Source of the DNA: Acetivibrio cellulolyticus CD2 | GTDB taxonomy: Bacteria > Bacillota > Clostridia > Acetivibrionales > Acetivibrionaceae | DNA length: 64,000 nt | Assembly: GCF_000179595.2 (NCBI RefSeq) | Contig: NZ_JH556653.1 | Span: 1,299,261 to 1,363,260 of the forward strand | Direction: 5' to 3' | Shown: positions 1 to 64,000 of the stretch, piece after piece | Numbering within the stretch: position 1 is the stretch's first letter | Layout: every line of letters begins with the position of its first letter | Notes under the pieces: model-generated | The model's input: only the letters and a program-made list of their open reading frames with translations | The model's database searches: none | What the model was told of the DNA's origin: nothing | Made by a program: the position numbers and the translations under genes

Positions 1-930
1 AAACAGATTTGCCGCTATAGTCCCAGGACTTAACCTGCTGCCAAGAGATACTGCCAAACTCTCAGGATACAAGTGTACCGTCTCATCGGTTGCCAAAATT
101 CCAACTTTTATATCCTTACCTTCATACTCCTTGACCATTTCGTTAATCCTTACAGCAATCTTTTCCGGATCACCCTCTACAATTATAACATCGGCTTTCG
201 GTGCATAGTGCTTATACTTCATTCCGGGTGACCTTGGAATAATTATATCATCAAGATTTTTCTTTACAAGGGTGGGATCAATCTGAATTTGTCCTAAAAC
301 ATCTTCTAATTGTTCTACTGTTATTCCTCCAGGACGTAGTAACATTGGAGGGTCTAAAACCATATCTACAACAGTAGATTCGACACCAATATCCGAAAAT
401 CCTCCATCAATTATCACATCGACCTTACCATTTAAATCATTTATCACATGCCTTGAATCGGTTGGACTGGGTTTTCCGGAGACGTTAGCACTAGGGGCTG
501 CTACCGGCAATTCAGCTTCCCTGATCAATGCAAGGGCAATAGGATGCGATGGAACTCTAATAGCGACAGTATCAAGTCCTGCCGTTATTACTTCCGGAAT
601 TATAGGCAGCTTGTCCATAACTAGTGTAAGAGGTCCTGGCCAGAACTTGTCCATAAGGATTGAAGCTTTATTTGGTATGTGTGATACCAATTTTTCTACA
701 GACCGCTTATCAGCTACATGCACTATAAGCGGGTTGTCTGATGGCCGCCCCTTCGCTATGAATATTCTCTCTACAGCTTCTTTATTTAAAGCATTAGCCC
801 CAAGGCCATAGACGGTTTCCGTTGGAAATGCTACCAGTCCGCCATCTTTTAAAACCTGGGAAGCGTACCTTATCTTAGATATATCAATATTGCCACTGTT
901 AATTTCTATAATTTCTGTTTTCAAAACCAT
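1..930 (-). CDS. tsaC: L-threonylcarbamoyladenylate synthase (Sua5/YrdC/YwlC type), 3' end cut by window
   Basis: Makes threonylcarbamoyl-AMP from Thr, bicarbonate and ATP, the first step of the t6A37 modification of ANN-decoding tRNAs; cytoplasmic. The frame is open from an ATG at 930 to the window edge (310 codons), so the last few dozen residues are missing. The YrdC core is clear: PTETVYGLG at residues 36-44 and KGRPSDNPLIVHV at about 58-70, then a conserved Ser/Gly-rich segment (PVAAPSANVSGKPSPT). After about residue 235, PRSPGMKYKHYAPKA marks the linker into the C-terminal Sua5 domain, so this is the long Sua5 form and not the short TsaC. The ribosome binding site AAGGAGAGA lies directly before the ATG. 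It is transcribed in the same direction as the ZIP and prfA genes but is separated from them by short gaps. Confidence 0.93.
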   Translation of the reverse strand, partial: MVLKTEIIEINSGNIDISKIRYASQVLKDGGLVAFPTETVYGLGANALNKEAVERIFIAKGRPSDNPLIVHVADKRSVEKLVSHIPNKASILMDKFWPGPLTLVMDKLPIIPEVITAGLDTVAIRVPSHPIALALIREAELPVAAPSANVSGKPSPTDSRHVINDLNGKVDVIIDGGFSDIGVESTVVDMVLDPPMLLRPGGITVEQLEDVLGQIQIDPTLVKKNLDDIIIPRSPGMKYKHYAPKADVIIVEGDPEKIAVRINEMVKEYEGKDIKVGILATDETVHLYPESLAVSLGSRLSPGTIAANLF

Positions 931-1041
931 TCTCTCCTTAAAGAACCCATTTCACTAATACTCTATATTACTAATTTAAATATTTTAAATGTGTTTCCTC
1001 GTTTTGCATCTCATATACTAGGAAGAACTACTTTGCGGTCA

Positions 1042-1782
1042 CTAATTTATTGTCGTTATTATTATACCACAAACCATGCCAAAAACATTACTAATGGAAG
1101 GCAGTCTCCCTAAATATAGTTTTTTGGATTCAACCATCAATTCTCCATAAACTACATAAAGCATAGCACCAGCAGCAAATCCGAGACAGGCCCCGATAAA
1201 CTTTTGCGAAATTCCTCCAATTATGGCTCCTAATAAAGCTCCTAACCCCATCGGTACACCTGAGAGCACAGTAATGAAAAATGCCTTTTTGCTCGAAAAT
1301 CCCCCGGCTTTCATGGGAACTGCCATTGCAACACCTTCAGGTATATCATGTATTACAATCACAGCTGTTATAATCATACCCAAGCTTACAGAAGCTTCAA
1401 ACCCAGAACCCACTGCAAAACCTTCAGGAAAATTATGCAGCGCAATTCCTACTGCCATTACAATTCCCGCCCTTAAAAGTCCTGAGTTGCGGCTTTTGGT
1501 CTTTAAGAACTCAGCTCTCCCAAGAAATTCCTCAACTAATAAAATTGTAAGAACCCCGAGAAAAACTCCAAATAAAGTTAGACTTATTCCCCCATAATTA
1601 AACGCCTCAGGTATTAGCTTAAAACACACCACTGAAGTCATCAACCCTGCTGAAAACTCTAAAATAGAACTTATAAAGCGCCTGTTAACTTTCTTAACAA
1701 AAAAAGCCATTAAACCACCGATACTTGTACCTGCTATACCGGAGATAAGGCCAATAAGTGTAACCTTTATCAAATATTCCAC
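1042..1782 (-). CDS. ZIP family divalent metal transporter
   Basis: Integral membrane protein of 246 residues, the usual size for a bacterial ZupT/ZIP carrier that imports Zn(II), Fe(II) or related cations. About eight hydrophobic segments are visible. The two metal-binding signatures are intact: HNFPEG at residues 116-121 (TM4) and HDIPEG at 145-150 (TM5). The cytoplasmic His-rich loop between TM3 and TM4 is short and has no His cluster, as in many Gram-positive ZIPs. It lies between prfA (upstream) and tsaC (downstream) on the same strand, about 214 bp from prfA, so it may have its own promoter. No metal-regulator operator was recognised. The exact metal cannot be told from sequence. Confidence 0.9.
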   Translation of the reverse strand: MEYLIKVTLIGLISGIAGTSIGGLMAFFVKKVNRRFISSILEFSAGLMTSVVCFKLIPEAFNYGGISLTLFGVFLGVLTILLVEEFLGRAEFLKTKSRNSGLLRAGIVMAVGIALHNFPEGFAVGSGFEASVSLGMIITAVIVIHDIPEGVAMAVPMKAGGFSSKKAFFITVLSGVPMGLGALLGAIIGGISQKFIGACLGFAAGAMLYVVYGELMVESKKLYLGRLPSISNVFGMVCGIIITTIN

Positions 1783-1996
1783 ACTTTACCCCCATATTCC
1801 AAACTCCATTAAATTAAGGATATTACCTTTCATTAACGCTTTGGACCTCACTGAATTTATATTTAATTCTATTCAGTATAGGGGCAAATTATTAGTACTA
1901 ATAAAAGTTGCAATAGTAAATTAAACGTTATGCAACTTGTAAACAACTAAGGAAAAGCTGAAACATTGCAAAAATGTAGCTAAAATATGATTTTAT

Positions 1997-3079
1997 CTAT
2001 ATTTCATCGTCAATTCCGCCGCTTCCAAGACGTTCAGCCTGATCAGTAGTAATCAGTGCATCTATAACCTCGTCCATGTCACCTTCTAAAATACTCTCGA
2101 GCTTATAAAGTGTAAGGCCTATTCTATGATCCGTCATTCTTCCCTGCGGATAGTTATATGTCCTGATTCTTTCGCTCCTGTCACCTGTACCAACCTGACC
2201 CTTTCTAGCCTGTGCAATTTCACTGTTCTGCTGCTCCTGGGCTATCTCGTACAGCTTGGATCTAAGAACCCTCATGGCCTTATCTTTATTTTTATACTGT
2301 GATCTCTGGTCCTGACAGCAAACAACTAAACCCGTAGGAATATGGGTTATTCTAATTGCTGAATCGGTCTTGTTAATATGCTGTCCACCTGCACCGGACG
2401 CCCTATAGGTATCTATCCTCAAATCATTAGGATTTATATCAACATCCACTTCCTCAACTTCAGGCAAAACAGCCACTGTAACTGTAGAAGTATGAATTCT
2501 TCCATTTGCCTCTGTTTCAGGTATCCTCTGTACCCTGTGCACACCACTTTCAAACTTTAACTTGCTGAAAGCTCCGTTTCCTTCAATAGCAAAAACTACT
2601 TCCTTAAACCCACCGATTTCCGTCGGATTTGAATCCAGCATTTCCGTTTTCCATCCGCATCTTTCAGCATATCTTGTATACATCCTGAAAAGTACACCGG
2701 CAAACAATGCAGCTTCTTCGCCTCCAGCGCCTCCACGTATTTCAACAATTACATCTTTTTCATCATTAGGATCCTTAGGAAGAAGGAGTATCTTAAGTTC
2801 CTTCTTAATTTTTTCCAATCCCTCTTCTGCCTCTTTAAGCTCCATTTCAACCATTTCACGAAAATCTTTATCGAGCTTGTCGTTTAAAAGCTCCTTTGCA
2901 TCAGCAATCTCCTGAGTAACTTTTTTATACTCACCATACTTGCCAACTAATTCCTGAAGCTCTGCATGCTCCTTCATTAACTTCCTATATTCATCCTGAT
3001 TTTCAATCACTGCCGGATCACTAAGCTTATGATTCATTTCCTCATATCTGTTCTCTGCAGCCTGCAATCTATCAAACAT
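1997..3079 (-). CDS. prfA: Peptide chain release factor 1
   Basis: Recognises UAA and UAG stop codons and triggers peptidyl-tRNA hydrolysis on the ribosome. Full length at 360 residues. The catalytic GGQ is at 231-233 within [12 protein letters not shown], and a PxT-type recognition tripeptide (PET, 187-189) follows HRVQRI, which separates RF1 from RF2. The coiled-coil N-terminal domain spans about residues 1-105. In many Firmicutes prfA is followed by prmC, its Gln-methyltransferase; here the next gene downstream is the ZIP transporter and no prmC is seen in the window. The start ATG at 3079 is preceded by an AGAGGTG-type ribosome binding site. Confidence 0.97.
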
Positions 3080-3211
3080 CTTGCACCTCTAATTCAAAGA
3101 ATATTAAATCCACAATCACATATTATATCATGTATTCATGGTATATTCTAGACAAAAATGAAGTATTTAATGCTTTTATGAATCGCAAGTTTAAATAACA
3201 CAATTTTTAAG

Positions 3212-3280
3212 TAAATAAAAACTCCAGTACATTGATTCCCCCACATTTTCGCCTCTTATATTTCGTCTGAAAGATGCGGA
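3212..3280. repeat. Dispersed 69-bp intergenic repeat, copy 1
   Basis: A hand alignment without gaps against 24572-24640 gives 52 of 69 identical positions. The first 14 bases are identical, followed by conserved GCCTCTT, TTCG and GCGGA blocks. It lies between the motB terminator and prfA, that is, 3' of a minus-strand operon. The better-preserved copy 2 can form a GCCTCTTT/AAAGAGGC hairpin; this copy has lost part of that pairing. No class of element was recognised. Confidence 0.55.
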
Positions 3281-3286
3281 GTATGT

Positions 3287-3310
3287 AAAAAGGCAACTTT
3301 TCAGTTGCCC
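3287..3310 (-). terminator. Rho-independent terminator of motAB
   Basis: On the minus strand a GGCAACT / AGTTGCC stem (7 bp, 4-base loop) is followed at once by TTTTTAC. The hairpin contains the motB stop codon (3301-3303), so termination is directly coupled to the end of the operon. Confidence 0.85.
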
Positions 3311-4134
3311 TTATCAGTTGATTTATCTTTATTTGATGTTTTGATATCATTAGATTTCTCGTCCTTATCCAACGGATAATTTCGCACAATATATATTTCT
3401 ACCCTCCTGTTTTTAGCTCTTCCTTCTTCGGTAGAATTATCATACTTCGGCTTAAATTCTCCGCACGCTTGTATAGAGAATTTTTCAGGTCTTAGCTTTC
3501 CCTGATCCCTCATAAAACTCATTACATTTATAGCTCGAAAGGAACTTAAATCCCAATTCGAACGAAATTTATCATTATGAATGGGTACATTGTCTGTATG
3601 TCCAACAACTTTAATGCTATTGTTTAGCCCCTTTATAATACCAGTAAGTTTTAAAAGAAGAGGATACACTTCCTTTTTTATATCCGCTTCTCCTGTATTA
3701 AACAACACAACGTCCTGTATGGAAATCTCAAGTCCCTCACTATCAAGTACCAACTTTATATTGTTTGAATACCCTTCTTCCGAAATTTCTTTTTCTATAT
3801 TGTCCTTAATCTCTTTCATTTTTTCATCTTCTTTAGTTTCATTACTTTTTGTTGTAGATACAGTAATATCATTTGAATTTTCTTCACTGGTACCAACACT
3901 GCTCTCATTTTTCACCAATGGAATTACAGAATTCCCGTCACCCTCCATCATGCCTGCTCCGCCTGAAAATACTATACTGAATTGTTCGCTCATCTCCTTC
4001 ATCTTTGCGTTATCCGTTTTACTCATAGCAAACATAACTATAAAGAGTGCAAGCAAAAGTGTCATCATATCAGAATATGGCAGAAGCCATGTTTCATCCG
4101 CGTGTTCCTCATGATGTACTTTTTTATTTGACAT
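3301..4134 (-). CDS. motB: Flagellar motor stator protein MotB
   Basis: Peptidoglycan-anchored half of the flagellar stator, which forms the ion channel with MotA. 277 residues: short cytoplasmic N-terminus, one membrane helix at about 17-38 with the ion-carrying Asp (D22 in YSDMMTLLLALF), a linker rich in acidic and Ser residues (about 60-125), and an OmpA-like peptidoglycan-binding domain (about 130-255) with VVGHTDNVPI and a following RA-NVMSFM helix. The Asp context resembles MotB-type stators, but whether H+ or Na+ is used cannot be decided. It follows motA by 20 bp and ends in its own terminator, making a two-gene operon away from other flagellar genes. Confidence 0.95.
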   Translation of the reverse strand: MSNKKVHHEEHADETWLLPYSDMMTLLLALFIVMFAMSKTDNAKMKEMSEQFSIVFSGGAGMMEGDGNSVIPLVKNESSVGTSEENSNDITVSTTKSNETKEDEKMKEIKDNIEKEISEEGYSNNIKLVLDSEGLEISIQDVVLFNTGEADIKKEVYPLLLKLTGIIKGLNNSIKVVGHTDNVPIHNDKFRSNWDLSSFRAINVMSFMRDQGKLRPEKFSIQACGEFKPKYDNSTEEGRAKNRRVEIYIVRNYPLDKDEKSNDIKTSNKDKSTDKGN

Positions 4135-4154
4135 GATTCATCTCCTCTTTCCCG

Positions 4155-4937
4155 CTACTTTTCATTAGCTTGCTCCAGTTTCCTTCTAACCTCAGGCTCC
4201 AGCATACCATATAGTTTTAGCTCCATGCTCTTAGGACTTTCTCCTGCTTGAATGGACAAAACACCTTCGGCAATAATTCGCAATATAGCTATTTCCTCAT
4301 GTGATTTTCTTTTCAACCTTGATGCAAATGGGTGACAAAGAACATATCCAATAAATATACCATATAGTGTTGCAACAAATGCTGCTGCTATCATATGTGC
4401 AAGTTTTTCTGTATCATTAAGGTTTCCTAGAGCTCCGATAAGCCCTATTACGGCACCCAAAACTCCAAGTGTAGGAGCTGCGCTGCCCGCTGTTGAAAAT
4501 ATAGAAGCAGCTGCTCGATGCCTTTCTTCCATTGAGTCAATTTCGACATTGAGAACTTCTCGTATGTATTCCTCTTCAACCCCATCTATAACCATACCCA
4601 AACTTCTTTTCATAAATTGGTTTTCAGTTTTTTCAATAGTCTGTTCCAGTGATAGCAAACCTTCTCTTCTGGCCATTTGAGACAGCTCCAGAATCTGCTT
4701 GATAATCTCGCCAGGATCTACTTTGTGCTTGTCTGAGAATAGCACACCTGCAATCTTACCGACATTTAAAATTTCCTTTTTGGGAAATGAATTTGCTGTC
4801 GCAGCAATTGTACCTATAATTATAATAATTGCTGCCGCTGGATTCAAAAGAACTTCAATGTTTGCACCTTTAACAATCATCCCGACAATAATGGCCGCAA
4901 AACCTACAATAATACCAACAATCAGAAATATATCCAT
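4155..4937 (-). CDS. motA: Flagellar motor stator protein MotA
   Basis: Four-helix inner-membrane stator subunit that couples ion flow to torque. 260 residues, normal for Gram-positive MotA. Two N-terminal hydrophobic helices (about 1-20 and 30-48), a large cytoplasmic domain with the charged rotor-contact segment, then helices around 150-170 (GSAAPTLGVLGAVIGLIGAL, with the conserved Pro) and 180-203. Strong ribosome binding site AAGGAGAGA before the ATG. First gene of motAB, driven by the sigma-D-like promoter at 5014-5040. Confidence 0.95.
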   Translation of the reverse strand: MDIFLIVGIIVGFAAIIVGMIVKGANIEVLLNPAAAIIIIIGTIAATANSFPKKEILNVGKIAGVLFSDKHKVDPGEIIKQILELSQMARREGLLSLEQTIEKTENQFMKRSLGMVIDGVEEEYIREVLNVEIDSMEERHRAAASIFSTAGSAAPTLGVLGAVIGLIGALGNLNDTEKLAHMIAAAFVATLYGIFIGYVLCHPFASRLKRKSHEEIAILRIIAEGVLSIQAGESPKSMELKLYGMLEPEVRRKLEQANEK

Positions 4938-5323
4938 ATTATCTCTCCTTGAGTCTTTGAGATATGATTGCAGAAAATTCTTCTATTTTAAATACATGCG
5001 AGATTTATAAATATTATCGGCATATTTATCGAATTTCTTAAATGAAAAATTATCGAATCGCAAAATGGAAGCATCTGAATAGAAGATCACTTTTTTTGAA
5101 CTGTAGTTAAGACATAGTTATATTTCCATCTGTAATATAATGTAAATCCATTCACTAAATTCTTCGGCTTCGAATTCACCTTTCCTTTGTTTAATATTAG
5201 TCATATTATATAACCAGATTCCGGAAACTTACACAAGGCAAATTAAATATATATATAACTAGAACTTTGGGCTTAATACCAGGCCCAAACTCATATCAAT
5301 ATTATTTAGAGGGGGAGATACAT
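4938..5323. other. Intergenic region between motA and the orphan gene
   Basis: This stretch contains the motA ribosome binding site and sigma-D promoter at its left end. The remainder is AT-rich with no convincing ORF. A GGGGGAGA ribosome binding site at 5311-5318 belongs to the next gene. Confidence 0.6.
5014..5040 (-). promoter_or_regulatory. Sigma-D (SigD/FliA-type) promoter of motAB
   Basis: Minus strand reads TAAG, 15 bases, then GCCGATAA. The Bacillus/Clostridium sigma-D consensus is TAAA-N15-GCCGATAW, so there is one mismatch, in the -35 box. The implied transcription start is about 70 bases before motA. This gives motility-class control to an isolated stator operon. Confidence 0.8.
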
Positions 5324-5821
5324 ATGACTCGGAAAGTTCTTCAAACTACACTAAAAGTTTTAGGTATAAAAAAATCCTATGCAGCTAAAATCATCGGAGT
5401 TAAAGATGGTACTTTCAGCTCAAAACTAAAAAGTTATAAAAATACGTCATATAGATTTTTTGATGACGAAATTTCATTGATGATTAACAAATTGATTTCT
5501 GAGAAGCTTTTTATAAAAGATGATGACAATGATCTTCAAAAAATTAAAAAAGGAGTCAAAGTGAAGGAACTGGCTGATGCAATTTTTAGCATCACAAAAA
5601 AAGATCCTTTTTATATCAATGAAAAAAGCTTATATTCCAATTATTCAAATGAGAGGTATTATGAATATATTGTAAATCTTATTTGGCTTGAACAAATGAT
5701 TAGCAACAAATATCATTCATTTGTTATAGAAAATTCTTATTTGGATAAAGACCCAATCGAAACCTTTGAATCCTTTGAAAGTACTTTCTTTTTTTATAAG
5801 AAAGGAACAATAGGATTATAA
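5324..5821 (+). CDS. Hypothetical protein, possible HTH-like N-terminus
   Basis: 165 residues. The ATG at 5324 is preferred over upstream in-frame starts because GGGGGAGA sits 5 bases before it. The first 60 residues (VLGIKKSYAAKIIGVKDGTF, then a basic KLKSYKN) have the helix pattern of a small DNA-binding fold, but no family was recognised. The rest is charged and rich in Lys, Asp, Phe and Tyr, with no signal peptide or membrane segment. It stands alone between the divergent motAB operon and the convergent FHA gene, with its own terminator at 5880. Function unknown. Confidence 0.7.
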   Translation: MTRKVLQTTLKVLGIKKSYAAKIIGVKDGTFSSKLKSYKNTSYRFFDDEISLMINKLISEKLFIKDDDNDLQKIKKGVKVKELADAIFSITKKDPFYINEKSLYSNYSNERYYEYIVNLIWLEQMISNKYHSFVIENSYLDKDPIETFESFESTFFFYKKGTIGL

Positions 5822-5879
5822 TGAAAAAATCTTTTTATTACTATATTTCGTACAGCGTATAATCTTTTTCTTTTCCATA

Positions 5880-5925
5880 GTCAAAAGGGAACCAAATAGA
5901 GCCCTTTTGACAACCTTCTTTTTTG
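5880..5925 (+). terminator. Terminator after the orphan gene
   Basis: Perfect 10-bp stem GTCAAAAGGG / CCCTTTTGAC (5880-5889 and 5902-5911) with a 12-base loop. A T-rich run (CTTCTTTTTTG) begins about 5 bases later on the plus strand. It lies between convergent genes and may also stop transcription from the other side. Confidence 0.65.
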
Positions 5926-5941
5926 TATTATCCGATTGAAA

Positions 5942-7024
5942 TTAGTTTTCTGGGACTATAAACAAATACTTAAATTTTACAAACCCTATAATGTCATCGC
6001 CATATATCTCACGTTTTTCCCTTGGTTGAAGCCGTTGGCCATTTACAAATGTACCATTTCTAGAATCTAGATCTGTAATAAAGTATCTTCCGCTTTCCAA
6101 ATTTATCAGAGCATGTCTTTGCCCAATAACCCTACTGGAAATAACATAATCAGAATATTCACTTATTCTCCCAATAATAAAATTATCTTTGAATATCTTA
6201 AACCTTTCAGCAATTGTTTCTGCCTGCGATGAATCGGTATCTAAAATCCTTTCCATAAATGGATAAATAATCTCATCAATTTCCTCGTTAGGAGAAATTA
6301 TTATTGTTGTTTCTCCAATACGTTCAACAATTTCAAGCCTTTCATAGCTTATCTCCTCAATGTCCCTTAAGTATGTGTTTTCATCAGCTCTGATGGTGTG
6401 TATTTTCTTGTTTTTATCCAAAACTTGAAAAGAATACTGTTTCATATATTCAAATACGTTCTCAATCAGGTCTCTCCTTAAAAGCTCCTCAACTACACCT
6501 TCAGCCAGTCTTTTTAACGATACTCCCAAATCCGATCTGACCTTTATACGTTTGCTTCCAATTTGCAATTCAATGTTCTTTTTGTTTTGTTCTAAACAAT
6601 TATTACTATAAACTTCAATTAATTTCTTCCATAAAAAGTCCGTCCTATTTTTACACAACGAATGGTATTCATAGGCACTTTCAATAAGCCTCTTTACAAA
6701 TTCAGGCTTCAGCATATATTCACTAAGATATGATTTTGTATCATCTGGAAGCTCCAAGCAAGACATCATCTCCTCAAGCAATTCCCTATCCAGCATCCCT
6801 CTGTTTAAACGCTTTTGGTATTGGTCTTCAAAGACTTCCATAACTGTCATAATTGAAACACCTTTAATAGCACCTGAATTACCTGCATTGGGTAGATTTC
6901 TACCCTTCTCCCAGTTTTCAAAGGTGTCCATGCTGATTCCAAGCTTATTAACACATTCAATTTTGTTGACAAAAAGAATTCTTTGAAGATCACTAATTGT
7001 ATCACCAAATATTTTTATATTCAT
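5942..7024 (-). CDS. HTH-like/FHA domain phosphopeptide-binding protein
   Basis: 360 residues, cytoplasmic (no signal peptide or membrane helix). The C-terminal 85 residues form a forkhead-associated domain: IIGR at about 285, SSRVIGQRHALI (the S-x-x-H core), DLDSRNGTFVNGQ and a final beta strand. FHA domains bind phospho-Thr peptides. The N-terminal 60 residues (LGISMDTFENWEKGRNLP) resemble a MerR/XRE-like helix-turn-helix specificity helix. The middle is helical and unassigned. It is divergent from the RCC1/SLH gene, with the kinase gene 3.8 kb away, so it is a plausible reader of that kinase's phosphorylation; this link is inference. Confidence 0.8.
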   Translation of the reverse strand: MNIKIFGDTISDLQRILFVNKIECVNKLGISMDTFENWEKGRNLPNAGNSGAIKGVSIMTVMEVFEDQYQKRLNRGMLDRELLEEMMSCLELPDDTKSYLSEYMLKPEFVKRLIESAYEYHSLCKNRTDFLWKKLIEVYSNNCLEQNKKNIELQIGSKRIKVRSDLGVSLKRLAEGVVEELLRRDLIENVFEYMKQYSFQVLDKNKKIHTIRADENTYLRDIEEISYERLEIVERIGETTIIISPNEEIDEIIYPFMERILDTDSSQAETIAERFKIFKDNFIIGRISEYSDYVISSRVIGQRHALINLESGRYFITDLDSRNGTFVNGQRLQPREKREIYGDDIIGFVKFKYLFIVPEN

Positions 7025-7162
7025 AACTACCCCTAATACATTAATTGGTAAATAAATCGTTCGTAATTATTATATTAAAAATGCTTATGTATTGCAAGTT
7101 TACTGAAGCAAAACGTTTTTTATTAGTGGTTATGCGATTTATACCATAATTAAATCTTGTAA

Positions 7163-7187
7163 TATGATAACTAATTGAGTTATCATA
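7163..7187. promoter_or_regulatory. Inverted repeat in divergent promoter region
   Basis: 10-bp arms TATGATAACT / AGTTATCATA around a 5-bp centre, located between the divergent FHA and RCC1/SLH genes, about 50 bp upstream of the latter. There is no T-tract on either strand at terminator distance. It is a candidate operator, perhaps for the HTH-containing FHA protein; the binding factor is unknown. Confidence 0.4.
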
Positions 7188-7237
7188 TATATGTATTTTT
7201 TTACAGTTGATTTTAATATAAAATTGAGAGGTATGGT

Positions 7238-10200
7238 ATGTTTAAACTTAAAAACTTTATTTGTATTATTTTATTAGTAGCTTTGGCAATTGGCCCATTG
7301 TCAAATAATTATATCGAAGTATTGGCAGAAAGCGATTCCACAAAAGCATTGTCAGCAGAGTCGGAATTACCTTCAATCAAACTAAACAAATGGAAAGAAG
7401 TATACAGTGCGGGTAGAATATGTATAGGATTATTGGATGATGATAGTCTTTGGGAATGGTGCACTCATACTGATAGTCTCTATACATTAAGACAGGATAA
7501 ATTTAAATATCCAATAAAGATGCTGGAGAATATATCCGATGTATCCATCGGTCAGGGACATATACTGGCACTTACAAAAGACAATATTCTGTGGGCCTGG
7601 GGTACAAACAGCCTTGGCGAATTGGGAGATGGCAGCGGCAAAAATAATTCGAAACCCCAAATTATAATGAATGATGTACTACAAATATGTACAGGGAAAG
7701 ATAGCACTAGCAGTTTTGCAATAAGAAGCGATGGCAGTCTTTGGGGATGGGGAAATAATGTGTATGGGCAGCTGGGAGACTCCACAAGTGCAATCAAAAC
7801 TACCCCTGTTAAAATAATGGAAAATGTCAGATCTGTAGTCTGTGGAGAAAGGCATACTTTAGCCATAAAGAATGATAACAGCTTATGGGCATGGGGTGAT
7901 AATACCGATGGACAGTTAGGCAATGAGACATATACAAAAAGTTACACGCCTGTTAAGATTATGGAAGATGTGAGCAGTATAGCTGTAGATTATACTTCAT
8001 GCTTTGCCGTAAAGACCGATTACACATTGTGGTCATGGGGTAATAACCTTAATGGTCAATTGGGAGACGGTCAAAACTTGACTAAGAGGAATAAGCCCAA
8101 AATGATTTTAGGTAATGTATTCACCGTCACTGCAGCACCGCAATCAGCATATGCTATAACACTTGACAAATCATTATATTCCTGGGGGTCTAATTCTGGT
8201 GTTCTTTTAGGTGATAAAAGATCAGAAAATAAATTTTCTCCGGTAAAGGTTATGGATAATATTTCGAAAGTATCTGCTTATGATCATGTTATGGCATTAG
8301 ACGAAAACGGCTTAGTATGGGGATGGGGATATAATGATTACTATCAACTCGGGAATTCAAAAGACAGCGTTATTTTAACTCCTACGTTGTTATCGGATAA
8401 TGTCTCCGAAATTTCAACAGATTATAATACAAGCAGCTATATAACGTCCGACGGTTCATTATTTCAATTAGGTGATCTGGATGGAATTAATTGTTCTACT
8501 CCCCAGAACATCCCCGTTCAACCGTATATCGACAATATAACTGTTTCAGGTAACCTTATGAATATACAATTTTCAGGTGCTCCTTTAAATTCTATCAGTG
8601 AGTCTGATTTCAATATAACAAGAATAACAAATACACCTGAAACTGAAACAGTTACAGAGAATGTATATGCCAGCGTTTATAGCTTTGACCAAAACACTAA
8701 TATTGCTATCCTTGAATTACCGGATCTTGCAAGTTATAATCCTTATAGCTTTATAAGTTATATTGTTTCCTATAAAGGGCATTTGGAGGTAACTACTAAC
8801 GAAATTCCTGCACTACCAACGGCTTCCCCTCTATCAACACCATACTCACCTATGCCTGCTTCTACCCCTACATATATACCTGTTTCTACTCCTATACATA
8901 CTACTTCGTCCTATACGCCTGAACCTCCTACACCTGCATCCACTTCAACTTTTACACCTATTTCGTCTTCTACATCTAAATCAACTTCTACCACAACCAA
9001 TACAAATAGGAATACCCCAGCTCCAACTGTAATTCAGCCGCTACAAACCATTCCTGGTCCTAATCCTCAGGAAACTTCCAAAGATACTGACGCTGATTAT
9101 AAAAAGATGATGGGAGATTTCCAAGAAAACATTGCTGAAATAATCAAAAGATATGAAGGTGTTTATGACCCTTACAATGAAAAAAACGAACTTATTACTA
9201 CAGAAGCTGAAAAAACCATTGAGAAAATAGCTACCCAAAAAGTTATATGCGAAACTGGTATAGTAGAATTAGAACAAGAACTGATTTTACCTCAAAGTGA
9301 ATTAGCATCAAGAGCCAAAAAGGATGTAGAGGAGTTTTTAGAAACACAACCATACGAACCCAACAGGATAATCCGCAAAAGAATTAATATTGATGTAGAA
9401 TTAATAGATAATGGGCTAAACATAAATGTACTAAAGGATATCGTACCTTTGATGAAAGCTGAAATGGATGTAAAGATTTCATCAAAGTTTGGTAATATCA
9501 TTTTATACTATGAAAACATAGAAGCACAGCTAAACAAAGACTTAAAAATTTACATGACTAATGAAAAAACAGAACCTGCAAATACAAAAATTAAAAGCAA
9601 AGTCAATCTCCTATTTAAGTACACAGATGGTACAATAATAGAAAAGCTGAATTGTAAAATAGGTTTGGAGCTTCCCTATGGAGATGGCAATCCTGATTAT
9701 TGTGCTATTTACTATGAATCAAACGAAAATTCATCTGGCCAACAAAAGGCTATAGATACCAAATCTGCAAGTGCCCCCTACAATTTAATAAGGCAAGATC
9801 AAAAAATTGAATTAGGTCTTCCCTATGGAAATAGAAAACAAGAGTACTGCACAGAATATGCTGCGTCAACCACTAAGATGTACAATATGGGCGGACATGA
9901 AGACACCCAAAACAAAACTCTGAGGGTAAGCACCACAAGCTCTGGAAACTACCATGTAATTGAAGGCAAGAAGACTTTTACTGACATTGGAAACGAGGAC
10001 CCTACGACTAAAAAAGCAATTGAGGTTCTTTCATCAAAAGGAATACTAAACGGAAAAGATGACGGTATCTTCGATCCAGCTGGCAAACTGAAAAGAAGCG
10101 AATTTGTGTGCCTTTTAATTAAAGTTCTTAACTTAATTGATGAAGACGCACATACTGATTTTATAGATGTTCCGGTAACAGCCTGGTACTACAATCCGGT

Positions 10201-10525
10201 TGCAATTGCTGATAACGAAGACTTAATATCAGGTTATCCCGGTAATAAATTCCTAGGAAACAATTCGATAAACAATCAGGAAATTATAAAAACCTGTGCT
10301 GTTACTTTACAAACTGAAAAAGGATATTACCTACCAAAAGATGAAAATAACCTTCTCATCTATAAAGACAATGCAGATATACAAAAATGGGCGCGCAAAT
10401 ATGTTTCACTAGGAACTAGAGAAGGCCTTGTAGTAAAAAGAGCCGACGGCAAATTCAACGCAACAACTCCCTGCACAAGAAGAGATGCCGCAGTCATTTT
10501 ATATAGATTGTATAATAAACTTTAA
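7238..10525 (+). CDS. Secreted RCC1-repeat protein with S-layer homology domains
   Basis: 1095 residues. Signal peptide at 1-31 (KNFICIILLVALAIGPLS). Residues about 55-430 hold at least seven RCC1/regulator-of-condensation repeats (LWAWGTNSLGELGDG, LWGWGNNVYGQLGDS, LWAWGDNTDGQLGN and so on), expected to form a beta-propeller. A beta domain (about 435-525) and a Ser/Thr/Pro-rich linker (about 527-610) follow. Residues 615-900 are charged and partly helical, with no family recognised. Three SLH motifs end the protein (FTDIG.., FIDVPVTAWYYNPV.., IYKDNADIQKWARKYV..; about 925-1095), which anchor proteins to secondary cell wall polymers. The product is therefore a surface-displayed propeller. The kinase gene downstream also ends in a propeller-like domain. 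Confidence 0.9.
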   Translation: MFKLKNFICIILLVALAIGPLSNNYIEVLAESDSTKALSAESELPSIKLNKWKEVYSAGRICIGLLDDDSLWEWCTHTDSLYTLRQDKFKYPIKMLENISDVSIGQGHILALTKDNILWAWGTNSLGELGDGSGKNNSKPQIIMNDVLQICTGKDSTSSFAIRSDGSLWGWGNNVYGQLGDSTSAIKTTPVKIMENVRSVVCGERHTLAIKNDNSLWAWGDNTDGQLGNETYTKSYTPVKIMEDVSSIAVDYTSCFAVKTDYTLWSWGNNLNGQLGDGQNLTKRNKPKMILGNVFTVTAAPQSAYAITLDKSLYSWGSNSGVLLGDKRSENKFSPVKVMDNISKVSAYDHVMALDENGLVWGWGYNDYYQLGNSKDSVILTPTLLSDNVSEISTDYNTSSYITSDGSLFQLGDLDGINCSTPQNIPVQPYIDNITVSGNLMNIQFSGAPLNSISESDFNITRITNTPETETVTENVYASVYSFDQNTNIAILELPDLASYNPYSFISYIVSYKGHLEVTTNEIPALPTASPLSTPYSPMPASTPTYIPVSTPIHTTSSYTPEPPTPASTSTFTPISSSTSKSTSTTTNTNRNTPAPTVIQPLQTIPGPNPQETSKDTDADYKKMMGDFQENIAEIIKRYEGVYDPYNEKNELITTEAEKTIEKIATQKVICETGIVELEQELILPQSELASRAKKDVEEFLETQPYEPNRIIRKRINIDVELIDNGLNINVLKDIVPLMKAEMDVKISSKFGNIILYYENIEAQLNKDLKIYMTNEKTEPANTKIKSKVNLLFKYTDGTIIEKLNCKIGLELPYGDGNPDYCAIYYESNENSSGQQKAIDTKSASAPYNLIRQDQKIELGLPYGNRKQEYCTEYAASTTKMYNMGGHEDTQNKTLRVSTTSSGNYHVIEGKKTFTDIGNEDPTTKKAIEVLSSKGILNGKDDGIFDPAGKLKRSEFVCLLIKVLNLIDEDAHTDFIDVPVTAWYYNPVAIADNEDLISGYPGNKFLGNNSINNQEIIKTCAVTLQTEKGYYLPKDENNLLIYKDNADIQKWARKYVSLGTREGLVVKRADGKFNATTPCTRRDAAVILYRLYNKL

Positions 10526-10585
10526 TCGCAGATTCGTATAGATAAACATTTGCAATTTATTATATGCTGGGAAGTTGGAGGTTTT

Positions 10586-10798
10586 ATGGGGTATCAATAT
10601 ATATATATATTAGTAGGTTTATTAGCCTTAATTGCCAATATTGTTCTTTTGGTTTTATATTTAAAAATAAACTTTTTATTTCCATCAAAAAAAATTAAGT
10701 CTGATCCTCCTAAACTATCTGCTATTAATGAAAATGAGCAGAACATAATGGAACCGTTTGAGAATACTATTGACGTTGATGAAGATGAATTAACTTGA
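10586..10798 (+). CDS. Small single-pass membrane protein
   Basis: 70 residues: a hydrophobic helix at about 5-28 (YIYILVGLLALIANIVLLVL), a short basic stretch (PSKKIKS) and an acidic tail (DVDEDELT). The ATG at 10586 has GGAGG five bases upstream (10577-10581) and is preferred over the in-frame ATG at 10550. It sits 60 bp after the SLH gene and 55 bp before the kinase gene on the same strand, so probably co-transcribed. It could be an accessory subunit of the kinase or a membrane anchor; no homologue recognised. Confidence 0.75.
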   Translation: MGYQYIYILVGLLALIANIVLLVLYLKINFLFPSKKIKSDPPKLSAINENEQNIMEPFENTIDVDEDELT

Positions 10799-10853
10799 AT
10801 GTAATGTTAAAACGCATTAACCAAATAACTTATTAAAAGTCGGGTGGTTTAAG

Positions 10854-12965
10854 ATGGTAGGGGAAATAATAAAACAAAAATATAAAATAGAACGGCTTTT
10901 GGGTAAAGGTGCCTCAGGAGAGGTTTATTTGTGCAGAAATATAGAACTTGGTAACCTGTGGGCCGTTAAACGTATTGAAAAAAGCAAATCAAAATATGAA
11001 CTTACAACAGAAACCAATATATTAAAGAAATTAAATCATATCAGCCTTCCTAAAATTGCAGACGTAATGGAAGATGAGACTGGAATATACATTGTTGAAA
11101 GCTACATCGAAGGAACTCCCTTAAACAAGCTCTTGGAAGCTCAAGGCACTCTTTCTGAAGAAAGGGTTGTCTCATTGGCAAAGCAATTGTGTGAAGTGTT
11201 ATTATATTTGCATAACCTGAAACCTTTTCCGATTATATACAGAGATTTAAAGCCCCATAACATAATTATTACAAGCGATAATAGACCTGTATTAATAGAC
11301 TTTGGCATTTCAAGGGAATACAAGGGCTCAGATAGAAAAGACACCGTCATTGCAGGCACCCCTCATTACGCTGCACCGGAGCAACTAACGGCCGAAGGTA
11401 TTTCTGATGTCCGTGCAGACATATATAGTCTTGGTGTTACCTTACACCATTTACTGACAGGTGTACTGCCCAAATATGATGATACCAGTTTAATTCAATA
11501 CAATAATAAAATATCCAGAAATATGGACTATATAGTAAGAAAATGTATCAGAAAGGATTTAAAGGATAGGTACCAAACTGTCGAAGAATTATTGACTGAT
11601 TTAAAAAATATCAATAGGGTGAGAGTTTTAGACGTAAAGCTTAGGAAAATGAACCGTGTATTGATAACTTCCATGGTAATTTTATCTATGATATCATTCT
11701 CAACTGTTTACCTTGGCATTTCTGCTATTTATAAAGAGAATGCTGCCTTGCTGCTACTATCCCCACAAATATTATCCCTTTCAGTTAATCAAACTGGAAT
11801 TATCAAAGTTTTAAAAGAATATCCCGATGGTTCAAAGGAAGAATTGAAAGCTTCAGATATTAAATGGAACTACCCAAGCTCCGAAGTAGCCAAAATAAGC
11901 AATGACGAAATCCAACCGCTAAAAGAAGGAAAAGCCCAATTTGACGGATCTTATAATGGAAAACCAATAAAACTGACCGTTGTTGTCAACGAACCTCTGG
12001 ACGACACTAAAGATGTAAATATCAACCTGAAATACTTAAAAGACACAAACGTTACCCTTTTCGCGGGAGTCGGTCAGCATGCCGATATATCGGATGGAAA
12101 TTCCAACACAGCGGTCGTTAATTATCCAAAAAGCCTGTCAATTAATAAGGTTACCAACGATACTTATTTCACAGACTCTGCAAAGCTCAGAGCAATTAAA
12201 GACGGATGGGTAAAAACTCTTGGCATTGAACTCGATAATTATAAAGATATTGACTTGGTAAAGATAGCATCCAGTGGGAATATCTATTTTTCTATTGCTC
12301 CCTATATAAATGAAAAAGAGCAGTATGTTTCAGAAATTTATATATTACAAGGCAATAAACCTAAGCTGATTTATCAGAATACTGAATCCACGTATAATAT
12401 ATCAGATTTTGCATTTGACAGTTCAGAAAACATGTACATATTGCAGCCAAAGACAATTGGTTTAGATGCTGAAACTACCTTTACCTTAGTTGATAGACTT
12501 AGCGGAAGCATAAGTTCAAGAGACATCGGAAGTGCCGAAAGCATTACTGTAGACGGAAACAATAATATCTTTATATCAAGCTCAACAAATGGCACAATAC
12601 TAAAATTAGATCAAACCGATGGACGTTTTAAAAACTTTGCTGGTAAGGAAATGGATAAAAACTTCATTGATGGTACACAATGCAGCTTTTTTTCTCCTGA
12701 AAAGATCGTTGCCGATGGTAATTACATATATGTAATTGATAGCAACGTGTTAAGAAGAATTGTTTTGGAAAATGGCAAGTTGGTTGATGTTGAAACCCTT
12801 GCAGGCAAGGTTGGAAAAGGCCAACAAAACCTCACTTCCTCCTTAGGTTATAACGCCTGGTTTGCAAAACCAAGCGATTTAGCAATAGATGCTGCTGGAA
12901 ATATCCTTTTGACTGACTCCGATAATAGCGTCATATGGGAAATTAAGCTCCCTGCAGATAAGTAA
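10854..12965 (+). CDS. Transmembrane Ser/Thr protein kinase with extracellular Ig-like and NHL-like domains
   Basis: 703 residues. Cytoplasmic kinase domain 9-250: Gly-loop GKGASG 17-22, ATP-lysine K39, catalytic loop YRDLKPHN (D131; the usual His of HRD is Tyr), DFG 149-151, APE 174-176. One membrane helix at about 268-290. The extracellular part starts with a Big-type Ig-like domain (about 300-382). It then has repeats that look like NHL/SMP-30-type propeller blades (repeated DGNNNIFIS, DGNYIYVIDS and DAAGNILLTDSD patterns, about 395-700). PASTA domains, usual in PrkC/PknB, are absent. This suggests a kinase that senses through a propeller rather than muropeptides. Likely partner: the FHA protein at 5942-7024. 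Confidence 0.93.
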   Translation: MVGEIIKQKYKIERLLGKGASGEVYLCRNIELGNLWAVKRIEKSKSKYELTTETNILKKLNHISLPKIADVMEDETGIYIVESYIEGTPLNKLLEAQGTLSEERVVSLAKQLCEVLLYLHNLKPFPIIYRDLKPHNIIITSDNRPVLIDFGISREYKGSDRKDTVIAGTPHYAAPEQLTAEGISDVRADIYSLGVTLHHLLTGVLPKYDDTSLIQYNNKISRNMDYIVRKCIRKDLKDRYQTVEELLTDLKNINRVRVLDVKLRKMNRVLITSMVILSMISFSTVYLGISAIYKENAALLLLSPQILSLSVNQTGIIKVLKEYPDGSKEELKASDIKWNYPSSEVAKISNDEIQPLKEGKAQFDGSYNGKPIKLTVVVNEPLDDTKDVNINLKYLKDTNVTLFAGVGQHADISDGNSNTAVVNYPKSLSINKVTNDTYFTDSAKLRAIKDGWVKTLGIELDNYKDIDLVKIASSGNIYFSIAPYINEKEQYVSEIYILQGNKPKLIYQNTESTYNISDFAFDSSENMYILQPKTIGLDAETTFTLVDRLSGSISSRDIGSAESITVDGNNNIFISSSTNGTILKLDQTDGRFKNFAGKEMDKNFIDGTQCSFFSPEKIVADGNYIYVIDSNVLRRIVLENGKLVDVETLAGKVGKGQQNLTSSLGYNAWFAKPSDLAIDAAGNILLTDSDNSVIWEIKLPADK

Positions 12966-12990
12966 TCATCAATGTTCCAGATACACAACA

Positions 12991-13018
12991 AAAAAGGCAG
13001 CTTCAAAGCCACCCTTTT
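12991..13018. terminator. Imperfect terminator hairpin between convergent genes
   Basis: AAAAAGG-CAGCTT-CAAAGC-CACCCTTTT forms an interrupted stem with A and T tracts on its two sides, as expected for a bidirectional terminator between the kinase and DUF4097 genes. A second hairpin (13027-13060, AGGAAT.GCTGAA paired with TTCAGC.ATTCCT) lies directly after it but has no T-tract. Confidence 0.45.
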
Positions 13019-13071
13019 GTCTAGCTAAGGAATGCTGAAAATATAATTCAGCTATTCCTAAAATAAAGTAT

Positions 13072-14277
13072 CTATTTTACAATTTCAATATCACCATTTT
13101 GGGTATCAGCAATTATGTTTACTTTTTGTTCAAACGCGTCATATCCGCTGCTTTCCGCCTCTACAAAACTATTAGCCAACTGCTTGCTTATATTTTTGTA
13201 GGTTATCTCAGGTATTAATAGGTTAATATCGGCATTGGTTGTTTGTGCTTTAATTCTGTAAGCTCTCTTCTCCATGTCATTCATATTGACTTTTATGCCT
13301 GCTTGATTAGTCTTGAGGTTCATATTGATATCGGAGCACCCCTGATAATTATGAACATTTTCAATGAGAATTCTGCCGTTTCTGCTTACAGCGTTAAGAT
13401 TTTGAGTTTTTACGTGCTTAATATCTATAAGGGAATTAACCGTATTTACATCGATGTCCTTCCCTATAATATAACCAAACTGTATTCTTGCATTTCTGGT
13501 TGTAACACTGATTTTATCACTGTTCACACCCATGAGTTCGATATTGCTGTTAGTTGTTTGAGCTTCAAACATCTCTGCTATAGAATCCTCAACATATACT
13601 TTTCCGTTTTTAGTCTTAAGGATTATTGACTTAAACTTTATTGAAGGTAAAAATATCTCATGGGAAACGCTAACATTCTCCTCTTTGTTACTCTTTAAGG
13701 CTATGCTGCTATCATCCTGGCTGAAATTAAGGAGCTCATCAGCATTTTCATAAGGGCTTCTTATTGTTGATTTTATAATCACTTTATTATCCATATGCTT
13801 TTTAACAAGTATATTGCCATTTACACCTTCAACATCAAGAGTCATACCTTCTGCTATATCCCCTGTTTCGAAGGACTTTTCAACAGCCTTATACTTTCCA
13901 AAGATATTAAATGAGTTTGTATCAACAAAACTACTTACAAAATCAACTACTTTGTCTGCAATTCCAATAGTTGTATTAGCAAGAGTTCTTCCAACCTTCT
14001 CAGCTTTCGTACTGAATTCTTCTATAGTGCGGTCAAAATCCTTTTGATTGTAGTTATTTTTTAAATCCTTTTTCCAATCATTCAACTTGTCTTTTACTTT
14101 TGAAACTTCATCACTGAAGTTAACCTTTTTCTGCTGCCTTGAACTATTAGCAGTATTGTCACTTTGAGCTCCCTTATTCACAGGCTCTACAGCTTCAATA
14201 AGTCTCGCTGCCTCTTCACTGTTAATTTTGCCTTCTTCCAACATTTTAAGTATAAGAATCTTTTCTTCACTTGCCAT
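13072..14277 (-). CDS. DUF4097 beta-strand-repeat protein with N-terminal SHOCT-like/DUF2089-type helix
   Basis: 401 residues. The first 32 residues (EEKILILKMLEEGKINSEEA) are the short regulatory helix pair found at the start of YvlB/LiaX-type proteins. A charged helical segment (35-130) follows, and then the DUF4097 right-handed beta-helix-like domain (about 140-401), with repeated VNGNILVK, TKNGKVYVEDS, TRNARIQF and SRNGRILIENV units. No signal peptide is seen. It follows the DUF2089 gene by 57 bp. The two share an ending or start motif of the same helical type, as in envelope-stress loci of Bacillus and Enterococcus, so an envelope-stress role is plausible but inferred. Confidence 0.85.
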   Translation of the reverse strand: MASEEKILILKMLEEGKINSEEAARLIEAVEPVNKGAQSDNTANSSRQQKKVNFSDEVSKVKDKLNDWKKDLKNNYNQKDFDRTIEEFSTKAEKVGRTLANTTIGIADKVVDFVSSFVDTNSFNIFGKYKAVEKSFETGDIAEGMTLDVEGVNGNILVKKHMDNKVIIKSTIRSPYENADELLNFSQDDSSIALKSNKEENVSVSHEIFLPSIKFKSIILKTKNGKVYVEDSIAEMFEAQTTNSNIELMGVNSDKISVTTRNARIQFGYIIGKDIDVNTVNSLIDIKHVKTQNLNAVSRNGRILIENVHNYQGCSDINMNLKTNQAGIKVNMNDMEKRAYRIKAQTTNADINLLIPEITYKNISKQLANSFVEAESSGYDAFEQKVNIIADTQNGDIEIVK

Positions 14278-14334
14278 AATCTATCACCCTCCAATTAGTA
14301 AGCTAAATTTGAAAATCTATCCAACCGATATATA

Positions 14335-14703
14335 TTAACCTTTCAGCAATTCCATTGCCTCATCAAAACCGATCTCCCCATTATTGAGTTTCTCAAGTAC
14401 TTCTTTTTTCTTTCCGTCTTCCTCAACCTGTGGTTCCGGCTTATGACCCAATGCCGCTGCAGCATCTTCAAGTCTGTTTTTTACTGTAGGATATGAAACC
14501 CCCAGTTCTTTTTCCATTTCTTTAATATTGCCTCTGCATTTAATAAATGTATCTATAAACTGCTTTTGTTCTGAAGTAAGTCTGCAAAACTTGCACAGTG
14601 TAAATTCCCCTTCTATAGTTGTATTACAATTATCGCAACTTATTCTAGTTACAATTGTATCACTGTTGCAAACAGGGCACTTTCCTAAAACTTCCTTACC
14701 CAT
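14335..14703 (-). CDS. DUF2089 domain protein (zinc-ribbon + HTH, candidate regulator)
   Basis: 122 residues. An N-terminal zinc ribbon has CPVC (9-12), CDNC and CKFC pairs. It is followed by a helix-turn-helix typical of DUF2089 (ELGVSYPTVKNRLEDAAAAL) and a C-terminal helix (EVLEKLNNGEIGFDEAMELL) that matches the N-terminal helix of the downstream DUF4097 protein. Ribosome binding site AAGGAGTGG before the ATG. It is the first gene of a two-gene operon and probably a DNA-binding regulator of it. The target is unknown. Confidence 0.88.
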   Translation of the reverse strand: MGKEVLGKCPVCNSDTIVTRISCDNCNTTIEGEFTLCKFCRLTSEQKQFIDTFIKCRGNIKEMEKELGVSYPTVKNRLEDAAAALGHKPEPQVEEDGKKKEVLEKLNNGEIGFDEAMELLKG

Positions 14704-15004
14704 AAAACCACTCCTTAAAATTATGATGTAGCATATTAATATTTTTAACTATAAATTAAATATTATTTATTATATATTTATATTAATATATAATTTTTCC
14801 ATTGTCAATATTTCAATTAAATATTTTTAATAGGATTATTAATTTTTTTAATGTACAACTCAATTTTATTAATTATGTGTTTTACAACCATATAAATGCT
14901 TATTAAAATTCTATAGAAAAAACCGTTTCCGGAGAGTATACCACATTTCTCATTCTAACTGCTCCATTTCAATAATTTACTCAATTAAGTTATATATACT
15001 TAAC
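14704..15004. other. AT-rich intergenic region
   Basis: Very AT-rich stretch upstream of the DUF2089 gene (runs of TATTTATATTAATATATAA type). It must hold the promoter of the DUF2089-DUF4097 operon. No ORF, RNA gene or clear operator was recognised. Confidence 0.5.
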
Positions 15005-15253
15005 TTAATCTACGATTTCTTCAAAACGATTTACTAATTTACCATTGACTTCTTTTTGACCCATGAACATTTCTAGCGGTCTTACCCAAATTCCACGCTC
15101 ACCATATAAGGCCTGATATACAACCATTTCTTCAAGAGTCTCGGAATGCTTTGCAACATATAAGACAAGATAATCCTTGCCTTTGAAGTGTCGGTATCTC
15201 TTGCCTGTCTTTATACATCTTTCACTTTCAAGTGGATAATATTTATTTTCCAT
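15005..15253 (-). CDS. DUF1653 domain protein
   Basis: 82 residues, whole-length match to the DUF1653 pattern: YRHFKGKDYLVLYVAKHSET, VVYQALYGERGIWVRPLEMF. These small cytoplasmic proteins are widespread and their molecular role is unknown. GGAGGTGTGTAAG precedes the ATG. The last visible segment (GKLVNRFEEI) is also family-typical. It lies 28 bp downstream of a 28-codon ORF with its own ribosome binding site. Confidence 0.9.
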   Translation of the reverse strand: MENKYYPLESERCIKTGKRYRHFKGKDYLVLYVAKHSETLEEMVVYQALYGERGIWVRPLEMFMGQKEVNGKLVNRFEEIVD

Positions 15254-15281
15254 ATCTTACACACCTCCATTATGTATGCTT

Positions 15282-15368
15282 TTAAATCATATCTTTAATT
15301 CTATTATTGAGTATTTCGGTAAATCTCCTTTTCTTAAATTCATTCTCAAATACCTCAACCTTTTCCAT
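15282..15368 (-). CDS. Putative 28-residue peptide upstream of DUF1653 gene
   Basis: ATG at 15368, TAA at 15282-15284. Reads MEKVEVFENEFKKRRFTEIL then NNRIKDMI: charged, helical, no membrane segment. GGAGG lies 7 bases before the ATG, and the stop is 28 bp before the DUF1653 start, so it is probably translated in the same mRNA. It could be a leader peptide, a small partner or the remnant of a longer gene. Confidence 0.45.
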   Translation of the reverse strand: MEKVEVFENEFKKRRFTEILNNRIKDMI

Positions 15369-15417
15369 TTTCAGTCCTCCATATTAGATTTAATCCTTTA
15401 AAACCATCATTGTCAAT

Positions 15418-15461
15418 ATCAAAACAGGATTTGTAAATTCCTATATGCACATAAAAAGAGC
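15418..15461. repeat. Terminator-flanking repeat, copy 1
   Basis: 25 bases identical to 21074-21098 (ATCAAAACAGGATTTGTAAA then TTCCT), followed by similar sequence up to the AAAAGAGC that begins an adjacent hairpin in both copies. The copies flank the metalloprotease gene on both sides. Confidence 0.6.
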
Positions 15462-15487
15462 AATTCCCTTTGTAGAGAATTGCCCTG
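15451..15487 (-). terminator. Terminator downstream of the secreted metalloprotease gene
   Basis: Minus strand: GGGCAATTC, about 10-base loop, GAATTGCTC, then TTTTTATG. It lies about 85 bp after the metalloprotease stop codon. Confidence 0.75.
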
Positions 15488-15570
15488 ATTTTTACACTAA
15501 GAGCTTGTGATAATTAAGTCCACAACCTTTTTAGTGTATAGTGCATTCATAGTTTTCAAAAATCGCTTAA

Positions 15571-18500
15571 TTATGGCTCCATACCCCAATTAAGAATACC
15601 CAATATATATCCAGGTGATTTGTTCCATTCAATATAATACGATGCCGTTGAGTTGAATGAGTAATCACCAGTTTGGATAAAGTTTGTCCAATTGTTTTTT
15701 GCGAAACGCATCTGAATTTCAGTAGTTTCACCTGGAGACAATATTCCTGTATTACTTTTAAATCCTATTTCAATATAATAGTCTGCTGATGACGTTGGCA
15801 ATATCATCTTGTTTATGCTTGATATTATGTTAGAACTTCCTGCTGTAGCCCAATCACACCAGATAGTTTGTGCATATTCTCCATTTATAGTATAGTAATA
15901 CCGAACTTTTATATCGGATAGATTAATTGGAACATTTCCAGTATTGGTAATCTGGAACTTCGGATTTATTGAATTTACTTCGGCAACAGTTGTTGCATTA
16001 AACATTTTAACACTTATTTTTCCTTGGGTAGGTGTTGCTGTTGCTGTTGGTGTTCGTGTTGCTGTTACTGTTGGCGTTGGTGTTGTTGTCCGTGTTGCTG
16101 TTGGCGTTAGTGTTGGCGTTGATGTTGGTGTCCGTGTTGCTGTTACTGTTGGCGTTGGTGTTGTTGTCCGTGTTGCTGTTGGCGTTAATGTTGGCGTTGC
16201 TGATGGTGTCCGTGTTGCTGTTGGTGTTACTGTTGGTGTTACTGTTGGTGTTGCTGTTGGGGAAGAAGTCTGGGAAAATTTAAACCAGTTTACATTAAAT
16301 AAACCGCTCCCATTTCCTTTTAACACCAGATATAATTTATGCTTCCCTGTTAAGCCATTAACATCACATGATTTTGTAGTCCAGTTCTGCCATCCCCCTG
16401 TGCCAGATATAAAACATGTTCCAACGAGTGTTCCTGTTAAGCTGTCAAGTCTGATTTCAATACTCCCCCCGTTGTTTGCACTTGCCACTCTTGCATTAAA
16501 TGCAGATGCACCATTTCCAAAATCTACATTATCGAACACTATATAATCTCCTGTATCAATATAACCAATATTTTTTCCGCCTTCAGAACAGTTTTCCGTC
16601 TGAACACCAGACATAAAAGAATAATTTTCTGCTTCAACCTGATTATAAGGATTTATCATAGATGTTGGTGTCGATGTTGGTGTCAATGTTGGTGTCGATG
16701 TTGGAGTTAATGTTGGTGTCAATGTTGGGGTCAATGTTGGTGTCAATGTTGGGGTCAATGTTGGGGTCAATGTTGGGGTCAATGTTGCGGTCAATGTTGC
16801 TATCGCTGTTGCGGTCGCTGTTGGGGAAACAACTTCTTCAGAAAACAATACCGTCTGCGGAACTAATTGGTTAAATTTTATTGGATTCAATCCAACCCAC
16901 CAATATAAGTTAGTATACCCACTATCTATTACAGCTTCAATCTTGATTTTGTGAATACTATCTTTTATAAAGTATTTTGCAACATTTGTTGATTGGGGCA
17001 TATTATCCACCCAGATATTATATTTTGTAAGTCCAAAACGATCAACAAAACTGTAATAATTTGTTTCTGGTATTTTAATATACCCTGTCCACCTAATAGA
17101 AAGAGGTCCAGGTTCTTCGAAAGGATAATCCTCACCCCAGCTAAAATCTATAGTTTTATCAATCCTTGTCATCTTTAAATCTGTAAAATTTTTATCACCA
17201 TAATATTCAGCTTTTAATCCATCTCCATTACCTATATAGATACAATTGCTCCAAGAATATATTCTTCCATAGATATCTTTTGCACTCCAAAATAGGTCAT
17301 AATATCCATCAACAAATTGACCAGGCTCTATTTTTATTGTATTGCCATTTACTATTGTAAGGGGTATATCATTGATATCTGCAACAAGTTCAAAAGGTAT
17401 ATCAGATCTACCATTAACTTTAAATTGCAAATCTCCAATATCTTCAATAATATATTGCTGTGCAACATTCGAATCATAGGAACCATCTCTTGTAATAGTA
17501 AGTTCCTTAGTTGATACATTCCCAGCTTCGTCTGTCATTTTAATAATATAATTGTTATCGCCTGGTTCATAACGATAGAAGTCAAAAATAAAAGCTTTTT
17601 CTCCACTTGTGTCTTTTTCCCAATAGACATTGACATCATTAAAAAATACACTCGCGTTTTCCGAAACAAAGCCCCTAATATCAACCCTGCTTTCATACAC
17701 AACATTTTCTCCTGTTGAACTTATAGAGATTTGTGGTTCTTTTGAAATAACCTTTAAATCATAAATCTCTGGGGGCACTGTATCTATTTCTACAGTTTTT
17801 TCTACCACATCTCCAACCGTCCCATCACTGGCAATCCCTTTAAAATATAGTTTATTTATTCCGTCACCAAAAGATATGTTATCAAACCAATGGTATCCTT
17901 GCCTTACAACACTATTATACTGGGTTCTATCTCCATCAGGTTTTTCAACCTCAAGTTCCACTAAGCTTACAAAGGGTGCAGATACTGAGAAGCTTTGTGA
18001 CAGTGTATTAATTTTACCTCGCAAAGGATTATTAGTAATTAGACTTATATCTCCAGGTCTTTCAGCCACACCACACACAGCTGCAGCTTCATCAAAGGAC
18101 ATTTGAACTGGGATAAGCCTGTATTTCCATGTTCCTGGACTAATAGATTTTAGTTCAACTCCATTGGGAGAACGCGGACATTCCAGTATATCAAAAATTT
18201 GACCATTCGGATCTACTATTTCCACATCAAATATTCCCTGGTTGCTGTCAGCAGCAATCATATAATCATACCCACTTTTAACGGTAAAAGTATTATATGC
18301 CGAAGGAGTCCTGGTCATATTAATCGACTTGGAATTGATTACTTTATATCCTGCATTTGAAAAAGTATTATTTATATCACTGACAGTGGGATTTATTGGA
18401 GTTTCTGTTCCAGTTCCATTTGTAATTGAAAGAGCTAATGTTTTAATAGCTTCCGGTGAACGATATTGATTTGAATCCATTAAGTACTGACCTACTGCAG

Positions 18501-20817
18501 ATGAAACTTCCAAATTATCAGACAAATCATAAGGTATAACCTGATATTTCCATATACCAGGAGCAGAAATCTTATCCATTTCAATTATTCCATTTTTACT
18601 GATTGCTGAATACGTTATATTAGCATATGGATCTGTAACTTTTAATTTGCAGGATGCAGCTACATCTACTTTTGATACTATCTTTGAAGAAGTTCCTCTT
18701 CTGACAATAAAACTTATCTCAGGAGAAGGTACCTCAGACGTTCCATTATATGTTGAAGAACTAACAACCTCATAATTCTGATAGTTCAACATATCTTTCA
18801 GATCATTTTCAAAAGTTCCTGATGTTGCTGAATAGGTTGAATTGGATAGTACAGAATTAGAAAAACTCTCTGACACTTTTACATTGTTTTCGCTAGATGT
18901 ATTGACTGTTGAAACTGCATTCATTGTAAGCGACTGGTCTCCATACTTTTTCTTCCTCTTTTGAGATTCAGTCAAGCCTTGCATATCATAAGCGAGTGCC
19001 TCTACTGTGTAATTACCATTAGCATAATTTGAATTATTTAGTGTGCATTGGTAAGGAGCTGTTTCATCGTAGGATACAAGATTACCATTAACCACAAAAG
19101 CCACTAAAGCAATCATTGCATTATCTGTAGCATCGGCTTGAATTGTCGTTGAAGTTACATTTTGACTTACAATTCGTAGATCTTGGATCTGGGGTTTTAT
19201 TTTGTCAAGTATATATCCATCTGATTCCATACCATGCCTCATAAAAATTTCCCATGATTCTTGGCTATTTGCATTTGCGCAATACAGCGATATCCATTTT
19301 TCCCAAAAGCTTAACATAGTAGGATTTGAACTACCTTTTAAGGAAATCATGGTTCTCATTACTGCTGGAAACCCAAGACTCAAACGATCACTTATATCCT
19401 TTTCTACTCGAACAGGCCTTCCCATTACCATAAGAGTGTTCTGAATCTTCCCTAAGCTCTCGTTGTTTGAATCACTCAAATCTTGCATAATAGCAGCACC
19501 TGAAATTTCACTCCTAGCTTTTTGCAAATCTGGATAAGGTAATTCGGCATCATAATCCTCAGATGAGTTCTGTCCATGAAATGATTCTGAACCAAGAACA
19601 CTTACTGCAAAAAATTCAGCCCAGGCTTCTACATATGCTGTTTCCGCATTACTGCATTCAGTTGTCAGGCTGTGTTTACCTCCAGCAATACTTGATATGC
19701 CAGCAAACTCATACATGAGTTTATGACCATATTCATGTATAATTGCACCAGGGTTCATATCATAACTTAATGAATGAGATATGGATATGGTATTGTATAA
19801 ATTTGAAAATTTTGCCCTGAGAGTTGAAGGTGTTGTATCATTTGTGTCACAATAAACTGTAACCTTTGAAGGCACCAAGGTTTGACCCGAATTCATACTC
19901 TGACCTACCCAGAAACCCGCCCCCCTGTCAATTGATTTAATAATATTGAAGGCACCACCTGGTTTGGCCTCCTTTGAACCAAAATCCAGAACCCTGTTTA
20001 CTGCTCTACTCATGTTTATAATACCAGATTCATGTTTGATTACATCGGAAGAAGATTGCTTTTTATAAACTTTAGAATATGCATCATCTGCTTTAACAAC
20101 ATAGTATATATTGGCATTTTTATTAGAAATTGGAATTTTTTCTTCAAAGTCTCCGTTTGCTTTGGTTTTTGTTTCACCAATCTTTACATCTCCAGTTTTT
20201 TGTTTTTCATAGAATTCAACATTCATATTATCCAATGGATACTTCGTTTGACTTAAAAAAAACCCATTATTCTGATTTCCCATAAAATAAATATTTCCCT
20301 TGAAAGTATATATATCATAATTAAATCTGAAATATGCCACGTTATCATCTTTTTCTGTCCATATCCATTTTCCATCTACAAGTGGGTTAGGTAGCCATGG
20401 TCCATACTTTACTACTGCATTATTCCACCCGGAATCATTAAAAGATAAAGTCTCCCAACCTGGTTGATAAGTACCATTTGCCTGCCATGATGAAGAGGTA
20501 TAATAACTTTTCCCATTGACATTCATGTTAGCAATCATTCCAACTCTATCGCCGTAAACATCCCATGCTTTTATAGCAACTACATTATCTCCATCAGGAT
20601 CCATTTCAAAATTATAAGTTTTTGATAACCTCCAATTTTTTGGATCATCATATCTAGCTAAAAGCATTCCATTCAAATACACCTCGTAGGCATCATCAGC
20701 TGCAACCTGTATAGTACATGGGACTAAAGATGATGTCGCTTTTACCTGTTTGCTATCAAAGGTAAAAAAAACCAACAGCATTGAAATTGTTAATAAGATT
20801 GAAATCACTCTTTTCAT
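15571..20817 (-). CDS. Secreted multi-domain zinc metalloprotease with PA14, CBM6 and CBM3
   Basis: 1748 residues. ATG at 20817 is chosen over 20823 because GGGGG lies 7 bases before it. Signal peptide at about 1-28 ([19 protein letters not shown]). Two jelly-roll-like regions precede the catalytic domain, with [15 protein letters not shown] (HExxH near residue 361) and a downstream EAWAEFF (probable third zinc ligand). Repeated beta-sandwich modules fill about 540-1195. A PA14 domain (about 1200-1320, [12 protein letters not shown]), a Thr/Pro linker, CBM6 (about 1392-1510, [14 protein letters not shown]), a second Thr/Pro linker and a C-terminal CBM3 (about 1600-1748) follow. CBM3 modules bind crystalline cellulose, so this is a protease targeted to plant cell wall or to cellulose-bound complexes. 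No dockerin. Monocistronic, with a terminator on each side. Confidence 0.92.
16035..16262. repeat. Low-complexity tandem coding repeat (Thr/Pro linker 2)
   Basis: Reiterated GTTGGTGTTGCT-type triplets on the plus strand encode Thr-Pro-Thr-Ala linkers on the minus strand, between the CBM6 and CBM3 domains. It includes a longer duplicated unit (about 96 bp, 16044-16139 compared with 16140-16235). Such DNA is prone to slippage. Long antisense ORFs over it are artefacts. Confidence 0.8.
16655..16830. repeat. Low-complexity tandem coding repeat (Thr/Pro linker 1)
   Basis: About 14 copies of a 12-bp unit (GTTGGGGTCAAT and variants) encode a repeated Leu-Thr-Pro-Thr linker between the PA14 and CBM6 domains of the metalloprotease. 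Confidence 0.85.
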
Positions 20818-20940
20818 ATACATACCCCCTGTTTTTAAAATGTTGTTACTAAAACAATTCAGATTTTTTAAGATGCCCTCCCCTTATCAATAATAATTTG
20901 CTCCACTTCAATCAGATTAAATTATATACTATTTCAATAC

Positions 20941-21025
20941 AGCAATATGTCATCACTATGCAGCATTTTGTCATATCTTTATCGCATTTTGTAATAACTT
21001 TATAGCATTTTGTCATAATTTCATA
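20941..21025. repeat. Four-unit 21/22-bp tandem array upstream of the metalloprotease gene
   Basis: Units start at 20941, 20962, 20984 and 21005. Three share GCATTTTGTMATAA/T and the first is a diverged GCAATATGTCATCA. On the minus strand the core reads ATGACAAAATGC. The 21-22 bp period is two helical turns, so each core faces the same side of the DNA. It ends about 125 bp before the start codon. Candidate array of activator or repressor sites; no matching regulator is known to me. Confidence 0.6.
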
Positions 21026-21073
21026 TTGAGAAGAATAGTATAAGGATGCCATTTTAATATCCATAGTTTTGCC

Positions 21074-21115
21074 ATCAAAACAGGATTTGTAAATTCCTTT
21101 ATGAACAAAAAGAGC
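21074..21115. repeat. Terminator-flanking repeat, copy 2
   Basis: 25 bases identical to 15418-15442, again running into AAAAAGAGC of a terminator hairpin. Located downstream of recR on the minus strand. Confidence 0.6.
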
Positions 21116-21156
21116 CACTTCAAGGTGGCTTCTTACGCAACCTTGAAGTGGCTCTT
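21104..21156 (-). terminator. Strong terminator after recR
   Basis: Perfect 16-bp stem AAGAGCCACTTCAAGG / CCTTGAAGTGGCTCTT (21110-21125 and 21141-21156) with a 15-base loop, followed on the minus strand by TTTGTTC. It ends the dnaX-ybaB-recR transcript. Confidence 0.85.
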
Positions 21157-21215
21157 GATTAAACTTTATTTACTTGTAATATGATTTATTTGCGGGCTGC
21201 AGTTGTGTACTAAAT

Positions 21216-21815
21216 TTATATCTCTCTTCTGCCTTCCAAAGCCTTAGCCAATGTAACTTCATCAGCGTATTCCAAATCTCCGCCTACAGGTATGCCGTGC
21301 GCAATCCTTGTGGCCTTAATGCCTATAGGCTTTAGCAGCTTTGAGATATACATTGCTGTAGCTTCACCCTCAATATTGGGATTTGTAGCAATAATAACCT
21401 CTTTGATGTCCTTATCCTGAATCCTGAGTAAAAGCTCCTTAATCTTAATATCCTCAGGTCCAATCCCCTCCATAGGTGATATGGCACCATGCAGGACATG
21501 ATACAAACCTTTGAACTCCTTGATTCTCTCCATAGCAGCAACATCTCTGGCATCTTCAACAACACATATAACAGATTCATCTCTGGTGTTTGAACTGCAC
21601 AGTGAACATATTTCACTATCCGTCAAATTGCCGCAAACACTGCAGTATTTAGTCTTTAGCTTCGCATCACTGATAGAACTTGCAAGCCTTTCAACCTTTT
21701 CAATAGGCATATTGAGTACATGAAAAGCCAATCTTTGGGCCGTTTTATGCCCAATTCCAGGTAACTTTTCAAACTCTTCAATAAGTCTTGCAACAGGTGC
21801 CGCATAAACACTCAT
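21216..21815 (-). CDS. recR: Recombination mediator protein RecR
   Basis: 199 residues, full length. Works with RecO (and RecF) to load RecA on SSB-coated gaps. An N-terminal helix-hairpin-helix ([20 protein letters not shown]) is followed by a Cys4 zinc finger ([16 protein letters not shown], about 57-72) and a Toprim domain with [14 protein letters not shown] and [11 protein letters not shown]. The C-terminus carries the family-typical [16 protein letters not shown]. It is the last gene of the dnaX-ybaB-recR cluster, 17 bp after ybaB, the classical bacterial order. Confidence 0.97.
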
Positions 21816-21832
21816 TATAATCCATCCTTATA

Positions 21833-22177
21833 TTAGAACAGTCCGGGTATACCACCTAATCCGCCTGTTATCTTGTTCATTTCTGAATTAACCATATCAT
21901 CAGCTTTTCTAATAGCTTCATTTACGGCTGCCACAATCAAATCCTGAAGCATTTCAACATCATTAGGATCAACAACTTCAGGTTTAATAACAATTTCCTT
22001 TATTTCCTTCTTACCTGTTGCAACAACGGTAATTGCTCCACCACCTGCAGATGTTTCAATAGTCCTATCCTTCAATTCTTCCTGAAGCTTTTCCATATCC
22101 TTCTGCATCTTTTGTGCCTGCTTCACGAGATTATTCATATTTCCTCCTCCGAAGCCTGGAAAACCACCTTTTGCCAT
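21833..22177 (-). CDS. YbaB/EbfC family nucleoid-associated protein
   Basis: 114 residues. Small DNA-binding protein that forms a tweezer-like dimer. N-terminal Gly-rich start ([17 protein letters not shown]), a long helix ([18 protein letters not shown]), then a beta-hairpin [20 protein letters not shown] and a C-terminal helix ending [10 protein letters not shown], all typical. Lies between dnaX and recR as in most bacteria. GGAGG ribosome binding site just before the ATG. Confidence 0.96.
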
Positions 22178-22451
22178 TTATAACCTACCTCCTGTTTTAT
22201 ACTAATTTAATAAGATACTATTAATTTTACACATCTTAACCTATTTCTTATTTATTAAGAATAAAATCAAGACACAATAAACATTATACATTAATATACG
22301 GTCAAAATACCAGTTCTTTTTAAATATTAGTCATATTTTATACACTTTTTATATTTTCATAAAGCTACTCATAAAGTTAACGTTTGCACCCTGCTTATTT
22401 TTAGGCAATTAGCAGCAAATCAGATTTATCCGCTTTTACATCTCAACCTTT
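22178..22451. other. Intergenic region dnaX-ybaB
   Basis: AT-rich spacer of about 270 bp, longer than usual between these two genes, so ybaB-recR may have its own promoter here. No ORF or RNA recognised. Confidence 0.4.
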
Positions 22452-24119
22452 TTATTCATCAATTATATTCAATGGTGTGTTTAATTTCTGTGCAATAGCA
22501 TGTGCTTTCTCAACAAGTTCATCATTTTCATTACTGCTTCCTTCTTTATTCTCAATAATATCTCCACTATCAATGCATTTAACTCTTATCTCTCTTCCCA
22601 ATCTCTTACTTGTATAATTCTCTAAGATTTCCGCATTTTCACTCTTTGATACATTGATTTTAAAATGGCTTCTTTCAGGTGGAAACACAATCCCCACAAT
22701 TCTGCTGTCTATCTCAATAGCCTTAGTATCAAGGAGATAAGAAAACAGCGCCATTCTACCATTTTGTTTTAAATCATTTAATACATCTGCCCATATATCC
22801 AACCCTTTTAAGTTGCCTGCCAGGTTTTTAAGATCAATTTTACTATCGCTGGCAGCCATATTAGAGCTTTTATTCCCTGTATTTGGTTCATTGGGTCTAT
22901 CGTTTTTTTTGCCATCAACATCATAGCTTCTTGATTCACCAGAACTTACCTTGACTCCATTTGCCAGCATATCGTTAATTTTCTTTTCAAGGAAATCAAT
23001 TCTTTCATGCATACTGGCATCACCTGAATTAACACTATTCTCACAAAGCTTTATAAGAGCTACTTCCAACAAAACTCTGGCATGGGTTGACCACTTCATG
23101 GTGGCTTCGAGAGTTGAAAGCTCCTTAATAGCGGATGTTATCTCAATGTTTGACAGGCCTTGGCTCTGCGCTTTCATCCTTTGTATCATCTCTTTGGAAG
23201 CTTCAATTATTTCTTCCGGATTTCTGCTGGTACTGCAAATCAATAAATTCCTGTAATAGAGAACAAGGTCTGATACAAACTGTGTAATGTTTTTTCCATC
23301 CATAACCAGTACATTTATAAGATATAATACCTTTTCCACTTCTTTAGAATTAATAGCATCAACCATATCTGCAATAAATGTGTTGTTTACTATTCCCACA
23401 ACTGACAGCACATCATCATAAGTCAAGTGCTTGTTACCAAGTGAAATACACTGGTCAAGAATACTGATAGCATCTCTTAATGCTCCATCAGACATCCTGG
23501 CTATAAGCTTTAACCCTTCATTTTCAATGCTTACTTCACTTGATTTTGCAATATGTTCAATTCTTTTTACAATACTTTCAACAGGAATTCTCCTGAAATC
23601 AAACCTCTGACACCTCGAAAGTATTGTTGCAGGTAGCTTGTGAGGCTCGGTCGTAGCAAGTATGAATACAACATGTCCAGGTGGCTCTTCCAAAGTCTTT
23701 AACAGGGCATTGAACGCGCCTGAGGAAAGCATATGAACTTCATCGATTATATATACCTTGTACCGGGCTTTTGATGGGGCATATACTACCTCATCCCTTA
23801 TTTCCCTGACATTATCAACACTATTGTTTGAAGCCGCATCTATCTCAATTACATCAAGTAAACTGCCATTTAATATTCCCTTGCATATCTCACATTCATT
23901 GCACGGATCACCATTAGTAGAGTTCTCACAATTAATAGCTCTGGAAAATATTTTTGCCATAGTAGTCTTACCGGTACCCCTTGTCCCGCAAAAAAGATAC
24001 GCATGAGCTATTCTTCCTACAGAAATACTATTTTTAAGAGTCTTTACAACATGCTCCTGTTCAACAACGTCTTCAAAAACCATTGGACGCCATTTCCTGT
24101 AAAGCGCTAAGTAAGACAA
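22452..24119 (-). CDS. dnaX: DNA polymerase III subunit gamma/tau (clamp loader ATPase)
   Basis: 555 residues from a TTG start at 24119. The reading frame is open further upstream, but the family's N-terminal SYLALYRKWRP begins right at this TTG, and GGGGGAAG lies 4 bases before it. The AAA+ domain shows Walker A GTRGTGKT (45-52), a zinc finger with C64, C73, C76 and C79, Walker B/DEVHML, and the arginine-finger region ATILSRCQRFDF. Domain III and a tau-like C-terminal part (to 555) follow. The clamp loader places the beta clamp on primed DNA. Followed by ybaB and recR; the SRP RNA gene lies directly upstream on the same strand. Confidence 0.96.
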   Translation of the reverse strand: MSYLALYRKWRPMVFEDVVEQEHVVKTLKNSISVGRIAHAYLFCGTRGTGKTTMAKIFSRAINCENSTNGDPCNECEICKGILNGSLLDVIEIDAASNNSVDNVREIRDEVVYAPSKARYKVYIIDEVHMLSSGAFNALLKTLEEPPGHVVFILATTEPHKLPATILSRCQRFDFRRIPVESIVKRIEHIAKSSEVSIENEGLKLIARMSDGALRDAISILDQCISLGNKHLTYDDVLSVVGIVNNTFIADMVDAINSKEVEKVLYLINVLVMDGKNITQFVSDLVLYYRNLLICSTSRNPEEIIEASKEMIQRMKAQSQGLSNIEITSAIKELSTLEATMKWSTHARVLLEVALIKLCENSVNSGDASMHERIDFLEKKINDMLANGVKVSSGESRSYDVDGKKNDRPNEPNTGNKSSNMAASDSKIDLKNLAGNLKGLDIWADVLNDLKQNGRMALFSYLLDTKAIEIDSRIVGIVFPPERSHFKINVSKSENAEILENYTSKRLGREIRVKCIDSGDIIENKEGSSNENDELVEKAHAIAQKLNTPLNIIDE

Positions 24120-24289
24120 GCTTCTTCCCCCTAACTTCCGGCATATTCTACATAAATATATTATATAAATAAATAAGCTATTTAAAGGATTTTTAAATAG
24201 CTGTGCACTGTAGATGAAAAACTCTAAAACTAAATTTAAAATGCTTTTCATCTATATTTATTAAAATGTTTAGTTTTTTATAAATTTAA

Positions 24290-24558
24290 TTGGCCGTGCA
24301 CCCATCTTTGACAGGTTTCTACAAGCGTTACCTATGTAGTTAGCTCTAACCAGGCATTCCCACGGCACATGAAAGTGCTCGCTTACCGCTGCTTCCTTCC
24401 GAACCTGACGGGGTTCACGGGGTTTCATTGCGCAGGACCCGGTTTTCATTACCACTTACATAGGGCAGACCATACAAAAACAAGCCTGAGACAGGAATTC
24501 AATCCTGCTATAGCGGATTGCAGGTACAGGGCACCGCTACCTCCCCATCTAGCACGAC
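24290..24558 (-). ncRNA. ffs: Signal recognition particle RNA (large Bacillus-type, scRNA)
   Basis: Minus strand starts around TCGTGCTAGATGGGGAGGTA (Alu domain 5' part) and contains the universally conserved S-domain tetraloop segment GTCAGGTTCGGAAGGAAGCA near 24395. It closes near GGGTGCACGGCC. The length of about 270 nt fits the long Firmicute form with helices 1-5 and an Alu domain, not the 4.5S form. It scaffolds Ffh for co-translational targeting of secreted and membrane proteins. The location next to dnaX is common in Firmicutes. Ends are approximate to about 5 bases. Confidence 0.95.
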
Positions 24559-24571
24559 CAAAGATTAACTA

Positions 24572-24640
24572 TAAATAAAAACTCCGGAACATCGAGTCCC
24601 TACGTTTTTTGCCTCTTTCACTTCGCTTCAAAGAGGCGGA
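24572..24640. repeat. Dispersed 69-bp intergenic repeat, copy 2
   Basis: 52 of 69 positions match 3212-3280 without gaps. It contains the hairpin GCCTCTTT / AAAGAGGC. On the minus strand it ends in CCGGAGTTTTTATTTA, which could act as a weak terminator for the upstream gene. It lies directly before the SRP RNA 5' end, so it may also overlap the SRP promoter region. Confidence 0.55.
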
Positions 24641-24741
24641 ATAAAATACGCGTTTCTGCGTACTTAAGATATTATACTCAATAATCGGACATACTGCAAG
24701 ACATTTTATTTAAATACTTGGATGAACTTTTATCCAATAAG

Positions 24742-24894
24742 CTATCTATTACCTTTAAATCTCTCATCTTCATGTATTTCAGTCTTCGCAGTATTGCTTT
24801 CTATAAAATTCGAATAGAACTTTGTATACTTATCCAGGATCTTCCTATCCCTTTCACTAAGTTCCGTCAATAAATACTTTTTATACTTATCCAT
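24742..24894 (-). CDS. Small charged protein of 50 residues
   Basis: ATG at 24894, TAG at 24742-24744. Begins MDKYKKYLLTELSERDRKIL and ends DERFKGNR: an amphipathic, highly charged helix with no Cys and no membrane part. Codon use looks coding. GGATGTGAT before the ATG is a modest ribosome binding site. It lies between the polysaccharide polymerase gene and the SRP RNA, on the same strand. Function unknown. Confidence 0.55.
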   Translation of the reverse strand: MDKYKKYLLTELSERDRKILDKYTKFYSNFIESNTAKTEIHEDERFKGNR

Positions 24895-25007
24895 TTTATC
24901 ACATCCATTCATAGTTTCTACTATATTTAAAATATGAAAATTGAATTTGTATTATTCAAATATATATTTCTAAATATGGTAAAATCCTGTGAAATTATCT
25001 GCAGTAT

Positions 25008-26285
25008 TTATTGAGCTTCCAAATACTTTTTCTTGAAACTTCTCAGATATAAGCTTTTCTTTATAGGCTCTTTAACACCAACCTTTTCATCGGAATAAAA
25101 ATTAGCATATCCAATGAGCATATAGAAAACGAACATGCTGGCACTGATATCAAGAAGGTGGTTAAAAGTAAAAATAGCATTTAAGTAAAGTGTAAAATAT
25201 AAGCCCCTTGTATTTTTTACGCCTGCATAAAGTAATGTAACAAAAGATATTAATCCAAACAAACCCATCTCCAAAAATATTTTGAGCTGATCACCATGTA
25301 TGACAGGGAAAGCACTTTTTATATAGTACTTATCAGTCCTTAAAAAATACGTAGTAAATCCAAACCCTCTTTTCAAATTAATCCCACGATCTAGAAGTGA
25401 TGCTAAAAAATCAGTTCTTCCTGAGGTAAAACCATTGATGCTAGTGCCAAAATTTCTGACAAAAAATCCTTCAAGCATATGTGCCGTAGAGCGATAAGCC
25501 AGGAAGTATAAAAACCCAACTACCAATATATTGCCCAAAACCGCTAATATGACAATAGCATTCTTTTTCTTAGAAGTCATTTTGAGCCTCATGAATAACC
25601 AAACTCCAAAAACGCTCATTAGTGCCATAAGAACTTCAAACCTTTTCATAGCAAAGATTGCAAAAATAATACTAACAACAAATTTAAAGTATTTCTTCTC
25701 GAACAAAAAGAACACAGCGAGCATACCAAATACTTGGGAATATTCACATTCATAAGGTGAATAGGATTTTAAGAAGTTAACACTTAAGATACCTGGTATT
25801 GATAACTTTGAAGCAAAACGGATAATAAACATAAGTATATAAATAACCAATATATAATCTATAAGTTTATTGAACTGTTCCTTCTCCAAAATCTTAAGAC
25901 AAACACAAAATATCAACGGACAACACATAAATAACAGCTCAATATATGTTCTCTTAAGTAAAGCTCTCTCAAAAAACACCTGTATTATCATAGAGTACAC
26001 ACCTAAAAAGAGGATAATATAGAAATAATATTTATACCCTTTAGCCGCATGTAATATATCTTTTAACTTTATACCATCTTTACATATTACTAAAAAAGAC
26101 ATGAAAATCACTAAAATAAATGCCCCATATTTAGCATATTTCAGCTTTGCATGCATATCCCCCATTAAAATAGCAGTATGCACTATTAAAAGCTGCACAA
26201 TAACCAATAAGGAATACTTGCTGACTCCACTCTTCGGATTTAAATGGTAGATCCATTTATTCAACCAAATTAGCCCCTTTCTCAT
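25008..26285 (-). CDS. O-antigen ligase/polymerase-like membrane protein (Wzy-type)
   Basis: 425 residues, about ten to twelve membrane helices, with a larger extracytoplasmic loop near 265-310 containing Arg and His residues (NGFTSGRTDF, PVIHGDQLKIFLEMG), as in the Wzy_C/O-antigen ligase superfamily. Probably polymerises or ligates the lipid-linked repeat unit at the outer face of the membrane. AGGAAAGAA precedes the ATG, and the start lies 29 bp inside the flippase gene, so the two are translationally coupled. Last gene of the exopolysaccharide operon. Confidence 0.8.
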   Translation of the reverse strand: MRKGLIWLNKWIYHLNPKSGVSKYSLLVIVQLLIVHTAILMGDMHAKLKYAKYGAFILVIFMSFLVICKDGIKLKDILHAAKGYKYYFYIILFLGVYSMIIQVFFERALLKRTYIELLFMCCPLIFCVCLKILEKEQFNKLIDYILVIYILMFIIRFASKLSIPGILSVNFLKSYSPYECEYSQVFGMLAVFFLFEKKYFKFVVSIIFAIFAMKRFEVLMALMSVFGVWLFMRLKMTSKKKNAIVILAVLGNILVVGFLYFLAYRSTAHMLEGFFVRNFGTSINGFTSGRTDFLASLLDRGINLKRGFGFTTYFLRTDKYYIKSAFPVIHGDQLKIFLEMGLFGLISFVTLLYAGVKNTRGLYFTLYLNAIFTFNHLLDISASMFVFYMLIGYANFYSDEKVGVKEPIKKSLYLRSFKKKYLEAQ

Positions 26286-27648
26286 TTTCTTTCCTCATTG
26301 CACTTAAAGTTCTTACCGTAATTATCGGCAAAACAATCGATAGCAAGAGATTGCTTATAATCAATGATAATATAACACCACTAAGACCTAAGGAAAAATA
26401 ATTAGTCAAAACATAGCTAAGTGGTATGTTCATTACTGCACCTACTATTGTTAAAACAAGCTGAGATTTTAATTTCCCAACTCCATTGCAAAAAGATGTA
26501 AATATTACATTCCAACTTAATTGAATAACATATATGCAATAAAAAATAACATGGGTTAAAGAATAGTCCAACTCTCTTCCAATCCATAAATAAATCAGAA
26601 GCTTCAATGCCAGTGCAATAACAAAAAGGAAAATAGCAATTGGAATTAAAAACTGTATCATTTTTTTAATTGTATTAGATATCCAGTCGACATCTTTTTG
26701 GGCATAGTGATGAGTAAACGCCGACCATAAAGGTGCCGTCACACCAGTAAACAGTATATATACAACCAAAAAAGGTTTGTTTACAATCTGATATACCGAA
26801 ACATATTGGGGTCCTAAAAACTGTGTAATAACTATATTATCTGCTGACATCAGAATCAAAGACGATAACTGAACAAACAAAAAGGTAACTCCAACATTCA
26901 GCAAATCCTTCATATAAACAAACTTTACATTTTTTAATGAAGGGATAATATCACGATACTTCTTTTTAAAAAGATACACGGATAAGAAAATATATGACAG
27001 ATTTGTAGCAACCAAATAGCTCGATGCCAAATAAAAAATACTATTATAGCTGAACCTTTTAATCAGTAATATTGTCGGTATATATAATAAATTAAATATG
27101 AAGGCTCTGAAATCATAAAGAGCAGAGTCATGTTTTGCATACATAACTGCATTTAACAATGAGAAATAGAAAGATAAAAGGAATAACGGAATAGCAATGC
27201 TCATTAAAAACTTAAGTTCTGATCCTATCGTCTTATCTACATTGAAAATTACAGAATAATCAAATAACCTTACTACAAAAAACGAAATAACCATCAATAT
27301 AAATATGAAAATACCAAACAGAACATAAGCAGTACTTACATATTCTTTGGCCTTGACTGAATCATTATTGGCATACGCTTCAGTTAATTTATTTCTAAGA
27401 CCGTTAGATATACCAAGATCAACAACTATAAGCATATTAAATATAGAAAGAATCGTCATCCAAACGCCATATCTTGTCTGATCCAAATAAGGATAGGCTA
27501 ACTTTACTACCAGAAAACCCAAAGCCAAAACAACAAATCTTATAATAGGTGCTATAATTGAATTCTTTTTAACCTTATCCTTAGTAAATATCAGTCCCTT
27601 TACCTTACCAATTACTACCTCATACATTTTGTACTTCTCACCTTTCAA
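26257..27648 (-). CDS. Polysaccharide flippase (Wzx/MATE-like)
   Basis: 463 residues with about 14 predicted membrane helices, the size of Wzx-type lipid-linked oligosaccharide flippases of the MOP superfamily. The N-terminal IIAPIIRFVVLALGFLVVKL and GVWMTILSIFNMLIVVDLGI are characteristic; a conserved GLRNKLTEAYA loop follows the second helix pair. Moves undecaprenyl-linked repeat units outward. It lies between the BY-kinase-like gene and the polymerase gene in one operon. Confidence 0.88.
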   Translation of the reverse strand: MKGEKYKMYEVVIGKVKGLIFTKDKVKKNSIIAPIIRFVVLALGFLVVKLAYPYLDQTRYGVWMTILSIFNMLIVVDLGISNGLRNKLTEAYANNDSVKAKEYVSTAYVLFGIFIFILMVISFFVVRLFDYSVIFNVDKTIGSELKFLMSIAIPLFLLSFYFSLLNAVMYAKHDSALYDFRAFIFNLLYIPTILLIKRFSYNSIFYLASSYLVATNLSYIFLSVYLFKKKYRDIIPSLKNVKFVYMKDLLNVGVTFLFVQLSSLILMSADNIVITQFLGPQYVSVYQIVNKPFLVVYILFTGVTAPLWSAFTHHYAQKDVDWISNTIKKMIQFLIPIAIFLFVIALALKLLIYLWIGRELDYSLTHVIFYCIYVIQLSWNVIFTSFCNGVGKLKSQLVLTIVGAVMNIPLSYVLTNYFSLGLSGVILSLIISNLLLSIVLPIITVRTLSAMRKENEKGANLVE

Positions 27649-27687
27649 TAAATTAACCCGAAGAGGCTATCTTTTGTAAACATTCTC

Positions 27688-28314
27688 TTAAGTTCTTAAA
27701 ATTGCACCGATAATATTCGCATTTACACTTTGAAGAAGTGATTTGGTTTCCAATACTTCTCCTGCACGACTCTTAGCTGCAACCACCATAATAACCCCAT
27801 CTGAAACAGCCGCTAAAACTTGAGCATCTGTATATTTATTTAATGGTGGTGAATCTAGAAATACCATGTCAAACTCATCCAAGCATTTGTCTAAAAAATC
27901 TTTCATTTCTGAGGATCCTAGAAGCTCTGAAGGATTATCTACAGACGGACCGCTTGTTAAAACCCATAGATTATCTACTTCTGTTTTTCTTGTGCATTCT
28001 GAAATATTCTTCTTTTTTGCAAGTACACTGGTTAATCCCAACTTATTTTCAATTCCAAAAATGTCTGCTATCTTTGGGTTTCTTAAGTCTGAATCTATCA
28101 ACAGTATCTTATTTCCTTCCTTAGCGAAAACAACTGCGAGGTTTGAAACAGTCCCTGTCCTGCCTTCATTTGGGAGTGAACTTGTCACTATAATCTTTCG
28201 AAGTTTTTCATTTGCAAACTTTATATTTGAACGTATCTTACGATACGCTTCTGATGCCATTGAATTAGGGTCATCTTTTGTCACAACCTTAAGGTTTACT
28301 TTTTTATCTGCCAC
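27688..28314 (-). CDS. CpsD/CapB-family tyrosine-kinase-like protein, probably kinase-defective
   Basis: 208 residues. The fold is that of a bacterial tyrosine kinase (BY-kinase) that controls polysaccharide chain length with its Wzz-like partner: EAYRKIRSNIKFA at 22-34, Walker A' LLIDSDLRNPKI at about 71-82 and Walker B FDMVFLDSPP near 150. Two features are missing. The Walker A loop reads SLPNEGRTGT (46-55), with Arg in place of the invariant Lys. The C-terminus stops at NIIGAILRT, without the final helix and Tyr-rich tail that is the autophosphorylation site. It may be a regulator without kinase activity or a decaying gene. Follows the Wzz-like gene by about 70 bp. Confidence 0.85.
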   Translation of the reverse strand: MADKKVNLKVVTKDDPNSMASEAYRKIRSNIKFANEKLRKIIVTSSLPNEGRTGTVSNLAVVFAKEGNKILLIDSDLRNPKIADIFGIENKLGLTSVLAKKKNISECTRKTEVDNLWVLTSGPSVDNPSELLGSSEMKDFLDKCLDEFDMVFLDSPPLNKYTDAQVLAAVSDGVIMVVAAKSRAGEVLETKSLLQSVNANIIGAILRT

Positions 28315-28383
28315 TTGTACACACTCCTATTTTTTGATAAATAATAGCTTAAGTATTCTCTGGGATTTTTCACTCTATAAGCA

Positions 28384-29046
28384 TTATCTGCTCACGTTTG
28401 ACACAACACCCAAAACCGGCATTTCTAAAATCATTTTAATATCTTCTGCGGATCTGATTCTATCATCAAAGTACTCAAGTAAGAAAACACATGCGATAGA
28501 TGCTCCAAAACCTAATATAAAACATATTGCAATTAACAATATTAAGCTTCCTCCTACAGGTTTACTCGGAACTACAGCTCTATCAAGTAATTTCAAATTA
28601 TCAGTACTGGAAAATATATTAGCCCGGAGAATCAGAACCTCAGCCATGCTATTAGCAACAATTGCAGCAGCTTGAGGATTTTTGTCTTTCACTTTTATAT
28701 AGATTACCCGTGTACCATATTCCGAAGAAACATTTACCTTCTTTTTGAAATCTTCATAGGTTAAGCTTGAAAACTTTTTTGCAGAATTGTTACTGTCCTG
28801 AGACAGTTTCTTTTGCACTTCATTAACTACAACTTGACTTAAAGCTATTTGGCAATAGTCGTTAACCAGAACTTCTTCGGAAAATGCATCTTCGTTTTCC
28901 AACCCAACGGCATAAACGCTGCTGGATGCTTCATATTTAGACATAGCAAATAGAACCAATCCACCAAGGATAGTGAATGCCAAAGTTACTGCAATTACAA
29001 CATATATCCTTCTAAAAAAAATATTGATATACTCCTTAATTTCCAT
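28384..29046 (-). CDS. Wzz/CpsC/YveK-family chain-length regulator (BY-kinase adaptor)
   Basis: 220 residues. Two membrane helices frame an extracytoplasmic domain: about 13-35 (RRIYVVIAVTLAFTILGGLV) and about 172-195 (LILLIAICFILGFGASIACV). The cytoplasmic tail (EYFDDRIRSAEDIKMILEMPVLGVVSNV) is the segment that normally activates the separate CpsD kinase. A PSKPVGG motif before the second helix is typical of polysaccharide co-polymerases. GGAGG ribosome binding site. Cotranscribed with the FKP-like gene upstream and CpsD downstream. Confidence 0.92.
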   Translation of the reverse strand: MEIKEYINIFFRRIYVVIAVTLAFTILGGLVLFAMSKYEASSSVYAVGLENEDAFSEEVLVNDYCQIALSQVVVNEVQKKLSQDSNNSAKKFSSLTYEDFKKKVNVSSEYGTRVIYIKVKDKNPQAAAIVANSMAEVLILRANIFSSTDNLKLLDRAVVPSKPVGGSLILLIAICFILGFGASIACVFLLEYFDDRIRSAEDIKMILEMPVLGVVSNVSR

Positions 29047-29061
29047 TATATATTTCCTCCA

Positions 29062-32000
29062 TTATAATTCGCTGTTATATATCTCTATATCCCATAACGC
29101 AACCTGTGTATCCTGGAATACCTCACAAAGACTTGTAGATAAAACCTCTTTCTTATCTGCATCTTTTAAAACTCCTATTAAAAATCCTCCGCCTGCTGCT
29201 CCACAAAACATTATTCCTGATAAATATGGCTCACAAACTTTCATGATTAAGTCAATATATGTATTGCTTGAGCCCGCATCAAGTTTTCTGATTTTTTCTC
29301 TATGGATATTCATCAGTTCGGAAAATTTATCTATATTCCCCTTTTCCAATTCGAATTTCATTAGAACAGAAAGCCTTTGAATTTCAACAAGTATTTCTAA
29401 TGCTTCTGGTTCATTAAGTATGTACCTACCCATGATACTTCTTAATATAGACTTTGCAAGTCTTCTCTGACCTGAATAAATAAGTACCAATCTTTGGTTT
29501 AATTCATGCAGAGTCTCTTTAGAAACTACAATTTTCTCCGCTGTAATTTTTTGCTTCAAACCAGGCTTAGTCGAGAGCAATTTAATGCCGGGAATGATTC
29601 CTCCTGCCTGATCCTGCCATCCTCCACCGGTAGTCATTAGCTGTTCAAGTACAAGCACTTGAGAAAAGACCTGCTGGTCATCATGTTGAAGACCCAAAAT
29701 CTCTCTTATAGCCATAACAGCAGCAGATGCTAAAATACTACTGGTTCCGAGACCTGATCCCTTTGGTATCCCAAGAACATTTGTTTCCAATAGCAATCCC
29801 CCACCTAGCGCATCCATCATGTCCCTAAAGCTTCTTCTGGGCAGTTTTTCTTTTCTTGGAAGAACTCCTGTAACAACGAGGGCTGCTTTATGAAGCGCAA
29901 ATGGGTCTGATGGGTCGTCATACCTCAAAAGCTTCTCAAATGAATCAAAATCACGGGTAATGCCTAAATCAATACTTGATAAGCGAATAACCGGTTTGTC
30001 AATCCTTTCAGCCTTAGCCTTGATTGGCAACTTACCACCAATTGTTACAGCGATATTTAGCACCGTCCCTCCGTTTTCCAAGCTGTAGGGAGGAGTGTCT
30101 GACCATTCACCGCCTGTATTCACTCTAACCGGAAGACTAACCACTGCACTATCCTTTACTAATGCTCTGCATCCATCATCTGAAATATCTTCCAACAATG
30201 CTGAGCAGATTGCACTATTAATTTCATCAAAGCACAGGTTTTCAAGTTTTTTAGGATCCATTTCTTCATTTTGAAGCTGCTTTACCTTAGAGACTTCAGC
30301 TAAAGCACGGTAAACTCTGGTTTTGTACTCCATAGGCCAGCTGCTCTCTAAAGTTCTATTCAGAATCATACTCATTCTTCTGGCTATAGCTTCACCAATT
30401 CCCAAGCATCTCATGATATTTCCTACATATGTACCCGAAGTCACTGCATCAATGAAATGAGCTACTGCTGCATTGTCTCCGGAGTTCTGCATAATACTTA
30501 ATATACCAGGAATATCTGCATATGCGAAACTGCTTTGAAGACTCAGCCTTGGCATTTTTTTCCATCGTTCAGTATTAAATGCTTTTCTTAAGATTACCGA
30601 ATCCTGCAAAGCTTGAGCCCAAGAAATTGCTTCACACGCGGTCTTGCAAAACGGGTATAGTTTAGCCTCCCATAAACTCAACGCTTCATTTTCCCACAAA
30701 TCGGCATTCTGAATGTTGTTATCCTTCATCCAATCCAGAAGACCATATCCCATAAGAACTCCGCCACGCCCAGCTTCATTCTTGGGATTATCTTTTGTAC
30801 CGTAAACTCTTGCTGTAAACCCATTCCTACCTTCATAAGTCACAGGCAGTACTTGCCACACCATTTCGGGACCTACTTTAGCTCCCTTTTCAAGTTCACA
30901 ACAAGATACAATAGCTCCCGGATCGATTTTGGCTCCTTCATGAATTACACAATTCTCAATATAGCAATTTGCTCCTATCTCTGAAGCTTTTGATACACAC
31001 GAATTGATTAGCGTAGTTCCATTGATAGCCTTTCCGCTGCTTCCGGTGTTATTATTCCAATTTAAGTGATTTCTTGCTTTACTGGCACCTGTCATTATTT
31101 CTCTAAGCTCATATGTAGTACCAAAGTGAATGAATTCTGCAGGAGATAGCCTTTGTACAACCAGTTTGTGATCTTTCATCTTAGACCAGATTACTCTTCT
31201 GCATTCATCTCTTTCTACTGTTCTAGGTCCTTCACCAGGCTCAAGCAAGTATCCGTCAAAACTTGCCTGCGCTGTCATTGGAATAACAAAATCGGCATAA
31301 AAACTAAGAGCCACCTTGTCATTAACATATGATAAAAATTTAGATTCATCAATACCTGATGAATCATCACAAATCAGGCCTAAAAGCGACAAAACAATTT
31401 CTGAAGAAAGCCAGAAAGTCCCAGTATCAATATCAACACTTCCTACTGCGTTCACTGCTCCTTCACTTCTCAACCTTTCGACCGGATACTTATGCAAAAA
31501 CTTCTGCACCCTGCCTTTTTGATCAACACAAAATACGCCATGATTTGTTCCCTGGTTTGCATAGGCTTTAGTTGACAGTGCTACTGCACCTTCCCTTATG
31601 AAATCAGCCTGCATATGGTTAAATAGTATTAGAATATCACCTGCTGCCAATACCATTCCGGATTGCATTCTGGTTGGAAGGCCTGAAAATGCAATCAACA
31701 ATTCATCGAATAACGTTGAAAGCCTGCCGTCAGGAAGTTCCCTTGGAACAGGTGAAAACAGTTTTCCAATAGCAGAGTACTGCGGAACTCTCTTACTATC
31801 ACCACCTGAATGAATAAGTAGTATTCTCAGTTTTTCAACTGCATGAACATCCATATTTTCCAGCTTATATATTTCTTTTAAAACATTAAGTGTCGCTCCT
31901 CCACTTCCAACCCGTTTGCCATCTGGGTCAGACAATACAATACATTTTGTTTTCTCTGGCAAAACACCATTCTTCTGGCGTTCATCTATTTGAATACGAT

Positions 32001-32157
32001 ATGCTTGTGCTTGACGTTCATTAGACGCAGTGATTACAATATAATCCCAACACTCCGCCTCACAATTAATGCTATCAACATATTTATCCCAATTATCCAG
32101 ATAGCTCTGTTGTATAAAGAGCCTGTTTATATCTTCTACATTATAGGTCTTATTCAC
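29062..32157 (-). CDS. FKP-like bifunctional sugar kinase / sugar-1-phosphate guanylyltransferase
   Basis: 1031 residues from a GTG start (32157; AGGGGGAAA upstream). The N-terminal half is an L-fucose-1-P guanylyltransferase-type domain: ITASNERQAQAYRIQI, DPDGKRVGSGGATLNVLKEI, SGGDSKRVPQYSAIGKLF. A left-handed beta-helix region follows (about 370-430). The C-terminal third is a GHMP kinase (GIPKGSGLGTSSILASAAVM, TTGGGWQDQAGGI). The combination is that of Bacteroides FKP, which makes GDP-L-fucose from fucose and is also known to accept D-arabinose. The neighbours (KdsD-like isomerase, HAD phosphatase, UGM-like mutase) favour a pentose substrate over fucose salvage; heptose is another option. 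Cytoplasmic, EPS precursor supply. Confidence 0.9.
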   Translation of the reverse strand: MNKTYNVEDINRLFIQQSYLDNWDKYVDSINCEAECWDYIVITASNERQAQAYRIQIDERQKNGVLPEKTKCIVLSDPDGKRVGSGGATLNVLKEIYKLENMDVHAVEKLRILLIHSGGDSKRVPQYSAIGKLFSPVPRELPDGRLSTLFDELLIAFSGLPTRMQSGMVLAAGDILILFNHMQADFIREGAVALSTKAYANQGTNHGVFCVDQKGRVQKFLHKYPVERLRSEGAVNAVGSVDIDTGTFWLSSEIVLSLLGLICDDSSGIDESKFLSYVNDKVALSFYADFVIPMTAQASFDGYLLEPGEGPRTVERDECRRVIWSKMKDHKLVVQRLSPAEFIHFGTTYELREIMTGASKARNHLNWNNNTGSSGKAINGTTLINSCVSKASEIGANCYIENCVIHEGAKIDPGAIVSCCELEKGAKVGPEMVWQVLPVTYEGRNGFTARVYGTKDNPKNEAGRGGVLMGYGLLDWMKDNNIQNADLWENEALSLWEAKLYPFCKTACEAISWAQALQDSVILRKAFNTERWKKMPRLSLQSSFAYADIPGILSIMQNSGDNAAVAHFIDAVTSGTYVGNIMRCLGIGEAIARRMSMILNRTLESSWPMEYKTRVYRALAEVSKVKQLQNEEMDPKKLENLCFDEINSAICSALLEDISDDGCRALVKDSAVVSLPVRVNTGGEWSDTPPYSLENGGTVLNIAVTIGGKLPIKAKAERIDKPVIRLSSIDLGITRDFDSFEKLLRYDDPSDPFALHKAALVVTGVLPRKEKLPRRSFRDMMDALGGGLLLETNVLGIPKGSGLGTSSILASAAVMAIREILGLQHDDQQVFSQVLVLEQLMTTGGGWQDQAGGIIPGIKLLSTKPGLKQKITAEKIVVSKETLHELNQRLVLIYSGQRRLAKSILRSIMGRYILNEPEALEILVEIQRLSVLMKFELEKGNIDKFSELMNIHREKIRKLDAGSSNTYIDLIMKVCEPYLSGIMFCGAAGGGFLIGVLKDADKKEVLSTSLCEVFQDTQVALWDIEIYNSEL

Positions 32158-32209
32158 CTGATAATTTCCCCCTAAAAATCTTTTATATATACGTGCATTT
32201 TTAATACGA

Positions 32210-32830
32210 TCATACTTTTACTTCATCATCTCGTAATATGCCAAGCATTCCGCCTGGGTGCCACTTAACATATTGGCTTGGCGTAAGCCCCTTACTGCAC
32301 TGCAGCAAAACAGACAATGCCTGAAGTACAATAATTTCAGCCAAAATGGAAGCTCTTGGTGCTCTATTTAACGGACCACCCTCTTCACTGACTCCTGCAT
32401 ATAAGAAGGCATCACTTACCTTAGCTATCCATGAATCTTTTTTCCCGCTAACTCCTATAATATATGCTCCATTATTTTTCACTGTCATAACAGTGCTCTT
32501 TAACTCAGCAGTTTCACCGCTATTTGAAATAGCTATTACTACATCTCCAGGAACTACCTGTCCGGCAGAACCGTGAACTGCTTCCGTTCCATGTAAAGTA
32601 TATGCAGGGGTGCCTGTTGATGATAATAATGAAGAAATATAACCGGAAACATGTCCTGGTTTTCCAATCCCCGTTACATGCACTCTTCCGCCTTTTCTCT
32701 CAGAATCCTGAATTATATGTAAAGCATGAAAAAAATCTTCAACTTTCAAGCTTTTACAAAAACCGTTAATTTCTCTACCAATAACCTCAATAAAATCTTC
32801 AAAATCACTTTGATAAAAGTTAACACTCAT
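32210..32830 (-). CDS. SIS-domain phosphosugar isomerase, KdsD-like (arabinose 5-phosphate isomerase type)
   Basis: 206 residues: a single SIS domain without the C-terminal CBS pair of full KdsD. Family signatures are strong: VTGIGKPGHV, STGTPAYTLHGTEAVHG, GDVVIAISNSGETAEL and WHPGGMLG. KdsD/GutQ enzymes interconvert ribulose 5-phosphate and arabinose 5-phosphate. The Gram-positive setting has no KDO, so arabinose 5-phosphate would serve another purpose, probably the FKP-like enzyme next door. A hexulose-phosphate or sedoheptulose-phosphate isomerase (GmhA-like) role is possible but the motifs fit KdsD better. Confidence 0.88.
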   Translation of the reverse strand: MSVNFYQSDFEDFIEVIGREINGFCKSLKVEDFFHALHIIQDSERKGGRVHVTGIGKPGHVSGYISSLLSSTGTPAYTLHGTEAVHGSAGQVVPGDVVIAISNSGETAELKSTVMTVKNNGAYIIGVSGKKDSWIAKVSDAFLYAGVSEEGGPLNRAPRASILAEIIVLQALSVLLQCSKGLTPSQYVKWHPGGMLGILRDDEVKV

Positions 32831-32845
32831 AACTATTTGACCCCT

Positions 32846-33655
32846 TTAATTACTCTTAATGAAGAGCTGTTCAATCACATGGGCAACTCCACACTCGTCA
32901 TTTGATAGCGTTATAAAATTTGCTTTCTTTCTTACTTCCAGAGGTGCATTTCCCATTGCAACCCCGACACCTGCCCATTCCAGCATTGGTAAATCGTTGA
33001 ATCCGTCACCGCATGCAACAACTTCTTCTCGTGATATTCCCAGGCTTTCAGCAACTATTGAAATAGCATCAGCTTTTGAAACTCCCTCAGGATGGATCTC
33101 CAAATAATGCGGTTTTGAAAATACAGTTTCAATATGCGCGTCTAAAGCATCTAACTTCTCCTTTAGCGTAACAAGATGACTGTGCTCACCTGCAATTAAA
33201 AATTTGTCAACACCTTTTGAGAATTCATACTTTAGTACATTATCCAGATTTCCAACAAATTCTGGCTCAATTCCTAAAAGGCCCATTTCAAACTCCGTTA
33301 TACTATCCTTAGCTCTTACAGCCCATCTGTCACCACTAAAAACAGTGATGTGATCACACCCAACTGTGGATGCAGTTAAATAGATATTTATGGCACACTC
33401 ATAAGATATCTTCTTTTGGAATAACACCTCATTTCCTTTAGTTATGTATGACCCTCCAAATGCTACAAGAGGATTTTGGTGTATTCCCAGTTCTTCTACT
33501 AACCCACCCATTCCTACCGCCGGTCTGGCAGAGGCAAGTACAACAGGAACACCTTCGTCTGCAATTTGCTTAATCATCTTCCTGTTACTTTCAGGTATTT
33601 TAAGTTGACTATCGATCAGTGTTCCATCAACATCAAGACAAATCATTTTGTACAT
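32846..33655 (-). CDS. Cof-type HAD-IIB sugar phosphatase
   Basis: 269 residues from the ATG at 33655, chosen because GGAG lies 9 bases upstream and the HAD motif I starts at once (MICLDVDGTLID). Motif II is VVLASAR, motif III contains the conserved Lys before DAISIVAESLG, and motif IV is CGDGFNDLPMLEWAGVGVAM. The C2B cap is present. Cof-type enzymes remove phosphate from sugar phosphates. Position 15 bp before the SIS gene suggests it dephosphorylates the isomerase product to supply free sugar to the FKP-like kinase. Confidence 0.88.
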   Translation of the reverse strand: MYKMICLDVDGTLIDSQLKIPESNRKMIKQIADEGVPVVLASARPAVGMGGLVEELGIHQNPLVAFGGSYITKGNEVLFQKKISYECAINIYLTASTVGCDHITVFSGDRWAVRAKDSITEFEMGLLGIEPEFVGNLDNVLKYEFSKGVDKFLIAGEHSHLVTLKEKLDALDAHIETVFSKPHYLEIHPEGVSKADAISIVAESLGISREEVVACGDGFNDLPMLEWAGVGVAMGNAPLEVRKKANFITLSNDECGVAHVIEQLFIKSN

Positions 33656-34232
33656 TTTTTTAATCTCCATTTTTAAAATAGTATTAATCACCCATAAGAC
33701 TCTCAACTGTTAACCAAATAGACAGTGTCAGTATTACGACTCCGTTACCATAACTTACCACACCAAATTTGCATACCTATACCTTACCATAGCTTACGCA
33801 CTAATAGACTAACCACCTATCCAAGCTATATAAGCACTGCAAATTATTCTATTCGGTTTACATTTTTGAGTAGACATCACCAGTGGACTAACTGCGATGA
33901 GACACATATAATGAAGAGTATTAGTTTTTAAAGCTTTTTAATAGTTGAAATAAATCTTTCTATAAGTCTTGGTTATTACCAGAATATTTATTCTTTTCTA
34001 TTCTCTTGCTTTACTTCTTCCTCAGTACTATATTTCTGCACTCACAAATTGTCCCCTAGCAAAAAATCACATACACTGATATCTTTATATAGTATTCTCT
34101 AAATTATGTATTTTCTTGTTTTAATGACACAATAGTAAATAAGCCACACATTTATGCTTTATTTACGTTTAATGTCAATACATTATATCAGGTAATTTCT
34201 GTTTATTCAACAAAATTATGCTACTTATTTTA
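33656..34232. other. 577-bp intergenic region inside the EPS locus
   Basis: AT-rich spacer between the UGM-like gene and the HAD gene, both minus strand. No convincing ORF; a 15-codon GTG frame near 34035 is not supported. The size suggests a separate promoter for the HAD-SIS-FKP-Wzz-CpsD-Wzx-Wzy part. Confidence 0.5.
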
Positions 34233-35441
34233 TTAAATTCTTTCACTCATCTTCATCGCTAAATCAACAGTTACATCAGAGTTATAATGCTGATGTTCTC
34301 CCCAACGACCCAAACCGTATACACCCTGTCCTTCACTCCAGTCAAGCAGTTTCTTCATAATATCCGGCTTTCCAATTGTATTCAGAGGATACGAATACTG
34401 GTTCAGATAGTGGTAATTATTTTGCTCCTCTGCCGTAAACATATGGACACGTTCTTTTCTTGTTTCCGTCCAGTAACCCTTACTATTCGGGCAGAAGTTG
34501 CGACGAACCATAATTCTATGATATGCCAGGTTTGGATCAGGATAATAAATCCATTGAGCTGTCGTATCAAGATTTTGGCTAAAGTAGCGCATCTCAACAG
34601 AACTAAACTTCAATTTACCAATACCTTCCTTGATGTCATCAGGCATTCCTATAATTTCATTAAATTCCATCCATGGAATTGTGGTAACAATAATGTCTGC
34701 ACTATATTTCCCACCATCTTGGGTAGTTACTGTTTTAGTACTGAAGTTGATACCTTTTACAGACTTGTTGTATTCAATATTGCTACCTAATGCTTTACCC
34801 ATTCTAAGCCAAAGTTCTCCATAACCATACTTTTTCGGATAATAAAACTTGGCATGTCCAGGCTGAGTGCCATAAGCACGTTTAGTTAGACAACTAAGGA
34901 GTGTTTCTTCAAAGCTAACGCTCGGAAGCTTTTCAAGCCAATATGTACCTAGTTCAGTCAGTTCGTTGGCAAACATCTTCTGGTTATATGGGATCATATA
35001 ATCATGAGCAATTTTACTGCCGAGTTTCCAATATATCCAATCCACAAAAGCTTCAGGCATTGGAGTTCCAGTATTACAACCAGCCACTGCTATAGCTTTA
35101 AGATATTCAACCTGATCTTCCAATTTCATCTGCCAAATATTTGCCTCAATCGGGCTGTTGATTGTATTTCCATTTACCACTATACGGCTGTCACGTTCAT
35201 ACCTGTCCCATTCTTCTTCTGGCATAAACTTAAACAAAAATTCGTTAACATGCGGACGAACAACATCAAGAAAGTGCCCACCACCAATATCAAATGGAGA
35301 ACCATCCACATCGACAGAACGACAAAGTCCACCTGCTTCAGACTCACGTTCAAGGACTAGAAAATCAGTCTCTCCACGCATTTTCAACTTGTTAGCAAAT
35401 GTAAGTCCGGCAGGACCGGCTCCCAATATTAAATATTTCAT
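34233..35441 (-). CDS. UDP-galactopyranose-mutase-like FAD-dependent protein
   Basis: 402 residues. The N-terminal Rossmann FAD motif is MKYLILGAGPAGLTFANKL, followed by a second motif ERESEAGGLCRSVDVDGSPF and DIGGGHFL. The C-terminus closes the FAD site (QGVYGLGRWGEHQH). The order and NQKMFANELTELGTYWL segment resemble UGM-type flavoproteins that interconvert pyranose and furanose forms of nucleotide sugars; related amine-oxidase/protoporphyrinogen-oxidase-like proteins are the alternative. It overlaps the upstream GT4 gene by 4 bp (ATGA), so the two are translationally coupled. A mutase that works on the FKP-like enzyme's GDP-sugar is the attractive hypothesis. Confidence 0.82.
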   Translation of the reverse strand: MKYLILGAGPAGLTFANKLKMRGETDFLVLERESEAGGLCRSVDVDGSPFDIGGGHFLDVVRPHVNEFLFKFMPEEEWDRYERDSRIVVNGNTINSPIEANIWQMKLEDQVEYLKAIAVAGCNTGTPMPEAFVDWIYWKLGSKIAHDYMIPYNQKMFANELTELGTYWLEKLPSVSFEETLLSCLTKRAYGTQPGHAKFYYPKKYGYGELWLRMGKALGSNIEYNKSVKGINFSTKTVTTQDGGKYSADIIVTTIPWMEFNEIIGMPDDIKEGIGKLKFSSVEMRYFSQNLDTTAQWIYYPDPNLAYHRIMVRRNFCPNSKGYWTETRKERVHMFTAEEQNNYHYLNQYSYPLNTIGKPDIMKKLLDWSEGQGVYGLGRWGEHQHYNSDVTVDLAMKMSERI

Positions 35442-36535
35442 TTAGTTTCCTCCAATATCTTTTTATACTTCTGCAATAACTCTCTACAATTTGTCTTTAT
35501 ATCAAAATGAGCGTCTTTAATTTGCTGCTCTACATAGCCTTTCCTTCCACTTCTATCCAGACCGTCCACAGAGTTTATAACTGTCTCCGCCCACTTCGCA
35601 TCATCCGCTTCCAGTTCAACAAACTTCACGAGATCGGTGATGGCAGTCATAGGTGAAATTGTATTGCTTAAAATGCATGGAAGACCCGCTGCCTGAGCCT
35701 CTACAATTCCAAGGGGTAAACCTTCAAACAGTGACGGAAAAACCATAACATCCATTGCCTGGAGCCAGCATTCCACTTCATCACTAAGACCAACAAACAA
35801 TACATCCAATTTTTTATTTCTCACTTCAGCCTCGATTTCATCTCTTAGCTCACCGGCACCAATTAGAACCAGCTTTGCATCAGACCGAACTTTAGAAACA
35901 GCATCAAAAACTGAAATAAGTTTTTTATGATTCTTCTGCTCACTAAACCTGCCTACATGTCCAATGACAAACTTGTTTTCCAGATCATACTTCTTTCTGA
36001 ACTGTTCTCGTACTTCACTGTTGTATCCAAACTTTTCAAGGTCAATCCCATTTGAAATCACATCAAACGGTTTACCGGAAAAGAGCCATTCCCCAGCTTC
36101 CTGACCACAGGCAAAACCATTTGTATAGAGTTTCATAAAAAATGGTCTGAGTAATTTATCCACCTTCACATGGTCGCAAGTCGTATTATGACTATGCGGA
36201 ATTCTCACTTTTACCCCAGCCAGTTTTGCCGCAAGCATTTCAACAAACATTGTACAGCTGCAGCCATGGACATGAACTATTTGGTATCCATTGTCTTTAA
36301 TTATTCTGCGCAGTTTCTTAACGTAGCTTATAGGCTTTCTGTTCCTGTATTCAATTACAAAATTACGACCTCCGCTTTTATCAAGTTCCTTTTTAAACTT
36401 CTCATTAACGGGATTGATGCTTACAACATCCATCTTAATCTCTTTATGATCCTGGTATATATAATAGTTTGTTGCTACATTTGAAATTCCGTCATACCCG
36501 AATATGGTCGGAACTATTACTAAAACTTTCAACAT
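35438..36535 (-). CDS. Glycosyltransferase family 4 (GT-B fold)
   Basis: 365 residues from the ATG at 36535 (GGGGG six bases upstream), not the longer frame at 36613. GT-B signatures: N-terminal VLVIVPTIFGYDGISNV, central IPHSHNTTCDHVK, and in the C-terminal domain VIGHVGRFSEQKNHKKLI and FPSLFEGLPLGIVEAQAAGL (EX7E-like nucleotide site). Cytoplasmic, transfers a sugar from a nucleotide donor onto a lipid-linked acceptor. The overlap with the UGM-like gene suggests it uses the furanose donor made there, which is inference. Confidence 0.92.
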   Translation of the reverse strand: MLKVLVIVPTIFGYDGISNVATNYYIYQDHKEIKMDVVSINPVNEKFKKELDKSGGRNFVIEYRNRKPISYVKKLRRIIKDNGYQIVHVHGCSCTMFVEMLAAKLAGVKVRIPHSHNTTCDHVKVDKLLRPFFMKLYTNGFACGQEAGEWLFSGKPFDVISNGIDLEKFGYNSEVREQFRKKYDLENKFVIGHVGRFSEQKNHKKLISVFDAVSKVRSDAKLVLIGAGELRDEIEAEVRNKKLDVLFVGLSDEVECWLQAMDVMVFPSLFEGLPLGIVEAQAAGLPCILSNTISPMTAITDLVKFVELEADDAKWAETVINSVDGLDRSGRKGYVEQQIKDAHFDIKTNCRELLQKYKKILEETK

Positions 36536-36560
36536 ATTTATCCCCCGATGTGCAAAACAG

Positions 36561-37367
36561 CTATATTCTTCCGGCCGCCTTTTCTTCATTTCTAAACTTT
36601 CTATAATAACCAAATATCTTTATATCCTCTACAAAATACCTCTTGTACATTCTCTTTGGATCCTGCAAAAACCTGTGGAACCATTCAAGCCCCATATCGC
36701 TCATCCACTTAGGCGCCCTTTTAAAGCTTTCACCGATAAAATCCAAAGCAGCACCCATGGAAAAAGAAACAGGAATCTGATACTTGTCCATATTCTCATA
36801 AATAAATATATCTTGCTTTGGAGAGCCCATACCAACATAGAGCTGGTCTGCGCCTGATTCAAGTAACATTGTATTTATCTTATTCATTTCAGCAGCATCT
36901 TTTTCAAATCCAAAAGGCGGAGAATATGTACCAACAACCTGCAATCCAGGGTAAGCCCTTTCCAAATTTAGAGCAGCCTGAGCAGCTACTCCAGGTCCAG
37001 CACCTAAAAGAAATATTTTATGTCCTTTCCTGGCAGCCTGCTCACATAATAAGAGCATAAGATCCGGACCCGAAACCTTTTCAACAATTTCTCTTTTTAA
37101 ACGTTTTGCCATCCACAAAATAGGTTTACCATCAGTAAACACAAGTTCAGCTTCCCTGAATATCTTTTTAGAATACTCATTCTCAATAACACGAAGTGCC
37201 TGATCTACATTAACACCAACAATCTGGCAAGGTGTCCGTCTTTCAACACACATGTCCACATGTGCAATAATCTCCTGGGCAGTCATATTATTAATCTGTA
37301 TACCTAATAGATTTACAATCTTTTTATTATCTACTTTTTTTAATTCTTTCAACTCACTATTACTCAT
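36561..37367 (-). CDS. WecG/TagA/CpsF family glycosyltransferase (GT26)
   Basis: 268 residues. GT26 signatures: VNVDQALRVIEN, FTDGKPILWMAKRL, SGPDLM, FLLGAGPGVAAQAA, VGMGSPKQDIFIYEN, AALDFIGESFKRAPKWM and GLEWFHRFLQDPKRMYKRY. Members add ManNAc or a related sugar to a polyprenyl-linked first sugar. The initiating phosphoglycosyltransferase is not in the window. First gene of this minus-strand block, with AAAGGA before its ATG. Confidence 0.94.
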   Translation of the reverse strand: MSNSELKELKKVDNKKIVNLLGIQINNMTAQEIIAHVDMCVERRTPCQIVGVNVDQALRVIENEYSKKIFREAELVFTDGKPILWMAKRLKREIVEKVSGPDLMLLLCEQAARKGHKIFLLGAGPGVAAQAALNLERAYPGLQVVGTYSPPFGFEKDAAEMNKINTMLLESGADQLYVGMGSPKQDIFIYENMDKYQIPVSFSMGAALDFIGESFKRAPKWMSDMGLEWFHRFLQDPKRMYKRYFVEDIKIFGYYRKFRNEEKAAGRI

Positions 37368-38446
37368 TTCAAAATCCTTTCGAATATACTTATATATTTT
37401 TACAAAAGCTCATGAGGTAGCCTTTTAAGCATAAAATATCCATACGTTACATTGATATATCAAGAACATTTCTAAGACACATCAAGAACATTTTAAAATA
37501 ATACTATAGGAAATTAACTAATTGAGAAAATTAGGTTCAGCCATTTAGACATGCTAAGGAATAGCTGATATATTATTTCGAATTTTTCATTTAGCTTATC
37601 ATTCCGCTTCACTTCATTGCTTGTCTATTCATCTGATAAATATCCGTGTCATCATCTTAACAAAATTTTATTTATTGATAACTTCCCTCCCCAAACCTAG
37701 CTGCTAAACCTATATTACAAAATTTGCACAATTTTGTCAATTTATTTGTTAGGTATATTTGCTAAATTTTTATTAATTTTTTATTAATTTTGATCAACTC
37801 TTAATATTTTTTCACCACAATCCCTCCTTTACTTATATTTCTTCCTCTCCTAATACCTAGTTAATCATTGCCTATAAGCCCGTTCAATGTAAAATATGGA
37901 TCTTTTAATTTTATTCACCTAAAATTCTTCTTCCAGTTGAATTTTTACATTTATTGTGGTATATTTTTAGTTGCACATGAGGTATTTTGGAATAAAATAG
38001 CATATAGTAAATGAATATTTCTAAATTCTAATCCTTCACAAAACTCTTCTCTGTACTATACACTTTATTGAAATATGCTTTCCTTATTTGCGTTAATATT
38101 TCAGGAAAACTTATTTCATGTCACTGCATTAATATCATTTTGTAGAAAGCAAACTGAGAAGATGTACTATGATGGTCAAGCTTGTTAAGATACTAAAAGT
38201 CAAGAATATGAATTTTTTACGAGTTTTTTATGAGTTTAGTATAACTCTAGAATTATAAAGCTTTTTAACTAACTTAAAACAAAATTTAAAAAAGGGGAGA
38301 TTAAATCTAGCAAATATGTACACAAACAGAAATAAGTTATAAGCTAAACAAGCTGTTCTCTTTATTCTTTTGAAGAAGTGATGAGCTTCGTTAAGGTTGA
38401 GATATCCATTTAATACTTACCTTATCATACTTTTTAAATTACCTTC
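37368..38446. other. 1.08-kb intergenic region between EPS locus and glycosidase gene
   Basis: Very AT-rich. It contains a spaced direct repeat ATCAAGAACATTT (near 37459 and 37481) and TTTTATTAATTTT repeats near 37770, and must hold the divergent promoters for the EPS operon and the dockerin glycosidase gene. A 29-codon frame from 38169 lacks a ribosome binding site and is not called. No RNA gene was recognised. Confidence 0.5.
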
Positions 38447-38454
38447 TTGGAAGA

Positions 38455-38530
38455 GAACACTAAATGTGGTGAAAGTCGCACACCATTTTTAATTATTATT
38501 TGTGTCGCCTGCGACAGCGGCGGAATGGAG
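38455..38530 (+). promoter_or_regulatory. Structured, GC-richer 5' leader of the glycosidase gene (unknown class)
   Basis: Directly before the ribosome binding site the DNA becomes GC-rich and self-complementary: GTCGCACA (from 38475) can pair with TGTG and TGCGAC (38504-38515), and GTCGCC/TGCGAC forms an alternative. A GGTGAAAGTC box precedes it. Alternative pairings next to the ribosome binding site are typical of translational control, but no known riboswitch class matches well. Confidence 0.35.
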
Positions 38531-38539
38531 AATTATTTT

Positions 38540-41329
38540 ATGAAAATGCGTTTGGGTTCAAATTTTAAAAGGGTTTTGGCGGTAGTATTCTGCATCGCTG
38601 TATTTTTTCTATGCTATCATGGGATTTACGGAAACTTTATATATAATGAAAAAACTGCAGCAACAGATTTGACCTCGAATACAGTAGTTCCTTCGTCAAC
38701 ACCTTTAGCAACACCAACATGCAGAGTACTTGTGATTGATGATTCTGAAAACAACTCCGAATGGTATAGCTTTAATGGAAGTGGAGCTTCTGTTACTAAG
38801 GAAATCGTCGATAACGGCAGCAATAAAAGCCTGAAGATAACCTTCACCAACAGTTCCGGAAGTTACTGGGGAGTAAATAAAAATATAAGCTCTGACTGGA
38901 AACAATGGGCTTCTATTTCTTTCAAACTCAAGTCTATATCAAAATCCAAACTTAAATTTAAAGTTGTAGAACTTGGAAAAGATGGAAGTAGCGAAGGTGA
39001 ATCCTGGGTTTACAGTTTTGATACTAAAGACTCTTGGGAAACAATAGAAATCCCATTTTCCTTCTTTATAAAGGACCCTTATTATCAGCCTGTAGGACAA
39101 GACAACAACAACACTTTAGACCTTGGAAAGATCCGTAGTATAAATATTGAAAACGGAGACTTCAGTGTAGGAAGCTTTGAATTGGATGATCTTACATTAA
39201 AAAGTATAACAACTGTTACACCGGTTCCTACGCCAACGCCAGTTTCCACACCAACGCCGGTTCCTACAGCAACACCGATTCCTACAGCAACACCGGTTCC
39301 TTCACCTACAATAGATCCCAATACCCTTATGAGTATTTCAGGCTATGTATCGCTGAATGTTAACTCTGAAATTAAAGAACTAAACTCAGGAATTACTGTG
39401 AAGCTTGAAAATACAGGATACTCTTCAACTACTGATTCCAATGGTTATTTTATTATGAATAATGTACCGAAGAGCATAATCAATTATAACCTTTGTTTTT
39501 CAAAACACGGAATTCTTGAGCGTAAAATAAATATACCTGCATATAAAGACCAGGTAATTGGAACAGCAGATGAACCAATACTTCTATGGGCAGGTGACAT
39601 GCCTGAGGATGGAAAAACTGATGGCGTTATCAATATGGTCGATGTAGTTCAAATTGCAAAAGTTTTGAATGCAACTGCTGGAAGTGATAAATACAAGTCT
39701 TATATGGATATAAACTTAGATAAAGCTATAAATATAGAAGATATTATGATTTTAGCTAAAAGGTTTAATCGCAACACAGGCGACTATGAAGAATATAAGA
39801 ACGATGTAAACGTCTTTGCATTTTCACAGGGTCCTACATATGCTAAAGATCCTCAGGTTCTCTCACTTAAGCCTGATATGGTAATTCGCGGTTGGCAAAA
39901 ATGGAAGACTACAGGAACAGTACCTACTGATTATAACTTCAAATATGTTAATGAATGTCATAAAAATGGTACTCTGTTCATTGGCGGTGCAACTGCTTCA
40001 GTACTGTATAAGGATGAAGCGTCTTCAAATGAGCAGTTTCTTGATTGGGCTACAAGGGATTCAGAAAACAAATTGGTGCTCCATGATGATACTTTCTATA
40101 GAGCATCAATGGCAAATCCTTCTTATAGGCAATATTTGATTAACATAGGAAAGATGCAGATAGACGGCGGAGTAGATGGACTTTTCTTTGATGAAGCTGA
40201 TGGAGCCTATAGAGGTCCTGGTTGGGACTTGAACGAGGGTTATGATGACTATTTCTGCAAGGACTTTAATAAGTACTTGATGGAGAAATATCCTGACTAC
40301 ACAAAAGAAGATTGGATAAACAAATTTGGAATGGCTGAAGATAATGTTATAAAAAAGGATGTTCCCTATGATGACTTGAATAATAATTTCAATTATCGTA
40401 AGTACCTTGCTGCTAATAAATGGACCCAATCACCTTTTAACTCGTTAAATCCTTTGGCAAATGAATGGGGAAAACAAACTCAAAACCGCCCCCAAATAGG
40501 AGATGAAAATTTTACTGCAAAATATATGATGTTATACTGGCACGAAATAGTGGATACTTTGAAAACCTATGCAAAAACCAAATACAATAAGGATATATAT
40601 ATAACCTCCAATGGTATATACCCATATGTAGATTTTCAGAGTATAGGGCTATATACTGGAAATGACGATGATAATGGTAAAGAAGTGAATTACGTACCGA
40701 CATTAGCTGGGGAACTTAATGGTAGAGCCTCTCTTATTCCTTATTACCTCGACCTAAAACAAAAAAGCGAAAAAGTTGCCGGTGATGTTCCTGTTGTATT
40801 ATTTTTGGATTGGCCTTGTAAAATGATGGATAGTTATTATGCCTTATCCTCAGAAGACAAAATAGACTTTTGGAGGATTTATGGAGCAGAGAGCTATGCC
40901 TGTGGAACTCCAATGTCTTTCCACCTTAAAACAACCATATCTACTGAACCTACGGCTTTGACATCCGGAATCTTAAACTTCCTAACTGACTATTCCGGAT
41001 TCTATAAGAAAAATGCCAGCTTATACACAGGATTCAAGCCAATAAAAACAAATGCAGAGATATCGTTACCTGGCATAAGCTCAGTAGTTACCGAAAATAA
41101 AAAAGAAGAACAAACATGTATACATTTGATAAATCATAATTATGTAGATATAATGCTTCCTCAAAACAACTTTGAAGTAGTAATACCTTTTGAACAAGAA
41201 CCAGAAAAAGTAGAAATGTTTTCACCGGACTTATCACAGAGTAGTATTCCATATTATACCTATAGTAACGGCCAACTCAAAATAAAAGTTGATTCCCTTG
41301 AATACTACAATATAATAAAGATTCAATAA
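38540..41329 (+). CDS. Secreted glycosidase-like protein with N-terminal CBM-like domain and internal X-module + type II-like dockerin
   Basis: 929 residues from the ATG at 38540 (GGAG 9 bases upstream). Signal anchor or peptide at about 8-28. A beta-sandwich CBM11-like domain (about 60-225, VIDDSENNSEWYSFNGSG), a Thr/Pro linker (225-260), and an X-module (264-350, ISGYVSLNVN.. TTDSNGYFIMNNVP) run into a dockerin (350-415: WAGDMPEDGKTDG.INMVDVV, then DINLDKAINIEDIMILAKRF). The arrangement resembles the X-dockerin II dyad at the C-terminus of CipA-type scaffoldins. Residues 420-835 form a TIM-barrel hydrolase-like domain with GVDGLFFDEADGA (probable catalytic acidic residues) and VVLFLDWP; a beta domain ends the protein. 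GH family not assigned. Single gene with its own terminator. Confidence 0.85.
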   Translation: MKMRLGSNFKRVLAVVFCIAVFFLCYHGIYGNFIYNEKTAATDLTSNTVVPSSTPLATPTCRVLVIDDSENNSEWYSFNGSGASVTKEIVDNGSNKSLKITFTNSSGSYWGVNKNISSDWKQWASISFKLKSISKSKLKFKVVELGKDGSSEGESWVYSFDTKDSWETIEIPFSFFIKDPYYQPVGQDNNNTLDLGKIRSINIENGDFSVGSFELDDLTLKSITTVTPVPTPTPVSTPTPVPTATPIPTATPVPSPTIDPNTLMSISGYVSLNVNSEIKELNSGITVKLENTGYSSTTDSNGYFIMNNVPKSIINYNLCFSKHGILERKINIPAYKDQVIGTADEPILLWAGDMPEDGKTDGVINMVDVVQIAKVLNATAGSDKYKSYMDINLDKAINIEDIMILAKRFNRNTGDYEEYKNDVNVFAFSQGPTYAKDPQVLSLKPDMVIRGWQKWKTTGTVPTDYNFKYVNECHKNGTLFIGGATASVLYKDEASSNEQFLDWATRDSENKLVLHDDTFYRASMANPSYRQYLINIGKMQIDGGVDGLFFDEADGAYRGPGWDLNEGYDDYFCKDFNKYLMEKYPDYTKEDWINKFGMAEDNVIKKDVPYDDLNNNFNYRKYLAANKWTQSPFNSLNPLANEWGKQTQNRPQIGDENFTAKYMMLYWHEIVDTLKTYAKTKYNKDIYITSNGIYPYVDFQSIGLYTGNDDDNGKEVNYVPTLAGELNGRASLIPYYLDLKQKSEKVAGDVPVVLFLDWPCKMMDSYYALSSEDKIDFWRIYGAESYACGTPMSFHLKTTISTEPTALTSGILNFLTDYSGFYKKNASLYTGFKPIKTNAEISLPGISSVVTENKKEEQTCIHLINHNYVDIMLPQNNFEVVIPFEQEPEKVEMFSPDLSQSSIPYYTYSNGQLKIKVDSLEYYNIIKIQ

Positions 41330-41351
41330 AAATAGTAACTGCACTTTGTTT

Positions 41352-41402
41352 AACATAGGGTCAAGCGCTTCATTCTCTGAATTGCTTGACCCTATGTTTT
41401 TT
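41352..41402 (+). terminator. Strong terminator after the glycosidase gene
   Basis: Perfect 15-bp stem AACATAGGGTCAAGC / GCTTGACCCTATGTT with a 17-base loop, followed by a T run (to 41402). Starts 23 bp after the stop codon. Confidence 0.9.
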
Positions 41403-41563
41403 ACTTAACAATATGATTTTCCTGCCTACATCAATTCATCGAAGTCGTACTTGGCAAATGATATATGAAAGCCATGTGCAATTCAGAATGTCCCGCAAAT
41501 AGCACTTCATGGCACGTATTGTATAGATTGTTGATATTTGTATCCCTCCATGTTAAAATTTTC

Positions 41564-41812
41564 TTATGCCCAAAGGATACCATCATTCATAAGAGCAAAT
41601 TCATGATCATAAGTAACAGAAATATCTATTGCAACTTTTATTTCATTTAACTCATTTTCATTACTCCAAACAGTGCCCTCATATTTAACTTTTATAAGTT
41701 CACCATATTTAAAGCTATTTGGTACAACAAATTATATATTATTAGACTCTTCAATTATCCTAGGGTTATAACTTCCTCCACCCATGTATAAAAGTTTCCA
41801 ACCATATATTCC
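41564..41812 (-). pseudogene. Decayed gene fragment (possible RCC1-like end)
   Basis: One minus-strand frame reads DGIYGWKLLYMGGGSYNPRI, then an in-frame TAA at 41732-41734. It then continues FVVPNSFKYGELIKVKYEG and ends in TYDHEFALMNDGILWA before the stop at 41564. The frame looks coding on both sides of the stop, has no start codon, and is preceded by another stop. The last 16 residues resemble an RCC1 repeat (compare AYDHVMALDENGLVWGWG in the protein at 7238). The family of the rest is unknown. Confidence 0.4.
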
Positions 41813-41842
41813 GTCTTAATATCAGAATTTTGAAAATTAATT

Positions 41843-42625
41843 TTATTCGTTGATGGTATCCAATCTTTTGAATAGTCTGTTGTATTTATCTAATCCAGCT
41901 TTATCCTGAATTTTAAATCCTGAATTATAGAAAGTAATGCTACCATTACCTTCATTTAAGGAATTCATTTCTTTCAAAATTCTTTTTAGATTATTTGCAG
42001 TACCTATATTTCCATCTATCACTTTAATATGTGATAGAGCTAGTTTTCTAAACATATCTTTAAAGTAAGAAAAATGAGTACATCCTAAAACAATAGTTTC
42101 ATAATTATTAAAATCATATTTTGATAACTGTTCCTTAAGATAAGGCAATACTATTTCCTCATTAAATTCAAGTTTTTCCGAAAATTGAACTAATCCCGGA
42201 AGAGGTAATAAGTCAACAACATGTTCGTTATCTAATTTTGCGATAAGGTTATGAAGCTTTTCTTCCTTTAGAGTCAATGCTGTAGCAGTTACCAGAACTC
42301 GTTTATTGGCATCTCTATCTTTCTCAACAGCAGGTTTTATGGCAGGTTCCATACCAACAATGGGAATACTATATTTATTCCTTAACTCTTCAATTGCCAC
42401 ACTTGTAGCAGTATTACAAGCAATAACTACTGCCTTAACTTCCTGTTTGATGATAAAATCTATAGCACTAAAAATATACTTTTTAACTTCATCTTTGGGT
42501 TTTGGTCCATATGGAACATTTAATGTATCTGCATAATATATATAATCTTCATTAGGCAATACTTTTAATGTATCATACAATACAGTAATGCCTCCGATAC
42601 CTGAATCAAAAAAGCCTATCTTCAT
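41843..42625 (-). CDS. murI: Glutamate racemase
   Basis: 260 residues. Interconverts L- and D-glutamate to supply D-Glu for peptidoglycan. N-terminal FFDSGIGGITVL with catalytic-site Asp7, first catalytic Cys in IACNTATS (C70) and second in VLGCTHFSYF (C182). YYADTLNVPYGPKP is the family-typical substrate loop. Monocistronic, AT-rich surroundings, GGAGG-type ribosome binding site (AATTGGAGGAATAGAAG). The window has no second copy. Confidence 0.96.
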   Translation of the reverse strand: MKIGFFDSGIGGITVLYDTLKVLPNEDYIYYADTLNVPYGPKPKDEVKKYIFSAIDFIIKQEVKAVVIACNTATSVAIEELRNKYSIPIVGMEPAIKPAVEKDRDANKRVLVTATALTLKEEKLHNLIAKLDNEHVVDLLPLPGLVQFSEKLEFNEEIVLPYLKEQLSKYDFNNYETIVLGCTHFSYFKDMFRKLALSHIKVIDGNIGTANNLKRILKEMNSLNEGNGSITFYNSGFKIQDKAGLDKYNRLFKRLDTINE

Positions 42626-42933
42626 TTCTTCTATTCCTCCAATTACTAAAATCTATATATCATTTTTAACATGTATGAAATTTTATTTCACAATAATGTA
42701 TAGATTTATTGCTTAGCATAATAATACAACTATGCAATGACTATCTTTTGTTAATGCTTTCATTATTTAATATTTTTGTATAGGTGTCAACTCAAAGTCT
42801 CAGCACTTTAAAAGATACACAATTGATAGAGTTGAAAGTAAACGTAACAAAAATTCCCGGCTAATTGCCGAGAATTTTCGTTATAGTTTTTGCGACCTGC
42901 AGGTGTAAACTTAGTTCACATCCCTTTCAATCG
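42626..42933. other. Intergenic region murI / anti-sigma gene
   Basis: AT-rich region upstream of murI, containing the terminator of the sigma/anti-sigma operon at 42847-42879. No ORF recognised. Confidence 0.5.
42847..42879 (-). terminator. Terminator of the ECF sigma / anti-sigma operon
   Basis: Minus strand: AAAATTCTCGGC, AATTA loop region, GCCGGGAATTTTT. An 11-12 bp stem with one mismatch is followed by T-rich sequence, about 55 bp after the anti-sigma stop. Confidence 0.75.
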
Positions 42934-43851
42934 CTAATTCATCTTCTCAATTACAGTTGCTGCGGCCGACTCTAGTTCTTCCTCAGACAGATCACCGTTG
43001 AAATCATATATTGTGTAATATGCATCATTCTGCTTCCACTTTATCGTATGCAAAACAGTGATTTCAGGCTTTTGAGTCCTATCTTCATCTCCATTGCCAG
43101 GACCGTCAATCTCCTTTATAGGATATCTTACGCCGGGGTACTCCGCATATGTTGCTGTTATATCTCCGAAGGAAAGACTCTTCTTATTATCTCCTTCAAT
43201 ATGCTCCCGACTGGAGTTCAAAGCAAAAGGAAAATCCATGTAGGCTATCTCAAGGACAATCTGCGATTTCTCTTTGCAATAAAACGAAGACACTGTCTCA
43301 TTGAACTTATCATACAATTCTTTCGTCATACCATCTTTAGAAGATACCATAATCATCGAGTCTGATTTTAAATCATAGCATCCGAGCGCCTGATGATCAA
43401 GAGTATAACCTCCGGCCAGATTCTCCGGTATTTTTGATATAAGGTCCTTACCGACAGCTTTTTTAACTCCTTCATAAGCATTATTATCTTCCTTTTGTGG
43501 TTCCCGGTAAGGAACTTTAATTGCCACATACTTTCCATCTTTCCCTTTTATGACATCATAAACCATAGACTTAATTTTTTCTATACTTTCTTTGCTAGCA
43601 GCCCTTACCGGCTGAACAAATGTATACGAAACAGTCAGCACAAGAACCATAGAACAGCACACCGCCGCAACTTTACCAAAGCGTGTTCCGAGAATGTTTT
43701 TTATTCTGTTCATATCTATTTTATCCCTTCCTTTCTGTGAAATTAGCCTGCTTTTCACCTCAGATGTCAAACATGGATCTAATTCGATCTTGTTTTCACC
43801 TTCGGATAGAGCTTTTTTAATCAAATAATCAAAATCTTTACTGTTATTCAT
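42934..43851 (-). CDS. Membrane anti-sigma factor-like protein (DUF4367 type)
   Basis: 305 residues from the ATG at 43851, which overlaps the sigma gene's end by 8 bp; AAGGAGTG lies upstream inside the sigma gene. The cytoplasmic N-terminus (about 1-75) is where the sigma-binding helices would lie; one membrane helix follows (VAAVCCSMVLVLTVSYTFV). The extracellular C-terminus (about 105-305) has DUF4367-like features: IPENLAGGYTLDHQAL and TIKWKQNDAYYTIYDFNGDL. No classical zinc-finger anti-sigma motif (HxxxCxxC) is visible. Operon position makes it the partner of the ECF sigma factor; the signal sensed is unknown. Confidence 0.85.
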   Translation of the reverse strand: MNNSKDFDYLIKKALSEGENKIELDPCLTSEVKSRLISQKGRDKIDMNRIKNILGTRFGKVAAVCCSMVLVLTVSYTFVQPVRAASKESIEKIKSMVYDVIKGKDGKYVAIKVPYREPQKEDNNAYEGVKKAVGKDLISKIPENLAGGYTLDHQALGCYDLKSDSMIMVSSKDGMTKELYDKFNETVSSFYCKEKSQIVLEIAYMDFPFALNSSREHIEGDNKKSLSFGDITATYAEYPGVRYPIKEIDGPGNGDEDRTQKPEITVLHTIKWKQNDAYYTIYDFNGDLSEEELESAAATVIEKMN

Positions 43852-44449
43852 TAGCTGTACACTCCTTTCCGGTGCAGCCGGTATAACCGGACATACGGAT
43901 ATGTTCATCAGAAAATTCCTTTTTCAGTTCTTTTTCAAGGACCTTTTTTGCATAATGCAGCCTAGATTTTACCGTGCCCTGGAAACAACCCATGACCTGA
44001 GCAATCTCCCTGATAGTAAAATCATTGTAATAGTACAATACAACGGTTGAACGCATTGAAGGTTTGAGACTGTTAATAGCTTTCCTTATAACGCTGCTTG
44101 TATGGTCACATTCAATTTTTTCAAGAACATTCTCATCGCTCTCCAGATCATACAATGCTTCTGCTTCAAAACTTACCGCCGGCCTTTTTCTTTCCATGGA
44201 CACCATGCGCCAGCAAGTCCTTAAAAGTATACTGTTAAACCACACCGGAAACAGTTCCGGCTTCTGTAATTTTTTTATATTACGGAAACACTGGAAGAAA
44301 GCTTCTTGAACAATATCTTCTGCTATATTCATTTTTCCAGTCAGCTGATAAACTGTCCATAAAGCCTTTTTACCGGCAACCCTGTACAATTCATCATAAG
44401 CAGCCTGATCTTCCTGCTGGCAGAGTTTAATAATTTCCGCGTCAATCAT
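43844..44449 (-). CDS. ECF-type RNA polymerase sigma factor
   Basis: 201 residues from the ATG at 44449 (AAAGGAGG 11 bases upstream); an upstream GTG at 44479 is less likely. Region 2: AYDELYRVAGKKALWTVYQL and MNIAEDIVQEAFFQCFRNI. Region 4: LKPSMRSTVVLYYYNDFTI then REIAQVMGCFQGTVKSRLHY. There is no region 1 or 3, as expected for extracytoplasmic function factors. It probably directs its own operon together with envelope or stress genes. Its partner anti-sigma gene overlaps its 3' end. Confidence 0.95.
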   Translation of the reverse strand: MIDAEIIKLCQQEDQAAYDELYRVAGKKALWTVYQLTGKMNIAEDIVQEAFFQCFRNIKKLQKPELFPVWFNSILLRTCWRMVSMERKRPAVSFEAEALYDLESDENVLEKIECDHTSSVIRKAINSLKPSMRSTVVLYYYNDFTIREIAQVMGCFQGTVKSRLHYAKKVLEKELKKEFSDEHIRMSGYTGCTGKECTANE

Positions 44450-44859
44450 TCCTTTGTCTTCCTCCTTTAAAAGGTGCACCTTTCATATATATAAGTGTAT
44501 TGCATATTTAAATTTGTTCAAAATATTTTTTGAAATTATCTTTTATTTATTATAACCTAAACATTGGCAGTAACGTAAGCGTTTCAGGTAGGATATAAAC
44601 ATAGAGAATAGACAAAAACTGTGAATCAGCACAGGCTTATTTAGTATACCCATTTTACAGTACAGGGTAATATTAAAAGTTGAAATCTACTGATTGAGAA
44701 AGGAAATGGAATAAAAGAGATTGCCAACCAGATATCAGTAAGCTAAAATTGTATTATGGTGGTAAATCGAATGAAATTTGGAGTAAGGAAAGTGATATTG
44801 AATCTCCATAGGTAAGTAATTGTATATATTTTATTTTTACAAACAAGAGGTAAATTAGT
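44450..44859. other. Intergenic region left of the nitroreductase-fusion gene
   Basis: Contains the promoter region of the sigma operon; a TATAAT-like box lies on the minus strand near 44555. Near 44695-44750 a plus-strand frame reads LIEKGNGIKEIANQISVS before a stop. This is HTH-like and probably a leftover of a decayed regulator. The boundary marks the change from core-like genes to accessory, mostly plus-strand genes. Confidence 0.4.
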
Positions 44860-45672
44860 ATGGATTGCATAGTTGATATTAAAAAAGAAGGAAATAAAGT
44901 GGTAGCATCACTACCTTTTGATGCAAGGGCTGAATTTAATATTCCTAAAGGTTCTATATATGTTAAATGTGTTCTTGAAAACATTCAATTCAAATCTAAA
45001 TTAATGTCAAGAGGCAATGGGAGATATTGTATTTTCTTTAGTAAACAGCTCCTTAAGGATATTGGGATTGATGGAAATGAGAAATTGAATGTTCATTTGA
45101 AAATTGAGCCTGACACGCCAACATTATTACCAGAGTTTACAGAAATGCCTGAATTGATAAATAATGAGGTATTGAAAGCTATTTCTCAACGAGCAAGCAT
45201 ACGTAGATTTAGCGAAAAGGATATAAACCATGTTCAGATGAATACTATTTTGAACGCAGGCCTTTGTGCTCCATCGGCGACAAATAAAAGACCATTTCAT
45301 TTTGTCGTAGTCAAAGACAAGGAAAAAATGTTTAGCATAATTGGTTACAATCCTTATGTCAAAATGCTTAAGGGTGCACAAGCATGCATTATTGTATGTG
45401 GTGATAAAGTTGTTCAAGGTATACCTGAATGGTTGTTAGCTGATTGCTCAGCGGCTACTCAAAATATACTTCTTGCTATCCATTCAATCGGGCTTGGAGG
45501 CGTTTGGTGCGGGATTAAACAGGGGTCAGATTTTTACAAAGGTATAGTAAAGGAGTTTGGGTTACCAAATAATATACGACCAGTATCCTTAGTTGCTTTT
45601 GGATACCCAGGTGAGGAAAAAACACAATCTTGTAGGTTTGAAAATAGCAAAATTCATTTTGAAACTTGGTAA
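44860..45672 (+). CDS. DUF1905-nitroreductase fusion protein
   Basis: 270 residues. Residues 1-85 match the small beta-barrel DUF1905 (FDARAEFNIPKGSIYVKCVL.. GNGRYCIFFSKQLLKDIGI). Residues 102-270 are a nitroreductase-family FMN domain: AISQRASIRRFSEKDIN, NAGLCAPSATNKRPFHFVVV, DCSAATQNILLAIHSIGLGG and VSLVAFGYPGEEK. The two domains are usually separate proteins. Nitroreductase-like enzymes reduce nitro, quinone or flavin substrates with NAD(P)H; the substrate here is unknown. Cytoplasmic, with AAGAGGTAA as ribosome binding site. It is the first gene of the accessory region. Confidence 0.88.
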   Translation: MDCIVDIKKEGNKVVASLPFDARAEFNIPKGSIYVKCVLENIQFKSKLMSRGNGRYCIFFSKQLLKDIGIDGNEKLNVHLKIEPDTPTLLPEFTEMPELINNEVLKAISQRASIRRFSEKDINHVQMNTILNAGLCAPSATNKRPFHFVVVKDKEKMFSIIGYNPYVKMLKGAQACIIVCGDKVVQGIPEWLLADCSAATQNILLAIHSIGLGGVWCGIKQGSDFYKGIVKEFGLPNNIRPVSLVAFGYPGEEKTQSCRFENSKIHFETW

Positions 45673-45774
45673 GATTATATTTATATGGGATATGCAACAA
45701 TGACTAATAGGTCACCTGCTCACACCCCTTCACTAAGATAGGATTTATCTAAAGTTCACGGACCCACTATACCA

Positions 45775-45942
45775 ATGGATTACTTTTGTAAAATTAAAGA
45801 TGGAAAAGTTGTGCTTAGCGCAATACAATCTTGTCATTGACATGAAGGAAAAAATTTTGGATCTAGTGATGCTTTGAAGTTATACATAGATAAAACTTTG
45901 GAAATTCAATCCATTCTTATATTTGAGAGGAGGGTGTTATGA
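45775..45942 (+). pseudogene. Short frame with in-frame stop (degraded gene)
   Basis: MDYFCKIKDGKVVLSAIQSC-H, then TGA (near 45838), then HEGKNFGSSDALKLYIDKTL and EIQSILIFERRVL, ending at the TGA that overlaps the next start codon. Coding-like residue use on both sides of the stop suggests a decayed small gene. Family not recognised. Confidence 0.3.
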
Positions 45943-46289
45943 AAAAGAAGTTTTTATTGTTTTTGGTTTCTTTTTTATGTATTAGTTTGATATGCTGGCT
46001 CAACAAATATCAGGTATTCAAATTTTATGCTAATTTATACCCTGTTGAACAAAATGTAAGAGTAGTAAATTTTGCTATTGGCAAGTATTACTATGTAAAT
46101 TTAGATGATGTCAACAATGGGTATGAAACATTTAATAAATATATGGAAAGCAAAGGCTGGAAACAGCTAGTTGAAGAGCGTGCCGGGGCATTGTATATTT
46201 ATGAAAAGGATGGAGTTAGAAAAAATGTTGCCAACATTTCAACTAATGCTCATTTTTTGCTGTTTGATATGGATGAATCAAAAAGTTAG
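45939..46289 (+). CDS. Small secreted or membrane-anchored hypothetical protein
   Basis: 116 residues: N-terminal signal-type helix KKKFLLFLVSFLCISLICWL, then a globular 90-residue part rich in aromatic and acidic residues (KYYYVNLDDVNNGYETFNKY, LYIYEKDG). GAGAGGAGGGTGTT ribosome binding site. It is 41 bp before the stalk-domain protein gene on the same strand, so the two may act together at the cell surface. No family recognised. Confidence 0.7.
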   Translation: MKKKFLLFLVSFLCISLICWLNKYQVFKFYANLYPVEQNVRVVNFAIGKYYYVNLDDVNNGYETFNKYMESKGWKQLVEERAGALYIYEKDGVRKNVANISTNAHFLLFDMDESKS

Positions 46290-46330
46290 TATAAACTAGT
46301 TTTATTCTATTTAGATAGGAGATTGTTTTT

Positions 46331-47278
46331 ATGCAAAAAAAGGTGGCGTTTTTTTTATCTGGAGTACTCATAGGCTCCTTACTGTTTGGAAGTGTGAGTG
46401 TTAATGCAGAGCAATGGAAAGCAGCAACAGCTACATTTAAAGTTTATGTGAATGGAGAAGTGTTTAAGCCTAGTGATATACCTGTACTAGTTGTTGAAGG
46501 AAGAACTATGCTTCCGTTAAAAGCTATTGGTGATGCTTTAGATTTACCTGTAAAATGGGATAGTGAAAATAAAAGAGTTTTAGTTGGTGGAAAGCTAGAA
46601 GAAAATCCTGCGACAGGAGATGCTGGAACAGGAAATATTGGAATAGCGGACAATAAAATCTATAGCGCGACAACGGCTACATTTAAAGTTTATGTAAATG
46701 GAGAAGAATTTAAGCCAGATAATGTGCCTGTACTGGTCGTTGAAGGAAGAACTATGCTCCCGCTAAAAGCTATAGGTGATGCTTTGGGTGTACCTGTAAA
46801 GTGGGATAGTGAAAATAAAAGGGTTTTAGTGGGAGAAACAGTACCGGAAGAAAATAATGAGGGTACGGAAGTTATCATGTATGATGCAACAGGAAAAGAG
46901 ATTGCGCGTTGGAAAGTTGTAGAACAGGAGATATCGAATGTTATAGTTGATGGTAATCTAAAGATTACTATATTAAATGAGACAACCAATGGAACAGAAT
47001 CTATTAGGAGCTTTGAAATTGAGGCTGAGAATACAAGCAGAAGTAAATCGGTAGAATTTTCTTTGTACGAATTTGGTAGTAATATTGGAATGGTATGCTA
47101 CTACGACTCTGATGATGTGTCACATCCTAATTTCCATTTGTTAGAGCCTTCTTCCTCTTTAAGAACGACTTTGAATATTACAAATGCTTCGAACTATAAT
47201 TGCACACGAATTTCTTACAATGATATTAGCATAAAGGTAGATGTAAAGACAAAAACTGACTCCCAAATCAGTGGTTAA
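46331..47278 (+). CDS. Secreted protein with two copper-amine-oxidase-N-like (stalk) domains
   Basis: 315 residues. Signal peptide at about 1-26 (KKVAFFLSGVLIGSLLFGSV). Residues 33-86 and 115-168 are two nearly identical stalk domains (TFKVYVNGE.FKP, VPVLVVEGRTMLPLKAIGDA, PVKWDSENKRVLVG), a fold common in clostridial surface proteins. The C-terminal 125 residues (beta-rich, SNVIVDGNLKITILNETTNG) have no assigned family, though they look like a DUF4352/immunoglobulin-like sandwich. Role unknown, probably cell-envelope. GATAGGAGATTG ribosome binding site. Confidence 0.88.
   Translation: MQKKVAFFLSGVLIGSLLFGSVSVNAEQWKAATATFKVYVNGEVFKPSDIPVLVVEGRTMLPLKAIGDALDLPVKWDSENKRVLVGGKLEENPATGDAGTGNIGIADNKIYSATTATFKVYVNGEEFKPDNVPVLVVEGRTMLPLKAIGDALGVPVKWDSENKRVLVGETVPEENNEGTEVIMYDATGKEIARWKVVEQEISNVIVDGNLKITILNETTNGTESIRSFEIEAENTSRSKSVEFSLYEFGSNIGMVCYYDSDDVSHPNFHLLEPSSSLRTTLNITNASNYNCTRISYNDISIKVDVKTKTDSQISG
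46427..46836 (+). repeat. In-frame tandem duplication of the stalk domain
   Basis: Copy 1 at about 46427-46590 and copy 2 at about 46673-46836, offset 246 bp (82 codons). DNA identity is high, including long identical runs such as GTTGAAGGAAGAACTATGCT, which points to a recent intragenic duplication. Confidence 0.8.
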
Positions 47279-47460
47279 ATATAATAACTCAACTTCCCTA
47301 GCTTAAATCTTTCTTTACAGTTTGTTTAGATATAGTTATATGGGGAGTTGTGAAATGGATACAATTGGGCGGTTGAATTGTATAAGACCTTTCGAGGACG
47401 TCTGAGACACCCAGTTCTTATAGAATACTGGATATTATTTATATAATCGGAGGTAATAGC

Positions 47461-48270
47461 ATGAATGATAATAATATGTTTGAAAGCAATAGAGCCGCTT
47501 GGAATGAAGCATTAGAATACCATCAAAAAGCAAGAAATAACTCCTTGAAGATTGGTTTTAATGATTCTAATTTTACAGTATTCAACGGAGAGTACGATAA
47601 TATTGTAATAAACAAATTGAATCAAATTGATTTGAGCGGTAAAACTATATCGCAAATGCAGTGCAATAACGGCAGAGAACTGTTGTCGCTCATGAAGCTT
47701 GGCGCAAAAGAAGCTATAGGGTTTGATATTTCAGATACCGCCATATCTGAAGCCAAGCAACTTGCCGAAATTGCAAAACTAAACGTAAAATTCATAAGGT
47801 CGAACATATTGGAGATTGACGATCAATACAACGATTGTTTTGACTTTATATACATTTCAGAGGGATCGCTACAATGGTTTCCCGATTTGAATGATTATTT
47901 TAGCGTGTTATCAAGACTGCTTAAAAAAGATGGACAAATATTTATTTCTGAGATACATCCATTTTTTTATATCTTTGGGAACGGATTCGATTTTAAAAAA
48001 CAGAATTTTGATAGTATAACCTCTTATTTCAAGAAAGGGCCTTACAATTACTCAACAGGAATTGATTATGTTGGTGGGGTGAAGTATGAATCAAGCGAGT
48101 GCTTTTGGTTTATGCACAAAATATCCGATATTATAAACGCTATAATTCAAACTGGTATCGAAATACAAGAATTTGATGAATACACTCTTGGAAATTCAGA
48201 TAACGAAACATCGAAATTGCTTAATAACGCTTTTCCACGTAGTTACATCCTTATTGGAAAAAAGAAATAA
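47461..48270 (+). CDS. Class I SAM-dependent methyltransferase
   Basis: 269 residues. SAM-binding region: KTISQMQCNNGRELLSLMKL (a variant motif I in place of D-x-G-x-G), AKEAIGFDISDTAISEAKQL (acidic motif II), then FDFIYISEGSLQWFPDLNDY and RLLKKDGQIFISEIHP. It resembles the UbiE/Methyltransf_11 group. The N-terminal NRAAWNEALEYHQKARNN is typical of small-molecule methyltransferases next to regulatory genes. Substrate unknown. Own ribosome binding site (GGAGG). A second methyltransferase gene follows 98 bp downstream but is not closely similar. Confidence 0.88.
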   Translation: MNDNNMFESNRAAWNEALEYHQKARNNSLKIGFNDSNFTVFNGEYDNIVINKLNQIDLSGKTISQMQCNNGRELLSLMKLGAKEAIGFDISDTAISEAKQLAEIAKLNVKFIRSNILEIDDQYNDCFDFIYISEGSLQWFPDLNDYFSVLSRLLKKDGQIFISEIHPFFYIFGNGFDFKKQNFDSITSYFKKGPYNYSTGIDYVGGVKYESSECFWFMHKISDIINAIIQTGIEIQEFDEYTLGNSDNETSKLLNNAFPRSYILIGKKK

Positions 48271-48368
48271 CCTCGTAGAATAAGCAATCTCCGACATATC
48301 CTGTTTTCCCCTTCTATTTAAATCGATGGAAGATTCATTTATAAAGTTAATTACAAGGAGATAATATA

Positions 48369-49019
48369 ATGCCAATAGAACAAATGAGTAATTTTTTTAG
48401 TGCTCGAGTTGATGTATATGATGAACATATGCTTAATAGTGTAAGAGGATGTAAAGAGGGCTATATAAAGATGGCAGAATTGTTGCCACATGATGTAAAT
48501 AATATATTAGATTTAGGTTGTGGTACTGGATTAGAGCTTGATGAGATATTTAAAACAAAGCCTTTAATTCATGTTACAGGTATAGATTTAACACAAGCAA
48601 TGCTTGATAAACTGAAACAAAAACACCCTGAGAAAAACTTGACGTTGATAAATGAAAGTTATTTTGATTATGATTTTGGAATTGAAAAATATGATGCTGC
48701 TATTTCTTTTCAAACTATGCATCATTTTTCACATAATGATAAGATTAAGCTGTATTCAAAAATTTACTCTGCCTTAAAAATTGGGGGACAATATATTGAA
48801 TGTGATTATATGGTTATAAATCAAGCAGATGAAGATTTATACTATAATGAAAATCAAAGAATACGAAAAGAACAAGGAATTAAACACGGAGAGTTTTATC
48901 ATTATGATACTCCATGTACTATTGACAATCAAATTATGCTGATGTCAAAGGCGGGGTTTATTAAAAGTGAGATGATTTGGAGAGTAGAAAATACTACAAT
49001 AATAGTTGCTCAAAAGTAA
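48369..49019 (+). CDS. Class I SAM-dependent methyltransferase
   Basis: 216 residues. Motif I ILDLGCGTGLELDEIF, motif II VTGIDLTQAMLDKLKQKHPE, motif IV-like YDAAISFQTMHHF and KIGGQYIECDYMVI. A complete small Methyltransf_11/25-type enzyme with no membrane segment. The target (metabolite, lipid or peptide) cannot be inferred. CAAGGAGATAAT ribosome binding site. Ends next to a palindromic spacer and is convergent with the MBL hydrolase gene. Confidence 0.92.
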   Translation: MPIEQMSNFFSARVDVYDEHMLNSVRGCKEGYIKMAELLPHDVNNILDLGCGTGLELDEIFKTKPLIHVTGIDLTQAMLDKLKQKHPEKNLTLINESYFDYDFGIEKYDAAISFQTMHHFSHNDKIKLYSKIYSALKIGGQYIECDYMVINQADEDLYYNENQRIRKEQGIKHGEFYHYDTPCTIDNQIMLMSKAGFIKSEMIWRVENTTIIVAQK

Positions 49020-49039
49020 CACTATGAATAGCCGGCATC

Positions 49040-49105
49040 GTATCTAAGTAAAGGGCAGTCTTATGGTGCATTCTGCCCAAATCGATTTATCGACTTCTTA
49101 GATAC
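49040..49105. repeat. Nested palindromic element between convergent genes
   Basis: Outer 9-bp arms GTATCTAAG / CTTAGATAC (49040-49048 and 49097-49105) enclose an inner GGGCAG / CTGCCC stem (49053-49058 and 49073-49078). There is no T-tract. The inner AAAGGGCA...TGCCCAAATC block recurs in 55189-55224. Possible recombination or mobile-cassette site, or an RNA structure. Confidence 0.5.
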
Positions 49106-49194
49106 TAACCATTCTCGGAAATCCGGTGCAAAAGCCCTGTCCAAGCGAAATATTGTAATGACTTAGGAATAATTTCGGATTTTTCACATTTTAT

Positions 49195-49950
49195 TTATAT
49201 AAAGGACATGCATTCACCCTCTTCAGGTATAAATATTTGTCCATTTAAACTATGTTTTGTTTTAAAATTGCGAAGATCTTCTTTTGATAATCTGCAGTGA
49301 TTCCAAGCATCCATGTGTACAGCAACAACTTTAGCCTCAGGTGTTTTTTTGCATATGGAAAGGATATCTTCTGCATCCATTGTAATGGCCTTACCCCGTG
49401 CAAATCTCGCCTCTCCGCAATTACTAACTATAATTTCCGGGTGATATTTTTCTATAGTCTTTTTAGTATGTGAACACCATATAGTATCTCCCGTTAAATA
49501 AACAACTGGTTCAGAAGGTGCTGAAATTACGAAACCTGATACAGGAGCCATTTTTAAAGCAGTAATAAAATGGCCGTGTTTTCCTTTTGTTCGGTTAATT
49601 TTGATATTTCTCCATTCGAAGTTATCTTTTACAGGTATAACATTGGTAAATCCAAACTTCTTTATTTTTACTTCATCTTTCGGTTGACAGAAAAGGGTTA
49701 TGTTTTTTGGAAGAAATTTTATGGCTGCATCATCAAAGTGATCTCTATGCGTATGTGTAACAAATACTGCATCACAATCAACAATTGAATCCATGCTGAC
49801 AGGCAGGTCTTTCAGTGGATTATCCTTCTTATTGGGAACATTTATTACGGCTGATATTGTATTCTTAGGACTCAGTACAGGATCAACCAAAATTTTTACA
49901 TTATTATAGTAGATTATCATTGTAGCATGGCGTATAAAATGAATCTTCAT
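49195..49950 (-). CDS. MBL-fold metallo-hydrolase (UlaG-like)
   Basis: 251 residues. Metal ligands: VTHTHRDHF (H66, H68, D70, H71), a later His (GKHGHF), Asp in YLTGDTIW and a C-terminal VVAVHMDAWNH. The N-terminal FIRHATMIIYYNNVKILVDP is typical of UlaG/YtkL-like hydrolases acting on lactones or phosphoesters. Two Zn or Mn expected. The substrate is unknown. Divergently placed with the Lrp/AsnC-type regulator, with an inverted repeat between them, so it is probably the regulator's target gene. Confidence 0.9.
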   Translation of the reverse strand: MKIHFIRHATMIIYYNNVKILVDPVLSPKNTISAVINVPNKKDNPLKDLPVSMDSIVDCDAVFVTHTHRDHFDDAAIKFLPKNITLFCQPKDEVKIKKFGFTNVIPVKDNFEWRNIKINRTKGKHGHFITALKMAPVSGFVISAPSEPVVYLTGDTIWCSHTKKTIEKYHPEIIVSNCGEARFARGKAITMDAEDILSICKKTPEAKVVAVHMDAWNHCRLSKEDLRNFKTKHSLNGQIFIPEEGECMSFI

Positions 49951-49993
49951 TGTTCTTAACTCCTTTTTATTGTGGTATATTTATTATATGGCA

Positions 49994-50026
49994 TCAAGCA
50001 ATTGAGCCGTGGGATATTTTGCTTGA
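49994..50026. promoter_or_regulatory. Operator-like inverted repeat in the MBL/AsnC divergent promoter
   Basis: TCAAGCAA (49994-50001) and TTGCTTGA (50019-50026) form perfect 8-bp arms 25 bp apart. The half-site CTTGAATG is repeated in direct orientation at about 50022, 50032 and 50056. Repeated spaced half-sites suit an octameric Lrp/AsnC regulator controlling itself and the MBL gene. Confidence 0.5.
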
Positions 50027-50059
50027 ATGCACTTGAATGATGAAAGGATTTTTACTTGA

Positions 50060-50473
50060 ATGATAGATCAAACAGATTTGGAAATTATTAAAATGCTCAC
50101 TCAAAACTCAAGAAAGCAATGGCAGGATATTGGAGAAATAGTACATCTCACGGGTCAAGCTGTAAAAAACAGGGTCAACAGGCTAGAAAAGCTTGGAGTA
50201 ATTGAGGGATATACTGTTAATATAAACTCAAAAAAATTAGGACTTGAAGTAACAGCTTTTATTACTATTTTTATGAAAACAACGGATCATATGTCTTTCC
50301 AACAATATCTGAAGCAAAGCGATTTAGTAACTGAAGCGAATAGAATAAGCGGTGAAGGATGTTATCTGCTTAAAGTACAAACAACCAGCCAAGAAGATCT
50401 TATTTCTTTTTTGGATGGGATATTAAAATTCGGTAATTATAAAGTTAACATGTCTATTGATAGAATAAAGTAA
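50060..50473 (+). CDS. Lrp/AsnC family transcriptional regulator
   Basis: 137 residues. N-terminal winged HTH (DLEIIKMLTQNSRKQWQDIG.. LTGQAVKNRVNRLEKLGVIE) and a C-terminal RAM effector domain (YTVNINSKKLGLEVTAFITI.. SGEGCYLLKVQTTSQEDLIS). Family members bind amino acids or similar ligands. The predicted role is local control of the divergent MBL-fold hydrolase through the inverted repeat at 49994-50026, which is inference. The ribosome binding site AAAGGA is rather far (about 12 bases) from the ATG. Confidence 0.92.
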   Translation: MIDQTDLEIIKMLTQNSRKQWQDIGEIVHLTGQAVKNRVNRLEKLGVIEGYTVNINSKKLGLEVTAFITIFMKTTDHMSFQQYLKQSDLVTEANRISGEGCYLLKVQTTSQEDLISFLDGILKFGNYKVNMSIDRIK

Positions 50474-50629
50474 AATACATAATTATTAATAAAATTCCCA
50501 ACTTAAAAAGGCATAATGGCCGAATATATATAATAAACAGAATTGCATGAGGGTTTAAAAAAATCCGTTTTCTAAGCAATATTTAAAATAAATATATTCT
50601 TAAAAAATTTATAGTATGGAGGTCGAATT

Positions 50630-53600
50630 ATGAAGTTAAGTATCAGAATCAGAACTGCATTTGCAGCTGCAATTGCATTAGTGCTTTGCTCGCTTAGCCT
50701 TGTTCCAAACCAGGTGCATGCAGATCCTCAGCGTGGTCGGCCATACCTCAACTCAGCCAGGACTACATTCGTGGGTGACAACGGGCAGCCGCTGCGTGGC
50801 CCATATATTTCTACGGAATGGACATCGGCAGCGCCCTATGACCAGATTGCAAGAATTAAAAATCTTGGTTTCAATGCCGTGCACCACTACGCGGAGTGCT
50901 TCGATATCAATTATCCTAATGCTGGAAGCAAATCACCTGGGTATGCCGCTACTGAAATTGACAAGGTAGTGGAAAGAACGCGTGAACTTGGGCTATATCT
51001 TGTTATGACCATCGGTAACGGTGCCAATAATGGTAACCATAACACAAGGTATGCGAAAGATTTCTGGAGTTTCTATTCATCACGCTATGCAAACGAGACA
51101 CATGTTCTATATGAGATACACAATGAGCCTGTTGCATGGGGACCACCTTATTCTTCCACGACGGCCACGCCAACCGGTGCTGTGGAAATGAATGTCGATG
51201 TATATAAGACCATCCGTGCAAACGCACCAAAAACTCCGGTATTAATTTTCTCCTATTCAGTGTTTGGCGGTACAGGAGGAACAACCGAAGCTTTGAAGGA
51301 CATACAAGCTTTTAATAGTGCAGTTTTCGGCAAGCAGGACGCAGTGTGGACAAACGAAGCTGTTGCGTTTCATGGATATGCAGGCTGGGAGGCAACCAGT
51401 ACCGCGGTGGATGGACTGCTTAAAGCCGGATATCCCTGTTTTATGACCGAGTATGCCGGAGGTGCTTGGGGAAGCGGAACGGGTGGATTTGATATCCAGC
51501 TTACATCCGAATTGGAACGCATGGGTGTTTCCTGGCTTACTTTTCAATATATCCCTCCTTCTGGTGTATCAGATGATGTTACAAAGCCAGAATATTTCTC
51601 GGCATTAGTTGAAAATGCCGGGCTTTCATGGAAGCCTGACTACGGTAATTGGCCGGCAGCTCGAGGTGTGCACGGTAATGGAGGATTACCAAGGAAAACA
51701 TCGACCTGGGTCAATAATTTCCTGACCGGTACCACACGCATCGAGGCTGAGGACTTTGACTGGGGTGGCAATGATGTCTCATTTTATGACAAAGATTCTG
51801 AGAATAAGGGAGCACAGTACCGCCTTGATGAAGCGGTAGATATTGAAACGACAAAGGATGCCGACGGTGGATACAATGTTGGTTGGATTGAAGATGGAGA
51901 ATGGCTCGAGTATACCATCTGGGTACAGCATCCAGGTTACTACAATCTCGCACTGCGTGTGGCAAACAACAGTGGAGGCAGTGTGCAGGTGAATTTCGGT
52001 AATCAGGATAAGACCGGAACATGGGTACTTCCGGTTACTGGAGGTGTTCAGACATGGAAAACAGACACACGGCAGGTGTTTCTCGGATCCGGACGGCAGA
52101 AATTGCGTATCAATGCTTTATCCGGCGGATTCAATTTGAATTGGATCGAACTATCTCCGGTATCAACAGGACCGATAGCAGATGGAACTTATAAATTTTT
52201 GAACCGTGCCAATACTATGACATTGCAGGAAGTAACCAGCAACAACTCTATTGTAACCAGCACTTACAAGGGAACAGCGGATCAGCACTGGAAAATTCAG
52301 CACATTGGTGGTGGCCAATACAGAATCTCATCAGCAGGCAGGGGTTGGAACTGGAACTGGTGGATGGGATTTGGTACTGTAGGTTGGTGGGGAACTGGAT
52401 CCGGTACTTGTTTTATTATCAGACCGACTGGAGATGGTTACTATAGATTTGTGCTCGTTAATGATGGTACGAATCTGGAGATATCAAACAATGACTCAAG
52501 TAAGATAGAAGGGAAGGCATACCATGAAGGTGCCAATCAGCAATGGGCAATACAGTTACCTTCCGCTCCTGTGTTCCCGACGGGATTGAGTGCCACATTA
52601 AATTCATCCGGCAACGCTGTCAATCTTAAATGGAATACCACAACGGGTGCAAACAGTTACAACGTCAAACGGTCTACTACCAGCACAGGTCCTTATACAA
52701 AAATTGCCACAGGTATTACCTCGACAAACTATACCGATGATAGCGTGGTGGCAGGCGCAAAGTACTATTATGTGGTCAGTGCGGTCAGCAATGAAGTGGA
52801 AACTCTCAACAGTGCTGAAGCGACGCTGTTATACCCGAAACTTACCGGCACTGTTATAGGTACTACCGGTTCTTGGAATAACTCAGGGAATACAATCGCC
52901 AAGATTTTTGATAACGACCTGAACTCGTACTTTGATGCAGCTGCAGGAAGCGGTTGCTGGGCAGGGTTGGACTTTGGTGTCGGCGTGAGCAATGTCGTTA
53001 TGCAGATCAGTTACTGTCCGCGACCCAACTTTTCACAACGCATGGTGGGCGGAATATTCCAGGGTGCCAATCTGGCTGACTTTAGCGACGCAGTGACGCT
53101 GTTTACCATTACGGCGCAACCGGCAACGGGTGTATTAACTTCGGCGAATGTGACCAATACGAACACCTTCCGCTATGTCCGTTATCTGTCTCCTGACGGC
53201 AGCTATGGCAACGTAGCGGAGATACAGTTTTTAGGTGCACCAAAATCTGCCGTAACACCAACTCCGACTCCTACCCTTATTGGAATTAAGGGTGATTTAA
53301 ATGATGATGGCAAAATAAATTCGATGGACTTTGCATTGTTTAGATTGCACTTACTAGGCGTGACTCCTCTTACAGGAAAGAATCTTTCCAATAGCGATGT
53401 TTCTGGAGACGGGAATGCAAACTCCATAGATTTTGCATTAATGAAACAATACTTACTGGGTATGATATCTTCTTTTCCAGGACAGACTGAATCAACACCA
53501 ACTCCAACATCACCAACTCCTACTCCAGCTGCTACTGCTAAATTCCATTGTTTTCTATTGTTGGGTCAATCCAATATGGCAGGTTATGCTCTGGCTCAAA

Positions 53601-54241
53601 CCTCTGATAAAGTGGAAGACCCCCGAGTGCTTGTGTTGGGGTATGATAATAACCCTGCTCTAGGCAGGGTAAAGGATCAGTGGGATGTTGCATGTCCACC
53701 TCTTCATCCTTCATGGCTTGATGCCATAGGCCCTGGAGACTGGTTTGGCAAAACTATGATACAAAAAGTACCTTCAGGTGATACAATCGGGCTAATACCA
53801 TGTGCTATCAGCGGGGAAAAGATTGAGACTTTTATGAAGTCCGGAGGTTCAAAATATAGTTGGATTACCGACCGGGCAAAACTTGCACAGCAAAAGGGCG
53901 GAGTTATTGAAGGTATTATTTTTCACCAGGGTGAATCAAATAATGGTGATCCTGCTTGGCCCGGTAAGGTAAAAACGCTGGTGGATGACCTTAGGAAGGA
54001 TCTGAACATAGAAAATGCTCCTTTTATTGCCGGTGAACTGCTGTATAGCGGTCCTTGTGCCGGTCATAATAAACTGGTAAATCAGTTGCCTTCTTTGATT
54101 AATAATTGCTATGTAGTTTCTGCTAGCGACCTGGTTGTAGATCCTTCCGATACAACATATCGCCTGCATTTTAGTCATGATTCATCAGTTACCCTTGGCA
54201 AGCGGTATGCTGAAAAAATGATTCAAGTTCTCGGCTGGTAA
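50630..54241 (+). CDS. Bifunctional dockerin protein: GH5-like glycanase - CBM6 - ricin-like - Fn3 - dockerin - CE6-like esterase
   Basis: 1203 residues. Signal peptide at about 1-31. GH5-like barrel 35-350: acid/base E166 in EIHNEPVAW, nucleophile E274 in FMTEYAGG; a mannanase or endoglucanase activity is possible. CBM6 about 371-512 (RIEAEDFDWGGNDVSFYD), ricin/CBM13-like about 515-650, Fn3 about 652-735 and a discoidin-like module about 738-870. A type I dockerin occupies about 883-950 (GDLNDDGKINSMDFALFRL and SGDGNANSIDFALMKQYL). Thr/Pro linkers lead to an SGNH/CE6-like acetylesterase about 970-1203 (LLGQSNMAGY, FHQGESN, LHFSHDSS). The dockerin is internal between two catalytic modules. 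The coding DNA up to the dockerin is markedly GC-richer than its neighbours. Cellulosomal, acts on acetylated hemicellulose. Confidence 0.92.
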   Translation: MKLSIRIRTAFAAAIALVLCSLSLVPNQVHADPQRGRPYLNSARTTFVGDNGQPLRGPYISTEWTSAAPYDQIARIKNLGFNAVHHYAECFDINYPNAGSKSPGYAATEIDKVVERTRELGLYLVMTIGNGANNGNHNTRYAKDFWSFYSSRYANETHVLYEIHNEPVAWGPPYSSTTATPTGAVEMNVDVYKTIRANAPKTPVLIFSYSVFGGTGGTTEALKDIQAFNSAVFGKQDAVWTNEAVAFHGYAGWEATSTAVDGLLKAGYPCFMTEYAGGAWGSGTGGFDIQLTSELERMGVSWLTFQYIPPSGVSDDVTKPEYFSALVENAGLSWKPDYGNWPAARGVHGNGGLPRKTSTWVNNFLTGTTRIEAEDFDWGGNDVSFYDKDSENKGAQYRLDEAVDIETTKDADGGYNVGWIEDGEWLEYTIWVQHPGYYNLALRVANNSGGSVQVNFGNQDKTGTWVLPVTGGVQTWKTDTRQVFLGSGRQKLRINALSGGFNLNWIELSPVSTGPIADGTYKFLNRANTMTLQEVTSNNSIVTSTYKGTADQHWKIQHIGGGQYRISSAGRGWNWNWWMGFGTVGWWGTGSGTCFIIRPTGDGYYRFVLVNDGTNLEISNNDSSKIEGKAYHEGANQQWAIQLPSAPVFPTGLSATLNSSGNAVNLKWNTTTGANSYNVKRSTTSTGPYTKIATGITSTNYTDDSVVAGAKYYYVVSAVSNEVETLNSAEATLLYPKLTGTVIGTTGSWNNSGNTIAKIFDNDLNSYFDAAAGSGCWAGLDFGVGVSNVVMQISYCPRPNFSQRMVGGIFQGANLADFSDAVTLFTITAQPATGVLTSANVTNTNTFRYVRYLSPDGSYGNVAEIQFLGAPKSAVTPTPTPTLIGIKGDLNDDGKINSMDFALFRLHLLGVTPLTGKNLSNSDVSGDGNANSIDFALMKQYLLGMISSFPGQTESTPTPTSPTPTPAATAKFHCFLLLGQSNMAGYALAQTSDKVEDPRVLVLGYDNNPALGRVKDQWDVACPPLHPSWLDAIGPGDWFGKTMIQKVPSGDTIGLIPCAISGEKIETFMKSGGSKYSWITDRAKLAQQKGGVIEGIIFHQGESNNGDPAWPGKVKTLVDDLRKDLNIENAPFIAGELLYSGPCAGHNKLVNQLPSLINNCYVVSASDLVVDPSDTTYRLHFSHDSSVTLGKRYAEKMIQVLGW

Positions 54242-54298
54242 TTTGGCATAGATATTAGATTTTAAAGTACAAAGAATTTAAACTTGTAGTTCATAAGT

Positions 54299-54346
54299 AA
54301 AAGCTCCTGCAAAATAAGTAACAATTTTTATTTTGCAGGAGCTTTT
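54299..54346 (+). terminator. Terminator after the GH5/CE6 gene
   Basis: Stem AAAAGCTCCTGCAAAAT / ATTTTGCAGGAGCTTTT (perfect 17 bp) with an AT-rich loop; 57 bp after the stop codon. A and T runs at the stem ends make it usable in both directions. Confidence 0.85.
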
Positions 54347-54586
54347 GTGATATCTTCAAATTTCCATGGTCTATCCAGTTTTTTTGAGTTAGGAATCTAT
54401 ATGTTTCTTGAAAAACATTTTTCATTATTAATTTCCAAATTAAATCGACTATATGATAGAATTATTGTAGGCAATAAGATAGCTATAGGCATTTGACTAA
54501 ATTTATATTTTATTTTGTTTTTTGAAGAAGCCTGTTGCTTATAGAACTAGGGAATAACCTAGATTTATTTAGAAAGAGAGGGAATA

Positions 54587-54865
54587 ATGAAAACTGTTCA
54601 GTATAGAAAAACTATGATAATTGTTTTTATTATTTGTTTTATATTAGTGACACCTATCACTGCTGGAATAGTTAAAGAACAATTAATTGTTGGTGATATT
54701 GGCACAGCAGGATGGATTGAAACTTGGGAATGTAGATTACGCATGTTAGTTAGAAACGGCTTGTTGGAGGTATTTATAGTTAAGGTTGTAGTTATGAATA
54801 GCATTATATCTTTAATAGCCTCAATAATTTCATTTTTATTTGTTCCATCAAAAATTGAAGTTTAA
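54587..54865 (+). CDS. Small two-helix membrane protein, hypothetical
   Basis: 92 residues. Helix 1 at about 9-27 (TMIIVFIICFILVTPITAGI), an extracytoplasmic segment with Trp residues (GTAGWIETWECRLRML), and helix 2 at about 61-85 (VFIVKVVVMNSIISLIASII). GAGAGGGAATA ribosome binding site. Alone between two terminator-like palindromes. No family recognised. Confidence 0.65.
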   Translation: MKTVQYRKTMIIVFIICFILVTPITAGIVKEQLIVGDIGTAGWIETWECRLRMLVRNGLLEVFIVKVVVMNSIISLIASIISFLFVPSKIEV

Positions 54866-55362
54866 CTTTATGTAATAGTCTTTCTCATAGGTCTAGCTCA
54901 AACAGCATCATCTATGCTAAACGATTTTCGCAATGTTGAGAATCCATATGCCGTTTAGAGTGTGAACTTAATAATATTCAAAAACTGTCAAGAAGAGGAT
55001 TTTTATGATTAATGGAATTTTTAAAGACACAATGACTTATAGAATATCTGAAGCAATACTAAGACGAATAGTATAAGCATAATACGAAGTTAGTTCGTAA
55101 CATTTATATATTCTGAACTTTGAAGCGGTTTTTGATAGTACTAATTGAAGCTCAAAGGCGACGGACTTCAGAGAAGAACTCATTTTCATAAAGGGCATAG
55201 CATGAGGTTATCCTGCCCAAATCCACTCGTTTGGGGCGTAGCCCCATCAAGGAGAATGGCTAAGTGAGTTCAACTCGTGGACTTTGCAAATGTAAAACGT
55301 TAGCTGAAATCGGACACAAAACCACGAGCCATCTTTGGCTCGAAAAATCATTGGGGGATAAC
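54866..55362. other. Palindrome-rich intergenic region
   Basis: Holds a 23-codon frame with a GAGG site (55005-55076, MINGIFKDTMTYRISEAILR then RIV). From 55130 it becomes GC-richer with nested stems: GAACTC/GAGTTC (outer), GGGCA...TGCCC and GGGGCGTAGCCCC (inner). The AAAGGGCA...TGCCCAAATC block is shared with 49051-49082. ACGTTAGC follows near 55296. No protein function was seen. Possible cassette-type recombination site or regulatory RNA. Confidence 0.45.
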
Positions 55363-56139
55363 ATGAAGAATAGGTTTCTGAAATTATTAATAATTATTTT
55401 TATTTCATGGGTTCTTGTTGGATGTAGTAATAAGGATAAAATACAAAATAATCCATCGTCAGATCAACCTAAAAAATCTCAAACAGTAAGTGTCATGAGA
55501 ACTGATAAAAATAGTCCAGAAGAAACTATTAATGATTTTTTCTTTAAAGATATTCCTAAAAAAAAGCAATACGTTTATGAAGGAACTATATGGGGTGAAG
55601 CTTTAATTGCAAAAGAACAGTCTGAAGAGGCATACAGTGTAGAAGAGGTTAAAATAAAGGCAAATCTTACAATAACGGATATTTCTAAATTAATTGAAGG
55701 TAAAATATATGAATTGGATTTTACTATTCTTGGTGAAAAAGTTAGTCCTGCTTTTCGGGAACAGAAGCTTTTTTTATGGGTAACTAGGGAAGAAATATAT
55801 GAACTTAGTCCAACAGAGAACTTTAATACAAAGGACCTTATTATCGATGGAAGATTTGACGACTTAGCTTATGCAAAGATTCTTGAGAAAACCGGACAAT
55901 TACCAAGCGATGATAAAAATTTAATTCGGTTTTGTTACAAAGATATGAATTTTAAAGATTCAGAAAACCCGTTATTGCAAACAGAAATATCAGTAAAAAA
56001 TAATATTTGTACTTATAATAGAACACACAATTCAGGACATTTTGAAAAATATGTGTGGGAAATTCATGAGGGTCTTACCTATTACTCTTTGGGATATGGT
56101 GCTAAAAAATCAGGAATGAGGTTAATGTACGTTAAATGA
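55363..56139 (+). CDS. Lipoprotein of unknown function
   Basis: 258 residues from the ATG at 55363 (GGGGG upstream), not the longer frame from 55264. The lipobox is clear: LLIIIFISWVLVGC, Cys at residue 20. The mature part begins with Asn, Lys and Ser-rich sequence, then a globular domain with KKQYVYEGTIWGEALIAKEQ and GRFDDLAYAKILEKTGQLPS, ending YSLGYGAKKSGMRLMYV. No family recognised. It stands between palindromic spacers. Confidence 0.75.
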   Translation: MKNRFLKLLIIIFISWVLVGCSNKDKIQNNPSSDQPKKSQTVSVMRTDKNSPEETINDFFFKDIPKKKQYVYEGTIWGEALIAKEQSEEAYSVEEVKIKANLTITDISKLIEGKIYELDFTILGEKVSPAFREQKLFLWVTREEIYELSPTENFNTKDLIIDGRFDDLAYAKILEKTGQLPSDDKNLIRFCYKDMNFKDSENPLLQTEISVKNNICTYNRTHNSGHFEKYVWEIHEGLTYYSLGYGAKKSGMRLMYVK

Positions 56140-56256
56140 TATTGGATGTTAAAAAATACTGGAAGTATTGTTTTACGGTGAAATTCCACTGTGGATTCAG
56201 GATTGTTTTAGGGGCATCCATCCGTGCGCCAGTTATTTAATATATGGAGGCTTACT

Positions 56257-56745
56257 GTGAATAGTAAGAAATTTATATTTATTTTAATAGCTATACTTGT
56301 TGTACTTATTTTGATCAGTTACTTTTATTATCCAATTATAAATTATACTTATTCTTCTTTAGATATAGTAAAAACTGTTCAATATGACCCAAGGAAAATA
56401 AAGGGAATAGAAGTATTTCCTTTAGAAACCGATGGTATTAAAGAGTTAGATATTAAGGATAGTCAAAAAATTGAGGAGTTTGCAGGCTTTATAAATTCAT
56501 TAAGATTTAGAAAGCTAAGAGAAGCAGGTTTAATCGGTGGGGAAACACCACAAATAATGCTTGTTTTTACTTTTAACGATGGCACTAAAGAAAGCCTCGA
56601 CATTCGTTATGCTAAGACAAGAGGCATTATAAATGAAATAATGAATGACTCATATTTGTTAATAGAATATGATAGAAACCCCTATAGATGTGTTAATTTT
56701 AGTTATGAAGGCTTTGAAGATAATATAAATAAATTTATCAATTAA
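56257..56745 (+). CDS. Membrane-anchored hypothetical protein (GTG start)
   Basis: 162 residues from a GTG at 56257 with GGAGG six bases upstream; the frame's earlier GTG at 56224 has no ribosome binding site. One N-terminal helix (FIFILIAILVVLILISYFYY) is followed by an extracytoplasmic domain with IKGIEVFPLETDGIKELDIK and MLVFTFNDGTKESLDIRYAK, a pattern seen in small clostridial surface proteins with beta-sandwich folds. Function unknown. Followed by a terminator at 56781. Confidence 0.7.
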   Translation: MNSKKFIFILIAILVVLILISYFYYPIINYTYSSLDIVKTVQYDPRKIKGIEVFPLETDGIKELDIKDSQKIEEFAGFINSLRFRKLREAGLIGGETPQIMLVFTFNDGTKESLDIRYAKTRGIINEIMNDSYLLIEYDRNPYRCVNFSYEGFEDNINKFIN

Positions 56746-56780
56746 TTATATTTTCAGAATATGAAAGCTAGGTGCAATTG

Positions 56781-56806
56781 CCGTGACATCCTTGTCACGG
56801 TTTTCG
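56781..56806 (+). terminator. Terminator hairpin
   Basis: Perfect 8-bp stem CCGTGACA / TGTCACGG with a 4-base loop, followed by TTTTC. 35 bp after the preceding gene. Confidence 0.75.
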
Positions 56807-56883
56807 GGTAAGGGTTTGAAGTTTTAGTTCACGTAAGTTTTATTATGCAAAGTAGAAATTTATATTTTATACGAGGTTATTAA

Positions 56884-57198
56884 ATGAGAAATGGTATCTT
56901 TAAAAAAATCTCTATTTTAGTTTTTTCGTGTATTATTACCTTAGGGATATTATCAAGTTGCTCACGAGTGGATATGTTAGACTTCACAACAAATCGTGAT
57001 GACAAGGTCTTTCGTGAAATGTTAGATAAGGTGTTTGTGGCACTGGATAACAAAGATAAAGAAGGGCTGAAATCACTCTTTGCCGTCTCTGCCATTAAAA
57101 AGAACTCAGACATTGACAGCCAAATCAATACTTTTTTTCAAGTATATAAAGGTCCATCAAAAATCGAGCATATTGATCTTCAGGAGACTGACACCTGA
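56884..57198 (+). CDS. DUF5104-like lipoprotein, probably truncated by a frameshift
   Basis: 104 residues. Lipoprotein signal with lipobox LGILSSC, then FREMLDKVFVALDNKDKEGL-KSLFAVSAIKKNSDID and NTFFQVYKGPSKIEHIDL, typical of the N-terminal half of DUF5104 (NTF2-like) lipoproteins, which usually run to about 200 residues. Here the frame ends at QETDT. Coding sequence continues at once in another frame (57188-57736), so this is likely the 5' part of a broken or fused gene. ACGAGGTTATTAA gives a weak ribosome binding site. Function unknown. Confidence 0.7.
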   Translation: MRNGIFKKISILVFSCIITLGILSSCSRVDMLDFTTNRDDKVFREMLDKVFVALDNKDKEGLKSLFAVSAIKKNSDIDSQINTFFQVYKGPSKIEHIDLQETDT

Positions 57199-57736
57199 TG
57201 AGCTTAGGTCAGTCGCCGAGAAGAACGATGCCTTCAATAAATTCGTATCTGTCATAGGCGAACCGAACTGTTCGTGGACAGTTTATGAATATTATTATTA
57301 CGAACTTGATAACGGCTTGTTTGCTGTGTGCAAGCTGGATCATGAAGTCCGTCCCAGAGATTCTTCCGGCTATGCTGTAAAGCCTAAATCTATAGTAGCT
57401 ATTTATATTGCAGATGAAAAAGACGATATTGAAACCATTTGGATGGCGGACGATATTGTTAAGGTAAATGGTAGGTATCGTTATTTCTCACCCGTTAAAA
57501 GAGAACTGTCTGAGGATTTTTTCAAATCTTTCGCAACGAGCAGCCACAGTTTAAGTAAACTGAAAGAGGAAATCGGACCGCCAAATACTGATGAAACATG
57601 GTATTGTTATTACAAGTTGGCAGATAACCGCTTTGTTGGATGTCACTATTCAGGTGACGATATAGAGGAGTTTTATGTTGCAGATTCAAAAGATAAGTTA
57701 TACACAATTTGGGAAGCAAAATCTTCTTCTAAATAA
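57188..57736 (+). pseudogene. Out-of-frame 3' part: tandem ~85-residue repeat protein
   Basis: This frame (LTPDELRSVAEKNDAFNKFV..) has no plausible start codon, begins exactly where the DUF5104-like frame ends, and reads to 57736. It encodes two copies of one unit: FVSVIGEPNCSWTVYEYYYY.. IYIADEKDDIETIW and SLSKLKEEIGPPNTDETWYC.. FYVADSKDKLYTIW. The repeat resembles small BamE/SmpA-like lipoprotein folds, but this is weak. Either a one-base shift separates it from the upstream lipoprotein, or a deletion fused two genes. Confidence 0.55.
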
Positions 57737-58004
57737 TTTCTTGAAGATTAAGGACGGATATAACACTTAGGTGAGTTTCCACAGCCGGCGTCGCGCCATG
57801 TACACGATATATGGAATTCCCTGCTTTGCTGCCTTTTATAGTTGATTTGTAATCCTTTGCGAGGAGGAGGGTTTGGAAGCAACGCGCAAGACCTCCCAAT
57901 ATACAGGCACACAGTTTATATATAAACAACGTATATATGCCTTATATTAAGCTTTTCATAAACCAAGTTAAGATAAACGCAAAAAACTGCCAATACCCCT
58001 ATAT
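57737..58004. other. GC-richer palindromic spacer
   Basis: Between a plus-strand remnant and the convergent DUF2935 gene. It contains AGCCGGCGTCGCGCC near 57782 (compare AGCCGGCATCG at 49030) and GGAGG...GACCTCCC arms near 57860-57899. No ORF supported. Confidence 0.35.
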
Positions 58005-58745
58005 TTAAAAGCTCCTAATTTTTTGCAGGTAATAGTTTTCCTCTCTAATCATATGGTCAGGCGTTAATGCTTTGAGAATTCCTAAAACTTTGCATTTAAG
58101 CTTTAACTCTCTAACCTTATTCAGATAGCAAACAAATTCTTCTATTTTCTTTTTCGCTTCTTCATTTAGATGCTTAAGTGCTCCAAGTCCTGTTCTTTCA
58201 AGCATCTTGCTGAGTTCATCAGTCTTTATTGCCAACGCATTGAAACATTTCTCAAAATCTTGAGCTTCATAGATAAGGCACTTTTCCGTCGGATCAAGAT
58301 CACTTGCTATTATAGCTGCATGCCCTGCTGCATCTGGAATCCAGAGATTGTGGAAATTCAAATTCTCTAAAACAGTATTTTTATGAGCATTGATTTGTAA
58401 ATTGCAAAGAATTATATAAAATTCCATGGCCTCATTTATCATATGATTATAAAATGTCGGTGGAAGGCTTGTATTTAACTGGCACTCAAGTAATCTTTTA
58501 AGTAAAACTCTTTTAAAGTTTATAAAGTTTACTAATAGATTCATACATTCATGTAAAATTGAATCGATATTATTTATTTCATCAAAACTATTTGAAATTT
58601 TATGCAATTTAGAAAAAGACTCTTTATAATAGTTTGCGAGGTATATTGCTTCCTGTTCATTATAGGATAATGACATGAGTATAAACTCTCCATGATCTCT
58701 CAAAATACCGGTCCAAAATCTGATTTCATCAATCGGCTTTAGCAT
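58005..58745 (-). CDS. DUF2935 domain protein
   Basis: 246 residues from the ATG at 58745 (GGAGGAACC upstream), preferred over the long frame from 58916. All-helical; the pattern EIRFWTGILRDHGEFILMSL with later DPTEKCLIYEAQDFEKCFNA and AHKNTVLENL matches DUF2935, a two-repeat four-helix-bundle family in spore-forming Firmicutes. His and Glu residues in the helices could bind a metal. Function unknown, cytoplasmic or spore-associated. It is divergent from a YmaF-like remnant. Confidence 0.88.
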   Translation of the reverse strand: MLKPIDEIRFWTGILRDHGEFILMSLSYNEQEAIYLANYYKESFSKLHKISNSFDEINNIDSILHECMNLLVNFINFKRVLLKRLLECQLNTSLPPTFYNHMINEAMEFYIILCNLQINAHKNTVLENLNFHNLWIPDAAGHAAIIASDLDPTEKCLIYEAQDFEKCFNALAIKTDELSKMLERTGLGALKHLNEEAKKKIEEFVCYLNKVRELKLKCKVLGILKALTPDHMIREENYYLQKIRSF

Positions 58746-58938
58746 AGGAAGGGTTCCTCCAATCAAAATGATACTATATTGTATGGTATATAACGAAATA
58801 AAGTTACATAACTCAAATTTTAATATTTTTGTATAAGTATCATTTAAGTAAGTAGGGGTCTCTTTATTCGGCTTGTTAATTGGCTTCTTATGTAACAAAT
58901 CAACTATGATTAACATAAAATGTTATGAGGTGATTAAA

Positions 58939-59034
58939 ATGCTAAATGAATTACATACTCATAATTTCCACGGAGTAACTACGTTTGACAGTGGGCATGT
59001 TCATTAGTATGCAGGACAAACTAGTGTAGAGTAA
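58939..59034 (+). pseudogene. YmaF-family remnant with in-frame TAG
   Basis: MLNELHTHNFHGVTTFDSGH-VH, then TAG (59005-59007), then YAGQTSVE and TAA. The His-rich pattern with repeated 'F/Y-x-G-x-T' and 'GH-H' is that of YmaF-like proteins, which would have Tyr at the TAG (HVHYYAGQTS). It has a good ribosome binding site (GAGGTGAT). The product would be only 22 residues, against about 100 or more in intact members, so it is a decayed gene. Confidence 0.5.
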
Positions 59035-59079
59035 CACTTCCTATCAAGCCGAATAAATTATATTGAGAGGAGTATTTTT

Positions 59080-59412
59080 ATGTATAGGATTGAAATTGAC
59101 ACACAAAAAAGGGTATTAACCCTATTCAATGATAACAATTTGGTAAAGAGATATCCTGTTGCAGTAGGAAAGCCTTCTACTCCAACTCCACCCGGGAACT
59201 GGACCATAATTAAAAAAGGCTTGTGGGGAGCACAGTTTGGCGGGCACTTCATGCAGCTTAGCGTTCCGTGGGGAATCTACGGTATCCATGGAACCGATAA
59301 GCCATGGTCTATATCACAAGCAGTAAGTCACGGATGTGTACGAATGTACAGTCCTGATGCGGGTGAGCTTTATAATATGGTTCCCATCGGCACGCCTGTG
59401 CACATTTATTAG
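59080..59412 (+). CDS. Minimal L,D-transpeptidase (YkuD domain)
   Basis: 110 residues, little more than the catalytic domain. HGTDKPWSI with H70 and the signature SHGCVRM (83-89; catalytic Cys86, Arg88) are intact. YkuD enzymes make 3-3 crosslinks in peptidoglycan or attach proteins. No signal peptide or LysM domain is present, which is unusual for a wall enzyme but is seen in some spore or forespore forms. GAGAGGAG ribosome binding site. It stands alone between a YmaF remnant and the QueG-like fragment gene. Confidence 0.93.
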   Translation: MYRIEIDTQKRVLTLFNDNNLVKRYPVAVGKPSTPTPPGNWTIIKKGLWGAQFGGHFMQLSVPWGIYGIHGTDKPWSISQAVSHGCVRMYSPDAGELYNMVPIGTPVHIY

Positions 59413-59679
59413 AGGATGAAGAGATATAAATAATTGGTTTTCTAACTTTGTCAGTATTGATTCTGCAATAAACGTTTTGGAAAATAACGACAGCTAAATA
59501 ACGCTATTTTGATCACTCATTATTATATTCATTGTTTAAGTCCTTTGAAATCTGCAAAACTATAAAATCCTTTAAAATCAAATTTTATAAGAAAAGTGCT
59601 TCTGATAGGAGGTTTGTATTTATTCTAAAATAATGTTTATACTATAACATTAACGCTCATAAAATACTCAAATTAAAGG

Positions 59680-60078
59680 ATGTTTAAATTGGAGAACAAT
59701 GATTTAATTAATAAAATATATAAACTCAGTGATAAATATAACGTTATTTTAAAAGGCAATATTGTAATCTGTGGAAATGTTAATTGTGTATTATTTGGCC
59801 ACTATTGCAAAAGTACATTGTTTTATAAGGATCTTTTTAAAGTTACGAAAGATACTTTAAGCGTAAATAAGGTTGCAAATAAAAACTTAAAGGAAATGAA
59901 AAAGCTTATAAAACAATATGGCTATAAAAAGGTATGGACCAAAGGCGTATTTTCTTTATATGGAGATTTAAGACCTTTGGCAGAAAAAGCAGGATTCGGT
60001 AAATGGTCTGAAAACGGATTGATTTCACACCAAAAATATGGAACTAATTTTTTGGTTTCGGCAATATTTTATAAGTAA
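59680..60078 (+). CDS. Small protein with a QueG/epoxyqueuosine-reductase-like segment
   Basis: 132 residues. The C-terminal part (DLRPLAEKAGFGKWSENGLI then SHQKYGTNFLVSAIF) matches the segment found just before the ferredoxin part of QueG-like and related iron-sulfur reductases. The 4Fe-4S Cys clusters and cobalamin domain are absent. The N-terminal 75 residues (NVILKGNIVICGNVNCVLF) are not recognised. It may be a stand-alone small family or a leftover of a larger enzyme. The start is uncertain; the ATG at 59680 has only AAAGG next to it. Confidence 0.6.
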   Translation: MFKLENNDLINKIYKLSDKYNVILKGNIVICGNVNCVLFGHYCKSTLFYKDLFKVTKDTLSVNKVANKNLKEMKKLIKQYGYKKVWTKGVFSLYGDLRPLAEKAGFGKWSENGLISHQKYGTNFLVSAIFYK

Positions 60079-60268
60079 GTAGTTACCTTTCTTTGTAAGA
60101 AAATCAAGTGAAGTAAAGGGGAAATCTTTCACAGAATGCCTGTCAGCATCACTACCATGTACTACTCAGGCTCATTAAAATTTTTTATTGTTCCTTTGTT
60201 TATTATTTTTCATAAATATTTAATTTGTTATATAATTAATTCATCAGAAATTCGAAAGGTGATTGATA

Positions 60269-60361
60269 ATGTTTAAAATATTATCAAATGTTGTAAAGTG
60301 TATAGAAAAACATTATTTAGAAAACATCGCATGCAAAGCGTCGCGTCCTGCGACGGATTAG
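60269..60361 (+). CDS. Putative 30-residue peptide
   Basis: ATG at 60269, TAG at 60359-60361. MFKILSNVVKCIEKHYLENI then ACKASRPATD. GAAAGGTGATT ribosome binding site with good spacing. It ends in a GC-rich palindrome (CGTCGC / GCGACG, 60339-60355), unlike its AT-rich start, so the 3' end may be a remnant of insertion. No function assigned. Confidence 0.4.
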   Translation: MFKILSNVVKCIEKHYLENIACKASRPATD

Positions 60362-60414
60362 AAAGCATTGCATTGTAGTATTATTTGCTAGAATACTTAT
60401 TGTGAGGGGTTAAA

Positions 60415-60546
60415 ATGAAGTACACATTTATTTTATTGATATTTTTAGTTGTTATATTACTTATCTTTGTTTGTTACATGTTTATTAATAAGAGCGAGAG
60501 GAAGAACAATAAAATTGATGTCACTATTGGTAAGGAAAATCTATAG
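60415..60546 (+). CDS. 43-residue single-pass membrane peptide
   Basis: ATG at 60415, TAG at 60544-60546. One helix (FILLIFLVVILLIFVCYMFI), then a basic stop-transfer segment (NKSERKNNK) and a short tail. GTGAGGGGTTAAA ribosome binding site. Directly upstream of the ClpP remnant, so it could be the membrane start of what was once a membrane-bound ClpP-like protein. Alternatively it is an independent small protein. Confidence 0.5.
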   Translation: MKYTFILLIFLVVILLIFVCYMFINKSERKNNKIDVTIGKENL

Positions 60547-60566
60547 CTATCAATAAAACTTGTGGA

Positions 60567-60848
60567 ATGGCTGCATTTTTATTGTCATCAGGTACTAAAG
60601 GAAAAAGAATTGCTTTAGAAAATAGTAAGATAGTTATGGCGCCACTATCTGGGAAAAATACAAGTGATTTGAGTGATGCGCAAAAAAAATCTATTGAAAC
60701 TGTTATAAACAAAATGAATGAGATATGGTTAAAAAATACAGGACAAGACATTGCTAGAATAATAAATGATAGTGAAAACTTACGAGTATTTAATCAACAT
60801 GAAGCAAGAGATTATGGAATTATAGATAGAATTGGATTTGATAGTTAA
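60567..60848 (+). pseudogene. ClpP-like protease remnant (C-terminal half)
   Basis: 93 residues: AAFLLSSGTKGKRIALENSK-IVM, then NKMNEIWLKNTGQDIARI and RVFNQHEARDYGIIDRIG. These align by eye with the second half of ClpP: the segment after the catalytic Ser (GMAAS..AFLL.AG.KGKR), the KHTG-like helix and the EA.EYGLID end. The catalytic Ser region and all of the N-terminal half are gone; only CGMAAFL remains where GMAASM is expected. No plausible start. Decayed, non-functional as a protease. Confidence 0.75.
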
Positions 60849-60991
60849 GGTTGGGGGGATTAAATATCGCTACGTCCTTACGCCGATTATATGAGTAGGT
60901 CTTTGTAGAGTATAATTGGTAAGGATAAAATGGAAATTTCTCCGTAAACACCCAGCACAAAGGGTAACTTAGTATGTAAAGGGGATAAAAT

Positions 60992-61312
60992 ATGAAGTCT
61001 AAAGTTAAACGATTGCTTATTATAATAGTAACAATTGTAATCATAACTGTTTTGGTTTTGTATGCAAGAAATTACTATTATAATGGTGACCAAAAAGAAC
61101 ATGCCAGAGTTGCGGATATAGTTAAGGTTTATTTAGAAAATAAATATCCTGATAAAAAATTTATTGTAAAATATAAAAGTTATACGTTTTGGTATACATT
61201 ACGTGAGTTTACTGTTGCTACAGAAGATGACCCCCAAAGGGAGTATTCTATACTTACTGAACAGGATAAAATAACAATGGATGAATATTCAAATGCTGAA
61301 GAGTCGAAATAA
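60992..61312 (+). CDS. Small membrane-anchored protein (DUF3139-like)
   Basis: 106 residues. N-terminal helix (RLLIIIVTIVIITVLVLYAR) with a short extracytoplasmic domain: VADIVKVYLENKYPDKKFIV and TLREFTVATEDDPQREYSIL. The length, the YPDKKF segment and the Tyr/Phe pattern resemble DUF3139. Ribosome binding site AAAGGGGATAAA. Function unknown. Last intact gene of the accessory stretch before the discoidin protein. Confidence 0.7.
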   Translation: MKSKVKRLLIIIVTIVIITVLVLYARNYYYNGDQKEHARVADIVKVYLENKYPDKKFIVKYKSYTFWYTLREFTVATEDDPQREYSILTEQDKITMDEYSNAEESK

Positions 61313-61433
61313 AAAATGGCATAAATAGCTGTTTGGGAAATGGGTTTTTAAAAGAGCTTTTTTTATGTACAACTCTGGCTTTAAGGAGACATTTTATAGT
61401 TTTACAATGCTTTTGTTAAGATTGTTGCCTTAA

Positions 61434-61586
61434 GATGGAGGTCGCAGAAACAAAACAATAATAATATTATTGGCCGCAGCATCCGTGTTGCTCTTGCTTT
61501 GTGGGTCCGGTTCAGATCCGCCGCATACGCCACTTGGGGGGCAAGGCGGCGCCTCCTGCGCCGGTTGTGTAAGAAGGGCTATGTAG
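61434..61586 (+). pseudogene. Start-less lipoprotein-like frame in GC-rich islet
   Basis: The frame opens after a TAA (61431-61433) and ends with TAG at 61584-61586. It reads RRNKTIIILLAAASVLLLLC, then GSGSDPPHTPLGGQGGASC and AGCVRRAM: a basic start, a hydrophobic core and a lipobox-like LLLLC, then a Gly/Pro/Cys-rich tail. GGAGG is at 61437-61441, but no ATG, GTG or TTG lies at a usable distance in frame. Probably a decayed lipoprotein or peptide gene. Confidence 0.3.
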
Positions 61587-61747
61587 TTTTGAACAATACA
61601 CACATATTATTTTGTAACTGCTCAGGCATTCCATCTCGGGGGATGCCTGTGTTAATATCTAAACATGGTCTTTGACCCCATGTCTAAAGATAACTCAAAT
61701 AAAGGGATACCGTAGTGGAATCCCCATATCTTACAATTTAATAATTG

Positions 61748-61915
61748 CTAGAGTGTCTGAGGTATAAACGGTTCACCTTTTACCGCTTTCGCCAGACTTT
61801 CCATAACCTTTTGACCATTCTTTTTATAATAGGAAGAATATCTTGTTGGCTTAATAAGTATTTCAAAAAATGAGCTTTTGAAAAATCTCAAAGGTGAGTT
61901 AGAAACTGGTTATAA
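61748..61915 (-). pseudogene. C-terminal coding remnant
   Basis: Minus-strand frame without a start: SPLRFFKSSFFEILIKPTRY, then SSYYKKNGQKVMESLAKAVK and GEPFIPQTL before TAG. Coding-like composition. It is cut off by a stop at its 5' side near 61915. Family not recognised. Confidence 0.3.
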
Positions 61916-61978
61916 AAACAATAAGTATTGCCAATTAATGAGAAGTTTATGTATGAAACTTCAATAATTGGCAATACT
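61915..61978 (-). terminator. Long hairpin terminator of the discoidin gene
   Basis: Arms AGTATTGCCAATTA / TAATTGGCAATACT (perfect 14 bp) with an inner GAAGTTT...AAACTTC stem. On the minus strand, T-rich sequence (TTATTGTTTTTA) follows. About 90 bp after the gene's stop. Confidence 0.7.
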
Positions 61979-62042
61979 ATAGTTTTAGTCTTAATTTGGT
62001 ATCATCATTTTCTATTTCACCATTGAGGTTAATATCACTATA
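61977..62042 (-). pseudogene. Half-dockerin remnant downstream of the discoidin protein
   Basis: Minus-strand frame different from the upstream gene reads YSDINLNGEIENDDTKLRLK-L before a TAG. DINLNGEIENDD matches the dockerin calcium loop pattern D-x-N-x-D/N-G-x-I-x-x-x-D. It suggests the discoidin protein once ended in a dockerin that was cut off by a frameshift or stop. Confidence 0.4.
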
Positions 62043-62068
62043 TTATCAATGTATGAGCTGAACATGCA

Positions 62069-64000
62069 TTAATATAATTGATCTAAACAGTTGATTTCAT
62101 CAGAGTAAAGCTGGAACTCATAAATCCTTGCTATATTATCATAATCCGCTTGATCAATATATAGTTGTACATACCTTGCTTCGATTCCCATTTGCAAATT
62201 TATATGAGTTATTCCGGTAGTAGTATCACCATCTAGCACTACATTCTTGATAGTCTTCCAGTCATTAATGCCATCAGGGCTGTATTTTAACGTGAAACTT
62301 CGTGTGTAGTATTGTTTTGTCTCTGGAAAACCTGCACCACGTTCATGAACTACCTTCAAACGCTGTATTTTATAGATATTGCCAAGGTCTACATTAAGCC
62401 ATGAATTATTTCCTTTATCAGGACCTGAGCACCATTTATCGCCCCAGTTATTCCATGTGCCATTGACTGCTTTTGCGGGGGATTCTTGATTGCCATTGTA
62501 TCCCCAATCCTCAACACTAGCATTGGCAGGTTTATTTAATGTAAGGTTTTCAGATGAACTTTGAGGGGCATCATAATATAGCTGAAACTCACAAATTCTT
62601 GCTGCACCATCAATATCTGGGTTTACGATATAAAGCCTCAAGTATCTTGCCTCTATATGGTTTGGTAGGTACCTGTTTGTGATTCCTTGTGTATTGTTAC
62701 TTACGATATCTATTTTTCTCCATGTAATTTTATCATAGCTTGCTTCAAGCTTGAAATCCCTGGTAAACAAGTTGGAATACCCAAACCCTGCCCCGCTTTG
62801 ATGTATTACCAACCATCTATTTATCTTTTTCACTTCACCTAAGTCTACGCTCAACCAAGAATCGGCGCCTTTACCAAAACCTGAGCACCACTTATCAGAC
62901 AAATTTCTACATGTACCATTAACTGCTTTTTCAGGAGTTTCAATAGAATTAACAGTGTCTTTTGCATTCACTCTTTTGTTATATGCAAGATTACCCTTGT
63001 CAGGAACTTTAGGGTTACAATAAACCGTCTTTGAATAAGTTATGGGATATCCTCTGTAATTCAGAAAGTTCATAGTAACAGTATAATTACCTGCTTCATA
63101 ATTAAAATCTTTAAAATCAACTTGACCTTTAATCATTCTATAGGCATGTTCCTTATTGATTTTTGTGTCTGGTATAGATATGGTTTTACTTGGTGATTTT
63201 ACAGTAGCACCGGTAAATTCCATGGCATTGTAGTTTGTAAAATAGAAAGGAAGATTAGTGTCATTTGTTTTATCAGAAATTATCAAATTACTGTTATCTG
63301 CTAAATCATTACATGAAATCGATGTCACCGTTGACATTGGACCTTTTGGCATCATCCTCAAGTAACCATCACCATAACCCTTAATATCTAGATTTTGTGC
63401 AGTTGCACCTGTCTCCAAATCCACAATCTGGAAATCATTTAATACCGTAGGTAAAAAATCCACACTGTTTAAATCAGAAATCCTCAGCCATACTTTCTTG
63501 TTAGTTATATCTCCAACTAATTCTGTTAAATCAAAAGCAAAAGTTGCTGAAGATTCATCAAAAGTGCCATCATAAGAACGAAAACAATCATCATTAGCGG
63601 GGAGTATATTTACATAATTAAAGCCTTTTGGAGTATTTGTTTCCGATGAATCTGTTACTGCAAATTCAAAACCTGCATTTCGTAATTTTGATGTTACATT
63701 GACTTCTGCAACAATCTTCGGAGAACTATCAGTATTAACTGTTATGGAATAGAATCTAGTTCGATTGTCATTTGAATCTTCATCCATGCGTCCCATACAA
63801 TTGAATCTTTTTACTCCGGTCTGGAAACCTGGAATTGATGATACTTCATTTATAGCATCATAGGCAATATATAAAAAACCTTCATAGTGATATTTTTGAT
63901 AATATCCTGGCGAGAGGCCTGCGTTATTTGCAATAATAAAAACTCCGAGTTCTCCATTGTCTTTTATTCCATTTTCATTTATATCTGTCCAAACGTCATC
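62069..64000 (-). CDS. Discoidin (F5/8 type C, CBM32-like) domain protein, 5' end outside window
   Basis: The frame is open to the right edge (644 codons including stop), so the N-terminus and any signal peptide are missing. An internal Met at 63796 is not a start: coding sequence runs on (DDVWTDINENGIKDNGELGV). Residues after that include GFLYIAYDAINEV, typical of secreted glycoside-hydrolase accessory regions, then a beta-rich middle. Two discoidin domains end the protein: NLAYNKRVNAKDTVNSIETP.. and NLTLNKPANASVEDWGYNGN.., each with KAVNGT, DKWCSG, SWLSVDLG or SWLNVDLG and a closing EFQLY. These bind sugars on glycans or cell surfaces. The stop is followed by a half-dockerin remnant. The enzymatic domain, if any, lies outside. 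Confidence 0.88.
   Translation of the reverse strand, partial: DDVWTDINENGIKDNGELGVFIIANNAGLSPGYYQKYHYEGFLYIAYDAINEVSSIPGFQTGVKRFNCMGRMDEDSNDNRTRFYSITVNTDSSPKIVAEVNVTSKLRNAGFEFAVTDSSETNTPKGFNYVNILPANDDCFRSYDGTFDESSATFAFDLTELVGDITNKKVWLRISDLNSVDFLPTVLNDFQIVDLETGATAQNLDIKGYGDGYLRMMPKGPMSTVTSISCNDLADNSNLIISDKTNDTNLPFYFTNYNAMEFTGATVKSPSKTISIPDTKINKEHAYRMIKGQVDFKDFNYEAGNYTVTMNFLNYRGYPITYSKTVYCNPKVPDKGNLAYNKRVNAKDTVNSIETPEKAVNGTCRNLSDKWCSGFGKGADSWLSVDLGEVKKINRWLVIHQSGAGFGYSNLFTRDFKLEASYDKITWRKIDIVSNNTQGITNRYLPNHIEARYLRLYIVNPDIDGAARICEFQLYYDAPQSSSENLTLNKPANASVEDWGYNGNQESPAKAVNGTWNNWGDKWCSGPDKGNNSWLNVDLGNIYKIQRLKVVHERGAGFPETKQYYTRSFTLKYSPDGINDWKTIKNVVLDGDTTTGITHINLQMGIEARYVQLYIDQADYDNIARIYEFQLYSDEINCLDQLY

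Follow-up and report, generated by a model that had tools for sequence, protein, structure and literature searches.

A candidate GDP-D-arabinofuranose pathway within a surface-polysaccharide locus of Acetivibrio cellulolyticus CD2

Gene content of the locus

The window analyzed here is a stretch of 64,000 nt from the cellulose-degrading clostridium Acetivibrio cellulolyticus CD2 (contig NZ_JH556653.1, positions 1,299,261 to 1,363,260), and all coordinates below are counted within it. It carries a surface-polysaccharide locus on the minus strand, in which all genes of the candidate pathway discussed below are intact ORFs. The most upstream gene considered encodes a WecG/TagA/CpsF (GT26) glycosyltransferase (36561 to 37367; Pfam PF03808, 187 bits; TIGR00696, 128 bits against a cutoff of 69) and is followed by genes for a GT4 glycosyltransferase (35438 to 36613; PF00534, 87 bits) and a UGM-like flavoprotein (34233 to 35441). 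The TagA-type and GT4 enzymes are the only glycosyltransferases in the locus. The GT4 and UGM-like genes share a 4-nt overlap (ATGA) and are predicted to be translationally coupled. The original prediction had placed the UGM-like gene just upstream of the isomerase, phosphatase, and kinase genes and coupled it to the GT4 gene; the overlap agrees with the latter, but between this gene and the HAD gene there is a gap of 577 bp (33656 to 34232). Within this stretch, no plausible ORF, terminator, or Rfam RNA match was found, and promoter-like matches occur at about chance level.

Downstream of this stretch lie genes encoding a Cof-type HAD-IIB sugar phosphatase (32846 to 33655; TIGR00099, 194 bits, cutoff 137), a SIS-domain sugar isomerase of the KpsF/KdsD/GutQ type (32210 to 32830), and an FKP-like bifunctional sugar-1-kinase/GDP-sugar pyrophosphorylase (29062 to 32157). 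The HAD ORF itself opens at a TTG (33706), and translation more likely begins at position 33655 with an ATG preceded by GGAG. The gaps of 15 nt (HAD-SIS) and 52 nt (SIS-FKP), together with the Pfam and NCBIfam assignments, confirm that the three genes are consecutive, as had been claimed. The same operon continues, 15 nt beyond the FKP gene, with a Wzz-type chain-length protein (28384 to 29046; PF02706, 30.5 bits, cutoff 25.5), followed by a BY-kinase (polysaccharide tyrosine autokinase; 27688 to 28314; TIGR01007, 174 bits, cutoff 108), a Wzx/MATE-type flippase (26257 to 27648; PF01943 and PF01554, both above cutoff), and a polytopic protein without a family match (25008 to 26285), whose operon position and hydrophobicity suggest a polymerase or ligase.

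SIS isomerase and HAD phosphatase

Among NCBIfam models, the SIS protein scores highest with KpsF/GutQ-type models (KpsF, 124 bits; KdsD, 118 bits; GutQ, 105 bits), and the best other family reaches 42 bits. HxlB (39 bits) and GmhA (18 bits) score far lower, in agreement with the KdsD-like assignment made earlier. The best score lies below the curated cutoff (123.9 versus 203.7 bits), and the models extend C-terminally past the SIS domain. The closest PDB relatives are 5uqi (E value of 3e-28), which, like the window protein, consists of a SIS domain alone, and E. coli KdsD (2xhz; E value of 9e-25). Lys57, His80, Glu106, Glu149/150, and His191 align with both structures and match residues described as catalytic in the KdsD literature. 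The protein thus looks like KpsF/KdsD and is a candidate arabinose-5-phosphate isomerase. The closest relatives (54 to 61% identity) lie within PTS/KDPG-aldolase operons, which look catabolic; the arabinose-5-phosphate isomerase of Clostridium tetani reportedly has a gene context of sugar utilization and not of polysaccharide synthesis.

KDO8P synthase was not found in the genome, where matches reach only about 125 bits against a cutoff of 314, which bears out the view of a Gram-positive bacterium without KDO, weakens a KDO role for the isomerase, and indicates that KDO is not the sink of arabinose 5-phosphate. The HAD protein retains the motifs DVDGT, SAR, K, and GDGFND and is a putative arabinose-5-phosphate phosphatase.

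FKP-like enzyme

The FKP-like protein combines PF07959 (297 bits, cutoff 34) and GHMP_kinases_N (PF00288, 36 bits) in one chain and matches Bacteroides fragilis FKP (BfFKP) with an E value of 6e-73. Its active sites are intact, with equivalents of BfFKP G76, R80, and K89 (GTP site) and R592, D601, and D762 (kinase) retained. With 505.6 bits against an equivalog cutoff of 721 (PRK13412), it has the same architecture and a divergent sequence, and in a phylogenetic tree it forms a lone long branch apart from 33 other clostridial FKPs. FKP enzymes need the L-fuco/D-arabino configuration and convert D-arabinose to GDP-D-arabinose, and BfFKP rejects sugars without this configuration (PMC11982464). 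The Km values of BfFKP are 34 µM for L-fucose versus 2450 µM for D-arabinose, about 70-fold in favor of L-fucose (PMC11982464); the T. xiamenensis enzyme turns over D-arabinose faster than L-fucose (PMC12732313).

UGM-like flavoprotein

The best solved relative of the UGM-like protein is the Aspergillus fumigatus UDP-Galp mutase (AfUGM; E value of 9e-29, and 7e-42 in a PDB profile search). Its AF2 model (pLDDT 90.8) aligns best with T. cruzi UGM (Z = 38.7) and AfUGM (Z = 35.5), followed by bacterial UGMs (Z of about 30), protoporphyrinogen oxidase (Z = 28), and MAO (Z = 25.5), and Foldseek gives an E value of 1e-30 for UGM versus 3e-20 for the first non-UGM. The model places the protein on the pyranose-furanose mutase side of the fold; the fold comparison and profile search rule out an amine oxidase, and the grouping with nonmutase amine oxidases that would have counted against the original prediction does not occur. 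The Pfam GLF domain (PF03275) is absent from the protein and has no match in the whole genome; with no canonical GLF-type UGM, any galactofuranose (Galf) would need the UGM-like protein.

Residue conservation was assessed in an alignment of 19 orthologs with AfUGM numbering as reference, the AfUGM contacts being taken from PMC3624792. The flavin/diphosphate residues His63, Tyr317, Arg327, and Tyr419 correspond to H56, Y299, R309, and Y351, which are invariant, as are the equivalents of Asn163 and Asn457. The uracil contact Gln107 is replaced by Glu99 in all 19 orthologs, and the position of the uracil contact Tyr104 (S96 in the window protein) has lost its Tyr in almost all of them, to Ser or a different residue. 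The Galp contact Asn207 is replaced by an invariant H196, and the diphosphate contacts Arg182 and Tyr453 are replaced by K171 and H385, both invariant in the subfamily; an AfUGM Arg182Lys mutant retains 10% activity (PMC3893270). The replaced uracil and galactose contacts argue against UDP-galactose as the substrate, and the loss of uracil contacts is what a non-UDP donor would require. With its nucleotide and sugar contacts altered in this way, the protein is a candidate NDP-pyranose/furanose mutase.

Gene neighborhoods in other genomes

The gene for the closest ortholog of the UGM-like protein (77% identity, genome G914) and an FKP gene lie 46 nt apart, within an EPS locus that also encodes a flippase and a GT4 enzyme. 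G914 lacks a KdsD-like SIS gene, although its FKP gene is cut by a contig end, and further relatives of G914 yielded nothing new. In the FKP tree, the window and G914 enzymes are not close kin, and coinheritance of the UGM-FKP pair is thus not supported. No FKP gene adjoins the mutase ortholog in 16 of the 17 sampled genomes, where the neighbors are GT2, GT-C, or dehydratase-like genes, so that a tie to GDP-arabinose does not hold for the entire mutase family. Neither the SIS-HAD-FKP trio nor the four-gene set was found in 20 FKP loci (flanks of up to 10 kb, some ending at contig ends) or in 15 further FKP loci, and the set was not found around 17 close mutase orthologs; the search for the set in other genomes that had been proposed therefore returned only the UGM-FKP pair, once. 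No close UGM-like or FKP relatives were found in a plasmid collection.

Possible pathway and alternative explanations

The locus may provide its own supply of nucleotide-activated D-arabinofuranose (D-Araf) for a small extracellular polysaccharide. The SIS protein would convert D-ribulose 5-phosphate to D-arabinose 5-phosphate, from which the Cof-type HAD protein would strip the phosphate; the C-terminal kinase of the FKP-like enzyme would then form D-arabinose 1-phosphate, and its N-terminal domain would join this with GTP to yield GDP-D-arabinopyranose (GDP-D-Arap). The UGM-like flavoprotein, with reduced FAD, would contract the ring via a flavin N5 adduct to give GDP-D-arabinofuranose (GDP-D-Araf), and the coupled GT4 enzyme would transfer D-Araf onto a lipid-linked unit started by TagA; export and polymerization of this unit would fall to the flippase, chain-length, and polymerase proteins. 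As only TagA and GT4 are available, the FKP and mutase products probably meet at the GT4 enzyme, which is the likely user of both. Comparisons of sequence and predicted structure establish the enzyme families, the conserved catalytic residues, the gene arrangement, and the mutase fold, and from them we infer the substrates, the order of steps, the GDP specificity of the ring contraction, and the polymer. This route is our best reading of the locus, held at somewhat less than an even chance. The pathway as first predicted gains from the isomerase type, the intact FKP sites, the mutase fold, and the lost uracil contacts, and loses from the absence of the four-gene set from the other loci searched. 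Also counted against it are the mutase orthologs mostly without FKP, the distant kinship of the window and G914 FKPs, the natural Lys at the AfUGM Arg182 position, the L-fucose preference of BfFKP, and the PTS/KDPG-aldolase context of the SIS relatives.

That the locus makes two separate donors, with GDP-D-Arap used as such and the flavoprotein forming an unrelated furanose (e.g., UDP-Galf or another NDP-furanose), seems unlikely. Galactofuranose occurs in cellulosome glycans of related clostridia, only the UGM-like protein could supply it in this genome, most mutase orthologs lack an adjoining FKP gene, and 577 bp separate the UGM-like gene from the HAD-SIS-FKP block; however, the 19 orthologs show a fixed pattern of substitutions at the uracil and galactose contacts, the UGM-FKP adjacency is seen again in G914, and a single glycosyltransferase in the locus is free for the product or products. 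It is improbable that the FKP-like enzyme salvages L-fucose to GDP-L-fucose, perhaps for conversion to GDP-L-fucofuranose (GDP-L-Fucf) by the UGM-like protein, since this leaves the SIS and HAD genes, packed directly against the FKP gene, to serve something else and hence unexplained. A GH29 fucosidase is also absent from the genome, and the locus holds no recognizable GDP-fucose synthesis gene or fucosyltransferase. In favor of L-fucose are the best-known role of the FKP family, the Km values of BfFKP, the clostridial FKP relatives adjoining GDP-fucose genes (L043) or a probable glycyl-radical/microcompartment locus (L186), and the existence of bacterial GDP-L-Fucf as a product of GT75 mutases (PMC9937993).

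A substrate other than a GDP-sugar, such as a lipid-linked sugar, is a similarly improbable alternative for the UGM-like subfamily, with the locus using GDP-D-Arap or another sugar independently. Several orthologs sit with GtrB-like GT2 and GT-C-like enzymes, a sister homolog (L144) lies beside GtrA, GT2, and dehydratase genes, and two diphosphate contacts are altered (Arg182 to Lys and Tyr453 to His), but the partners in the window and G914 are GT4 and Wzx-type genes, not GT-C or GtrA, and the diphosphate contacts Tyr317, Arg327, and Tyr419 are invariant. Least probable of all is that the SIS and HAD proteins form a different sugar or have a hexulose or heptulose phosphate as their substrate in a GDP-heptose-like route, to which the PTS/KDPG-aldolase operons of the nearest SIS relatives could point. 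The isomerase is not GmhA-like, the phosphatase is of the Cof type, BfFKP rejects sugars of other configuration, and a separate cluster elsewhere in the genome encodes HddA-like (283 bits) and HddC-like (176 bits) proteins with GmhA- and GmhB-like neighbors; a GDP-heptose pathway at this locus, which the original prediction had named as an alternative that a furanose mutase fits less well, is weakened accordingly.

Comparison with known systems

If the GDP-D-Araf reading is correct, the locus would hold a second, Leloir-type route to bacterial D-Araf with a new activated sugar, extend the donors of flavin mutases from the UDP and CDP of the cited literature to GDP, and explain why a cell that lacks KDO has an arabinose-5-phosphate isomerase; the donor and enzymes would be useful for arabinofuranoside synthesis. 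No mention of GDP-arabinofuranose was found in our literature search. We tentatively consider, with rather more doubt than belief, that this KDO-free, Gram-positive bacterium has the first nucleotide-linked D-Araf route, which starts de novo from ribulose 5-phosphate and includes the first GDP-sugar-specific flavin pyranose-furanose mutase.

Known bacterial D-Araf derives from PRPP via polyprenyl-phosphate ribose and DprE epimerization, and in a 2024 survey all pentofuranose side chains that could be assigned to a genome were accompanied by machinery of this kind (PMC11127046). These three-component systems (PPPRS, DprE1/E2, and GT-C) likewise bring D-pentofuranoses to bacterial glycans but begin with PRPP on polyprenyl phosphate and use no nucleotide sugar, and no PPPRS, DprE-type epimerase, or GT-C is among the family matches of the window operon. 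The trypanosomatid GDP-D-Arap pathway (Leishmania AFKP80) also uses an FKP-type enzyme on free D-arabinose (PMC11301363, PMC3347535), but no KdsD-type isomerase was found there, and the pyranose is used without a mutase. As cited in PMC11301363, the C. tetani enzyme provides a Gram-positive precedent for an arabinose-5-phosphate isomerase outside KDO synthesis. The GT75 mutases MtdL and Hyg20 make the bacterial GDP-furanoses GDP-L-Galf and GDP-L-Fucf (PMC9937993) but have an Mn-dependent GT-A-like fold without flavin and are unrelated to the UGM-like protein. The eukaryote-type UGMs of A. fumigatus and T. cruzi share with that protein the fold (Z of 35 to 39), the FAD-binding motif, and equivalents of His63, Tyr317, Arg327, Tyr419, Asn163, and Asn457, and they differ at Tyr104, Gln107, Arg182, Asn207, and Tyr453 (Ser, Glu, Lys, His, and His in the window protein). 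The Campylobacter jejuni CDP-fucofuranose mutase HS41.17, by its description, is a flavin mutase with a non-UDP donor, CDP (PMC12369002), although its nucleotide and sugar differ from the proposed GDP-D-arabinose.

Gene organization of the polysaccharide locus

In the 6.16-Mb genome (10 contigs), the minus-strand genes of the polysaccharide locus follow the order TagA, GT4, UGM-like flavoprotein (34233-35441), a 577-bp gap, HAD (32846-33655), SIS (32210-32830), FKP (29062-32157), Wzz, BY-kinase, flippase, and a polytopic protein, possibly the polymerase/ligase. The original prediction had the coordinates and gene calls of the HAD, SIS, FKP, and UGM-like genes right, with the HAD start most likely at 33655. 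It had also placed the UGM-like gene just upstream of the other three; they do share one compact locus, but the gap parts it from them. The product of a divergent gene adjoining the locus (38447-41329) could be a cellulosomal glycosidase; it has CBM11, a dockerin, and a C-terminal region that no Pfam family matches. Elsewhere in the window (15571-20823), a 1750-aa secreted protein carries PA14, CBM6, Thr-Pro linkers, and CBM3, with a metallopeptidase-like HEYGH in its N-terminal region.

Isomerase, phosphatase, and FKP

The 206-aa SIS protein matches the KpsF/GutQ (124 bits) and KdsD (118 bits) models far above those of hexuloisomerase (39 bits) and GmhA (18 bits), in agreement with its proposed KdsD-like nature. 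Among solved structures it is closest to 5uqi, which consists of a SIS domain alone, and to Escherichia coli KdsD; K57, H80, E106, E149/E150, and H191 align with the KdsD catalytic residues Lys59, His88, Glu111, Glu152, and His193. Because its nearest relatives (54 to 61%, from a plasmid collection) are Gram-positive proteins of PTS/KDPG-aldolase operons, a catabolic ancestry is possible. Three such operons (L102, L103, and L104) encode an ascorbate-type PTS, a DapA-like lyase, and KDPG aldolase, apparently an uncharacterised sugar catabolic route. The genome search for KDO8P synthase was negative; two matches near 125 bits, far under the 314 cut-off, are presumably DAHP synthases. An arabinose-5-phosphate isomerase of Clostridium tetani is cited in a passage of PMC11301363. 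The HAD protein is, as first described, a Cof-type HAD; it is a typical one with the full set of motifs, and its gene position suggests that it would act as the pathway phosphatase.

The FKP likewise has both domains of a bifunctional kinase/guanylyltransferase, and it retains residues discussed in PMC12732313: GG, R, and K for GTP binding and, in the kinase, one R and two D. The Bacteroides fragilis FKP favours l-fucose ~70-fold in Km (PMC11982464), and that of T. xiamenensis turns over d-arabinose faster (PMC12732313). Some clostridial FKP relatives adjoin fucose-type genes. A tree built from the first 330 residues was midpoint rooted for drawing and thus shows isolation rather than direction; in it, the window FKP is a lone branch (length 2.25) apart from 33/33 other clostridial FKPs. 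No FKP was found among the sampled same-family relatives, and the gene was therefore probably acquired.

The UGM-like protein

The first match of the UGM-like protein is eukaryote-type UGM (phmmer E value, 9e-29; profile search E value, 7e-42). Its AF2 model (pLDDT 90.8) gives Z scores of 38.7 with Trypanosoma cruzi UGM, 35.5 with Aspergillus fumigatus UGM (AfUGM), and about 30 with bacterial UGM, exceeding those with protoporphyrinogen oxidase (28.1) and monoamine oxidase (25.5), so the predicted structure puts it, as proposed, on the mutase side of the fold and not with the amine oxidases. Among the sampled genomes (398 from the phylum, 299 from one Lachnospiraceae-like family), 17 besides its own hold a close orthologue (53 to 77% identity), and the subfamily forms a single clade (100/100) in which the window protein adjoins that of genome G914.

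Across 19 aligned UGM-like sequences, H56, N153, Y299, R309, Y351, and N387, corresponding to AfUGM H63, N163, Y317, R327, Y419, and N457, are invariant, as are P97, E99, F157, K171, H196, and H385. According to PMC3624792, AfUGM Gln107 hydrogen bonds uracil, Tyr104 stacks on it, and Asn207 contacts galactose; the counterparts are E99, S96 (a position that is Ser or His in almost every one of these sequences), and H196. AfUGM Trp167, Arg182, and Tyr453 are replaced by F157, K171, and H385. Since the mutase frame is conserved while the base and sugar contacts differ consistently, the alignment points away from UDP-Galp and to some other donor. A Glu at position 99, where AfUGM has Gln, would fit guanine, yet it cannot alone serve as a GDP signature, because most orthologues have no FKP alongside.

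In G914, whose orthologue is the nearest (77%), an FKP gene starts 46 nt downstream and is cut by the contig end, and the locus also holds a flippase and a GT4. The FKPs of the window and G914 are not sisters, so the UGM-FKP pairing either has two origins or had one of its members exchanged; its presence in two EPS loci could still be chance. Other orthologue loci carry GT2 enzymes similar to synthases of polyprenyl-phosphate sugars, polytopic enzymes with weak NCBIfam hints far under the cut-off (including AftB arabinofuranosyltransferase), or a GDP-mannose-dehydratase-like SDR. Five short operons (L129, 5378-9924; L132, 8661-11567; L139, 6348-9272; L133, 1078-4758; L138, 6470-9358) combine the orthologue with a GtrB-like GT2 and polytopic GT-C-like enzymes, three including the SDR, and a flavin mutase possibly feeds extracytoplasmic furanose transfer there. 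At L144 (3569-11743), a sister homologue (31% identity) accompanies GtrA, GT2, an HddA-like kinase, a GmhA-like isomerase, and SDRs of RmlD-like and GMD-like type, a candidate deoxyheptofuranose system; however, genes for glucose-1-phosphate cytidylyltransferase and a CDP-glucose dehydratase-like protein are present there too. A separate cluster in the A. cellulolyticus genome (L101, 7719-10580), with an HddA-like kinase, HddC-like nucleotidyltransferase, GmhA-like SIS, and GmhB-like HAD, likely makes GDP-d-glycero-d-manno-heptose in this Gram-positive.

A putative route to GDP-d-arabinofuranose

The polysaccharide locus has two glycosyltransferases, TagA and GT4. TagA-type enzymes act at an early step, with UDP-ManNAc or similar, which leaves GT4 to use what the FKP makes as well as what the coupled UGM-like mutase makes. 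If the locus is self-contained, one GT4 for both products implies that they are a single nucleotide sugar. Logically, the case for GDP-d-Araf rests mainly on this argument, which a glycosyltransferase encoded outside the locus would overturn. The proposed pathway is partly supported: the SIS, FKP, and UGM-like families agree with it, whereas the scarcity of FKP beside the mutase orthologues does not. We regard the full chain from ribulose-5-P to GDP-d-Araf as tentative, with a probability slightly below even.

No paper naming GDP-d-arabinofuranose was found in the open-licence literature, an absence that is weak evidence; if true, the pathway would bring known enzyme families together to give a donor and a specificity that are both new. 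Trypanosomatids make GDP-d-Arap (PMC3347535, PMC11301363), bacterial d-Araf is known through polyprenyl-phosphate ribose (PMC11127046), and a flavin mutase that uses CDP has been described (PMC12369002). Bacterial GDP-furanoses are known via the GT75 enzymes MtdL and Hyg20 (PMC9937993), which are non-flavin enzymes, whereas the UGM-like protein is a flavoprotein.
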